NCBI GenBank assembly: GCA_021203005.1
Contig: JAJQCB010000297.1
Span: 1 to 41,787, forward strand
Source: Clostridiales bacterium
GTDB taxonomy: Bacteria; Bacillota; Clostridia; Lachnospirales; Lachnospiraceae
Length of the DNA stretch: 41,787 nucleotides
Direction of reading: 5' to 3'
Shown here: piece by piece, positions 1 through 41,787 of the stretch
Position numbering within the stretch: the stretch's first letter is position 1
Layout of the letters: every line of letters starts with the position of its first letter
Made by a program: the position numbers and the translations under genes
The notes under the pieces: model-generated
Seen by the model: the letters and a program-made list of their open reading frames with translations, nothing else
The model's database searches: none
What the model was told of the DNA's origin: nothing

Positions 1-40
1 TTCATTCGAGCCTTTTTTCAAACTCGTTTTTTTTCATAGA

Positions 41-334
41 TTACTTGACACTACCCCTTTTTTCATGTCTGCAAACTCCAATCAAAGTATCAGCTGCCGC
101 CGGTGTGTAATAGTGGCAGGAACCGCAGTCGGTACATCGTCCCGGTTCATCCCATTCGCTGTAGGTGCAGGCGTCCTCCACCGCTCCTATGACGGGATGA
201 CCGTCCTCGGTCCAGGCGGGATCCTCGATGAAATTCCGGTACTCTTCGATATACATCTGTGCCAGTTCATCGTAGTGCATGGGAATGTCAAGGACGACCC
301 CCTCAAACTCGTAGTGTCTGAATTTCTTCTCCAT
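41..334 (-). CDS. Small Cys-rich hypothetical protein
   Basis: A 97-residue protein that I do not recognise as a named family. The start is the ATG at 334, because a GGGGGAG ribosome binding site lies about five bases upstream; a longer frame reaching 358 would bury that site. The N-terminal two thirds are acidic and aromatic-rich (FEGVVLDIP, DELAQMYIEEYRNF). The C-terminal third holds four cysteines spaced C-x2-C-x2-C-x15-C plus two histidines, which suggests a small metal-binding knuckle or a redox motif. No signal peptide or membrane segment is visible. It seems monocistronic, with an extended -10 promoter about 110 bases upstream. The coding call is good; any function would be a guess. 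Confidence 0.7.
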   Translation of the reverse strand: MEKKFRHYEFEGVVLDIPMHYDELAQMYIEEYRNFIEDPAWTEDGHPVIGAVEDACTYSEWDEPGRCTDCGSCHYYTPAAADTLIGVCRHEKRGSVK

Positions 335-444
335 CGGCTCTCCCCCTGCTTCTTTCACAAATCCCCGATTTGCCTCTTTTTAAAACCGAAGCAATCTTCT
401 GTAATCCGTTCCCGGGAGAACATACAGTCTCCCTGATAGTCCTG

Positions 445-453
445 ATTATACCA
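445..453 (-). promoter_or_regulatory. Extended -10 promoter of the small Cys-rich gene
   Basis: Read on the minus strand, the sequence is TGGTATAAT: a perfect TATAAT preceded by the TGn extension. No good -35 is seen 17 bases upstream, which is usual for extended -10 promoters. It would start transcription near 438 and leave a leader of about 100 bases. Confidence 0.5.
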
Positions 454-625
454 GTTCGCCCAAATCCGCACATCACCCTTTTCGAGACAAAAATGGGTGA
501 GAAAGTTTTCTTTCTATTATATAAAGAAGCCGGCTGACAGCTGTAAGTTACAGCCGCCATCCGGCGTTTTCTCTTCTATATTCCTGTGCGGTATATATTA
601 TGGTGCATATTATGATAAAATAGGC

Positions 626-648
626 AGCTGCTCCTTTCGTGAGCAGCT
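626..648 (-). terminator. Rho-independent terminator of the luxR-type gene
   Basis: An 8-bp perfect stem (AGCTGCTC/GAGCAGCT) with a 7-base loop starts 17 bases past the stop codon at 665. On the minus strand it is followed by GCCTATTTTATC, a moderate U-rich tail. Confidence 0.55.
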
Positions 649-664
649 TTGCATAAGTTTGCCG

Positions 665-1672
665 CTACCGCAGCATATATTTGTGCAGTTCACTTTTCTT
701 CGATATCCCCAGCTTGCTCAATACGGATTTCATATGGGATTTCACGGTATTGAGCGAAATGCCCATATGGCTGCTGATCTCCTGGTAGGTCCATTCCCTT
801 GAAGCCAGCATGGCGACGGCAAACTCCGTTGTCGTCAGGTTGTCCGCCACGTCATGGCCGGTATCCGGATTATGGACTTTCCGCCACCCGTTGCTGAACG
901 TATATGTAATGCCGATGATCCGTTTGAAATCCTCTGGCCAGTCCTTTTTCAGCGTGGCCTCCAGAAGTCCGCCAAGCAGGCCGTGATGTTCGCCGAAAGC
1001 TTCGATCAGCCCATCCGGCCTCGCAAGCTCCCACGCGGCCAGCAGGTGCTTTTTCGCTTTTTCCGTTTCCCTCAATCCCATATAACTCATAGAGGCCGCC
1101 AGATGAAGATAAATCGTGGAAATCGGATAAACCTGCTGCTGAAAAGCAAGCGATGTCTCCACAACTCCGACACTCCTGCCGTAATCCCCTTCAAGATAAG
1201 CGTAATGCGCCAGTACATAGCAGGAAAAATAGCGCAGCCCCGGCGGCAGAAGCATAAGATTCGCAGAATCTGCAGCAAATTCATCTTTCAGCGGAAGGTG
1301 AAGCATGACAACTGCGGCCTTTGCGATAAAGTCCGCCATTTCTTTCAGCTCCTGCGGTACGCTTTCGTCCGCGTTGATGCCGGCGACGATCCTCTCTATC
1401 TCAGTCAGCCCGTGGCGGGCAAGCCGGATATGATCCGTAGCAAGGTTGGCATATGCATAGAGCAAACAGGCAGACAGCCGAAGCGATGTATCCTCGCTTG
1501 CCAGGTATGGTTCCGTCTCCTCCGCCGCTTCCTCCGCGTGTCCGCTGAAATAATGATATTCCGCCATCGCGATCTCGCGCTGTCTGGGGTCTTTCATCTC
1601 CAGAACAGTCTCATAACAATGGCCGGGAGCAAATGAGCTGTTGAGCAGGGGCAGCAGGATGTAACTTTCCAT
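665..1672 (-). CDS. LuxR-family transcriptional regulator with helical N-terminal domain
   Basis: A 335-residue DNA-binding regulator. The last 60 residues form a LuxR/GerE-type helix-turn-helix: an acidic-hydrophobic lead-in (DNLTTTEFAVAMLAS), the recognition region EISSHMGISLNTVKSHMKS and the closing LSKLGISKKSEL. The preceding 270 residues are helical and TPR-like (paired A/L/Y-rich helices), as in the C-terminal half of MalT/LAL regulators, but the large N-terminal ATPase module of that family is absent. The start is uncertain: ATG codons at 1684 and 1672 share one GGGAG site that abuts the first, so 1672 (12-base spacing) is preferred. No target gene is obvious nearby. A 10-bp inverted repeat upstream could be its own operator. 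Confidence 0.85.
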   Translation of the reverse strand: MESYILLPLLNSSFAPGHCYETVLEMKDPRQREIAMAEYHYFSGHAEEAAEETEPYLASEDTSLRLSACLLYAYANLATDHIRLARHGLTEIERIVAGINADESVPQELKEMADFIAKAAVVMLHLPLKDEFAADSANLMLLPPGLRYFSCYVLAHYAYLEGDYGRSVGVVETSLAFQQQVYPISTIYLHLAASMSYMGLRETEKAKKHLLAAWELARPDGLIEAFGEHHGLLGGLLEATLKKDWPEDFKRIIGITYTFSNGWRKVHNPDTGHDVADNLTTTEFAVAMLASREWTYQEISSHMGISLNTVKSHMKSVLSKLGISKKSELHKYMLR

Positions 1673-1696
1673 GATGTAATACATCTCCCATCTGTT

Positions 1697-1761
1697 TTTA
1701 TATCACGGGAAACCGCATACTCCGGCACTTTACAACGGCAATGTCTTTCCAGTGATATAAA
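1697..1761. repeat. Inverted repeat upstream of the luxR-type gene, possible operator pair
   Basis: TTTATATCAC at 1697-1706 and its exact reverse complement GTGATATAAA at 1752-1761, about 45 bases apart. The gene-proximal arm contains TATAAA in minus orientation and could double as the -10 box, so a protein bound there would compete with RNA polymerase. Confidence 0.4.
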
Positions 1762-1780
1762 GATTCTTACATAGGTAAAC

Positions 1781-1805
1781 GCTCCGGGAGAATATCTCCC
1801 GGAGC
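1781..1805 (-). terminator. Terminator hairpin of the tRNA-Leu operon
   Basis: A perfect 11-bp stem (GCTCCGGGAGA/TCTCCCGGAGC) with a 3-base loop, 15 bases past the 3' end of the second tRNA. The U tail on the minus strand is short (GTTTACC), but the stem is very stable. Confidence 0.6.
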
Positions 1806-1819
1806 CATCCATCAACCAA

Positions 1820-1904
1820 TGCAGGAAAAGGGACTTGAACCCTCATGAGCGCAATGCTCACACGGACCTGAACCGTGCGCGTCTGCCAATTCCGCCATTC
1901 CTGC
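1820..1904 (-). tRNA. tRNA-Leu, anticodon CAG
   Basis: An 85-nt class II tRNA. The acceptor stem is GCAGGAA/TTCCTGC with discriminator A. The anticodon stem is CACGG/CCGTG with loop TTCAGGT, giving anticodon CAG, which reads CUG. The long variable arm (GAGC/GCTC) and T-loop TTCAAGT are typical of leucine tRNA. The 3' CCA is not encoded. It follows the other tRNA-Leu by 48 bases and is probably cotranscribed with it. Confidence 0.96.
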
Positions 1905-1952
1905 TCATTCAGTTATCGTTCAACATTCGCTGAACCGTGAGTGTCGAACCAG

Positions 1953-2036
1953 TGCGGAAGATGGGACTTGAACCCACACGACTCGAAAGCCACAAGATCC
2001 TTAGTCTTGCTCGTCTGCCAGTTCCGACACTTCCGC
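1953..2036 (-). tRNA. tRNA-Leu, anticodon AAG
   Basis: An 84-nt class II tRNA. The acceptor stem is GCGGAAG/CTTCCGC with discriminator A. The anticodon stem is CAAGA/TCTTG with loop CTAAGGA, so bases 34-36 are AAG. A leucine tRNA with A at position 34 is expected to be deaminated to inosine so that it reads CUU, CUC and CUA; this is unusual outside Firmicutes, since most bacteria use GAG and UAG here. CCA is not encoded. Confidence 0.94.
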
Positions 2037-2070
2037 ATTCGCCATCATCCTTACCGCTGACGACTTGACT

Positions 2071-2099
2071 ATAATAACAAATTCAAATTTTCTTGTCAA
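2071..2099 (-). promoter_or_regulatory. Sigma-70 promoter of the tRNA-Leu pair
   Basis: On the minus strand the consensus -35 TTGACA (2094-2099) is separated by exactly 17 bases from TATTAT (2071-2076). Transcription would start near 2064, about 28 bases before the first tRNA. Confidence 0.8.
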
Positions 2100-2116
2100 G
2101 ACCCTTTTTACAACTT

Positions 2117-3343
2117 TTACATCAAATCTACCGGCACATACGCCTCCACATAGATCCCGTCCTCCCGGTACTCTTCCTGCAGAAGTTCCCCGTACTTCCG
2201 GATACGCTGGATTTCGCCGGCCCTGTCATAGGGAAACGTATGGCGGAGAAGAACTTTATCCTCCCGCAGCAGTTCCTCAAGGACTTCCTTAAAGGCATCC
2301 AACCCCTCACCGGTTCTGGCTGAGATGCGCAGCGAACTGTCCGCGCGAAAATCCTGAAATGTCTCGTCTCCCGTCAGGCGGTCACACTTGTTAAACAGGG
2401 TAACAATCTTCTTGTCCGTCACGCCCAGCTCCCGCAATGTCTGGTAGACCACATGCATCTGCTCATCCCACTGCGGATTGGAGGAATCCACCACATGAAC
2501 AATGATGTCCGCGTACTTTGCCTCCTCCAGCGTACTCCGGAACGCGTCCACCAGATGGTGCGGCAGCTTCCGGATAAATCCCACCGTATCGGTCAGGAGG
2601 ATCTGCTGCCGGTTGGAAAGCTCCAGCATCCGGGTCGTCGGATCCAGCGTTGCAAAGAGCTGATCTTCCTCCAATACCCCGGCGTCCGTCAGCACATTCA
2701 GCAGTGTCGATTTCCCGGCATTGGTATAACCCACGATAGCGGCCACTTTCGTGTGATTTTTCATCCGCTGCTCCCTCGTGAGATCGCGGTGGCGTACCAC
2801 ATCTTTCAGTTCCTGCTTCAGATGAGAAATCCTGTCACGGATCACTCTCCGGTCGGTCTCCAGCTTTTTCTCACCGGGTCCTCTGGTGCCGATTCCGCCG
2901 CCCAGGCGGGACATGGAGCGCCCGAATCCGGTCAGCCGTGTCATGCGATACCGCAGCTGGGCCAATTCTACCTGAATTTTTTCCTCGCTGGTTGCCGCCC
3001 GCCCCGCAAAAATATCCAGAATCAACAGTGTCCGGTCCATCACTTTGGTATCAAGCGCCTCCTCCAGATTCTTCATCTGGATTGGTTTCAGCTCATCGTC
3101 ACAGATCACACCGGTGGCATCCGTCTCCCAGATCAGGTCTTTCAATTCCTCTATCTTGCCGGAACCAAGATAAGTGCCGGGATGCGCCCGGTCCAGATTC
3201 TGGATCAGGGTACCCGCCACCTCCGCGCCGGCTGTGCGCGCAAGCTCGGCCAGCTCCGCTAGGGAATGCTCCGTGTCGTCGCCCTCGCGCTCGCTGACCG
3301 CCACTAAAATCACACGCTCTTTTATTTTTTCCGTATCATACAT
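2117..3343 (-). CDS. hflX: GTPase HflX, ribosome-associated
   Basis: HflX is a translational GTPase that binds 50S subunits and splits stalled or hibernating ribosomes after stress. The 408 residues show the HflX N-terminal domain (about 1-190, with the glycine-rich GFGRSMSRLGGGIGTRGPGE segment in two parts around 139-158). The GTPase domain follows, with P-loop GYTNAGKS at 205-212, G3 DTVGF and G4 NKCD. Length and order are normal for the family. The start has a weak AAGG site upstream. It lies downstream of the TPR lipoprotein gene, and the tRNA-Leu promoter begins just 18 bases past its stop codon. No terminator is evident after its stop. Confidence 0.96.
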   Translation of the reverse strand: MYDTEKIKERVILVAVSEREGDDTEHSLAELAELARTAGAEVAGTLIQNLDRAHPGTYLGSGKIEELKDLIWETDATGVICDDELKPIQMKNLEEALDTKVMDRTLLILDIFAGRAATSEEKIQVELAQLRYRMTRLTGFGRSMSRLGGGIGTRGPGEKKLETDRRVIRDRISHLKQELKDVVRHRDLTREQRMKNHTKVAAIVGYTNAGKSTLLNVLTDAGVLEEDQLFATLDPTTRMLELSNRQQILLTDTVGFIRKLPHHLVDAFRSTLEEAKYADIIVHVVDSSNPQWDEQMHVVYQTLRELGVTDKKIVTLFNKCDRLTGDETFQDFRADSSLRISARTGEGLDAFKEVLEELLREDKVLLRHTFPYDRAGEIQRIRKYGELLQEEYREDGIYVEAYVPVDLM

Positions 3344-3477
3344 ATTTCGTAACTAACCTTACTGTAAAATATCGTAAACAGACAGATGACCGGATACTCG
3401 ACGACCAGGCCGGTATGAGAATCTTCTTCCCCAGAGTCCGCCGTCCCGGTCTCATCCGTGTTTTCATTCGAGTCACT

Positions 3478-4566
3478 TTACTCCGCCGATTCAACCGCTT
3501 CGCTTTCCTCCGCTGCTTCCGATGTATCCGCGTCCTCATCCTCCGAGGATTCCGCTTCATCGGCGTCGGAGGACGACTCTGCATCCTCCCCCACGCGGGT
3601 CTGTAAAAATTCATACTCCCGCGAAACCTCTTCGTCCGTGTATTTCGCCAGGAACTCCGCCGCTATGTCGCAGGCACCCTCAAAATCACCGGAATATTCA
3701 TAAGCGATAATCAGATTTTTCAGAATAGACTGTTCCACGGAAGTATCTCCCACTTCCAGCGCAGACTCCAGATAGAGAATCGCGTTTTCATACTCGCCCG
3801 ACTTCAACGCCATCTCCCCCAGTCCGCTCAACGCTTCCGCATCCTCGGGATATTTTTCCATATAAGAAGTAAAGGCAGCCTCCGCGCTCCCGCTGTCGCC
3901 CTCTTCCGCATAAATATAACCGAGCAGCAGCAATGCTTTATCATACTCCAGTTCTTTCGCCTGCTCCAGATTTGCCAGCGCGTTCTCATAATCTCCGGTC
4001 AGGAAATACATATCGCCCACAAAATAATACTCTTCCGCTGTGGAAGGCGTAATGCTCAGCACCTGGTTCAGATACTCCTGCCCGTTCTCTGACATCCCGG
4101 CATCCGACAGATTCTCGTAAATATGAACGCAGAGCTCTACATCATCATCATTCAGAGAAAATGCCTGCGCATAATCCTCCAGTGCCGCCTCAGTCTGGCC
4201 TTCCTGCAGGTAAATATTTCCCCGCAGATAATATACTTCCCAGTTTTTTGAATCATATTCCGCCAGGGTCGTGTAAGCCTCAATCGCCCCATCTGCATCT
4301 CCGGATTGATACAAAGCCAGCGCCTTATAATAACAGATATCCAGTTCCTCCGCGCCGATGGTCCCTACCGACTGGTCAAGAGCCTTCTGAAAACTCTGCA
4401 CTGCGCTCGCATAATCGCCGGACTCCATCTGAGAAATTCCCAGCTCCTTGTATTCCTGCATTTTTTCGGACTCTCCGCATCCGGACAGCAGCAAAAAAGC
4501 GGAACACATAACTGCAGATAAAAGCAATGGCATCCATTTCCTGATAAACTTCATAATCCGATTCAT
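3478..4566 (-). CDS. TPR-repeat lipoprotein with acidic C-terminal tail
   Basis: A 362-residue exported protein anchored outside the membrane. The N-terminus has a basic stretch, a hydrophobic core and a lipobox LLSGC, so Cys at about position 30 would be lipidated. Residues 35-315 are tandem TPR units (recurring A-x-Y/F pairs such as GDYASAVQSFQKAL and GDYENALANLEQA), a scaffold for protein contacts. The last 45 residues are almost all E, D, S and A. A GGAGG site lies only two bases before the first ATG and 14 before the next (4554), so the exact start is open. After the TAA stop the same frame continues for about 21 Ser/Asp/Glu-rich residues, so the gene may be truncated. Confidence 0.85.
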   Translation of the reverse strand: MNRIMKFIRKWMPLLLSAVMCSAFLLLSGCGESEKMQEYKELGISQMESGDYASAVQSFQKALDQSVGTIGAEELDICYYKALALYQSGDADGAIEAYTTLAEYDSKNWEVYYLRGNIYLQEGQTEAALEDYAQAFSLNDDDVELCVHIYENLSDAGMSENGQEYLNQVLSITPSTAEEYYFVGDMYFLTGDYENALANLEQAKELEYDKALLLLGYIYAEEGDSGSAEAAFTSYMEKYPEDAEALSGLGEMALKSGEYENAILYLESALEVGDTSVEQSILKNLIIAYEYSGDFEGACDIAAEFLAKYTDEEVSREYEFLQTRVGEDAESSSDADEAESSEDEDADTSEAAEESEAVESAE

Positions 4567-4632
4567 TTCCTCCGGTTTTTCATCTCACGGATACCTGCAA
4601 AAAACGTGCCTGCGCATCTGACATCATAAGAT

Positions 4633-4875
4633 TCATTGGTCGCGCATCAGATACAGCAGTCCGCCGAAAAATCCTACCACCAATCCGGGATATCCGGCCA
4701 CCAGCGCCGTATAACGGACGAGATCCGCCGTCGGCAATGCAAGCATGCTGCAGATTACTGCCGCTGCAATTCCCATCGGCAGCAGCCACAACAGCGTATT
4801 CAACAGCAAAAACAAAAAGTATGGTTTCCGTGTCTGTTTATTTTTTTTCGTAAGCTGATTCCACAATAATTCCAT
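4633..4875 (-). CDS. Small two-helix membrane protein
   Basis: An 80-residue protein of unknown function. It begins with a basic amphipathic head (MELLWNQLTKKNKQTRKPY). Two hydrophobic segments follow, at about 20-46 and 58-77, separated by a short polar turn, so both ends probably face the cytoplasm. A GAGGAGG site seven bases before the ATG makes the start certain. It lies upstream of the TPR lipoprotein gene on the same strand with a 66-base gap, so the two may be cotranscribed. The size and layout recall small Clostridia membrane proteins, but I cannot assign a family. Confidence 0.7.
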   Translation of the reverse strand: MELLWNQLTKKNKQTRKPYFLFLLLNTLLWLLPMGIAAAVICSMLALPTADLVRYTALVAGYPGLVVGFFGGLLYLMRDQ

Positions 4876-5061
4876 ACGATAACCTCCTCTGATATGTACA
4901 AGGTTGATACGTTATGACTTTATTGTAAAAAACAGCTGTAAAATCCCCAGGCAGAGATTTGTATATTTCAGGTAAAATTTTCCTGACTGCAGGATTGCTG
5001 ATTCAACAGCTGAAAATCTTTTGCTGCCCGGATGATATCAGGCATTCAACAGCCCACTCTG

Positions 5062-6036
5062 TTACAGGTCAGCTGCACTGTTATGGATAAGGCACATAAT
5101 CTCCTCTTCCGTCGGCATCACCCGCAACGCACCTTTCCGGGTCGTGATCACCGAAGCGCCTGCATTGGCAAATGTCAGCAGCTCTGTCAGGTCAGCCTCT
5201 GTCAGATTCTCCATACCATGATCCAGGATGTAACTCAGGGCGCAGGCTGCGAAGGTATCTCCGGCACCGGTCGTCTCTATCGTATGCTCCTGTAAAAATG
5301 GTGCTACCGTCACTTCCATGCCGCGATAAAAAGCTTTGCTTCCTTCTTTCCCCATGGTCACAAAGACAAGCGGCAATTTATATTTTTCACGAAGCATCGC
5401 CACACCTTCGGCATAGTCTGTCGTCCCCGTGAGGAACTCCACCTCGTTATCCGAAATCTTTAAGATGTCACAGACAGAAAGACCATACTCAATCTCCCGC
5501 CGCGCATCGTCCAGGGTATCCCACAGGGGCTCCCGCACGTTCGGATCAAAGGAGATGAGCGCTCCGCTCTCCCGCGCCACCGCAAGCGCATAGCGCGTCG
5601 CCTCCCGCGCCGGTTCATGAGTAGATGACAATGTTCCAAAATGAAAAATTCTGGTATTCCGGATGAGATCCGCGTTCACTTCCCCGCGCTGAAGCATCAT
5701 GTCCGCTCCCGGGTTGCGGTAAAAACTAAACTCCCGGTCTCCGTCCGGCTGCGTATGCACAAAGGCCAGCGTCGTATGCACACTCTCATCCTCCATCAGA
5801 TTCGAAACATCAATCCCGCAATCCTGCACCGCCTCGCGAAGAGACCGGCCAAACGAATCCCGGCCGACTTTCCCGATAAAAGCCGTCTTCTTTCCCAATT
5901 TGGAAAGCATCGCGAGCACATTGCAGGGGGCGCCTCCGGGATTAACCTCCAGAAGCGGGTTCCCCTGGCTGCTGGTGCCGCTCTCCGTAAAATCAATCAG
6001 CAGCTCCCCGAGCGCTACTACATCGAACTTCTTCAT
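5062..6036 (-). CDS. PfkB-family carbohydrate kinase, probably fructokinase
   Basis: A 324-residue ribokinase-fold kinase that would phosphorylate a free hexose with ATP in the cytoplasm. The N-terminal signature GELLIDFTE and the glycine motif NPGGAPCNV (about 32-40) are typical of fructokinases of the ScrK type. The C-terminal TTGAGDTFAA carries the catalytic aspartate and anion hole. Length is normal. The start is set by a GGGAGGG site six bases upstream. It stands alone on its strand, with a good promoter about 80 bases upstream, and is divergent from the PHP-domain gene. No sucrose hydrolase or PTS gene is nearby, so fructose is inferred from family resemblance only. Confidence 0.88.
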   Translation of the reverse strand: MKKFDVVALGELLIDFTESGTSSQGNPLLEVNPGGAPCNVLAMLSKLGKKTAFIGKVGRDSFGRSLREAVQDCGIDVSNLMEDESVHTTLAFVHTQPDGDREFSFYRNPGADMMLQRGEVNADLIRNTRIFHFGTLSSTHEPAREATRYALAVARESGALISFDPNVREPLWDTLDDARREIEYGLSVCDILKISDNEVEFLTGTTDYAEGVAMLREKYKLPLVFVTMGKEGSKAFYRGMEVTVAPFLQEHTIETTGAGDTFAACALSYILDHGMENLTEADLTELLTFANAGASVITTRKGALRVMPTEEEIMCLIHNSAADL

Positions 6037-6116
6037 GACATACCCTCCCTATTTTTTAATCTGCGGAAAAATATCTTTCCTGTCAGCTTCTGATCTCATG
6101 CAGTTCATACCACTAC

Positions 6117-6145
6117 ATTCTGCATGGTTTTCACACAAATGTCAA
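6117..6145 (-). promoter_or_regulatory. Promoter of the PfkB kinase gene
   Basis: The perfect -35 TTGACA (6140-6145) lies 17 bases from CAGAAT (6117-6122) on the minus strand. The start would be near 6110, giving a leader of about 75 bases. Confidence 0.6.
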
Positions 6146-6340
6146 GGGCAGGTCGCCAGTTTTTCATCTTGTTCCTGCAGACATCCGGCCAACCTCTGAA
6201 AAGGAACGCAGACGCTGCCTTATATTATACTGCCTTTTTCACAGCATCTTCTCTCCTGTAAAAGAAATGTTTCATTTTTGTATAATTTACATGAAATCTC
6301 CATAAGTTTTCCGTTTAAAACTGGATTTTTTCTGAAAATA

Positions 6341-6349
6341 TGGTATGAT
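6341..6349 (+). promoter_or_regulatory. Extended -10 promoter of the PHP gene
   Basis: TGGTATGAT carries the TGn extension and a 5/6 match to TATAAT. There is no convincing -35. Transcription would start about ten bases before the AAGGGGAG ribosome binding site, leaving a short leader. Confidence 0.45.
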
Positions 6350-6382
6350 ATTAAAGAGTATGGGGAAGGGGAGAGAGTTGCC

Positions 6383-7300
6383 ATGCGTTTTGACATGCAC
6401 TGCCACACAAAAGAGGGATCGCCTGATGGCAAAATCACATTAAAAGAATACGTGCAGCGTCTCAAAGAGCTTGGCTACGACGGTATGATGATCACGGATC
6501 ACAACTCTTACAAAGCATACCGTTATTATCTCAAGAATAAAAAAGACCCCGTCTTTGAGAATTTCACCATTTTAAAGGGAATTGAATACGACACCTGCGA
6601 CGCGGGACATATTCTGGTAGTCATGCCGGAAAGTGTCCGTATGCCCATCCTGGAGCTGCGCGGGCTGCCGGTAAAGCTGCTTATTGAAATTGTGCATGCG
6701 TTCCACGGTATTCTGGGACCGGCTCATCCGACCGGGGAAAAATATCTAAGTATTACCAACTTTAAGATATACCACAGGAACCCGGATATTCTCAAAGAAT
6801 TTGATTTCATGGAAACATACAATTCCTGCATCTCCCCCGAGGCCAACCGATATGCAAAAGAACTGGCAAAGCAATATGACCTTCCGGGCACCGGCGGCAG
6901 CGATGCTCACAAGATTGACTGTGTGGGACTGGCTTTTACTGACTTTACGCAGCCGATCCGGACAGAATCAGATTTAATCAGATATTTTTCAGCAGAACAG
7001 CTTTCGGAAATACCCGCTCTTACATCCGGCGGAAGACATTATCCCGGCACGACGCGCGATCACCTGGGTATGGCCTATGATCTTCTGCTGAAACTGTACT
7101 ATGTTTACAGCAAAGCCGGGAATTTCTTCAAACGTTCCAAACTGGAAGTGGAGGTTGTTTACCTCCTCTCCGTCTCGGACACACTGTTTCAGCGGATACG
7201 AAGCCTGGATTTTCTTAACATGCTTCCCGAGAAGGCGCAGAAAAAACGCCAGTGGAAGGAAATCGAGGACGAGCTATATGTAAAAGACATGCAGCAATGA
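6383..7300 (+). CDS. PHP-domain metal-dependent phosphoesterase
   Basis: A 305-residue cytoplasmic hydrolase of the PHP superfamily, which uses a cluster of metal ions to cleave phosphoesters. The first metal motif is at the very N-terminus (D-x-H-C-H-T), followed by ITDHNS and, near residue 170, GTGGSDAHK, the classic C-terminal metal motif; GPAHPTG supplies another His. The start at 6383 is chosen because AAGGGGAG lies nine bases upstream and the PHP motif begins at once; an open frame extends back to 6278 but without a binding site. The last 75 residues are outside the core domain. The substrate is unknown; short relatives act on nucleoside or histidinol phosphates. The stop codon lies in the first copy of a 20-bp tandem repeat. 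Confidence 0.87.
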   Translation: MRFDMHCHTKEGSPDGKITLKEYVQRLKELGYDGMMITDHNSYKAYRYYLKNKKDPVFENFTILKGIEYDTCDAGHILVVMPESVRMPILELRGLPVKLLIEIVHAFHGILGPAHPTGEKYLSITNFKIYHRNPDILKEFDFMETYNSCISPEANRYAKELAKQYDLPGTGGSDAHKIDCVGLAFTDFTQPIRTESDLIRYFSAEQLSEIPALTSGGRHYPGTTRDHLGMAYDLLLKLYYVYSKAGNFFKRSKLEVEVVYLLSVSDTLFQRIRSLDFLNMLPEKAQKKRQWKEIEDELYVKDMQQ

Positions 7301-7360
7301 TAATGGTCATGCAACAATAATAATGGTCATGCAACAATAATAATGGCCACGCGACAGTAG
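7281..7360 (+). repeat. 20-bp tandem repeat spanning the end of the PHP gene
   Basis: The unit taatggtcatgcaacaataa occurs exactly at 7301-7320 and 7321-7340. A degenerate copy follows at 7341-7360, and a 14/20 match at 7281-7300 is the end of the coding region. Every copy ends in a stop triplet and three of them contain the Met-Gln-Gln-stop coding pattern, so the array looks like slippage copies of the gene's 3' end. Confidence 0.8.
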
Positions 7361-7416
7361 GACAAATTCATGAAAAAGCAGTAAAAAAGTCTATCATAAT
7401 CTATAGTCAGAAAATA

Positions 7417-7440
7417 ACCCCGGCTCTCGCAAGCCGGGGT
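7417..7440 (-). terminator. Terminator of the V-ATPase operon
   Basis: A 9-bp GC-rich stem (ACCCCGGCT/AGCCGGGGT) with a 6-base loop. On the minus strand it is followed by TATTTTCTG. It lies about 100 bases past the subunit K stop and may also stop plus-strand reading from the PHP gene. Confidence 0.75.
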
Positions 7441-7538
7441 CTTAACATATTCGTAACTGTTCTGTACTTTCACCGTTACAACTGTTCTTTTGCGGCACGC
7501 TCACGATTCAATCGCCGCGTTCCGCCTGCATTCATGCA

Positions 7539-7964
7539 TTATCCGAGGGCTACCATACTGAATACCAGCGCAAACAGGGCAACAGACTCGCAAAGACCGA
7601 CTACCATGATGTACTGTGAAAAGCCCTTACCGGTCTCACCGAGAGCATCCGAACCTGCTGCACCGGCTTTGCCCTGTGCAATCGCTGAGAAGCACATTGC
7701 CAGACCGGAAGCTGCTCCAAGACCCAGAAGGAATCCGGGATCCGCATCAGAGGACTGCATCGTCTGCATCAGCAGGAAACCGTAAATGGTCTGTGTCAGC
7801 GGAGCGCCGGCAAATACCGTCAAGATAAACGGCGCCGCCTTGTTGTTCATATAGCAGCGTTTCCATGCACCAATTGCAGCCTGACCTGCCGTGCCAATAC
7901 CGATGGCAGAACCGATTGCCGCAATACCCATAACCAGAGCTGTTCCTAACATTCCGAAATCCAT
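7539..7964 (-). CDS. atpK: V-type ATPase subunit K (rotor c-like proteolipid)
   Basis: The rotor-ring subunit that carries ions across the membrane. Its 141 residues form two helical hairpins (four membrane segments): glycine-rich helices at about 5-28 and 80-97, and the ion-binding helices at 45-70 and 116-140. Helix 4 carries the essential carboxylate E126 in VVGLCESVAL. Relative to the Enterococcus hirae Na+ ring subunit NtpK, the side-chain ligands appear kept: T57, Q58, Y61, Q97 and E126 would match T64, Q65, Y68, Q110 and E139. That match is my recalled alignment, not a computed one. An AAAGGAGA site precedes the ATG. It is the last gene of the operon and is followed by a terminator. 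Confidence 0.95.
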   Translation of the reverse strand: MDFGMLGTALVMGIAAIGSAIGIGTAGQAAIGAWKRCYMNNKAAPFILTVFAGAPLTQTIYGFLLMQTMQSSDADPGFLLGLGAASGLAMCFSAIAQGKAGAAGSDALGETGKGFSQYIMVVGLCESVALFALVFSMVALG

Positions 7965-8001
7965 AACGTTTCTCCTTTACTTTTTTACATTTGAATTTGA
8001 T

Positions 8002-9930
8002 TTATTCCTTAAACGGTTCATATTTATGACCGCTCCAATTGATACCAACGTGTGACGAGAATTCCAGTGTATTCAAACGGACACCGTGCACAATCACCGA
8101 CAACAGATTCAGGATCATGTTCAGGCCATGTCCGAAGATCAGAATAAATATCGCGAGGAAGATTAATATCATGTGTCCCATGAATCCTCCTGCCATCTGG
8201 TTGAACGTCTCGGCGATCGCGGCGCCTGCAAGTCCTACCGCCCAGAGGCGGATGTAGGATACAATGTCGGAAAAGACGTTTACGATGCCAAGCAGCATGG
8301 AAATGATATTCTTCATGCTTTCCACCAGGGACTTCACGATGCTGCCCTCATAGTTGGCAAATACAAAGTACATGATAAATCCGACAAGTACCAGCGCAAT
8401 ACAAATGGTTCCGATCGGTATACCGTTGATCACTAATCTGAGTCTGAATACCGAGCCGTTCACAACCAGGCTCAGTACTACATAGAACATACCGATCACC
8501 TGCATCAGGGAGCCGATATCACTGAGCACAAGCAGCGAACGCCGGTCGCGGATGATACCGAGTATATGGGCGATGGACAGCTGAATCAACGCCAGCACGA
8601 AGCACAAAATCTGCAGATTCTGTGCGGTCGTAAGACCGGCTTCTCCATTTGTCCAGAACGGATACCAGAGAACATCCTCGTTTACATTGGAAATGATTGG
8701 CAGCGATATCTTCTGCAGCCACTGCGGCACCAGGGCCACATCCATACCAAACCAGGAACAGATCAGTATTCCCCAGACGATCGTGACGACGCCGAACAGA
8801 ATGATCAGCTTCGACCAGGCCGAAGGGGACTTTCCGGACTTCACCGCCGGTAAAAACATCGCGAGGCCTAATAGTGTAATGAGCAGGCCGTATCCGCCGT
8901 CTCCGAAAATAATTCCGGAGAAGATGAGCATGAACACGAGGAAATATCCGGAGATATCCTGCTCGTAATACCCCGGCACCGTGCCGAGGAAGTCCGTCAG
9001 CGGATAAATCAGACTGACGAATTTGTTGTTATGCAGCTTGGTCGGAACATTGTCTTCCATTGTCGGATCTTCCGAAACAATGCCCCAGGCATTCTCTTTT
9101 GCAACCTCTTTCAGCCGGTCCATGTCTTCCTCCGGCACATAGCCGTTTAAGATTGCCAGCGCAGGCGCGTTCTCCGGGAGATCAGACAGCTGTGCTTCCT
9201 CCATTCCGCGGAGGCAGGCGTCAAACTCAATTTCCTTATTCTCCTCCGCCAGCACATCCTTCATCGCCGGAATGTACTTCATATAGCTGCGGATTTCATC
9301 ATCCAGCTCCGCAATCCGCTTCTGACCATCCTCGATCTGAGCGTTCAGCTCCTGTGTGGATGCTGACGGAAGCTGGATTCTGCGCGCGCTGTCGGGAAGC
9401 ACCGGCTTCTCAGCCAGGCTCTCATCCTCAACGACCAGCATATAGGTCTTGCTCTTATCACGACCAACGGACAGTGTCTGAATCTCCGCGGCTATGGAAG
9501 TGTACTCTTTTGATGAAATCTCATACATCGACAGGACAATGCCCTTCCCGGCAAGATACTCAAAATCCGCCGGCTTTATCTCGCCCCATCCCTGATACTG
9601 CTCCAGCTCCGCCTTTGCGGAAATACATGCATTCTGACAGTCCTTTTTTTCAGAGCCCAGGGCAACCACCTGCCTTGCAGCCGAGAGTGCCTCGGCGAAA
9701 GGCATTTCCGTCTTCTCCAGCTTCTTCATGGCTTTCTTGTCAACCAGATCGCTGATCAGCGAGATCGCCTGTTCCAAAGCAGCGGTCTCGTCCTTTAAAC
9801 GGTTCATCTTATCGCCTGTGTAGCTCTGCGCGTCAACGTGTACAAGACCAAGTTTTCTGATCTTGCGCATGGCTTCTTCCCGCTCACTGTCAAGAACGAG
9901 AATGGATACTTTTTTCATTGGGAGAATCAT
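8002..9930 (-). CDS. atpI: V-type ATPase subunit I (membrane stator)
   Basis: The stator subunit (a-subunit homologue) that forms the ion half-channels beside the rotor ring. Its 642 residues comprise an N-terminal cytoplasmic arm of about 310 residues with two coiled-coil stretches (around 40-115 and 195-225) and a C-terminal membrane domain of about seven helices starting near residue 330 (GYFLVFMLIFSGIIFGDGGYG). Helix 7 has the conserved essential arginine region SYIRLWAVGLAGAAIAE. The gene overlaps the subunit D stop by four bases (ATGA), so translation is coupled. Length is normal for bacterial subunit I. Confidence 0.95.
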   Translation of the reverse strand: MILPMKKVSILVLDSEREEAMRKIRKLGLVHVDAQSYTGDKMNRLKDETAALEQAISLISDLVDKKAMKKLEKTEMPFAEALSAARQVVALGSEKKDCQNACISAKAELEQYQGWGEIKPADFEYLAGKGIVLSMYEISSKEYTSIAAEIQTLSVGRDKSKTYMLVVEDESLAEKPVLPDSARRIQLPSASTQELNAQIEDGQKRIAELDDEIRSYMKYIPAMKDVLAEENKEIEFDACLRGMEEAQLSDLPENAPALAILNGYVPEEDMDRLKEVAKENAWGIVSEDPTMEDNVPTKLHNNKFVSLIYPLTDFLGTVPGYYEQDISGYFLVFMLIFSGIIFGDGGYGLLITLLGLAMFLPAVKSGKSPSAWSKLIILFGVVTIVWGILICSWFGMDVALVPQWLQKISLPIISNVNEDVLWYPFWTNGEAGLTTAQNLQILCFVLALIQLSIAHILGIIRDRRSLLVLSDIGSLMQVIGMFYVVLSLVVNGSVFRLRLVINGIPIGTICIALVLVGFIMYFVFANYEGSIVKSLVESMKNIISMLLGIVNVFSDIVSYIRLWAVGLAGAAIAETFNQMAGGFMGHMILIFLAIFILIFGHGLNMILNLLSVIVHGVRLNTLEFSSHVGINWSGHKYEPFKE

Positions 9931-10571
9931 CCTAAAGCCACCTCCCCTCCAACATCAGCAGACGCCGCAGCTGCGTTGCGCTGGTCGATTTTCTTTTTGG
10001 AAATCTTCGAGCGCACAACCGCGTTGACCTGCTGGTCTCCGAGATACACCGAAATCTTTCGGATATTCTCCTTTGCTTCCGGAATTTTAACTTTCTCAAA
10101 AAGATTCACGCGCTGTGAAGTTGTCAGCAGCTCCTTCTGAAGCAGCCGAACCTGTTCGTCCAGCACGGAAGCCCGCAAATCCAGGGAAAGGGACTCTTCC
10201 ATCTTGTCTGCCGCCAGATCGACCCACAGCGGCGTCTCATAAAAATCGTAGTCGCCGCGGGAAAAATCGGCGCCCTCGTAAACGGGTATCGTCACGCCGG
10301 CAATATTTCCGGTTCCCTTTCTGATATTGGTAACCGTAACCAGATCCGGCGTGAAAGCTTCTTCCTCGCCAAACACGGTTATCCATTTCTTAAACTCCTG
10401 TTCCAGGGCTTCTCTCTGCTTTCGGACGGCTATGGCATCCGCCTGAATCGTGCGGATTTCGGCTTGCAGCTGCTGCTTTTTGAGCGTCAGAGTCGGAAGG
10501 TAGCGCTGATACATCTTAAGCGCATCTTTTTGAGCTTTCTGCTCATTTTTTGTCAGCTTAATTTTTGCCAT
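9927..10571 (-). CDS. atpD: V-type ATPase subunit D (central stalk)
   Basis: The central rotor shaft inside the A3B3 head. The 214 residues consist of two long helices at the N- and C-termini that would form an antiparallel coiled coil (about 5-75 and 140-195) around a shorter middle segment, as in all D subunits. The start MAKIKLTKNEQ is typical of the family, and an AAAGGAAGG site precedes it. The gene is 15 bases downstream of subunit B and overlaps subunit I by four bases. The accessory subunit F that binds D in Enterococcus and Thermus is not encoded in this operon. Confidence 0.93.
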   Translation of the reverse strand: MAKIKLTKNEQKAQKDALKMYQRYLPTLTLKKQQLQAEIRTIQADAIAVRKQREALEQEFKKWITVFGEEEAFTPDLVTVTNIRKGTGNIAGVTIPVYEGADFSRGDYDFYETPLWVDLAADKMEESLSLDLRASVLDEQVRLLQKELLTTSQRVNLFEKVKIPEAKENIRKISVYLGDQQVNAVVRSKISKKKIDQRNAAAASADVGGEVALG

Positions 10572-10586
10572 ATCACTTGCCTTCCT

Positions 10587-11882
10587 TTATTTTGCGGGCC
10601 AGAATTCTTCAATGAGCTCTGATTTAATACCTGTTTCGTCTTTTTCAAAGCAGGCGGCAAGAATCTCCCAGCCAAGGTCAAGCGCCTGTTCCAGAGGGAT
10701 ATTGATGGACAGGTCCATCATTTTCTCCTCAAACATTTCTCCGTATTTCAGAAGCTTCTCATCCCAGCCGGTCATCAGAAAGCCCATGCTCTTCTTCTCC
10801 AGTGTATTCTTATATTCAGAATACAGGCGGATCATACCATCCATCAGAGCACGGTGATCCTTGCGCGTCTTGTCATTTACATTCTGTTTCAGACGGGACA
10901 GCGAACCAAACGGCTCAATTCTTCCGCCCTTCAGGTAATACTGGCCCTCCGTGATATATCCCGTGTTATCCGGCACCGGATGGGTAACGTCGTCGCCCGG
11001 CATCGTGGTAACCGCCAGAATGGTAACGGAGCCGGATCCGGCAAAGTCAACCGCCTTCTCATAACGGGAGGCAAGCTGGGAATACAGATCGCCCGGATAA
11101 CCACGGTTGGAAGGCACCTGTTCCTGTGTGATCGCGATTTCTTTCATGGAATCCGCGTAGTTTGTCATATCGGTCAGCAGCACCAGCACATCCTTGTCCT
11201 GGAGGGCAAACTGCTCGGCAACCGCAAGCGCCATATCCGGAATCTTGATACATTCCACAGTCGGGTCAGCCGCTGTATGAATGAACATGACCGTTTTACT
11301 CAGTGCGCTGCCGTTTCCGAGGCTCTCCTTGAAATACAGGAAATCATCGTACTTGATTCCCATACCGCCGAGGACAATCACGTCCGCGTCCGCCTGCATG
11401 GCGATACGCGCAAGCAGCTGGTTGTACGGCTCTCCGGAGATGGAGAAGATCGGCAGCTTCTGTGAAATGACAAGTGTATTAAACAGGTCGATCATCGGGA
11501 TATTCGTGCGCATCATACGGTTCGCAAGAATTCTCTTGGACGGGTTGACGGACGGGCCGCCGATCGGTTTTAAATTCTCAGCCAGCGACGGGCCGTTGTC
11601 TCTCGGCTCTCCGGAGCCGTTGAAGATACGTCCCAGCAGGTCTTCCGTGAAAGACACTTGCATCTCATGACCCAGGAAACGCACCTCGTCGCCTGTGGAA
11701 ACGCCTCGTCCTCCGGCAAACACCTGGAGGGAAACGATGTCTCCGTCAATCTTATTGACCTCAGCAAGAGACTTGCCGAAACGGGTGGTAATCTCTGCCA
11801 GTTCATTATACTTTACGCCATCGGCGCGCACTGTGATAACGCTGCCGGTGATGGATTCGATTCGGTTATATACTTTATTCAT
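10587..11882 (-). CDS. atpB: V-type ATPase subunit B (non-catalytic head)
   Basis: The regulatory subunit alternating with A in the A3B3 head. The 431 residues contain an N-terminal beta-barrel, the nucleotide-binding-like domain with a degenerate P-loop ([15 protein letters not shown], lacking GKT, as expected for B), and the segment [21 protein letters not shown] that supplies the arginine finger to the A subunit. The wording of this segment and of [20 protein letters not shown] resembles Chlamydia and Bacteroidetes B subunits more than Enterococcus NtpB, and the protein is about 30 residues shorter than the latter. The start has a GGGAGGTG site. It lies 15 bases after subunit A. Confidence 0.95.
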
Positions 11883-11897
11883 TGTCTTTCACCTCCC

Positions 11898-13655
11898 TTA
11901 CAGCAGCTTTTCTGCTTCACTGCTTAAGACTCCGCCGCCGGATGCATACTGTGCGTCGATCTCTGCCTCAGCCGCAGCAAAGGCTTCGCTCTGAAACTCC
12001 GTATAATTCCAGTCGATGAACTTCTGACGCAGTGAGTTAAAGTAAGCACGCGCCTCGTCCTTCTCTTTTAACTCATAATCAGAGCCAAGAATGCGGACAA
12101 GCTTGGCGGTCACATAACGCTGCCGGTCTACCACGCAGTTAGCGTCAATGTCGTCGAATGAATTCTGCTGCAGGTAAACGGCGTCGAGAAGCTCGGATTT
12201 CAGATAGGTGACAAAGTCCGCAAGGCTCGTACCCTCTTCACCGACGACCTTCATCATGGAATTGACCTCAACGCCGCGGCTCATCACATCACGGCAATAC
12301 TCAATCTGTTCCGAAGCGACGACGCTCTTGTATTTTGACCAGGAAATCAGCGGATCGATGGCCGGATACTTACGCGCATCGGAACGCTCTCTGGAAAGAC
12401 CGTGGAAAGCGCCGACAACCTTCAGCGTCGCCTGCGTCACCGGCTCCTCAAAGTTACCGCCGGCCGGAGAAACAGTTCCGCCGATCGTAACAGATCCGTA
12501 ATTGCCATCCGGCAGGCGCACATAACCGGCGCGCTCATAGAACGCTGCGATATAGGACTCCAGATATGCCGGGAAAGCTTCCTCACCGGGGATCTCTTCC
12601 AGTCTGCCGGACATCTCACGGAGAGCCTGCGCCCAACGGGAAGTGGAGTCCGCCAGAAGCAGGACGTCAAGTCCCATCTGACGATAATACTCAGCCAGTG
12701 TCACCGATGTATAAACGGACGCCTCACGGCTGGCAACCGGCATGGAAGATGTATTACAGATAACAATGGTACGCTCCATCAGGGAACGTCCCGTTCTCGG
12801 GTCTACCAGCTCCGGGAACTCCGTCAGAGTTTCCACAACCTCACCGGCACGCTCGCCGCAGGCTGCGATAATCACGATATCAACATCCGCGTACCGGGAT
12901 GTGGTATGCTGCAGCACGGTCTTACCTGCTCCGAACGGTCCCGGGATACAGTAGGTACCGCCCTTGGCGACCGGGAAGAAAGAATCGATCAGACGAACCT
13001 TCGTCTCCATGGTCTCTGTCGGCGCCAGACGCTCCGAATAGCAGTTCACCGCACGCTTCACCGGCCACCGGAAAGACATGGTCAGATTGATATCCTTTCC
13101 CTTGTCGTCCGTGATCACGGCGATTGTCTCATGAATGGTGTACGCGCCTGCTGCCGCCACAGACTTCACGGTGTAGCTGCCCAGCAGATAAAACGGAACG
13201 AAAATCTTATGAACAAACGGACCCTCCGGTACCGTTCCCACATACTCGCCCGCTTTCACGCGGTCGCCCGGCTTCGCAGTCGGGGTAAAATCCCATTTCT
13301 TTTCTCCATCCAGCGAGTCCACATAAATGCCTCGCTCCAAAAACCATCCTGCCTGCTCGGCAAGGAGCGGCAGCGGGTTCTGCAATCCGTCGTACACCTG
13401 TCCCAGAAGACCCGGTCCAAGTTCGGCGGAAAGCAAATCTCCAGTAAATTCTACGTTGTCACCGCAGGCGATCCCTTTGGTCATCTCATAGACCTGTACC
13501 TGGGCGACATTTCCGCGAATACGAATGACCTCGCTCTTTAAGCGGGATCCTTCGACCTCTACATAGCAGACCTCATTCATGGAAACTGTGCCGTCGAATT
13601 CAACCGACACCATATTTCCGTTGATGCCTACAACTTTTCCTTTTGTCTCCGTCAT
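11898..13655 (-). CDS. atpA: V-type ATPase subunit A (catalytic)
   Basis: The catalytic ATP-hydrolysing or ATP-synthesising subunit. The 585 residues show the N-terminal barrel, the bulge domain specific to A subunits (about 110-190), the P-loop GPFGAGKTVLQ, the catalytic glutamate in ACGERAGEV, the Walker B segment DVLLLADSTSRWAQA, and the C-terminal helical domain. The start is the ATG at 13655, because a CAGGAGA site lies six bases upstream; an in-frame ATG at 13679 would fall inside the preceding gene. One base separates it from the DUF2764 gene stop. Ion specificity is not set by this subunit. Confidence 0.96.
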   Translation of the reverse strand: MTETKGKVVGINGNMVSVEFDGTVSMNEVCYVEVEGSRLKSEVIRIRGNVAQVQVYEMTKGIACGDNVEFTGDLLSAELGPGLLGQVYDGLQNPLPLLAEQAGWFLERGIYVDSLDGEKKWDFTPTAKPGDRVKAGEYVGTVPEGPFVHKIFVPFYLLGSYTVKSVAAAGAYTIHETIAVITDDKGKDINLTMSFRWPVKRAVNCYSERLAPTETMETKVRLIDSFFPVAKGGTYCIPGPFGAGKTVLQHTTSRYADVDIVIIAACGERAGEVVETLTEFPELVDPRTGRSLMERTIVICNTSSMPVASREASVYTSVTLAEYYRQMGLDVLLLADSTSRWAQALREMSGRLEEIPGEEAFPAYLESYIAAFYERAGYVRLPDGNYGSVTIGGTVSPAGGNFEEPVTQATLKVVGAFHGLSRERSDARKYPAIDPLISWSKYKSVVASEQIEYCRDVMSRGVEVNSMMKVVGEEGTSLADFVTYLKSELLDAVYLQQNSFDDIDANCVVDRQRYVTAKLVRILGSDYELKEKDEARAYFNSLRQKFIDWNYTEFQSEAFAAAEAEIDAQYASGGGVLSSEAEKLL

Positions 13656-13656
13656 T

Positions 13657-14208
13657 TTAATTCTCCTGACTGTTTCCATTCAGAATGGAATGATAAATTT
13701 TTTGATATGATTTGTGTCCCCGCTCCTCGTCAAACAACCGCATCCTGGAAAGAAGCTTTAACCGTATTGCATAGCAATACACCGCGTCCTCGCAGAACAT
13801 GTCGAGCGGCCGGAGCCGGTCAAGCGTCTCCATCCGGCAGCCCTGAAGATACTCCTCAGCCGCAAGAGGATCTCCTAAATCTACTGCCGTATTCGCCACC
13901 TGGAGCGTCGGTGCTGAAATAACCTCACCGTCTGTCGGAAATGACTTTCCCTTATGGGCAGCGCGTACAACCGCAAGGGCAAGACGAAGCTGCCTCTCCT
14001 CATAATTCCACGCATCCACGAGCTCCGAACCGGTCGGTACGGCATCCCGCGGCGGAATCAGGGAAATCCCGTCCAGTATCTCCATCTCCTTGTCATTCAG
14101 GAAATCTGAACAGGTGTCACGAAACGCCTCCTCCGTGATCGGAAGGGGGCTTTTTCCATCATACGGCTCCAGCCCCGGCAGCGTAGAAATCAGATAGTAC
14201 TGACTCAT
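13657..14208 (-). CDS. DUF2764-family V-ATPase operon protein, likely stalk subunit
   Basis: A 183-residue protein with the DUF2764 opening (SQYYLISTLPGLEPYDGKSP, then a helical continuation). This family is found almost only between subunits E and A in V-ATPase operons of Chlamydia, spirochaetes and Bacteroidetes, where genes for subunits C, F and G are missing. It is therefore inferred to replace a stalk or stator part, most likely subunit C, which docks the head on the rotor. It is mostly helical, with no membrane segment or nucleotide motif. It overlaps the subunit E stop by four bases and is shorter than the family members of about 270 residues that I recall. Confidence 0.8.
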   Translation of the reverse strand: MSQYYLISTLPGLEPYDGKSPLPITEEAFRDTCSDFLNDKEMEILDGISLIPPRDAVPTGSELVDAWNYEERQLRLALAVVRAAHKGKSFPTDGEVISAPTLQVANTAVDLGDPLAAEEYLQGCRMETLDRLRPLDMFCEDAVYCYAIRLKLLSRMRLFDEERGHKSYQKIYHSILNGNSQEN

Positions 14209-14819
14209 GCCTTCGAAGCCTCTTTCATCAGCGCTGCAACCCGTGGATTCAGATATCTGGAAAGCAGATCTGCCACCGCTTCCGCAGAATAATCATAATA
14301 TGCGGAACCGCCTTTTGCGGCAATACGGAATCCGCTTTCCACGCTGTCGTCAGCCCTGAGCGTGATGCCGGCGCTGATTTTCTCTTTCAGCACTGCCGTC
14401 AGGTTCCCTTCGATGGCGGAGAGATCATCGCTGCCCAGCAACACCTCGATGTCATCGGTGTCCGGATTTTTGACCCACTCTTCCACAACCTTCGGGATCA
14501 GCGCCAGAAGTGTCTCTTTGGAATAACTTTCCGCAACCGCCTCTCCGATCACAGCGTCCAGTTCCTTTGTAACGCTGTCACGGAAAGAGATCAGCTGGTT
14601 GCGCCCTGCCTGACGGATCGCATCCTCGCTTGCCCTGACCATACGATCATTCTCATCGCGGGCTTCAGCCAGAAGTCTGGCCGCTTCCGCTTTTGCATCT
14701 GCAATGATCTTCTCAGCCGAGGCATTTGCATCTTCGATTCTGGCGGCGGCTTCCTTTTCACCGGCGCCAACTCCGTCGCTTTTGATCTTGTCGATCAATT
14801 CCTGTAATGCAATTTCCAT
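14205..14819 (-). CDS. atpE: V-type ATPase subunit E (peripheral stalk)
   Basis: The peripheral stalk subunit that holds the A3B3 head still. The 204 residues have an N-terminal alanine/glutamate-rich helix of about 75 residues (EKIIADAKAEAARLLAEA) that would form the stalk coiled coil, then a compact C-terminal domain ending in the RYLNPRVAALM region. The start is the ATG at 14819, preceded by GGAGAAAGG; an upstream TTG at 14834 would place the ribosome binding site inside the coding region. It is the first gene of the operon. A separate subunit G, its usual stalk partner, is not present. Confidence 0.9.
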   Translation of the reverse strand: MEIALQELIDKIKSDGVGAGEKEAAARIEDANASAEKIIADAKAEAARLLAEARDENDRMVRASEDAIRQAGRNQLISFRDSVTKELDAVIGEAVAESYSKETLLALIPKVVEEWVKNPDTDDIEVLLGSDDLSAIEGNLTAVLKEKISAGITLRADDSVESGFRIAAKGGSAYYDYSAEAVADLLSRYLNPRVAALMKEASKA

Positions 14820-14920
14820 ACAACCTTTCTCCAATCTGTTATATATTTAAAACGATTGTCTGGCTTATGCCATAATCAATGTTTTCTGCGGTTATCCCGG
14901 GTCAATACCCATCTTGTATC

Positions 14921-14948
14921 ATTATACCCTTATTTCCAGAATCTACAA
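14921..14948 (-). promoter_or_regulatory. Promoter of the V-ATPase operon
   Basis: The perfect -10 TATAAT (14921-14926) lies 16 bases from TTGTAG (14943-14948) on the minus strand. Transcription would begin near 14914, with a leader of about 95 bases before subunit E. Confidence 0.65.
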
Positions 14949-14966
14949 GACATTTCATTTACTTTA

Positions 14967-15013
14967 TCAGGCGCACTTCGCAGCAAGTGTGAAGTACTGC
15001 CCTGAACAGTTAC
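14967..15013 (-). repeat. Structured dispersed repeat, copy A
   Basis: A 47-base element shared with 38695-38741 in the same orientation (41 of 47 bases identical). It can fold as an outer TCAG/CTGA stem, an internal loop and an inner GTACTTC/GAAGTGC-type stem with one G-U pair. It lies just upstream of the V-ATPase promoter. It encodes nothing. Confidence 0.7.
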
Positions 15014-15080
15014 GATATTTCTGATAAATCAGGACCTTATCAGCGAGGCCGGATTTGCTGCGGTATTTTTCAGGAAGCGA

Positions 15081-15100
15081 TTGTACTAAAAAAAATACAA
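15081..15100. promoter_or_regulatory. Operator-like palindrome 1
   Basis: TTGTACTAAAAAAAATACAA: a 7-bp inverted repeat with one mismatch around an A-tract, nearly identical to the site at 15139-15158. It is a likely binding site for a dimeric regulator; the regulator is unknown. Confidence 0.45.
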
Positions 15101-15138
15101 TGTAAGAATACCCCAAATAAAAATATATTGCAAGGAAT

Positions 15139-15158
15139 TTGTATTAAAAAAAATACAA
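15139..15158. promoter_or_regulatory. Operator-like palindrome 2
   Basis: TTGTATTAAAAAAAATACAA: a perfect 7-bp inverted repeat (TTGTATT/AATACAA) around six A bases. Its centre is 58 bp from the first copy. The pair sits in a very AT-rich stretch between the ABC exporter and the V-ATPase operon. Confidence 0.45.
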
Positions 15159-15281
15159 TCGTGACATTCGCCGGTTTTTCCGCTTTAACGCAATGAAATA
15201 TCAGCAATTATTTCCATAACCTTTTTTTCACCTACTGACTTTTTGGTGTCTGGCAATCCGCACTCAGCTGCACGGCTCACT

Positions 15282-17030
15282 TTAACGCTCATATTGACTC
15301 TCATAAAGTTTATAATAGAACCCCTCCTTTGCCAGCAGCTCCTCATGCGTTCCCTGCTCTATGATCTTTCCATCTTTCATCACGAGAATCCGGTCTGCAT
15401 TCTGGATCGTGGAGAGCCGGTGCGCCACGATAAAGCTGGTGCGGCCTTTCATCAGTTTCTCAAAGGCATCCTGGATACGCAGCTCTGTCCGCGTATCAAT
15501 GGAAGACGTCGCCTCATCCAGGATCAGCATGGGCGGATGGCAGAGCATAACCCGCGCAATGGAGAGCAGCTGCTTCTGCCCCTGGGACAGGCTGCCGCCA
15601 TCCTCACCGATCACCGTGTCATATCCCTGCGGCAGCCGGCGGATAAACCCATGTGCATAGGACGCTTTCGCCACCTCGACGACTTCCTCGTCCGTCGCGT
15701 CCGGCCGGCCCATCCGGATATTGTCACGGATGGTCCCCGCTTTCAGCCAGGTATCCTGAAGCACCATACCATAGTGCTCCCGCAGGCTCTTCCGGGTCAG
15801 ACGGCGGACATCATACTCTTCCACAGAAATGCTGCCGCCGTCCACATCATAAAACCGCATCAGCAGATTGATCAGCGTCGTCTTTCCGCAGCCGGTCGGT
15901 CCCACGATGGCAATGCGCTGCCCCGGTTTCACATCCAGATTCAGTTCCTCAATGAGATGCTGCGCCGGATCATAAGAAAAATCTACATTTTGCAGCTTTA
16001 CGCTTCCCTCGACCTGTGTGAGCTCCACCGCATCCTTATCATCCGGGATCTGCGGTTCCTCCTCAATCAGTTCAAAAATGCGTGCCGCACAGGCCAGGGC
16101 GTTCTGCAGCTCCGTGATCACGCCGGAAATCTCATTGAACGGTTTCGTATACTGGTTGGCATAGCTTAAGAAAGCAGAGAGCCCGCCCACTGTCATACCG
16201 CCGGAGACCACCGTAAGCGCGCCGGTCAGCGCCACCCCCGCATATACGATGCTGTTTACAAAGCGGGTGCACGGGTTTGTCAGGGAGGAAAAAAACGTCG
16301 CCTGCAGGGAACACTTTTCCAGCCGTTCATTGATCTCGTCAAAGCGCTCCTGCGCCTCATCCTCGTAAGAAAATGCCTGCACAACCTTCTGGTTTCCCAC
16401 CATCTCATCAATGAGCGCAGTCTGTTCCGCCCGGGTCTCCGACTGCAGTTTAAACATATCATAGGTATGCTTCGCAATAAAACGCGCCACCAGCAGAGAC
16501 AGCGGCGTCAGCCCCACAACCACCAGCGTGATCAGCGGGTGAATCGTCAACATGAAAATCAGCGTCCCCACGATGGTCACCACACCGGTGAACAGCTGGG
16601 TAAAGCCCATGAGCAGTCCATCCGCAAATTGATCCACGTCCGCAATGACGCGGCTGACAATGCCGCCATAAGAGTGGCTATCCAGAAACTTCAGCGGAAG
16701 AATCTGAATTTTTTCAAACGCCTGGTTCCGCACATCCCGGACCACCTGGTAGGTAATCCGGTTGTTGATCGTATTCATAATCCACTGGAGCACAGCCGTC
16801 GCCGCAGCAGCAATTCCAATCCGGATCAGAATTTTTAAAATACCCTCAAAATCCACCAGGCCCTGCGCAATAATCAGGTCAATCGCCCGCCCCACAAGGA
16901 CCGGAATATACAGGGTCAGCGCCACGGTCACCACCGCCAGGAGGATGGACGCCGCAATCCAGAAACGATAGGCGCCTATATATTGTAAAACTTTCTTCAA
17001 AGTGCCTGTCTGACCTCTCATCTTTTTCAT
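15282..17030 (-). CDS. ABC exporter half-transporter with consensus catalytic site
   Basis: A 582-residue type IV ABC exporter subunit: six membrane helices in residues 20-310, then a nucleotide-binding domain. Walker A is GPTGCGKTT, the Q-loop VLQDTWL follows, the signature is LSQGQKQ (not LSGGQ), and Walker B with the catalytic glutamate is LILDEATSSID. It overlaps the upstream exporter gene by four bases (ATGA), so the two form a heterodimer. In this pair the full catalytic site combines this subunit's Walker motifs with the partner's FSGGQ. Substrates of such pairs (BmrCD, TM287/288 type) are drugs, lipids or peptides and cannot be told from sequence. No regulator gene is adjacent. Confidence 0.93.
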   Translation of the reverse strand: MKKMRGQTGTLKKVLQYIGAYRFWIAASILLAVVTVALTLYIPVLVGRAIDLIIAQGLVDFEGILKILIRIGIAAAATAVLQWIMNTINNRITYQVVRDVRNQAFEKIQILPLKFLDSHSYGGIVSRVIADVDQFADGLLMGFTQLFTGVVTIVGTLIFMLTIHPLITLVVVGLTPLSLLVARFIAKHTYDMFKLQSETRAEQTALIDEMVGNQKVVQAFSYEDEAQERFDEINERLEKCSLQATFFSSLTNPCTRFVNSIVYAGVALTGALTVVSGGMTVGGLSAFLSYANQYTKPFNEISGVITELQNALACAARIFELIEEEPQIPDDKDAVELTQVEGSVKLQNVDFSYDPAQHLIEELNLDVKPGQRIAIVGPTGCGKTTLINLLMRFYDVDGGSISVEEYDVRRLTRKSLREHYGMVLQDTWLKAGTIRDNIRMGRPDATDEEVVEVAKASYAHGFIRRLPQGYDTVIGEDGGSLSQGQKQLLSIARVMLCHPPMLILDEATSSIDTRTELRIQDAFEKLMKGRTSFIVAHRLSTIQNADRILVMKDGKIIEQGTHEELLAKEGFYYKLYESQYER

Positions 17031-18904
17031 ACTGCAGGCACCTCCCCGTCAGATTTCCCAGAAGCATCATGAAACTGGGACTCATAGATTTCCCGGTACA
17101 CGCTGCAGGTATTTAACAAATCCCCATGGGTTCCGATACCCGCAACCTGCCCGTCATCCAGGACGACAATTTTATCCGCGTGCATAATGGATGAGGTTCT
17201 CTGGGAAACCAGAAACAGCGTCGGCTTCGGCTGCATAGCCGCGATGGCTTTCCGGAGCGCCGCGTCCGTGGCATAATCGAGCGCCGAGGAACTATCGTCC
17301 AAAATCAGTATCTCCGGGCGTCTCACCAACGCTCTCGCAATCGTGAGCCGCTGCCGCTGTCCGCCGGAAAAATTCCGTCCGCCCTGTTCCACCAGGCTGT
17401 CCAGTCCGTTCTCTTTTTTCTCTATAATCTCCGCAATCTGTGCCGTCTTAAGCGCGGCAATCATTTCTTTCTCCGCGGCGTCCCGCCTGCCCCACTGTAA
17501 GTTTTCCCTGATCGTACCTGCAAAAAGCACCGCTTTCTGCGGCACCACGCCGATCCGTCCGCGCAGGTCGTCCAGGCTGTAATCCCGGACATCCGCGCCG
17601 TCCACCAGCACCTGCCCCTTTTCGCAATCGTAAAATCGCGGGATCAGATTTACCAGAGAGGATTTGCCGGAGCCCGTGCCGCCGATCACGCCCACCGTCT
17701 CCCCCGGCTTCACAGCAAAATCAATGTCTGTGAGGGATTCGTCCGCAGCGTTGGGATAGCGAAGATGAGCATGGCGGAACTCTACCGCAAAACATTGTTT
17801 TTCGCCGACTGCGCTGCTATTTTCACTCTCTCCCCTGATTACCGCGCAGTCTTCTTCCGGTACAGTTTCCGACCTCGTTCCCGCTCCGCTTTCCGGTTCA
17901 CCGGGCTCATTCTGTTCCTTTACGCGCAGGTTGCTGCGCACCCCGTTTCCATCCGTCACCGTCGGCTCCACCTCCAGCACCGCCGCAATCCGGTTGCCGC
18001 AGGCGATGGAGCGCGTAAGGTTGATGATCATATTGGCCAGCTTCACCATCTCCGTCAGAATCTGCGCCATATAGTTGTACAGAGCGACAACCGCGCCCTG
18101 GGTCAGCAGGCCCATATCCACCCGGAGTGCCCCCACCCAGATCAGAGCGATGATCGCCGCATTGACAATGATATAGGTCAGAGGATTTAAAAGAGCGGAG
18201 ATACGGCCGACAAACTTCTGCATATCCGTCAGTTCCTGGTTTTTCTGTGAAAATTCCCGGACCTGCTCTTCTTCCTTACAGAACGCCCGCAGCACGCGGA
18301 CGCCGGTGAGATTCTCCCTGGTCAGCAGCATCACGCCATCCAGACGGCTCTGCACTTTCCGATACAGAGGAATACTGGCAAACATAATACCAAACACGAC
18401 CAGCGCCAGCGCCGGGATATCCACCGCAAAAACCAATGCGGCTTTGGAATCCACGGTAAACGCCATCACCATGGCGCCGACGATCACAAAGGGAGACCGC
18501 ATCAAAAGGCGCAATGTCAGATTCAGCCCCGACTGCACCTGGTTCATATCGCTGGTCATCCGCGTGATCAGCGTCGAGGTACCCTGTGTGTCCAATTCCG
18601 TGTAGGAAAGCTTCTGAATATGGAAAAAAAGCACCTGGCGCAGCTTTTTTACAAAGCCCACCGCAGCTTTCGCCGCAAAAAACTGCGCCGTGATGGAAAA
18701 AGCCAGGCCGACCGCGCCCAGCAAAACCAGGATACCCACCATGCGCAGAATATATCCCGTATCCCCTCCGGCGATTCCCACATCGATGATAGCGGCGACC
18801 ACCAGAGGAACAAAAAGCTCCAATGTCGCCTCCAGCAGCTTAAACAAAGGCGCCAGAATTGTCTCCTTTTTATATTCTTTCAGATAAACCAGCAGCTTTT
18901 TCAT
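17027..18904 (-). CDS. ABC exporter half-transporter with degenerate catalytic site
   Basis: The 625-residue partner of the downstream exporter subunit. Six membrane helices are followed by a nucleotide-binding domain with Walker A GGTGSGKSS, signature FSGGQRQ and Walker B LILDDSSSALD, in which the catalytic glutamate is replaced by aspartate. That marks the degenerate, slow site of a heterodimeric exporter. An unusual Glu/Ser/Gly-rich linker of about 55 residues (roughly 325-380) joins the membrane and nucleotide-binding parts; standard exporters have about 15 residues there. A GGGAG site lies five bases before the ATG. It is the first gene of a two-gene operon. Confidence 0.93.
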   Translation of the reverse strand: MKKLLVYLKEYKKETILAPLFKLLEATLELFVPLVVAAIIDVGIAGGDTGYILRMVGILVLLGAVGLAFSITAQFFAAKAAVGFVKKLRQVLFFHIQKLSYTELDTQGTSTLITRMTSDMNQVQSGLNLTLRLLMRSPFVIVGAMVMAFTVDSKAALVFAVDIPALALVVFGIMFASIPLYRKVQSRLDGVMLLTRENLTGVRVLRAFCKEEEQVREFSQKNQELTDMQKFVGRISALLNPLTYIIVNAAIIALIWVGALRVDMGLLTQGAVVALYNYMAQILTEMVKLANMIINLTRSIACGNRIAAVLEVEPTVTDGNGVRSNLRVKEQNEPGEPESGAGTRSETVPEEDCAVIRGESENSSAVGEKQCFAVEFRHAHLRYPNAADESLTDIDFAVKPGETVGVIGGTGSGKSSLVNLIPRFYDCEKGQVLVDGADVRDYSLDDLRGRIGVVPQKAVLFAGTIRENLQWGRRDAAEKEMIAALKTAQIAEIIEKKENGLDSLVEQGGRNFSGGQRQRLTIARALVRRPEILILDDSSSALDYATDAALRKAIAAMQPKPTLFLVSQRTSSIMHADKIVVLDDGQVAGIGTHGDLLNTCSVYREIYESQFHDASGKSDGEVPAV

Positions 18905-19035
18905 AGATACTCCCTGTAATCCAATGCATTGAAAATTCGATTGTCCTGTGTTGATACACGATATTTACAGCAAAATTCAAATACGATTTTATGCGGCGCT
19001 CACATTCGAATGATATTTAGTATGCCCTCTGCCGC

Positions 19036-19087
19036 ACAGAAAAAACCCTGCCGCACTCATTCACTACAGAATCGATGCTGCAGGGTT
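19036..19087 (-). terminator. Terminator of the methylglyoxal synthase-like gene
   Basis: An 8-bp stem (AACCCTGC/GCAGGGTT) with a 28-base loop, followed on the minus strand by TTTTTTCTG. It lies 30 bases past the gene's stop codon and separates it from the ABC exporter operon. Confidence 0.65.
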
Positions 19088-19117
19088 CTCTTCATTCATA
19101 CGCCCAATCCTCTCACT

Positions 19118-19513
19118 CTATTTGTACATCTCGCGCCAGTCCAGATCACCGCGATCCAGAGCCAGCACCATAATCTCCGCCGTCGCCAGATTCGTAGCCA
19201 GCGGTATATTGTGGAGATCGCACTGCTTCTGAATATTCGCAATCGCGATATCATGGGAATTTGTCGACATCGGATCATTCAGGAAAATGACGAGATCGAT
19301 GATATTGCTCTCGATATCCGCGGTCAGCTGCTGCACGCCGCCAAGCGGCCCGGGAAGATATTTCCGAACCGTCATATTTGTGACTTCCTCAATCAGCCTC
19401 CCGGTCGTGCCTGTCGCATATAATGTATTTCTGCCAAGTATCCCGCGGTACGCGATACAAAAATTCTGCATGAGTTTCTTTTTTGATTCATGTGCAATCA
19501 GTCCGATATTCAT
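19118..19513 (-). CDS. mgsA: Methylglyoxal synthase homologue lacking key aspartates
   Basis: Methylglyoxal synthase turns dihydroxyacetone phosphate into methylglyoxal and phosphate, a bypass of lower glycolysis. The 131 residues align end to end with the family: IAHESKKK, the phosphate loop YATGTTG (32-38), PLGG-x-QQ (57-62), FLNDP (77-81) and NIPLATNLATAE. Two acidic residues known to matter in E. coli are changed: the catalytic base D71 of GGDQQ is V60 here, and D101 of PHDPD is A90. H19, K23, D91 and H98 are retained. It may be inactive, altered, or a phosphate-sensing relative. The start has a GGGAGGGG site. Confidence 0.85.
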   Translation of the reverse strand: MNIGLIAHESKKKLMQNFCIAYRGILGRNTLYATGTTGRLIEEVTNMTVRKYLPGPLGGVQQLTADIESNIIDLVIFLNDPMSTNSHDIAIANIQKQCDLHNIPLATNLATAEIMVLALDRGDLDWREMYK

Positions 19514-19781
19514 GTGCGCCCCTCCCCAAAAGCCGTATGCTTAAGTGTCATACTCCAAGAGACCTGTACGATGACTATTCCTCACACGACACTACCGAAA
19601 TAACCTGCCAAATCCATATTAACGTAATTTTTCAGTCAGCGCAAGTGAAAATATACAAAAAGCACAATTTTTTTTCCATGCATATATTACAAATCTTCAC
19701 AAAAGACACGATATCCCTGCTTTTGCGACAGATTTTTGTTCTCAGATAAAGGACAAACCCTTCCCCTGTCAAAACAGTATT
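19514..19781. other. Gap between beta-CASP nuclease and mgsA-like gene
   Basis: No gene is seen. Weak promoter candidates on the minus strand are TTGACA followed 16 bases on by TTTATC near the nuclease stop, and TTGCGC followed 17 bases on by TAATAT nearer mgsA. Neither is convincing, and no terminator hairpin with a U tail was found. Confidence 0.4.
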
Positions 19782-21386
19782 CTATCGATCCCACTTATCA
19801 CAGAGCGCGTTAATCTGATCTGCAAATTTCGCCAGGTCCTTATTGCTGCCCTCCTTATTCTTGTGGATGACAGCCAGCAGGCGCTGTCCTGCAGCAAGAA
19901 GACGATCAAATACAGAGGAAACGCCCTTCTTCTTCGCCGCAGTCTTCTTTTCTGCACGCTTTCTGCTGCCGAGAACCACACAGGCATTCTGCACCAGATC
20001 ATAGGAATCCCCACTGTAAGGTGCGATTGCCGGCGCGCCGGTGACCTCCGTCAGATGAGCCGCAAACTCGTCCGTCACAGCATCCTCTCCGTGCACCACG
20101 AAAATCTGCTTCGGCTTTTCCGGCATTCCCTGTACCCAGGCGGTAAGATGGTTCCGGTCCGCATGGCCGCTGATGCCCGGCAGATTCAGGATCTGCGCGC
20201 GCACCTGCACCGTCTCGCCGAACAGCTTTACCTCCGTCGCGCCGTTTAACAGGCTGTGTCCCAGCGTCCCCGGCACCTGGTAACCCACAAAGACAATGGT
20301 ACACTCCTCCCGCCAGAGGTTATGTTTTAAATGGTGACGGATCCGTCCTGCCTCGCACATGCCGGACGCGGAAATGATCACTTTCGGCTTTTTGTCAAAA
20401 TTGATTGCCTTGGAGTCCTCGCTCGTCACGGATTTGACCAGACCCGGAAACTGGATCGGATTAATCCCCTGCTGTATCATCGCCAGATCTTCCGCGCGGA
20501 AACACTCGCTGACATTTTCATTGAAAATATTGGTTGCTTCCACGGAAAGCGGGCTGTCCATATAAACCTCAAATCCCGGAAAAGCAGGCAGCATATTGTT
20601 CTGCTTGATCTTTCTCAGGTAATACAGCATCTCCTGCGTCCGCCCCACGGAAAAGGCCGGTATCACGACATTGCCGCCGCGGGAAAAGGTAGCCGCCAGC
20701 ACCTTCGCCAGCTCCGTGGCATAGTCGGGCGGCACCGTGTGCAGCCGGTCGCCGTAGGTGGATTCGATAATCAGATAATCCGCCGCGCCCGGCTTCTCCG
20801 GGTCGCGGATCAGCGCCCGGTTCCCGTTTCCGAGGTCGCCGGAGAAAATCAGCTTCCGGCTCTCTTTGCCCTCCGTCACGCGAATCTCAATAAAAGAGGA
20901 GCCAAGCAGATGCCCGGCATCCTTAAAGCACGCTTCCAGACCCTCGCAGACCCGGATTTTCCGGTCGTACGGACAGGGCACAAAATGCTGCAGCACGCCC
21001 TCCGCATCCGCCACGGAATACATCGGCACGACTTCCGGGCGGCCCGCACGCTGCGCCTTGCGGTTCTTCCATTCCGCCTCCGATTCCTGAATGTGGGCAC
21101 TATCCTTCAACATAATGGCGCACAGCTGCGTCGTCGCATTGGTCGCGTAAACTTTTCCCCGAAAACCTCTCGCGTACAACAGCGGCAGCAGACCGGAGTG
21201 ATCAATGTGCGCGTGCGTGATAAAGACATAATCGATGGAAGCCGCGTTGACCGGGATCTCCTGATTCTCATAGATGTCAGCCCCCTGCTCCATCCCGCAG
21301 TCAATCAGAATATGCTGATCGGCAAATTCTAAAAAGTGGCAGCTGCCCGTCACTTCGTGGGCGGCGCCGATAAAAGTTAGTTTCAT
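19782..21386 (-). CDS. MBL-fold beta-CASP ribonuclease (CPSF-like)
   Basis: A 534-residue metallo-beta-lactamase-fold nuclease of the beta-CASP class, which cuts or trims RNA in the cytoplasm. The metal motif H-x-H-x-D-H is at 58-63 (THAHIDHSG), with further ligands in KDAGHLLGSS and FSGDLG. The beta-CASP insert starts near residue 190, with the conserved IPAFSVGRTQEMLYYL, ISASGMCEAGRI and SGHADR motifs. The C-terminal 70 residues form a lysine-rich extension and a helical tail. The start at 21386 follows an AAGGAGGG site; the open frame runs on upstream through a large hairpin to 21527, which is not coding. It resembles YSH1-type MBL proteins more than RNase J. Confidence 0.9.
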   Translation of the reverse strand: MKLTFIGAAHEVTGSCHFLEFADQHILIDCGMEQGADIYENQEIPVNAASIDYVFITHAHIDHSGLLPLLYARGFRGKVYATNATTQLCAIMLKDSAHIQESEAEWKNRKAQRAGRPEVVPMYSVADAEGVLQHFVPCPYDRKIRVCEGLEACFKDAGHLLGSSFIEIRVTEGKESRKLIFSGDLGNGNRALIRDPEKPGAADYLIIESTYGDRLHTVPPDYATELAKVLAATFSRGGNVVIPAFSVGRTQEMLYYLRKIKQNNMLPAFPGFEVYMDSPLSVEATNIFNENVSECFRAEDLAMIQQGINPIQFPGLVKSVTSEDSKAINFDKKPKVIISASGMCEAGRIRHHLKHNLWREECTIVFVGYQVPGTLGHSLLNGATEVKLFGETVQVRAQILNLPGISGHADRNHLTAWVQGMPEKPKQIFVVHGEDAVTDEFAAHLTEVTGAPAIAPYSGDSYDLVQNACVVLGSRKRAEKKTAAKKKGVSSVFDRLLAAGQRLLAVIHKNKEGSNKDLAKFADQINALCDKWDR

Positions 21387-21404
21387 ACCTTCCCTCCTTT
21401 TGGC

Positions 21405-21536
21405 TGGGGGATTGTGAGACTCATTCATTGCATGGTCAAAAGAAACGAATCCAACCAGGGCACATCTAAGCGCCCTTCTTTGGATTGTTTCTTTTTCCCA
21501 TGCATTATAAAATAGGTTGAGTCTCACAATCCCCCA
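21405..21536. repeat. 132-bp long-hairpin element with 19-bp terminal inverted repeats
   Basis: Perfect ends TGGGGGATTGTGAGACTCA (21405-21423) and its reverse complement (21518-21536). The interior pairs further: TGCATGG with CCATGCA, AAAAGAAAC with GTTTCTTTT, AATCCAA with TTGGATT (one bulged G), and GGGC with GCCC around a 10-base loop. About 46 bp pair in all. No target-site duplication is visible. It could be a MITE-like insertion or a structured leader. It ends 18 bases before the start codon of the beta-CASP nuclease. Confidence 0.85.
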
Positions 21537-21684
21537 AATTTACGTTCTCGCAACATATACAACACAATCCTTTCAGGCACCACCAGGCTACACATGCTTC
21601 TGCACTTACACTATCTATGCACAAAGTAAGTATGTATATTCGGATCACTTTGGGACTGCAAAACCATAAGCCATCCTCTGGCAA
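21505..21684 (-). CDS. Possible 59-residue Cys-rich small protein (TTG start)
   Basis: A consensus AAGGAGG overlaps the stop codon of the AAA+ ATPase gene and lies six bases before a TTG. The frame from that TTG runs 59 residues and contains nine cysteines (for example GLCCICCENV), ending inside the hairpin element. No homologue is recognised. It may be a real coupled small gene, or the remains of a gene displaced by the hairpin. The strong ribosome binding site is the only real support. Confidence 0.25.
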   Translation of the reverse strand: MPEDGLWFCSPKVIRIYILTLCIDSVSAEACVAWWCLKGLCCICCENVNLGDCETQPIL

Positions 21685-21695
21685 AATGTACCTCC

Positions 21696-23006
21696 TTACA
21701 GGCAGTAGGTACCCTCCAGATAATTCACAAACTGCTGCGCCGTGCGCCCGGAGATGCCGCCGTGGGCGAGCTCCCACTTGTTGGCCTCGGCCTTTAGTTC
21801 CTCATCGGAGAGGGTGATGCCCGCCCGGCGGGCAAGCTGAATGACGATATCAAAATATTCCTTCTGGCTCGGCCTGGAATAATTGATCGTGACGCCGAAG
21901 CGATTGACCAGCGAAAGTTTTTCCTGCATGGTGTCGGAGCGGTGCAGCCCGTTCTCCTGCTCCATATCGCTGCGGTCGTTCCAGGTCTCCCGGATCAGAT
22001 GGCGGCGGTTGGATGTCGCGTAGATCAGCACATTATCCGGCTTCGTCTCCACGCCGCCCTCTATCACCGCCTTCAAGAATTTATACTCAATCTCAAACTC
22101 CTCGAAAGAGAGATCATCCATATAAATGATAAACTTATAATTTCGATTCTTGACCGCTGCGATGACGTTGGAAAGATCCTGAAACTGATGCTTGTAAATC
22201 TCGATCATACGGAGACCGTCGGGATAAAATTCGTTGACGATCGCCTTGATACTCGTCGATTTTCCGGTGCCGCTGTCGCCGAAGAGCAGGACATTGTTCG
22301 CCTTTCTTCCGCTGACAAACGCCTCCGTGTTATCCACCAGCTTCTTTTTCTGGATCTCATATCCGACGAGGTCGTCCAGCATGACTTTTTCCATATTGTT
22401 AATCGGAAGGAACCGCAGTCCGTCCGCCCCGCTGCCGGAGATCCGGAACGCCTTATTCAGACCGAACATTCCCACGCCGTAATCCCGGTAAAACCCGGTG
22501 ACGGCATTAAAAAATCCCTGTACATCCGCCGCCTCCTCCAGCTTCCGGCTCAGCTCCTGCACTTTCTCGCTGACATTTTTGTTGTACATCAGCTCTTTTT
22601 TCGCAATCGCATGGTAATCCGAGATCTGTGTAAAACAATCTATATCCAATGCCATCTCAATCGCAGAAAAATCATAGTCGAACAGCGCTTTGATCGCGGC
22701 AAAATCGTTGTACGCGAAATGATTGACGCTCCCCTCATTGGCCCCGATCTTCTCACAGGTGATGCTGAACGGATTCTCGTTCGTGATCATAAAATACGCC
22801 AGATAATTGTGCCAGAGATTCTTATCAAAACCGTAATCCGTCGCGATCGTCAGCAACCGTTTGATCTGCGTATATACCCGGCGCGTCAGCACCGCCCGGT
22901 CTGCCGTCCCCGCCTCAAAATCACGAAAAATCTCCCCCATCTGATACAGGAGGCTGTCCTCCGGGATATCCCCATACATGATTAACTTTGCAATTTCCTG
23001 ATACAT
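21696..23006 (-). CDS. DUF815-family AAA+ ATPase
   Basis: A 436-residue cytoplasmic ATPase of the DUF815 group. The N-terminal 200 residues are helical and lack a known domain. The AAA+ core starts with [20 protein letters not shown], then Walker A GDSGTGKS (243-250), Walker [12 protein letters not shown], and a sensor segment [15 protein letters not shown]. The C-terminal part holds the arginine-rich lid ([14 protein letters not shown]). The family is broadly conserved in bacteria, but its role is not well defined; some authors suggest a chaperone-like or loader activity. An AAAGGAT site precedes the start. It shares the strand with the beta-CASP nuclease gene, 309 bases downstream. Confidence 0.88.
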
Positions 23007-23073
23007 GACACAAATCCTTTCATTTCCATTCCAATACTGTCTTTCCTTTTCAAAGCAGCCAGACTTTACTCCA

Positions 23074-23541
23074 TCAGGTTACCCTGTACTCTACTGTTCC
23101 CTCCAGAAAAGCAAGCAGTATATTCTGCGGGGCATCGTAATAAAAGCTGCTGTTATAATCATCAATCTTTTCACTGACAAAAGAATGATAAGCTTCCATC
23201 AGTGCATCCACCACGGGAACCTGCTTCTCTTGCGAAATACCGAGTATCAGTCTTTTATATACTTTACCGATATCCCAGTGGCTCGGAACCGCATATTTTG
23301 CTTTCGCAACATTATCAAAAGAACCTTCTTTGATTCCCGCAGTATCGATCAGATCGTCGCTCACCTGATCGATATTATCACTGTGATAAACATCCGCCAG
23401 ATTATAAATTCTGGAAATCGTATCTTTTCCCAGTGCATCCACAACATCCGCACGCTTATTTTTCGTCTTCCTGGCAATATAGTCAATCAGGCTGCAGGTA
23501 AAAAACAAATCATTGCTTTTCTTTTCTTCCCGTCCTGTCAT
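23074..23541 (-). CDS. DUF3791-like protein, putative antitoxin partner
   Basis: A 155-residue protein whose N-terminal half (about 10-75: [26 protein letters not shown] and onward to the DQVSDDLI segment) resembles DUF3791, a small helical family found next to DUF3990 genes. The second half (about 90-150: [23 protein letters not shown], then [11 protein letters not shown]) looks like a second small helical domain that I have seen in similar loci but cannot name. It overlaps the DUF3990 gene stop by four bases, so it is translated right after it. The layout suggests that it neutralises its neighbour. Function is inferred from context only. Confidence 0.65.
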
Positions 23542-24005
23542 CCTGCAGACACCTCCTCACTCGAAACGTATTCCAGACATCGCAATGCTTCTTCCGTACA
23601 AAAACAGATCTGATGCGTCGGATACTTAAACTTTGCAAGCGACCAGAACTGATCTCTGGTTATAATTCCATCTATATAGTCAGAAATATAGTTATAAATC
23701 TGATCATTTGCCATAGCGCCTATCACCATATCATAGTCATGCGGTTCTCCATTCCGGCAGGCTATGATAAAATCCAGCCACTCCTCCGTCATATCCGTAA
23801 ATTCCAGAATATTTAATCCGGTATCCATCCGCACGGTATAAGTGCAAAGCATTGGCGTATCATATCTTCTCGCCCAGCGCTCCGCCTGTTCTCGGATAAC
23901 CGTGCAGTAAAATCCCGGACCGAAATCTTTCGTGTTTCTTCTATTTATAATCTTTGGATGCATCACGGCCATATAACTGCCATGGTAAACCGTCATTTTC
24001 CCCAT
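23538..24005 (-). CDS. DUF3990 protein, putative ADP-ribosyltransferase-fold toxin
   Basis: A 155-residue protein of the DUF3990 family, which is related to ADP-ribosyltransferases. The N-terminus shows the VYHGSY strand with H8, then the DFGPGFYCT segment with Y33 followed by the helix REQAERWARRY, matching the first two positions of an H-Y-E style active site. The third position could be a Glu near QICFCTEEAL close to the C-terminus. The start is ATG 24005, seven bases after GAGGAG; a TTG further upstream would include the binding site. It has its own promoter and is followed by an overlapping DUF3791-like gene, the order of a toxin-antitoxin pair. Confidence 0.75.
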   Translation of the reverse strand: MGKMTVYHGSYMAVMHPKIINRRNTKDFGPGFYCTVIREQAERWARRYDTPMLCTYTVRMDTGLNILEFTDMTEEWLDFIIACRNGEPHDYDMVIGAMANDQIYNYISDYIDGIITRDQFWSLAKFKYPTHQICFCTEEALRCLEYVSSEEVSAG

Positions 24006-24038
24006 CTGAACACTCCTCAATGAAAAATCTATGAGATC

Positions 24039-24067
24039 ATTATAAAATACTGCAAGGATAAAAACAA
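24039..24067 (-). promoter_or_regulatory. Promoter of the DUF3990/DUF3791 pair
   Basis: TATAAT (24039-24044) and TTGTTT (24062-24067) are 17 bases apart on the minus strand. The start would be near 24032, giving a leader of about 27 bases. Confidence 0.6.
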
Positions 24068-24106
24068 GGTTGATTTAACTTGCTGCAAACCATAAATGCA
24101 AGACAG

Positions 24107-24126
24107 CCGCTTCCTTTCGGAAACGG
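24107..24126 (-). terminator. Possible terminator hairpin of the kinase-aldolase operon
   Basis: On the minus strand, CCGTTTCC-GAAA-GGAAGCGG forms an 8-bp stem with one G-U pair and a GAAA loop, 47 bases past the aldolase stop. The tail (CTGTCTTGC) is poor in U, so termination is uncertain. Confidence 0.4.
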
Positions 24127-24172
24127 CCAGCCTGTACCAATTATATTTACTATTACTTTCTATTACGATTTC

Positions 24173-24997
24173 TTACCATCCAAACAACGTCATTTTTTTC
24201 TCTGTCTCCTCCTTCACGGCTCCCGTAAGCCCCTGCATCATCTCTGCAGCGGAGCAATGACCTATGTTCAGCTCCTCTTTTGCTGCTTTGGCATATGCCA
24301 GATTAATATCCGTAAAAATATTTACTTTACTGATGCCCTCAGATATCGCCATACGAAAGTCCTCATCGCTCAACCCCGAACCGCCATGCAGCACAAGAGG
24401 CGTATCAATAATGGATGCTATCTCGCGGATTCGCCCGAAATCCAGCCTGGGAGGCAGCTTATATGCACCATGAGCGGTGCCAACAGCGATAGCCAGAGCA
24501 TCAATTCCGGTATATTCGGAATACTCTCTGGCCTGAACCGGATCTGTGTAAAAAGACGCTGGATCTTCGTTTCCGTCATTATCTCCCACATGTCCCAGTT
24601 CCGCTTCAATCGTTGCACGATAAGCATGCGCGATGGCCGTCATCTCCCTGACCCGGTCCCGGTTTTCATCATAAGGTACGGTAGAGCAGTCGTACATAAT
24701 GGATGAAAAACCCAGCTGTAACGCACGAATGCACTCGTTCCTCTGCAACCCGTGGTCAAAGTGCACCACCACCGGAACCGAAGCCCGCTCCGCCATTGGC
24801 AGCAACATATCCGCAATTACCTCTAACGGTGTAAACGGTAATAATATCTCCGCTGTTCCTACAATTACCGGACAGTTTTTTTCTTCTGCAGCCAGAATTA
24901 CCCCGCGTGCCATTTCTGTATTCAGAGTATTAAACAAACCAACACCCTTTTTGTTTTTTCGCGCCTTGGGAAGTACATCATTTAAATTTGCTAACAT
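24173..24997 (-). CDS. Class II ketose-bisphosphate aldolase
   Basis: A zinc-dependent aldolase that would split a ketose (bis)phosphate into two trioses. The 274 residues carry the family motifs: VVHFDHG with catalytic D81 and zinc ligand H82, AELGHVGD with E133, GTAHGAY with zinc ligand H176, and LHGGSG with zinc ligand H204. It belongs to the fructose/tagatose-bisphosphate group (FbaA, GatY, IolJ). The start at 24997 is preceded by GGAAGGAAA; the longer frame to 25072 overlaps the upstream kinase gene. It lies 22 bases after a PfkB kinase, so the two probably phosphorylate and cleave the same intermediate from the sugar island. Confidence 0.92.
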   Translation of the reverse strand: MLANLNDVLPKARKNKKGVGLFNTLNTEMARGVILAAEEKNCPVIVGTAEILLPFTPLEVIADMLLPMAERASVPVVVHFDHGLQRNECIRALQLGFSSIMYDCSTVPYDENRDRVREMTAIAHAYRATIEAELGHVGDNDGNEDPASFYTDPVQAREYSEYTGIDALAIAVGTAHGAYKLPPRLDFGRIREIASIIDTPLVLHGGSGLSDEDFRMAISEGISKVNIFTDINLAYAKAAKEELNIGHCSAAEMMQGLTGAVKEETEKKMTLFGW

Positions 24998-25019
24998 TTT
25001 CCTTCCTTTCCTCACCGGA

Positions 25020-26159
25020 TTACCGGTGTAATTTCTCCCATCCAGATGCAATCCGCGCATCCATCTCTTCAAAAGTTTTCAAACCACTGATCGCATCATA
25101 GCCTTCTACACAACAGGCTCCGGCAGCAGCCGCGTACCGAACGCACTCATACCAGCTATAGCCGCCCTTCAGCACAGCACATAAAAATGCCGCAATACTG
25201 GTGTCTCCCGCTCCAGTTCCGGACAGAACAGCATCCGGCTGAAAAGAAGATTCAAAATGCCGGATCCCTTCCCATGACGCAAGAGTCTCTCCCAGGCCAC
25301 CGCCAATCCGGCACAAATCCTCCTTTTGCCCTGCAGCAAGAAACATACCCGGCACTCCGCACTTGATCAGCACGATTTTTGCACCCCAGGAAATCAATTT
25401 TTCCGCCAGCGGCTCGATATCCTCCGGCTGTAAAACAGTTGTAATATCCTTCCCCGATGCCCGTTCTGTCCACTCCGCAAAACGTTCACGGTCAATCATA
25501 AATGCCAGTTCCTCCGCACTGGGTACAAAAAAATCTACATAAGGCATTACTTTCTGCAATAATTCCTTCCAGTCAATTCGGCCGGATGCGGAATGCGCAT
25601 CCACCGCTGCCATATCCAGAGAGGTTGCTGTCCCCAGCATTTTTACTCTGCGGAACATCTCTGCAAGCTCTTCTCCGCCATCACTATAAAACCGCTTCAT
25701 CAAAGGCGGATAACCAAAATGAAACATTTGTGCCTCAGCCACCGTTTTATAATTGAGATCAGAGGCGCAAAAGGTATCATTTGCCCCGGAATGATGAAGA
25801 AACATCCTGTCAACACCTTTGGGAGCAAGAACAATCGAATAAGATGTGCTTTCATTTTCAGACACAATCAGCCCCTCTCCCGCTCCATATTGATCCAACT
25901 GACGCTTTACCATAAGACCGAAATCATCTGTACCGATTTTGCCCATCAGCGTTACATCTGCACCCAGGATCTTCATGCCCAGTCCTGTATTCGCTACACA
26001 CCCCCCAATATGGATATCCGCTGCCCCCGTCTGGCAAAGACATCCCGGTGTCAGAAGATTCTGAATTTTCACAGCTTCATCATTAAAAAATTCCGGCATA
26101 ATATCCAGACAAATATGTCCTGCCACCACTGCTTTTCTATTTCCTGTTTCTTTTTGCAT
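25020..26159 (-). CDS. PfkB-family sugar kinase
   Basis: A 379-residue ribokinase-fold kinase. It shows the glycine motif HIGGCVANTGLGMKILG (about 51-67), the TDDFG segment and the C-terminal signature GTGAGDTSIAA with the catalytic aspartate. It is about 50 residues longer than usual, mainly from an insertion around 230-290. It is first in a two-gene operon with the class II aldolase and divergent from the AraC regulator (100 bases between starts). A kinase plus class II aldolase resembles IolC plus IolJ of inositol breakdown, but no iolB or iolD is present. The substrate is probably the ketose produced by the neighbouring sugar operon. Confidence 0.88.
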   Translation of the reverse strand: MQKETGNRKAVVAGHICLDIMPEFFNDEAVKIQNLLTPGCLCQTGAADIHIGGCVANTGLGMKILGADVTLMGKIGTDDFGLMVKRQLDQYGAGEGLIVSENESTSYSIVLAPKGVDRMFLHHSGANDTFCASDLNYKTVAEAQMFHFGYPPLMKRFYSDGGEELAEMFRRVKMLGTATSLDMAAVDAHSASGRIDWKELLQKVMPYVDFFVPSAEELAFMIDRERFAEWTERASGKDITTVLQPEDIEPLAEKLISWGAKIVLIKCGVPGMFLAAGQKEDLCRIGGGLGETLASWEGIRHFESSFQPDAVLSGTGAGDTSIAAFLCAVLKGGYSWYECVRYAAAAGACCVEGYDAISGLKTFEEMDARIASGWEKLHR

Positions 26160-26208
26160 TTTTGTTCTGTCTCCCTGTAATTAACCCGCATACCGCGAGT
26201 TTTCTTTA

Positions 26209-26238
26209 TTGACAATAATCTCCCGCTTCTCTTATAAT
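26209..26238 (+). promoter_or_regulatory. Promoter of the araC-type regulator
   Basis: TTGACA (26209-26214) and TATAAT (26233-26238) are both perfect, separated by 18 bases. Transcription would start near 26245, almost at the AGGAGG ribosome binding site (26247-26252), so the leader is only about 15 bases. Confidence 0.8.
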
Positions 26239-26259
26239 CATGTACAGGAGGAAATCGCC

Positions 26260-27252
26260 ATGCATTATGACCTCGAAGGCAGGCAATATGAGACCGTAGA
26301 CCATTCTACCATCAACCATATGTCTTTTTATATCCTTGACATTGTTTACTGTGGCGCCCACGCTCATTCTGACTTTGAAATTCTTCAGGTCATCCATGGC
26401 TCTCTGCATATTTCTACGAAAGACGGCGGATTTGACCTGATGCCAGGTGAAGTGGCTCTCTTTAACTCGCATGAGTTTCATATGTGCCATTCCAATGATT
26501 CTGCTCCCTGCTGCGTTCTGGTTTTGCAGTTTAACCCGGCTTTCTGCCGCTCCTACTTCCCCGAGATTTCCTATATACATTTTGGGGTCAATCAGATCTC
26601 TGACGCTCTTTCCCCGGAATATGTAGAAGAAATCAAACATATCTGCTTTAACATTGGCTACAATTTTTTCGGCCAGAAAATAGCTTTTGAATTCCGGTGC
26701 ATCAGCGATGTAAACCGACTGTTCAGTTACCTTCTGAGCTTTGTCCCTTACACCACATATTCCGAAAAAGATTATCTAAACCAGCAAAATACCAAACACA
26801 GAATGAGCCGTATCATTGAATATATCAGAAGCCATTACCAGGAAAAACTGACCTTGTCAGAGATTGCCTCCAAAGAAAGCCTGAGTTCCACTTACCTGTC
26901 ATCCTTTTTTCGAAAAAACATGAATCAATCCTTTCAATCCTATTTGAACAATCTCCGATTTGAGCATGCACTCTATCTCTTACAGCATACCAGCCGGACA
27001 ATCATGGACATCTGTATTGACAGTGGTTTTTCAGACAGCAAATATCTGACCAAAATGTTCATGAACGTTTACCATATGACTCCAAACGATTACCGCAAAA
27101 ACATACTGTCAGGTAATATTCCCATATCTACCTTAAAGGAAACCCACTCTTCCGAGGAATATAAATATACTGCAGCGGAATCGCTCCAGATTCTGCGAAA
27201 GTATCATCAGTTTCGATGCGACGACGGCAGTTTCGTAAACTATATCGACTAA
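26260..27252 (+). CDS. AraC-family transcriptional regulator
   Basis: A 330-residue regulator. The N-terminal 130 residues form a cupin-like sensor (CGAHAHSDFEILQVIHGS, LMPGEVALFNSHEFHMC) that probably binds a sugar or glycoside. The C-terminal 100 residues before the tail hold two helix-turn-helix units: KLTLSEIASKESLSSTYLSSFF and TIMDICIDSGFSDSKYLTKMF followed by MTPNDYRK. About 45 residues of extra C-terminal tail follow. The start at 26260 has AGGAGG eight bases upstream. It is divergent from the kinase-aldolase operon and convergent with the seven-gene sugar operon, and is the natural candidate to control both. Confidence 0.93.
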   Translation: MHYDLEGRQYETVDHSTINHMSFYILDIVYCGAHAHSDFEILQVIHGSLHISTKDGGFDLMPGEVALFNSHEFHMCHSNDSAPCCVLVLQFNPAFCRSYFPEISYIHFGVNQISDALSPEYVEEIKHICFNIGYNFFGQKIAFEFRCISDVNRLFSYLLSFVPYTTYSEKDYLNQQNTKHRMSRIIEYIRSHYQEKLTLSEIASKESLSSTYLSSFFRKNMNQSFQSYLNNLRFEHALYLLQHTSRTIMDICIDSGFSDSKYLTKMFMNVYHMTPNDYRKNILSGNIPISTLKETHSSEEYKYTAAESLQILRKYHQFRCDDGSFVNYID

Positions 27253-27256
27253 GGGA

Positions 27257-27290
27257 AGCGCACCTGTTCCGGTGCGCTTTTTCCTTTCCT
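27257..27290 (+). terminator. Terminator of the araC-type gene
   Basis: An 8-bp perfect stem (AGCGCACC/GGTGCGCT), a 6-base loop and a T-rich tail (TTTTCCTTTCC), beginning four bases after the stop codon. The minus-strand side lacks a U tail, so the converging operon may use another signal. Confidence 0.85.
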
Positions 27291-27293
27291 CAC

Positions 27294-28277
27294 TCAGCAG
27301 TATTTCGCCAGAATCTTTCGCTCCATTTCCACATGCTCTCTCACATAATCAAAAGAGCTTCTTCCCGGTTTAGTCTGCCCCTCAAATTCAGACACAACAT
27401 AGCCTGAATAACCGCAGTCCACCAGTACCTTCAGCACCTCATCATATGGTATCGTTGACTCTGTGCCGTCTTCCAGAATGTCAATAAACTTGCCATGCAT
27501 ATGCGGACAGTATTTCATAATCTTTTTCAGCCCCTCATAATCCGGAACCCTGGAAAACTGCATATAACCATACATAGATTCAAACATCCCCATCTCCTGA
27601 GGCCCCGCCTGTTTTTCAGCCATTAACGCACGCCCCTGTTCCCGGGATACACCGTCATATCTCAGCGAAACGGCATAATCGAGGATCTCTTTCCTGGCGC
27701 CGCCGGCAACAGCCCGATCAAACTCTGCCTTGTTCGGACGGTTCGCCAGCATTCCAAAATCAGGAACAAATCCCAGATATTCGGAACCGGTTTCCTCAAA
27801 CATATTATAATATTCCATCATAGCCGGACTGGTCGGAGTTTCCGGATTATGAATTTCAATGGTAAGAATAACACCATATTTTCTCGCATATGGCTCAGCC
27901 ATCTGCATTACTTTCGGGGAAATCAGATACTGGCTTTTTAATACCGGGCATTCTAATCTGTGTGCGTTCTGCAGATCCTGAATGACATTTTTTAGCATTT
28001 CATTTGCATTCAGATTGCGATCCCATCTTTTTCCTCTGTCCATATTGGCACTCAAAGCGACGAGTTTTACACCATAGGCTCTCTCCATACGCTTCAACTC
28101 ACCTGCATAGGCATCACTGACATACGGATAATCCGGGAACATAGTCGTCTCCACAATTTCTATCCCATCCATATCAAGTTCTGCACAATGTTGATACATA
28201 TCCTCCAATGTTGCTTTATCATCAACCCATTCCGCTGCATAAGAATGCGTCGTTACACCCAGTTTTAACTGACTCAT
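27294..28277 (-). CDS. TIM-barrel isomerase-like protein, putative C-glycoside deglycosidase alpha subunit
   Basis: A 327-residue xylose isomerase-like TIM barrel. Candidate divalent-metal ligands and catalytic residues lie at the expected strand ends: E141 and H143 in TIEIHNPE, D173 in FVPDFGM, H261 in PHMHGKF, and E297/E299 in VVSEFEG. In the C-glycoside deglycosidases (DgpBC, CarBC, DfgAB) such a barrel is the alpha subunit, and it pairs with a DUF6379 beta subunit, the gene immediately upstream here (18 bases apart). The known enzymes cleave the C-C bond of 3-oxo-C-glycosides with a metal and a histidine base. It is the last gene of the operon. A plain sugar epimerase remains possible. 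Confidence 0.8.
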   Translation of the reverse strand: MSQLKLGVTTHSYAAEWVDDKATLEDMYQHCAELDMDGIEIVETTMFPDYPYVSDAYAGELKRMERAYGVKLVALSANMDRGKRWDRNLNANEMLKNVIQDLQNAHRLECPVLKSQYLISPKVMQMAEPYARKYGVILTIEIHNPETPTSPAMMEYYNMFEETGSEYLGFVPDFGMLANRPNKAEFDRAVAGGARKEILDYAVSLRYDGVSREQGRALMAEKQAGPQEMGMFESMYGYMQFSRVPDYEGLKKIMKYCPHMHGKFIDILEDGTESTIPYDEVLKVLVDCGYSGYVVSEFEGQTKPGRSSFDYVREHVEMERKILAKYC

Positions 28278-28295
28278 TTTTTCACCTTCCTCCTT

Positions 28296-28739
28296 TTACC
28301 TTGTGTGTTCCACGAGAGTCATTACCTTTTCATCACAACTGTCTACCGGAGTATAGCCATACTCTGCTCCCGGCAGCGGAAGATAAGGGCAGCGAAACAT
28401 CAAAGTAAGTTTTACATTGTGCTCCCCGGAAGTCAGACCTCCATCTTTGCACACCTTAATCACTGCAGCATCTTTAATACTCCAGAACTCATAAAATGCT
28501 TCTCTCAATTCCCATACGGCAAATTCCTTCCCATTTATGCAAAACCGGATATCCTGATCTTCTACTTCCTGATGATCCACCTCCACTTTCAGCTGATCAA
28601 TCACGGAGAGGTAGTGCCCTCTGTAATAAGCCAGGCGAACATCAAACTGATAACCGGCTATACCTGAATTTTCATAATAATTCATCAGAGTACCATCTCT
28701 GAGTGTCTCTGTCAGTTTTACTTTCATTACAAATCCCAT
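28296..28739 (-). CDS. DUF6379 protein, putative C-glycoside deglycosidase beta subunit
   Basis: A 147-residue, beta-rich protein resembling DUF6379 (VKLTETLRDGTLMNYYENSG, then GYQFDVRLAYYRGHYLS, GKEFAVWELREAFYEFW, and a closing GEHNVKLTLMFRCPY before LPLPGAEYG). The family is known as the small beta subunit of C-glycoside deglycosidases, where it completes the active site of the TIM-barrel alpha subunit. The start at 28739 follows AGGAGG with 11-base spacing. The alpha-like gene is immediately downstream. It has no signal peptide, so it acts in the cytoplasm. The assignment rests on family recall and gene order. Confidence 0.75.
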   Translation of the reverse strand: MGFVMKVKLTETLRDGTLMNYYENSGIAGYQFDVRLAYYRGHYLSVIDQLKVEVDHQEVEDQDIRFCINGKEFAVWELREAFYEFWSIKDAAVIKVCKDGGLTSGEHNVKLTLMFRCPYLPLPGAEYGYTPVDSCDEKVMTLVEHTR

Positions 28740-28777
28740 TCGAATCTATTCCTCCTGTTCATAGATCTGCTTGCTGT

Positions 28778-30169
28778 CTACTGCTGACTGTTTTCGCTTA
28801 CTGCATGTCTTTCCGCCAGAATTCTGGAATTCTCCTCCATCTTTTCATTATTCAGATTATAAAACAGAATGGGAATCACACCAGCTGCACAGAATATTGC
28901 CGGAAGAATATTGGTCGCAATATTAATACCGGTCAGAGCGCGTGATGTCTGCTCCGCATTCGCCACATAACCCATGGCACCCATAATCGCCAGACCGACA
29001 CTTCCGCCTACTGCTGTTGCCAGTTTTGCAAACAGATTTACCATAGCATAGATTGTTCCGTCCAGACGGATCCCCTTACGCACTTCACAGTCATCAATAG
29101 CAGGAGCAATCAAACCACTCAGCATACCGGTCTCATAATTAAATACCCCGACAAATACAAGGCACACAATGATTGCTGTTATATTTGTAAAGTCAATCAA
29201 ATACAAAGCAAACAATGCTGCAGCTCTTCCGATGAAAGCAATGATAATCAGGGGCTTTCGGGCAATCGGAATCTTGGGAACCACATATGTCGGAATAATT
29301 GCGCATGCAGTAGGCACTACCATCAGCACACCGACTATGGCATATGCCTGACAGCAGTACATATAATAGTATACTGCTACTCCAAGACGTCCAAAGGTAC
29401 AAAGCATACTGCATAAAAGGGAAAACATAATAGCCAGAACCGCTCTGTTTCCGAAAATATAGCTAACCAGCTCTTTGAAAGTTGCTTTCGTTTCCTGAGG
29501 TTCTGCGAAATAGACCTCTTTTGTCGTTGCAAAGGTTATAAAAAACAGAATCAGACCCACAATCGTAAATACCACACCGGTTAGAAAATAACCCTTTGCA
29601 TTTGCTTCTCCGCCACCCAGTTTTGTAATAAGCGTCATGGTAAACAAATTCATCGCGGCGGATCCGACAAATGTAAACGCTCCTTTCAGATTTGCCAGGT
29701 CACCTCTGGATTTGTTATTGGTTGTAAGCGTAGACTGCAGACTCATATAAGGAACATTCACTAATGTATAAAGCATACCAGCCAGAATATAAGTAACTGT
29801 GCAGTATATGATTTTTAACTCTGTGGAAGAAGCATTCGGCACATGCCATACCAGAATACTGACAATACCCAGAACCGGCGCTCCGAAAAGGATCCACGGG
29901 CGATAACGCCCATACTTTTTATGCCGGTGCCGATCTGCGATATTACCCATGATCGGATCGTTAATGGCGTCCCAGACCCTGGCAGCCATAAATATAATAC
30001 TCACTACAAACGGAGCAAGTCCTACAATATCTGTATAAAACACAGACAGATAAGATCCCCAGAAAGCAAAGAAAAACTGCCCTCCCATTTCTCCCATACT
30101 GAACCCCAGCTGCTTTCCAAATCCCAGTTTAATATCGGTCGAAATACGACCCGTCTCATTTTGATTCAT
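28778..30169 (-). CDS. GPH-family sugar or glycoside:cation symporter
   Basis: A 463-residue transporter with about 12 membrane helices, of the glycoside-pentoside-hexuronide group (MelB, XynB-like). The hallmark is in the helix 2 to loop 2-3 region: VWDAINDPIMGNIADR with D67 and D71, which match the two aspartates that bind Na+ or H+ in MelB, followed by the basic loop KKYGRYRPW. It would import the intact glycoside or its sugar part. It overlaps the upstream isomerase gene by 14 bases, and its AAAGGAGA site lies inside that gene's end, so translation is coupled. Confidence 0.93.
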   Translation of the reverse strand: MNQNETGRISTDIKLGFGKQLGFSMGEMGGQFFFAFWGSYLSVFYTDIVGLAPFVVSIIFMAARVWDAINDPIMGNIADRHRHKKYGRYRPWILFGAPVLGIVSILVWHVPNASSTELKIIYCTVTYILAGMLYTLVNVPYMSLQSTLTTNNKSRGDLANLKGAFTFVGSAAMNLFTMTLITKLGGGEANAKGYFLTGVVFTIVGLILFFITFATTKEVYFAEPQETKATFKELVSYIFGNRAVLAIMFSLLCSMLCTFGRLGVAVYYYMYCCQAYAIVGVLMVVPTACAIIPTYVVPKIPIARKPLIIIAFIGRAAALFALYLIDFTNITAIIVCLVFVGVFNYETGMLSGLIAPAIDDCEVRKGIRLDGTIYAMVNLFAKLATAVGGSVGLAIMGAMGYVANAEQTSRALTGINIATNILPAIFCAAGVIPILFYNLNNEKMEENSRILAERHAVSENSQQ

Positions 30170-31151
30170 TTACCAAATCTCCTTTTCTTTTATCAGTTAT
30201 CACCTCTGCTTCTATGTTTCGGAAATACTGCAGTGATTTCACTGCACCTTCTAATACGTCTTCAGCCGGAACACTCCCCTCCAGAGTGATAAACCCCTGA
30301 TAATCGTCCCGACACAGCATTTGCAGATGCTTACCGAAATCTACTTCGCCGGTACCAAAGTCTACTCTCTGAAGATGCCGACCAAACACGTCAGACATTT
30401 CTGTCTGCTCGCTTGTAAACCCCAAATCCTTAAAATGAACCGCTGCTACTCTGTATTTGAACTTTTCATATGTGTCTTCCGGATTCTCCAGCGCAAGCAG
30501 CGGATTTCCGGTATCATGGGTATACTGTAATTCAGGCACATCAGCAAACAGACGAAGCATCTCTCCATTACTGCAAAGCGGCACTGCAATACTTTCCAGT
30601 GTTTCCGTGGTAACAGTCAGCCCTTTTTTCCTGCCATAAGCCACACACGCTTTCAAACCGGATACGATATTATGATATGCCTGCTCCCTGGATATACCTT
30701 CCTCAGCACGGTACACGGATGGCATTAATAAAATATTCCGGCAGCCAGCATCCGCCGCCTGATCCATAATCTGCTTCGCATTCTCAAACAAAGCCTCAAA
30801 TTGTTCCCTGCTCACAGCATTTACAAAAGGAATAATCGCATTCACAGCCGACAATGTCATGTCATACTGAGTCAGAATCTCCCTCGCTTGCTTTCCCTCT
30901 TCTTCGAAGTGGAAACTCATCATATCAATTCCATCAAATCCATTCTCTTTTGCAAATTTAACGCAGGCCTCGAAATCCATAGTTCCATTCTTTATGGGAA
31001 TGCCGCGTTCGTTTAAAAAAGAAAAAATATCATCCAGAGACGCATCCTCTTTCTCAAATCCCATGCTTTTCGCCATTGAGCGATGGATAAAGCTTGGCCG
31101 CGTAACTTTTATCTCGCTGTCTATCATCAGGGACATTAAACTATACTTCAT
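30156..31151 (-). CDS. Sugar phosphate isomerase/epimerase-like TIM barrel (II)
   Basis: A 331-residue AP-endonuclease-2-type TIM barrel. Metal-site residues are at the usual places: E in TVTTETLE, H and D in QYTHDTGNP, H in AAVHFKD, and E in FITLEGS. It has a long N-terminal segment (1-60) before the first barrel strand. Relatives (IolE, IolI, ketose 3-epimerases) isomerise or epimerise keto sugars. The start has AAAGGAG. It is 12 bases after the preceding isomerase gene and overlaps the transporter gene by 14 bases. In this operon it may act on the 3-keto sugar released by cleavage; the exact reaction is unknown. Confidence 0.85.
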   Translation of the reverse strand: MKYSLMSLMIDSEIKVTRPSFIHRSMAKSMGFEKEDASLDDIFSFLNERGIPIKNGTMDFEACVKFAKENGFDGIDMMSFHFEEEGKQAREILTQYDMTLSAVNAIIPFVNAVSREQFEALFENAKQIMDQAADAGCRNILLMPSVYRAEEGISREQAYHNIVSGLKACVAYGRKKGLTVTTETLESIAVPLCSNGEMLRLFADVPELQYTHDTGNPLLALENPEDTYEKFKYRVAAVHFKDLGFTSEQTEMSDVFGRHLQRVDFGTGEVDFGKHLQMLCRDDYQGFITLEGSVPAEDVLEGAVKSLQYFRNIEAEVITDKRKGDLVNESK

Positions 31152-31163
31152 ACTGTCGCTCCT

Positions 31164-32153
31164 TTATTCAGTCCGGATTGCATCATCAAATGCAATATCA
31201 GACGGCGAAAAATTCAGTTTCTTTGTAAATTCGCAAGCTTCTGTTGCCCCAAACACACGCTCCATTCCGCTGTCTTCCCACTCCACCGAAAGCGGTCCCT
31301 CATAACCGGCGGTATTCAAAATACGGATGATTTTATCAAAATCCACATCCCCGTGACCGGGCGATACGAAATTCCATCCTCTGCGGGGATCCCCAAAAGT
31401 AATGTGAGAACCCAGAATACCGCTTCGTCCGTCGAGTTGAACCGCTACATCTTTGATATGTACATGGTATACCCGATCCATAAAGTCGTAGAGAAACATA
31501 GTGGGATTCACCCCCTGCCAGATCAGATGGCTTGGATCAAAATTAATTCCGAGTGTTTCCCGATATCCGAAAGTCTCCAACAGCTTCTTTGTCGTATAAT
31601 AATCATAGGCAATTTCTGTCGGATGTACCTCCAGAGCAAACTTTACGCCGCATCTGTCAAACTCATCAAAAATCGGTGTCCAAAGTGCTCTGATCTCCTC
31701 ATAACCGGACTCGACCATCTCCTCTGTCGTCTGTGGAAAAGAATACCACATTTTCCAGATCGGCGATCCCATAAATCCTGTCACCACTTCCACACCCATA
31801 TTTTTTGCAGCTCTGGCTGCATACATCATCTCCTGTATTCCCCATTCCCGGATTTTTTCCGGCTGTCCGGCAAATTCAGCAGGTGCAAAACCATCCAGAC
31901 GCGGATCCCACACGTCACCAACACATTGTCCCGGCAGGTGCGCCGCAATCGCAGTACAGGTCAGGCCATATTTTTCTATCATCGCCTTTGTCTCGCTGAC
32001 ATAATCCATATCCTCTGCAGCCTTTTTTAAATTAATCTGTCCCCAGCTTGCAATCTCCAATCCTTCATAACCCATTTTCCCGGCCAGACTGCAGATTTCC
32101 TCTAATGTCAGATCTGCCCACTGAGCAGTCATAAGTGTTACCGGTCTCTTCAT
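31164..32153 (-). CDS. Sugar phosphate isomerase/epimerase-like TIM barrel (I)
   Basis: A 329-residue TIM barrel of the AP-endonuclease-2 superfamily. Conserved positions are E in FALEVHPTEI, D and H in GINFDPSHLIWQG, H in VYHVHIKD, and E in LSVEWEDSG, all metal-ligand sites of this fold. It resembles enzymes that act with Gfo/Idh/MocA dehydrogenases on 3-keto sugars (ThuE-like group). The dehydrogenase gene is directly upstream (68 bases). An AGGAGG site precedes the ATG. It is only moderately similar to its two barrel neighbours, so they are not recent duplicates. Confidence 0.87.
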   Translation of the reverse strand: MKRPVTLMTAQWADLTLEEICSLAGKMGYEGLEIASWGQINLKKAAEDMDYVSETKAMIEKYGLTCTAIAAHLPGQCVGDVWDPRLDGFAPAEFAGQPEKIREWGIQEMMYAARAAKNMGVEVVTGFMGSPIWKMWYSFPQTTEEMVESGYEEIRALWTPIFDEFDRCGVKFALEVHPTEIAYDYYTTKKLLETFGYRETLGINFDPSHLIWQGVNPTMFLYDFMDRVYHVHIKDVAVQLDGRSGILGSHITFGDPRRGWNFVSPGHGDVDFDKIIRILNTAGYEGPLSVEWEDSGMERVFGATEACEFTKKLNFSPSDIAFDDAIRTE

Positions 32154-32221
32154 TTTTTCCTCCTCTCATATTCACAGGTACTGTTTTTATCTTAATTTTC
32201 TCCTGTTTTATTCTGCCTGTC

Positions 32222-33370
32222 TTAAATGTCACTCAGAGAAATCCACACATTCCCTTCCCGGCTGCTTTTTAAACATGCCTCCACAAAAGCAAGTCCTTCT
32301 GCTCCGTAAGCAATATCCGGATAGTCCGCCATATCTTCTGAAAAGGTACCTTCCTCTCTGGCGCAGATGCACTCCGTAAAATTCCGGTATAAATTACCCA
32401 TTGCCTCCAGCCATCCTTCCGTATGACCCGCGGGAAGCCTCCCATATTTCGATGCGGAGGAATAAATACTCTCGTACCCTCTGTGCAATTCAGTAATCGT
32501 CCCATCCGCTCGGATTACCGTAACTTTTTCAGACTCTTCCTGAGACCAGAGAATTGTTCCTTTGCTTCCGTAGATTCTGACTTTCAATGCATTATCGCTT
32601 CCGATCGCCACCTGAGAAGTCCAGTAAACTCCGGAGGCTCCGTTTTCAAATTCCACCAGCACTGTATCATTATCATCAAGAACACGCCCCGGAACAACCA
32701 CATCCATTTTTGCCAGAACTTTTTTGATTTTCAGTCCGGTCATCATAGCTACTGCATTCTCCACATGGGTACCCAGATCTCCCAGGCAATTTACGTTTCC
32801 GGATTTTTCCGGATCACATCTCCATGCTCCCTGCTTTCCTCCGGAGTTGTCCTCAAAAGCCAGCCACCCCTGCGGGTATTCTGCCATCACCATCCTGACA
32901 TCCCCGATATCACTGTTACGCACCATTTCCCGCACATGTTTCGCAGTAACATGCCCCATATAAGTGTAGGTTACCATGAACAGGAGATTTTTTTCCTCAG
33001 CCAGTTTCTGCAACTCCACCGCCTGTGCATAGGTTACTGTGACCGGCTTGTCACAGACAACATGTATTCCTGCCTCCAAAAATGCTCTGCACATCTCAAA
33101 ATGCATATAATTGGGGGTTACGATTACAACAAAATCAATGCCATCCTCTCTTTGTGCTTCTTTTTCGGCCATCTCCTTATAATCACAGTAACAGCGGTCG
33201 GAATCCAGACCTGTCTCTTTTGCAATCTGCACAGATTTTTCCATGCTTCTGGAAAAAACTCCAGCCGCGAGTACTGCATTTCCGTCAAGCTGAATCGCTC
33301 TTCTGTGAGCCGCGCCTATAAACCCATCCGGACCTCCGCCTATCATTCCGTAATTTAATTTTCGTGACAT
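32222..33370 (-). CDS. Gfo/Idh/MocA-family NAD-dependent glycoside 3-dehydrogenase candidate
   Basis: A 382-residue NAD(P)-dependent oxidoreductase. It shows the Rossmann motif GGGPDGFIG (11-19) with the following AHRRAIQLDG, a wording typical of the subgroup containing DgpA, the CDKPVT motif with catalytic K108, and GDLGTHVENA with D198 and H202 as the second catalytic pair. In C-glycoside catabolism this enzyme oxidises the sugar C3 hydroxyl, which makes the bond labile for the DgpBC-type lyase. It also resembles inositol and glucose dehydrogenases. It lies 33 bases downstream of the xylose isomerase-like gene and has an AAAGGAGAAGG site. Confidence 0.9.
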   Translation of the reverse strand: MSRKLNYGMIGGGPDGFIGAAHRRAIQLDGNAVLAAGVFSRSMEKSVQIAKETGLDSDRCYCDYKEMAEKEAQREDGIDFVVIVTPNYMHFEMCRAFLEAGIHVVCDKPVTVTYAQAVELQKLAEEKNLLFMVTYTYMGHVTAKHVREMVRNSDIGDVRMVMAEYPQGWLAFEDNSGGKQGAWRCDPEKSGNVNCLGDLGTHVENAVAMMTGLKIKKVLAKMDVVVPGRVLDDNDTVLVEFENGASGVYWTSQVAIGSDNALKVRIYGSKGTILWSQEESEKVTVIRADGTITELHRGYESIYSSASKYGRLPAGHTEGWLEAMGNLYRNFTECICAREEGTFSEDMADYPDIAYGAEGLAFVEACLKSSREGNVWISLSDI

Positions 33371-33403
33371 TTCCTTCTCCTTTCCGGCTCCGCAAAACCG
33401 ATC

Positions 33404-34438
33404 TTATATAATCCCCATCAACAAATTCATTACATACATCTCAAGACCTTCAAAATCTCTGGTCTCCACACATTTCTTCTGGAAATCATAATCAAACCTT
33501 TTTACTTTATCTTCCAAAGCCTGCACAATCTTCAGGCTGTTCTCCAGATGTTTATAACTGTCTTCATCCGTAGTCGTACGCATTGCTTTTACATCGAGAC
33601 CCACATATTCTCCGTTGGATCCGAAATTGTTCTCCACCAGAACTTTAACCTGGTTAAATGCCTGACGCAGATTCTCTACCCCAAATGATTTATCCTGGTC
33701 AAATTTGATCCCATTCTGGTCATTCAGATGCACGCCCCACAATTTTCCCATCGCCATGGCAAATCCAATTTCGTGCGCCGGATCCAGGCCTGCCAGAATA
33801 GCGTGTGCGGATTCCAAAAGCCCGCCAACACGGGACGGATCAATCGTTGCAGCTGACACACCCATAACATGTCCCATCGTCCCGCAGATACTCCGGTCAA
33901 TCGGCTCATTAGGTTTCGGCTCAATCATAATTTTAATATCGGCATCATAGCGAAGCATTTCATTGATTGCCTCTACCAGTTGCCTGGTAGCCCAGACAGA
34001 GCTCTTGCTTTCCGCGCAAAGTGTGCCTTCTCTTGCAAGCCAGAGCACAACCTTGTCTGCTCCCAGTTCATTTGCAATATCAATCGACCGCTTTGCTCGC
34101 CACATGGCAAACTCTCTGTCATCCTCGCTGGTAGACATAAACCCGCCGTCCACTGTGTGGGGATCCATCCAAAGTCTGGGAGCTACAAACTCCGCAGCCA
34201 GATGATACTTATCCAACAGGGCTTTTACTTTTCTTGCCTCCTCCTTAATTTCTTCTTCCGTAAGCTCATTGATGTTCGGCACTGCATCGTCATCGTGAAA
34301 CTGGATAGCCGAGAAACCCATCTCAGAAAACTTCTTAATTTTTTCTTCAAACGGGATCTCTGCTCTGGTGGCTGGCCCGTAAGAGTCTGCTCCGCTGTGA
34401 ACATTCCATGGACCTACTGAAAATTTAAACTGTGACAT
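33404..34438 (-). CDS. Xylose isomerase-like enzyme
   Basis: A 344-residue TIM barrel with an apparently complete xylose/glucose isomerase active site: H48 and D51 in FHDDD, the WLAREG strand, E173 and K175 in EPKPNEP, E209 and H212 in ESAHA, D240 in HLND, D247 and D249 in FDQDK, and D282 in GLDVK. It is about 45 residues shorter than Streptomyces-type XylA, chiefly at the C-terminus. It is the first gene of the seven-gene operon and has GAAAGGAG before the ATG. It could turn released glucose or an isomer into a ketose for the neighbouring kinase. No xylulokinase is present, so a role in xylose use is unlikely. Confidence 0.85.
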   Translation of the reverse strand: MSQFKFSVGPWNVHSGADSYGPATRAEIPFEEKIKKFSEMGFSAIQFHDDDAVPNINELTEEEIKEEARKVKALLDKYHLAAEFVAPRLWMDPHTVDGGFMSTSEDDREFAMWRAKRSIDIANELGADKVVLWLAREGTLCAESKSSVWATRQLVEAINEMLRYDADIKIMIEPKPNEPIDRSICGTMGHVMGVSAATIDPSRVGGLLESAHAILAGLDPAHEIGFAMAMGKLWGVHLNDQNGIKFDQDKSFGVENLRQAFNQVKVLVENNFGSNGEYVGLDVKAMRTTTDEDSYKHLENSLKIVQALEDKVKRFDYDFQKKCVETRDFEGLEMYVMNLLMGII

Positions 34439-34482
34439 ATCGTGTCTCCTTTCTTTTCGACCTCTTCGTTGTCTGTGAATCT

Positions 34483-34511
34483 ATCATAGCAGTTACCAAT
34501 TAGTCACTCTA
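34483..34511 (-). promoter_or_regulatory. Promoter of the sugar operon, weak -35
   Basis: TATGAT (34483-34488) on the minus strand has TAGAGT (34506-34511) 17 bases upstream, a very poor -35. The start would be near 34476. A weak -35 next to direct repeats is typical of activator-dependent promoters. Confidence 0.5.
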
Positions 34512-34540
34512 TGACAATTCTGTTCTGGGAAATATGACAA
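34510..34540 (-). promoter_or_regulatory. Direct-repeat operator, putative AraC-type binding site
   Basis: TATGACAA occurs at 34510-34517 and 34533-34540, a 23-bp period. On the operon's strand these read TTGTCATA twice, and the proximal copy touches the -35 region. Two direct half-sites spaced about two helical turns apart suit an AraC-family dimer. Confidence 0.45.
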
Positions 34541-34671
34541 ATAAACTATTTGAATCAAATAATATAATCACGGCTGGCACATGCATAAAATTCCGGTTTT
34601 CTGCTAACACTTTCATAGATAGTAACGACTGCAACGAAACCCTTCCCGTTTATACAAGAAAGGAGCCACCC

Positions 34672-36132
34672 ATGCACATCGTATTCATCACTCCGGCCAG
34701 CACACTCCGCCGCTTCCCCGTTTACCGCCTGGGAAGCCGGTTTTACGGGCATCCGAACGCCATCACCGGTCCGCTGATCCTCGGCGGCATTTTAAAGAAA
34801 GCCGGCCATACCGTGGAAGTATATGAAGAGCTGAACGGAAAACTGCCTCTGAAGAAATGTCTGAAAAAGGCGGACGTCTTTTCCATCTACACGATGACCT
34901 CCACCGCGCCCAGAGCCTATGAGCTCGCCGAAATCATCCATGCAAATTCGGATGCCAAAGTCATCCTTGGCGGCATTCACGCCTCCGCGCTCCCCGACGA
35001 GGCAGCGCAGCACGCCGACCATGTCATCGTGGGCGAAGGGGAATCCGCCATTCTCGATGTCGTGGAAGGACGAATCACGGACAAAATCATCCGAACTGCG
35101 CCGCCAACCGATCTGGACGCCCTGCCGCTGCCGGATTACAGCATTCTGAAAACGCCCTGCGACTGCGCCAACATTATGACCACCCGGGGCTGTACTTACC
35201 GCTGTACCTTCTGCACTACCTCACGGATGTTTGCACCGTACCGCCAGCGCAGTGTGGACAGCGTCATCAATGAAATTCGCTCTTATAAAAAAATGGGATT
35301 TCGCTACATGAATTTTGAGGACGACAATTTTACCGCCGACAAAGAACGGGCAAAGGAAATCTGCCGCCGCATGATAGAGGAAAATCTTATATTTAAGGAA
35401 ACTTTTTTCTTCGGGCGCACGGACATAGCCGACGACGAGGAATTGATGACTCTGTTGAAAAAAGCACACTTAAACCGCGTGCTCATCGGCATTGAATCCC
35501 TGAATGAAAAGGCACTGGAAGAGATTCATAAAGGGCAGCACCGGGATGACATCGTCCGGGCAGCCAAAGCCTGCCGTAAGCATAAACTCCGTCTCTTCGA
35601 TCTGATTTTCCTCGGTTTAGAGGCAGCCACCAGAGAAGACATCCGAAAAGCCGTCCGCTTTGCCAAAGATCTGGACGCCTACCAGCTGCAGCCCGCCATC
35701 CTGACCCCCTATCCGGGCACCCCGGTCTATCAGCAGTTTGACGCCGAAAACCGGATGATCGTCCCCGACTGGGAACAGTATGATATGATGAATGTCACTT
35801 TCCGTCCCGCAAACCTGAGTCCCTGGGAGCTGCAGGAGGAATTTTACCACGCGGTCACACATTTTTACACATTCCGCTCCGCCATCCGGATTGGGAAGAT
35901 TTTCGGATGGGGATACGCCATACGACGCCTGGGGCTGGCATTTTTCTCTAAAGCCGGGGCGTTCGGCGCGCGGTTTGCCGCGGAGCATGCAAAAGGAACA
36001 TTCTATTATAAACTCAAACACGGTGTCTATGAGGAAGAACAGGCGAAGGGCAGACCGGTGCTTTACCAACTCTCAGAAAATGATCAGGAAAACAATTTTC
36101 TAACATGGGAAAAGGAGCGGCTGATCAGTTAG
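34672..36132 (+). CDS. B12-binding-domain radical SAM protein
   Basis: A 486-residue class B radical SAM enzyme. Residues 1-140 form a Rossmann-like cobalamin-binding-type domain (PLILGGILKKAGHTVEVYE, VILGGIHASALPDEA, VIVGEGE) but lack the DxHxxG cobalamin-ligand motif. The radical SAM core starts at about 165 and has the 4Fe-4S motif C174-x3-C178-x2-C181 (TTRGCTYRCTFC), followed by MNFEDDNFTADKERA and the GIESLNEKAL strand. The C-terminal 90 residues are basic. The start at 34672 follows GAAAGGAG; an open frame reaches back to 34534 without a binding site. The family includes BchE- and hopanoid-type enzymes; the substrate is unknown and no partner gene is nearby. Confidence 0.88.
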   Translation: MHIVFITPASTLRRFPVYRLGSRFYGHPNAITGPLILGGILKKAGHTVEVYEELNGKLPLKKCLKKADVFSIYTMTSTAPRAYELAEIIHANSDAKVILGGIHASALPDEAAQHADHVIVGEGESAILDVVEGRITDKIIRTAPPTDLDALPLPDYSILKTPCDCANIMTTRGCTYRCTFCTTSRMFAPYRQRSVDSVINEIRSYKKMGFRYMNFEDDNFTADKERAKEICRRMIEENLIFKETFFFGRTDIADDEELMTLLKKAHLNRVLIGIESLNEKALEEIHKGQHRDDIVRAAKACRKHKLRLFDLIFLGLEAATREDIRKAVRFAKDLDAYQLQPAILTPYPGTPVYQQFDAENRMIVPDWEQYDMMNVTFRPANLSPWELQEEFYHAVTHFYTFRSAIRIGKIFGWGYAIRRLGLAFFSKAGAFGARFAAEHAKGTFYYKLKHGVYEEEQAKGRPVLYQLSENDQENNFLTWEKERLIS

Positions 36133-36150
36133 CTGCTCCTTCTTTCTTCC
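36112..36150 (+). terminator. Terminator overlapping the radical SAM stop codon
   Basis: An 11-bp stem made of AAGGAGC/GCTCCTT (36112-36118, 36135-36141) plus four more pairs with one G-U, an 8-base loop and the tail CTTTCTTCC. The stop codon TAG at 36130-36132 lies in the loop and inner stem. Confidence 0.7.
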
Positions 36151-36166
36151 ATTTTCTATAAATCAT

Positions 36167-37411
36167 TTACTTTGTTATCTTTATCTTTTTCTTGCTGCTC
36201 CAAGCGGAATAATAATATTTACCATTGACTTTTTTATACGTTCTTACGCTGACGTAGTAAGTCTTTCCTATTGTACGGCGGGTTACGGTAGTGCTGGTAC
36301 TGGATGCACCGGAAATTGTTTTTGTTCCACTGTTCTTTGTAAAGCTGCTGTCAGTCGCATACCGGATCTGATATCCCGTCACACTACTCTTTTTCGCCCA
36401 TGTTGCCTTTAATGTTTTCTTTTTTATATTGGTCAAAGATTTAAATGTCGGCGTTTCCAGACGTACAATGGTCTTTCCTGTTGTATTATATTTGCTGATC
36501 GCCGTTGTCCCATTCACGCATCTGACTGAATAGGAATATTGTGTTCCGTTTTTCGCAGTTTTATCTGTATAAGAGGTAGATGTCGTATATCCTAATGATT
36601 TCCAGGAACCACTAGCTGTTTTACGCAGCACCTGATACTTTGACGCACCGCTGACGGAGTTCCATGTAACCTTCACTCCACTCGATGTATTTGCAGGTGC
36701 TTTTAATGTAGGCGTCGAAAGCAGTTTCACTGTAATCTTAACAGTTTTGCTTGCCTTTTTATAATTTGCAGTAGCTCCCGCGGAAACAGTGATCGTCGCA
36801 GTTCCCGTACCCTTTGCTGTCACAACACCTTTTGAAGATACTGTCGCAACAGAAGTATTTGAAGATTTATAGGAGATACTTCCATCTCCGGATGTTTCCG
36901 CCGTAATTGTTCCGGTTTTGGTTTTTACCAGAGTCTTGCTGGTAGGTGAAACAGTCAACGTCTGGCTTGCCTTCTCGATGGTATAATCCGCAGTACATTC
37001 TCCGAGATAATTTCCTATTCCGGTAACTGTAATTGTATAAGATCCCGCATCCACAGGCAAATCGGAACTGTAAGAGACCGTATAGTCCGTATCTAAAGTC
37101 AAATCCTTCGTTCCGTCATTCACGGTCACAGTCGGCTTTTGTTCGTCTCCATTGTATGTGAAAGAGGTCTGATCCAGGCTTATCCACGAATCACTCAATT
37201 CGTATGATGCATCCTCATCATCTGTATCCTCTGCGATGACTGTTTCAGCCGTATCTAATGCCTCCATATCATCTGCCAGTTCCTCAGCCTGCACTGTCAT
37301 TCCCAAAAGGACGCCGGAACTCGACCCTCCGCCGACTACCATCGCAGCCAAAGCGATTGCCAGGCTTCTCTTTCCGACATTCTTAAAAAATTTTCGCTTA
37401 CCTCTGCTCAT
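36167..37411 (-). CDS. Secreted Ig-like and fibronectin type III-like repeat protein
   Basis: A 414-residue exported protein. It starts with a basic region and hydrophobic signal peptide (KRSLAIALAAMVVGGG, cleavage probably near VQAEE), then an acidic linker. An MBG-like domain follows at about 75-148 (SFTYNGDEQKPTVTV, DAGSYTITVTGIGNYLG), a Big_2-like bacterial Ig domain at 150-230 (KSSNTSVATVSSKGVVTAKGTG), and two fibronectin type III-like units at 233-320 and 321-414, the second of the Clostridia type ending in YYYSAWSSKKKIKITK. No LPXTG motif or SLH domain is present, so it is probably released or held by charge. A GTG at 37414 is an alternative start. It is likely an adhesin or accessory surface protein. 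Confidence 0.87.
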   Translation of the reverse strand: MSRGKRKFFKNVGKRSLAIALAAMVVGGGSSSGVLLGMTVQAEELADDMEALDTAETVIAEDTDDEDASYELSDSWISLDQTSFTYNGDEQKPTVTVNDGTKDLTLDTDYTVSYSSDLPVDAGSYTITVTGIGNYLGECTADYTIEKASQTLTVSPTSKTLVKTKTGTITAETSGDGSISYKSSNTSVATVSSKGVVTAKGTGTATITVSAGATANYKKASKTVKITVKLLSTPTLKAPANTSSGVKVTWNSVSGASKYQVLRKTASGSWKSLGYTTSTSYTDKTAKNGTQYSYSVRCVNGTTAISKYNTTGKTIVRLETPTFKSLTNIKKKTLKATWAKKSSVTGYQIRYATDSSFTKNSGTKTISGASSTSTTVTRRTIGKTYYVSVRTYKKVNGKYYYSAWSSKKKIKITK

Positions 37412-37438
37412 CACACCTTTTCCTCCTTGAAAAGCTCT

Positions 37439-37467
37439 TGTATATAAAATATTAAAAAACTTTCCAA
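37439..37467 (-). promoter_or_regulatory. Promoter of the Ig/FN3 protein gene
   Basis: TTGGAA (37462-37467) and TATACA (37439-37444) lie 17 bases apart on the minus strand, in an AT-rich stretch just upstream of the AAGGAGG site. Confidence 0.45.
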
Positions 37468-37496
37468 ACCACTATTTAAGCTTCAGATGTCTCTTT

Positions 37497-38657
37497 CTAC
37501 TTCGTCCGGATCTCCAGCAGCTTCTCTTTTAGCTCATTCTCAATCCGCACCATTTCTTCCTCGGCCGCCTTTCTCTTCTCGCGACCCTCGCTCTGAATCT
37601 TCATCACTTCATCAAACGTGGAAATCAGAGACTCATTCGTATGTTTCAGGGTCTCGATATCCACGATGCCGCGCTCAGACTCTTTCGCCGTCTCAATCGT
37701 GGCAGTCTTTAAAACATCCGCATTCTTGCGCAGGAGTTCGTTGGTCATATCGGTCACTTCGCGCTGTGCTTTCGCCGCCTGGTTGGAATGTTCAATTCCC
37801 AACGCAAGCACCATCTGGCTCTTCCACAGCGGAATTGTGTTCACGATCGTGGACTGAATCTTCTCCGCCATGAGCGTATCATTGTTCTGCACCAGACGGA
37901 TCTGCGGCGCAGTCTGGATCGAAATCACGCGGGTCAGCTCCAGATCATGCAGTTTCTTTTCAAAGCGCTCGCACTTATTTTCCAGGTCTTTCGCCGCCTG
38001 GGCGTCCTCCGGAAGCCCCGAGCGGTTTGCACGGTCTACAGCTGCCTGCAGTTCATTCGCGCGAACCTCAGCCAGCTTCTTCTTCCCGGCCAGAATGTAC
38101 ATGGATAATTCCTTAAAATAGGTAAGATTTACGTCATACATCTTGTCCAGCAGTGCGATATCCTTCAACAGGGTCTGCTGGTGGTTCTCCAGCGCCTCGC
38201 ATACTGCCGTCACGTTGGTCTCCGCTTTCGCGTATTTCGCTTTCAGCGCAGTCGTGCGGTTCGCGGACTTTTTAAACAGTCCCTTGATTCCTTTCTCATT
38301 TTCGTCGATCTCAAAGCTTTTCAGCTCCGTTACCAGGGAGGTCAGCATACCGCCCACTTCCCCAAGGTCTTTGGTACGGACATTCTGCAGCGCGGTCTCC
38401 GAGAAATCCGCCATTTTTTTCTGCGTGCCCACGCCATACTGGAGAATCGCCTGGGAATTGTTGATGTCGATCTTCTGCGAGAACTCCTCCACCATCTTCT
38501 GCTCTTCCTCTGTCAAGTTGCTCTCATTAAAATCCTGTGCGTCCGACGCGGACAGTTCCGTCGTCCCGGACACAGCAGACGGAAGTTCCTGTGTGTCAGG
38601 TGTCACGTCAAAGGATAATGTCGGTGTGGTTGTCATGTCTTTTAAATCTACGCTCAT
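37497..38657 (-). CDS. telA: TelA-family toxic anion resistance-like protein
   Basis: A 386-residue, mostly helical cytoplasmic protein of the TelA family. Long coiled-coil helices dominate from about residue 70 to the C-terminus, with typical segments GVGTQKKMADFSETALQNVR, LFKKSANRTTALKAKY and IPLWKSQMVLALG. The family was named for tellurite resistance, but the mechanism is unclear and a link to cell-envelope stress is suspected. The start at 38657 has AAGGGGG five bases upstream; an open frame extends back to 38774 through a non-coding repeat. It follows the xpaC gene on the same strand, the usual pairing. Confidence 0.9.
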   Translation of the reverse strand: MSVDLKDMTTTPTLSFDVTPDTQELPSAVSGTTELSASDAQDFNESNLTEEEQKMVEEFSQKIDINNSQAILQYGVGTQKKMADFSETALQNVRTKDLGEVGGMLTSLVTELKSFEIDENEKGIKGLFKKSANRTTALKAKYAKAETNVTAVCEALENHQQTLLKDIALLDKMYDVNLTYFKELSMYILAGKKKLAEVRANELQAAVDRANRSGLPEDAQAAKDLENKCERFEKKLHDLELTRVISIQTAPQIRLVQNNDTLMAEKIQSTIVNTIPLWKSQMVLALGIEHSNQAAKAQREVTDMTNELLRKNADVLKTATIETAKESERGIVDIETLKHTNESLISTFDEVMKIQSEGREKRKAAEEEMVRIENELKEKLLEIRTK

Positions 38658-38694
38658 AGTAGCCCCCTTATATTTTTTTGTTTCAATTATTTCC

Positions 38695-38741
38695 TCAGCC
38701 GCACTTCGCAGCAAGTACGAAGTACTGTCCTGAGTAGTTAC
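38695..38741 (-). repeat. Structured dispersed repeat, copy B
   Basis: The second copy of the 47-base element at 14967-15013, in the same orientation relative to the next gene. Here the hairpin is more regular: outer CTCAG/CTGAG, inner GTACTTCG/CGAAGTGC with one G-U pair. It lies between xpaC and telA. Confidence 0.7.
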
Positions 38742-38839
38742 TCTGCTTCTGTTATTTATACATTTTTCACTCAACCACCATCCATGAACCTCACATTTAC
38801 TTCACAGACAGATGCTTCATTCTTATTTTTACATAAGCT

Positions 38840-40063
38840 TCATCCCTGAGCATGCAGCTCGTCCTCCTTCAGCCCATCCTGCGCCAGTATCGTATGCAGC
38901 ACAGAAATATCCGAAGAGATATCCCAGGCCCGGTTCTCAAACAGGCTGTCCAGCAGCTTTTCATACGCCACATTCAGTGTGTCAATCGTCTTATCAATCT
39001 CAAGCTTAGTGGAAGAAATATTATCTCCCGCCACCGGCTGGGAATCCAGTTCCTGGTAGGCATCCAAAAGCTTTTTCGTCGTCGGAAGATAATAACTCAT
39101 CAGTTTATTCAGTTCCGGCGCTACCTCCGGATGCGCACGGACCACGTCAAAAATCCGCGTCACCACGCGCTCCATGCGATCCAGCTTAGCCGAGATCTCC
39201 TCACCTGGGATCCGCTCGTTGGCCGCGTGAATATAGTCGATGTAATCTTTCCCTTTTTGAATCAGTTCTCTGCACTCCGGAGGAAGCTCTGCATCCGCTT
39301 TTTCAGCCTCCTGCTCTCTGCGTTTTTGCCGCTCCTGTTCTTCTGCCTGCCGCCTGGCCTGCGCCGCATAATCCTCCTGCGCAAGCCGGTATGCCTGATA
39401 AGCCTCGTCCGAAAGGATAAAGTAGTTCTGATCCCTGTCAATATGCGCCTGATAAAACAGTCTCCGGTCTATCATCTTCTGCAGATCACGCACAGTGAAT
39501 TCTACCGATTTTCCCACGCGGTCCGCCAGTTCCCGGATCGGGACATTCCACCGCTGCCGGAACATCCGGATATAAGTCTGGTAACGGTTAAGAAAACGCA
39601 GTTTTTTCGTCCCATTTACCGCTACCGCCAGCGACAACGCCGTCAGCACTCCAAATACCACAGCTCCCGCAATCACAAATGGGTCGCTAAACGCGACCGC
39701 CACCAATGTGAGAAACAAAATACCGAAAATCAGGGTTGCCGGATAGCCGCCCGCGCACATAAGAATCGAAGCCGCCTTGCCTTTCGGATGCTGGTCAAAC
39801 AGATATACCGTCGGTCGGGTTGTGTTCCTGCTCCCGTTTTGGCGCTGCGCAGAGGCATTTTCTCCGTAGGCGGTATCGGCGCCATAATTGCCGTTGTATG
39901 ATGTCTGGTAATTCGAATTTCCCCGCCCCGTCGCGGCGTCAATGGTATTGTTGATAATATCCCCGACACTTCTGCTCAGGTTAGAAAAATCACCGTACCG
40001 GATCGCATCATCCACGGTATTCAAAATCTGCCTGCCAAAATTGTCCCATCCGTTTTCTGCCAT
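38840..40063 (-). CDS. xpaC: XpaC-family membrane protein
   Basis: A 407-residue protein of the XpaC family (annotated historically as 5-bromo-4-chloroindolyl phosphate hydrolysis protein). A polar, low-complexity N-terminus (1-90, Asn/Gly/Thr-rich) is followed by two membrane helices at about 98-145 (PATLIFGILFLTLVAVAFSD, FVIAGAVVFGVLTALSLAVAV), a winged-helix-like segment (VPIRELADRVGKSVEFTVRDL), a charged coiled coil rich in Q/E/R/A (about 225-265), and a helical C-terminal domain. The start at 40063 has AAAGGTG upstream. XpaC genes are regularly paired with telA, as here, suggesting a joint role in envelope stress; the direct activity is unknown. Confidence 0.85.
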   Translation of the reverse strand: MAENGWDNFGRQILNTVDDAIRYGDFSNLSRSVGDIINNTIDAATGRGNSNYQTSYNGNYGADTAYGENASAQRQNGSRNTTRPTVYLFDQHPKGKAASILMCAGGYPATLIFGILFLTLVAVAFSDPFVIAGAVVFGVLTALSLAVAVNGTKKLRFLNRYQTYIRMFRQRWNVPIRELADRVGKSVEFTVRDLQKMIDRRLFYQAHIDRDQNYFILSDEAYQAYRLAQEDYAAQARRQAEEQERQKRREQEAEKADAELPPECRELIQKGKDYIDYIHAANERIPGEEISAKLDRMERVVTRIFDVVRAHPEVAPELNKLMSYYLPTTKKLLDAYQELDSQPVAGDNISSTKLEIDKTIDTLNVAYEKLLDSLFENRAWDISSDISVLHTILAQDGLKEDELHAQG

Positions 40064-40124
40064 TTTATACACCTTTTATCTAGTCTGATAAATAATAGCT
40101 TAATTTTCTTCAACCTTACTAATT

Positions 40125-40130
40125 ATTATA
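40125..40130 (-). promoter_or_regulatory. -10 element upstream of xpaC
   Basis: A perfect TATAAT on the minus strand about 60 bases before the start codon. No good -35 was found 16 to 18 bases upstream, so this is tentative. Confidence 0.35.
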
Positions 40131-40175
40131 GTTGACTCAGAGAGAAAAATCTACCCTGTTTTTATGAAAATGGAA

Positions 40176-40222
40176 AACGAAAAAACTCCCGCGGCCATCG
40201 GACATCATCCGAACCCGCGGGA
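40176..40222 (-). terminator. Terminator of the etfBA operon
   Basis: An outer 8-bp stem (TCCCGCGG/CCGCGGGA, 40187-40194 and 40215-40222) with an inner TCGGA/TCCGA hairpin, followed on the minus strand by GTTTTTTCGTTTTCC. It starts 32 bases past the etfA stop. Confidence 0.85.
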
Positions 40223-40253
40223 ATCTTTCATAATATTTCAAAAGTCAAAAGCA

Positions 40254-41315
40254 TTATTTGTTGGCGATCGCCTTTTTGATCTCCTCAGTCAGAAGAGGAA
40301 CTACCTTGTTCAGGTCACCGACGATACCGAAGTCAGCTACGTCAAAGATCGGCGCATCCTCGTCCTTATTTACCGCGATGATCAGATCGGACTCTTCCAT
40401 GCCGGCCACGTGCTGGATGGCTCCGGAGATACCGATTGCAAAGTAAACTTTCGGGCGGACTGTCTTACCGGTCTGGCCTACCTGGAGGTCTTTCGGCTTC
40501 CAGCCGCTGTCAACCACGGCACGGGAGCAGGATACGGTGCCGCCAACCACGGCTGCCAGGTCTTCAAGAAGCTTGAAGTTCTCCGGGGAGCCTACGCCGC
40601 GGCCGCCGGATACCAGAATCTTTGCATCCTGGATATCGACCACGTCAGCGACATTCTTGACGATCTCAAGAATCTCAACATACTTGTTGTCCGGAGTAAA
40701 TCCGGGATTGTACTCCACCACGTCAGCCTTTGCACCCTCGATCGGAGCGATCTTCTGCATAACGCCGGGACGCACGGTCGCCATCTGCGGACGGTTATCC
40801 GGGCAGGCGATGGTCGCGATGGTGTTGCCGCCGAACGCCGGACGGGTCATCAGCAGCTGATTGTGCTTCTGCTCTTTGCCGGGCATTGCCACAAGCGGGA
40901 AATCACCGATTGCAAGGGAGGTGCAGTCCGCAGTCAGACCGGTCTGTACACGGGCGGATACGCGGGGGCCAAGGTCACGGCCGATGGCGGTCGCGCCTAC
41001 CAGCATGATCTCCGGCTTGAACTCGTTGATCACGGATGCAAGCGCATGGGTATACGGCTCTGTCCGGTACACTTCCAGCTCTTTGTCGTCCACTATGATA
41101 ACCTTGTCAGCGCCGTAAACCGCAAGCTGATCCGCGAGGTTCTTTACATTATATCCGATCAGGACAGCTACCACTTTCTGTCCCAGATCGTTTGCCAGGT
41201 TTTTCGCTTCGCCAAGTAACTCGAGCGCAATCTGGCTGATTTCATTATCTACCTGCTGAGCAAATACATACACGTCTTTGTACTGCTCAATTAAGGATTG
41301 TTCCATTGCTGCCAT
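40254..41315 (-). CDS. etfA: Electron transfer flavoprotein alpha subunit
   Basis: The FAD-binding subunit of an electron transfer flavoprotein, which passes electrons between an acyl-CoA-type dehydrogenase and other carriers; in Clostridia it often takes part in flavin-based electron bifurcation with ferredoxin. The 353 residues end with the standard FAD domain: SGGRGVGSPENFKLLEDLA, SRAVVDSGW, VGQTGKTVRPKVYFAIGISG, AVNKDEDAPIFDVADFGIVGD. No extra ferredoxin domain is fused. The start at 41315 follows AAAGGAGA. It is 19 bases after etfB and is the last gene before a terminator. The partner dehydrogenase is outside the window. Confidence 0.95.
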   Translation of the reverse strand: MAAMEQSLIEQYKDVYVFAQQVDNEISQIALELLGEAKNLANDLGQKVVAVLIGYNVKNLADQLAVYGADKVIIVDDKELEVYRTEPYTHALASVINEFKPEIMLVGATAIGRDLGPRVSARVQTGLTADCTSLAIGDFPLVAMPGKEQKHNQLLMTRPAFGGNTIATIACPDNRPQMATVRPGVMQKIAPIEGAKADVVEYNPGFTPDNKYVEILEIVKNVADVVDIQDAKILVSGGRGVGSPENFKLLEDLAAVVGGTVSCSRAVVDSGWKPKDLQVGQTGKTVRPKVYFAIGISGAIQHVAGMEESDLIIAVNKDEDAPIFDVADFGIVGDLNKVVPLLTEEIKKAIANK

Positions 41316-41334
41316 TGTAATCTCTCCTTTCCTT

Positions 41335-41787
41335 TTACAGTCCGCAGACATGCTTCTCTGTCATCTTGCCGATCAGGTAAGCGACAGCTTCTTCTGTGTC
41401 AAGGGTGATCTTCTCACCGGCGCCCTTGCGGACTTTGTCGGATGCTTTCGCGATCTTGGTCGGAGATCCGGCCAAACCGATGTTGCCGTCATCCAGCGTA
41501 TCCAGATCCGCTCTGCCCCAGGTCGTGATCTCTGCATCGCATGCGTCAAAGATACCGCTGGGAGTCATATATCTCGGATCATTCAACTCAGAAAGGCAGG
41601 TGATCAGGCAGGGAAGCTGCGCTTTCACCATATGATATCTGTCGTCATACTGACGCTGCACGATCACAGAATCACCGTCAAGCTTAATATCCTGCGCGTA
41701 GGAAATAACCGGGATATTCAGATGCTCGGAAATCTGCGGTCCCACCTGTGCGGTATCGCCGTCGATTGCCTGACGGCCGGTGATGAT
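41335..41787 (-). CDS. etfB: Electron transfer flavoprotein beta subunit, partial
   Basis: The C-terminal 150 residues of the beta subunit; the gene runs off the window end, so the N-terminal part is missing. The visible part opens with the AMP/FAD-loop signature ITGRQAIDGDTAQVGPQ, which is diagnostic for EtfB, and continues with the conserved PCLITCLSELNDPRYMT segment and the C-terminal recognition arm. It lies upstream of etfA and in the same operon. The first in-frame start-like codon visible (GTG at 41745) lies inside the conserved loop and is not the true start. Confidence 0.94.
   Translation of the reverse strand: MITGRQAIDGDTAQVGPQISEHLNIPVISYAQDIKLDGDSVIVQRQYDDRYHMVKAQLPCLITCLSELNDPRYMTPSGIFDACDAEITTWGRADLDTLDDGNIGLAGSPTKIAKASDKVRKGAGEKITLDTEEAVAYLIGKMTEKHVCGL

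Follow-up and report, generated by a model that had tools for sequence, protein, structure and literature searches.

A candidate C-glycoside catabolic island with an accompanying isomerase-kinase-aldolase set in a Lachnospiraceae contig

Layout of the locus

The window, a 41,787-nucleotide stretch of a contig from a Clostridiales bacterium, contains ten open frames between positions 24,173 and 34,438. Their strands and families agree with the seven minus-strand genes, AraC regulator, PfkB kinase and class II aldolase that were described in the first-pass annotation. The genes and accompanying signals are as follows:

33404..34438, minus strand: XI, xylose-isomerase-like protein, operon gene 1 (TIGR02631 and S. 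rubiginosus XI match)
32222..33370, minus strand: GFO, Gfo/Idh/MocA oxidoreductase, 3v5n-like (profile and structure-sequence matches)
31164..32153, minus strand: HYD, AP_endonuc_2 barrel, relative of AtHYD (8ro4) and SCO6571 (2zds)
30156..31151, minus strand: TIM2, AP_endonuc_2 barrel, Art22-like isomerase/epimerase
28778..30169, minus strand: GPH-family sugar symporter (TIGR00792, PF13347)
28296..28739, minus strand: CGD beta subunit, CGDb (DUF6379/CGDB; PF19906)
27294..28277, minus strand: CGD alpha subunit, CGDa, third barrel, metal-dependent lyase type (7bvr match, residues, tree)
26260..27252, plus strand: AraC-family regulator (original frame 26209-27252; PF12833, PF02311)
26209..26238, plus strand: sigma-70-type promoter match TTGACA-18-TATAAT before araC (12/12, consensus match only)
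25020..26159, minus strand: PFK, PfkB-family sugar kinase (PF00294)
24173..24997, minus strand: ALD, class II aldolase, FBA/GatY/YdjI family (longer frame 24173-25072; PF01116)
24104..24129, minus strand: terminator-like stem-loop 3′ of the aldolase (11 pairs, consensus match only)

Neighbouring genes of the seven-gene run overlap by up to 14 bases or are separated by up to 68, and upstream of each start a Shine-Dalgarno-like sequence was seen by eye. Because araC lies between this run and the kinase-aldolase pair, the two are read as separate minus-strand units. A shared operator was sought in both upstream regions and none was found, the longest common word being 8 bases. In terms of gene extents, all ten frames stood as first drawn, except that the starts of ALD and araC were both moved inward. 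The ATG at 24997 is the more likely start of ALD because an 82% identical homolog in another genome (L073) has a matching ATG start, and the ATG at 26260 is the more likely start of araC because positions 26209-26238 are taken up by the promoter match. The GPH symporter scored 309.5 bits to TIGR00792 (cut-off 231) and 269 bits to PF13347.

Enzymes encoded at the locus

Judged by sequence, the pair at 27294-28739 is a C-glycoside deglycosidase. The DUF6379 assignment proposed for 28296-28739 was borne out by the profile (PF19906, 123.9 bits against a cut-off of 27.6), and among solved chains this beta subunit matched 9m3a_B best (153 bits), with 124 bits to DgpB. The alpha subunit scored 275 bits to 7bvr and 268 bits to 9m3a, and is 40.5% identical to the DgpABC (PUE) alpha over 321 columns and 38.8% identical to the 9m3a alpha. 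Its proposed kinship with CGD alpha subunits was supported, as the eight solved entries matched all contain a beta-matching chain. The expected metal and His site is present: E141, H143, D173, H261, K263, E297 and E299, corresponding to the metal and catalytic residues named by Mori 2021, are all there, and the protein is a DgpC relative with a 2Glu/Asp/His/Lys metal site and a catalytic His and Glu. These seven residues are conserved in 29 of 31 rows including the window, the remaining two rows being shortened sequences. Tyr39 of the beta subunit, described as critical for C-C cleavage in a portion of PMC13273386, is present in the window and conserved in 26/26 rows, a count that omits rows under the length thresholds such as the L073 beta.

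In the phylogeny of 27294-28277, a 35-row tree with no epimerase outgroup, the alpha subunit was placed with the CGD alphas. Together with 7bvr and 9m3a it falls into a group of 18 rows (support 98/96), and it forms its own clade with L031-L035 (support 100/100). The TIM2 barrel accompanies CGD in all six members found of this clade, and no tested substrate was found for the window or L031-L035. PuCGD Tyr303 and Leu7 correspond to Gln301 and Val7 in the window alpha; since position 301 is widely variable among the rows, no claim on specificity is drawn from them.

Three isomerase-like barrels had been listed for the island, and the families stood, with one of them, HYD, better seen as a hydratase relative. 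HYD is a sequence relative of the solved 2-hydroxy-3-keto-glucal hydratase AtHYD (8ro4; 172 bits over residues 16-326) and is nearer to SCO6571 (2zds; 360 bits). With HYD read as a hydratase relative, a lyase, a hydratase and a candidate product-reducing oxidoreductase would all be found in the island. TIM2 is 28% identical to Art22 (8z1i, 9koj) over aligned residues, and among the matches listed its model fold fits Art22, then epimerases, IolE and 2zds at nearly tied Z; no literature on Art22 was found.

The earlier view of GFO as a DgpA-like enzyme was not sustained, as GFO belongs to another subfamily. It scored 33 bits to DgpA (7xr9), 46 to 9m3d and 43 to 9m37, and the gene beside the CGD of L075, used as a positive control, scored 699 bits to 7xr9. 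A search of the own genome for a DgpA ortholog, with the same control, found none (best match 30% over 146 residues); the subfamily scores and this search together ruled out GFO as DgpA. GFO also lies far under the cut-off of the levoglucosan dehydrogenase model (108 bits against 650). GFO could still be capable of DgpA chemistry, namely oxidation at C3. Two more Gfo-family genes of the same genome (L069, L070) could provide an alternative oxidase, which would count against the pathway proposed below.

XI falls under the cut-offs of the curated XylA models (177 of 447 bits for TIGR02631; 60 of 533 for TIGR02630) and scored 146 bits to S. rubiginosus XI. Within that alignment, 9/10 catalytic or metal positions are held in common with the Streptomyces/Arthrobacter-type enzyme and are invariant in a 16-sequence alignment, whereas His237 replaces the metal-binding Asp245, with His in 16/16 homologs. 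D282, beyond the aligned span, is read as the probable equivalent of Asp287. The predicted structure has a mean pLDDT of 83.4.

PFK scored 99 bits to PF00294, and no close solved relative of it was found (best 39 bits). ALD fell below the cut-offs of 19 of the 20 NCBIfam models listed and passed only the broad TIGR00167 (221 bits, cut-off 215.6). The arrangement is like that of YdjH-YdjI, the kinase-aldolase pair of E. coli, where a PfkB kinase likewise lies beside a class II aldolase, but PFK has only 23 bits to YdjH, and ALD (276 bits to PF01116 in its longer frame) is slightly nearer to a fructose-bisphosphate aldolase (7ncc, 177 bits) than to YdjI (174 bits). Literature on YdjI, judged by titles, yielded nothing on its function.

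Proposed pathway and comparison with known systems

From family membership, residues and gene linkage we infer a pathway of import, C3 oxidation, elimination, hydration, reduction, isomerisation, phosphorylation and aldol split, and we consider this full scheme, with its reactions, order, regulation and substrate, moderately probable. GPH would import a plant glycoside, GFO would oxidise its sugar at C3, and the CGD alpha-beta pair, as a DgpBC homolog, would break the bond between sugar and aglycone by metal-assisted beta-elimination. HYD would hydrate the unsaturated keto-sugar. The resulting 3-keto sugar would be reduced, a step that GFO itself might carry out in the course of oxidising a further glycoside molecule. 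XI would turn the free aldose into a ketose, PFK would phosphorylate the ketose, and ALD would split the ketose phosphate into DHAP and an aldehyde. TIM2 would most likely epimerise or isomerise a keto-sugar intermediate, and the AraC regulator may control both transcription units.

The oxidation-elimination-hydration-reduction scheme is published for related operons (in portions of PMC10628242 and PMC13273386), and the released sugar is described as hydrated and reduced to glucose (in parts of PMC12101588 and PMC10628242). If glucose were released, the cell should need no isomerase, kinase or aldolase dedicated to it, and this speaks for a different sugar or a different order of steps. The island appears to combine known C-C cleavage chemistry with a separate ketose-phosphate splitting module, and such a join was not found described in the literature. 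Literature searches for C-glycosides together with a xylose isomerase, an aldolase and a kinase, for DgpD and for schaftoside C-deglycosylation also found nothing, and a term search of PMC12724307 returned nothing on downstream genes. Many plant phenolics have bioactive aglycones that are set free when gut bacteria cleave the C-glycoside (stated in a section of PMC8563793). As a candidate route the locus is compact: it would lead from the glycoside down to triose phosphate, and it includes an oxidoreductase of another subfamily and an extra, unassigned barrel.

Compared with DgpABC of the human gut strain PUE (puerarin; 7bvr, 7exz, 7xr9), the window has the same lyase metal, His, Glu and Tyr residues, and a Gfo/Idh/MocA gene is in the operon in both, that of the window being of the other subfamily. 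The window alpha lies in the separate clade with L031-L035, and relative to the DgpABC genes alone, XI, TIM2, PfkB and the aldolase are extra. The entry 9m3a, with chains named Xylose isomerase and DUF6379 domain-containing protein, is the best beta match of the pair, but its alpha groups with L076 and L078, outside the window clade. The Agrobacterium four-enzyme 3-keto-glycoside operon (AtOGE, AtHYD; portions of PMC10628242) has a HYD relative and the four-step scheme in common with the island. Its lyase is an OGE, whereas that of the window is a CGD, and the window has one Gfo-type gene and an added isomerase-kinase-aldolase branch. The Bacillus smithii levoglucosan pathway, as cited in the same portions, follows the same four-step logic.

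Gene linkage in other genomes and the released sugar

Homologs of GFO with at least 58% identity adjoin HYD in 10/10 loci. The order in L032 and L033 is CGDb-CGDa-TIM2-GFO-HYD-XI, with XI interrupted by the contig end in both, and L031 carries CGDa-TIM2-ALD-PFK, with PFK interrupted by the contig end. L073 carries GFO-HYD-PFK-ALD-XI-GPH-CGDb-CGDa; a single junction interrupts both the GPH frame and the CGDb frame, and this operon may therefore be broken or misassembled. L035 holds CGDb-CGDa-TIM2, without GFO, HYD, XI, PFK or ALD within its 18,969 bases. Orthologs of the kinase-aldolase pair recur with island genes in these genomes, in keeping with the first-pass view that the pair belongs to the set. 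PFK-ALD as an unrelated neighbour was rejected, since its orthologs follow CGDa-TIM2 in L031; L073, where they occur with GFO, HYD, XI, GPH and CGD, also counters this idea.

The isomerase-kinase-aldolase set also recurs elsewhere, mostly without a nearby CGD; in one case it adjoins another CGD that appears to be truncated. Only three of the 21 XI places listed are near a CGD (the own locus, G021 and G716:C188), and the other 18 regions show none. XI-PFK-ALD is thus a module of general sugar use, which counts against the pathway proposed here. On one rival reading this module, serving glucose or xylose for instance, has come to lie beside an ordinary C-glucoside operon in which CGD, HYD and GFO yield glucose; we regard this reading as possible, if rather improbable. 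It agrees with the eight of these 18 regions that hold XI, PFK and ALD, none with a CGD within the regions examined (for L162, one of the eight, a CGD contig from that genome seems to be the continuation), and with the XI neighbours, which are a curated xylulokinase in L149 (TIGR01312, 596 bits, cut-off 380) and GH3 enzymes in L157, L159 and L161. However, XI is gene 1 of the CGD run in the window and closes the conserved order in L032 and L033, and ALD-PFK directly follows CGDa-TIM2 in L031. Across genomes, a CGD above cut-off was found in 6/16 other XI-bearing genomes and in 11/146 without XI (Fisher p 0.002), a test that ignores phylogeny, drops G012 as below cut-off, and assumes that the 149 CGD-search genomes fall inside the 397 XI-search genomes.

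The released sugar may instead be a C-linked pentose, or allose formed through GFO reduction from the other face, with XI-PFK-ALD as its route; we consider this unlikely. The dedicated isomerase-kinase-aldolase set in the island speaks for it, as do the xylulokinase beside XI in L149 and the GH3 enzymes of L157, L159 and L161, for which an arabinopyranosidase is the top NCBIfam model, though under its cut-off. XI is also the only match to TIGR02630 in its own genome, and is a candidate for the cell's own xylose isomerase. However, the second-best model of the GH3 enzymes is beta-glucosidase in 3/3, and the xylulokinase of the own genome adjoins another isomerase-like gene. Similarly doubtful is the broader proposal that C-deglycosylation here does not end in glucose, in which the elimination product would become a non-glucose aldose or ketose and be split by an isomerase, a kinase and a class II aldolase dedicated to it. 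The CGD clade (window, L031-L035) would then be adapted to C-linked sugars of a new class, for instance C-pentosides or C-glycosides for which TIM2 has to epimerise the 3-keto form. If the sugar is not glucose, the locus raises the question of how the gut uses C-linked pentoses, of which schaftoside is an example carrier.

O-glycosides are normally cut by hydrolases, which argues against a 3-keto O-glycoside being the real substrate, with the CGD pair serving O-linked phenolic glucosides. This reading is quite improbable: the PUE CGD also cleaves 3-keto O-beta-glucosides (portions of PMC10628242 and PMC13273386), but the beta Tyr39 that PMC13273386 describes as critical for C-C cleavage is present.

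In L035, a dehydratase and a tagaturonate reductase adjoin CGD-TIM2. These two genes, which may be a separate unit, are a candidate sign of a C-glucuronide.

Island layout and the predicted deglycosidase pair

The ten genes of the island, with coordinates and families that a frame check and profile matches confirmed as first stated except for revised starts of AraC and, probably, ALD, are as follows.

33404..34438, minus strand: xylose isomerase-like protein (XI)
32222..33370, minus strand: Gfo/Idh/MocA oxidoreductase (GFO)
31164..32153, minus strand: AtHYD-related barrel (HYD)
30156..31151, minus strand: Art22-like barrel (TIM2)
28778..30169, minus strand: sugar symporter (GPH)
28296..28739, minus strand: C-glycoside deglycosidase (CGD) beta (CGDb)
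27294..28277, minus strand: CGD alpha (CGDa)
26260..27252, plus strand: AraC regulator
25020..26159, minus strand: PfkB kinase (PFK)
24173..24997, minus strand: class II aldolase (ALD)

Seven genes form a minus-strand run from XI (34438) to CGDa (27294), with intergenic gaps of -14 to 68 bases. The AraC gene, on the plus strand, converges on CGDa and diverges from PFK-ALD; its start was set at 26260 because a perfect (12/12) sigma-70 consensus match covers 26209-26238. Only this site deserves mention, since 20 promoter-like sites were observed across the window against a chance expectation of 19.1.

The DUF6379 match proposed for 28296-28739 was borne out by PF19906 (123.9 bits, cut-off 27.6), and CGDb matched the solved structures 9m3a_B (153 bits), DgpB (124), DfgB (68) and, more weakly, others. 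CGDa matched eight entries, the complete set at E up to 0.001: 7bvr and 7xrf (275 bits), 9m3a (268), 8qvc (130), 7bvs and 7dnm (92 each), 9m3b (89) and 8qrz (70). All eight also contain a chain matching CGDb, and none is an ordinary epimerase. According to Mori et al. (PMC8563793), the metal ligands in CGD are two Glu, an Asp, a His and a Lys, and the catalytic residues a His and a Glu. The predicted metal-His site was found in CGDa, in which all seven residues named there are present and His143 carries the same number as in PuCGD, a puerarin enzyme of strain PUE. These residues are kept in 29 of 31 alpha rows, window included (a subset of the CGDs seen, taken from chosen loci with a minimum frame length of 250 residues); the remaining two, L038 and L147, are incomplete sequences. 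In a 35-row tree built without an epimerase, in which part of the deeper forks are weak and certain branches long, the window clusters with L031-L035 (support 100/100) inside an 18-row set (98/96) with PuCGD and 9m3a.

Close relatives are borne by an uncultured rumen Eubacterium, uncultured Dorea and Eubacterium MAGs, Lachnospiraceae bacterium C51_74_MI_BP and Clostridiales bacterium VE202-21; we infer that the window's organism is a gut organism.

The oxidoreductase

The suggestion that GFO is DgpA-like did not hold. Its nearest solved relatives were 3v5n (329 bits), 3dty (254) and 7d5m/7d5n (249), and it scored 46, 43 and 33 bits against the DgpA1-, DgpA2- and DgpA-named chains, compared with 699 bits against DgpA for a control, the Gfo gene adjoining the CGD of locus L075. 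When this control was searched against the genome holding the window, DgpA was not found; the control matched two genes, one resembling an inositol dehydrogenase (30% over 146 residues) and the other GFO itself (26%). Since this genome is 95% complete, a DgpA may still be present. Two more of its Gfo-family genes (L069, L070), neither of which matched the control, could act on sugars. As described in PMC11170127, the dgpBC clusters of Catenibacillus are separate from dgpA, so that an island lacking dgpA is not in itself new; Catenibacillus genomes, however, carry dgpA elsewhere.

GFO (at least 58% identity) adjoins HYD in all ten loci (window, L032, L033, L034, L073, L153, L154, L156, L158 and L160), consistent with the two enzymes handling consecutive intermediates.

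The isomerase-kinase-aldolase module and the putative released sugar

On sequence grounds, XI is a divergent xylose isomerase relative. It keeps nine of the ten aligned S. rubiginosus positions that we take to be catalytic or metal-binding; the tenth, Asp245, is His in 16/16 XI homologs. Of 397 genomes searched in the family, 17 carry XI (E up to 1e-20), the one holding the window among them, and of 21 places listed, three are near a CGD (own, G021 and G716:C188). In the other 18 regions as fetched there is no CGD; PFK (at least 50% identity) is present in 10, with ALD too in 8 of these, and GFO plus HYD in 5. Over the whole genome, CGD exceeded the cut-off in 6/16 other XI genomes versus 11/146 non-XI genomes (Fisher p 0.002, with phylogeny ignored, G012, below cut-off, dropped, and the 149-genome sample assumed inside the 397). 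The module, mostly without a nearby CGD elsewhere, may serve several sugars.

Locus L073 has the order GFO-HYD-PFK-ALD-XI-GPH-CGDb-CGDa, its CGDa being just 27% identical; at 9938-10721 its GPH and CGDb frames are both truncated at their common junction, by deletion or misassembly. L033 terminates within XI, with GFO divided between two frames, and contig L162 opens within XI, followed by PFK and ALD; we infer that both belong to one genome with the full set.

The published scheme comprises oxidation, elimination, hydration and reduction, and XI, PFK and ALD are absent from it in the available parts of PMC10628242 and PMC13273386. We take its redox step as hydride exchange, whereby a single Gfo enzyme could close the cycle; GFO may do likewise. 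XI, PFK and ALD, on the best reading, would convert the released sugar to DHAP plus an aldehyde. The sugar may be one other than glucose, since glucose should need no such set, but the mostly CGD-free settings of the module in other genomes speak less for this. No CGD operon with a kinase-aldolase branch was seen described in open-licence literature, most of it covered short of full text, a weak negative.

Neighboring genes and related loci

Directly downstream of ALD, 23074-24020 (minus) holds a DUF3990 protein (168 bits) that overlaps a small partner gene, and the two may form a toxin-antitoxin-like unit; in the same genome, a second DUF3990-like frame was recognised by eye on contig C35 (L072 1-579). 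A B12-binding radical SAM protein gene (34534-36132, plus) diverges from the operon, and 8002-13679 (minus) encodes V/A-type ATP synthase subunit I, subunit D and two alpha/beta-type subunits.

In L149 (6609-10964), XI (87% identical) follows two genes, a curated xylulokinase and an isomerase-like one that weakly matches sulfoquinovose isomerase; the window's genome has, as judged by eye, a similar pair of kinase and isomerase-like genes on contig C65. L035 has, at 2240-8252 and upstream of its window-clade CGD-TIM2 set, TRAP-transporter-like genes (by eye), a gene resembling galactarate dehydratase but scoring below cut-off, and a tagaturonate reductase scoring over it, and this locus is perhaps a uronate-linked variant. 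G067 contains 14 PF19906 matches in total. L079 8883-13508 (G110) has three CGD alpha matches inside 5 kb and three PF19906 matches; one of the latter shares a frame of 512 residues with an alpha match, so that this frame is apparently a fused beta-alpha CGD.
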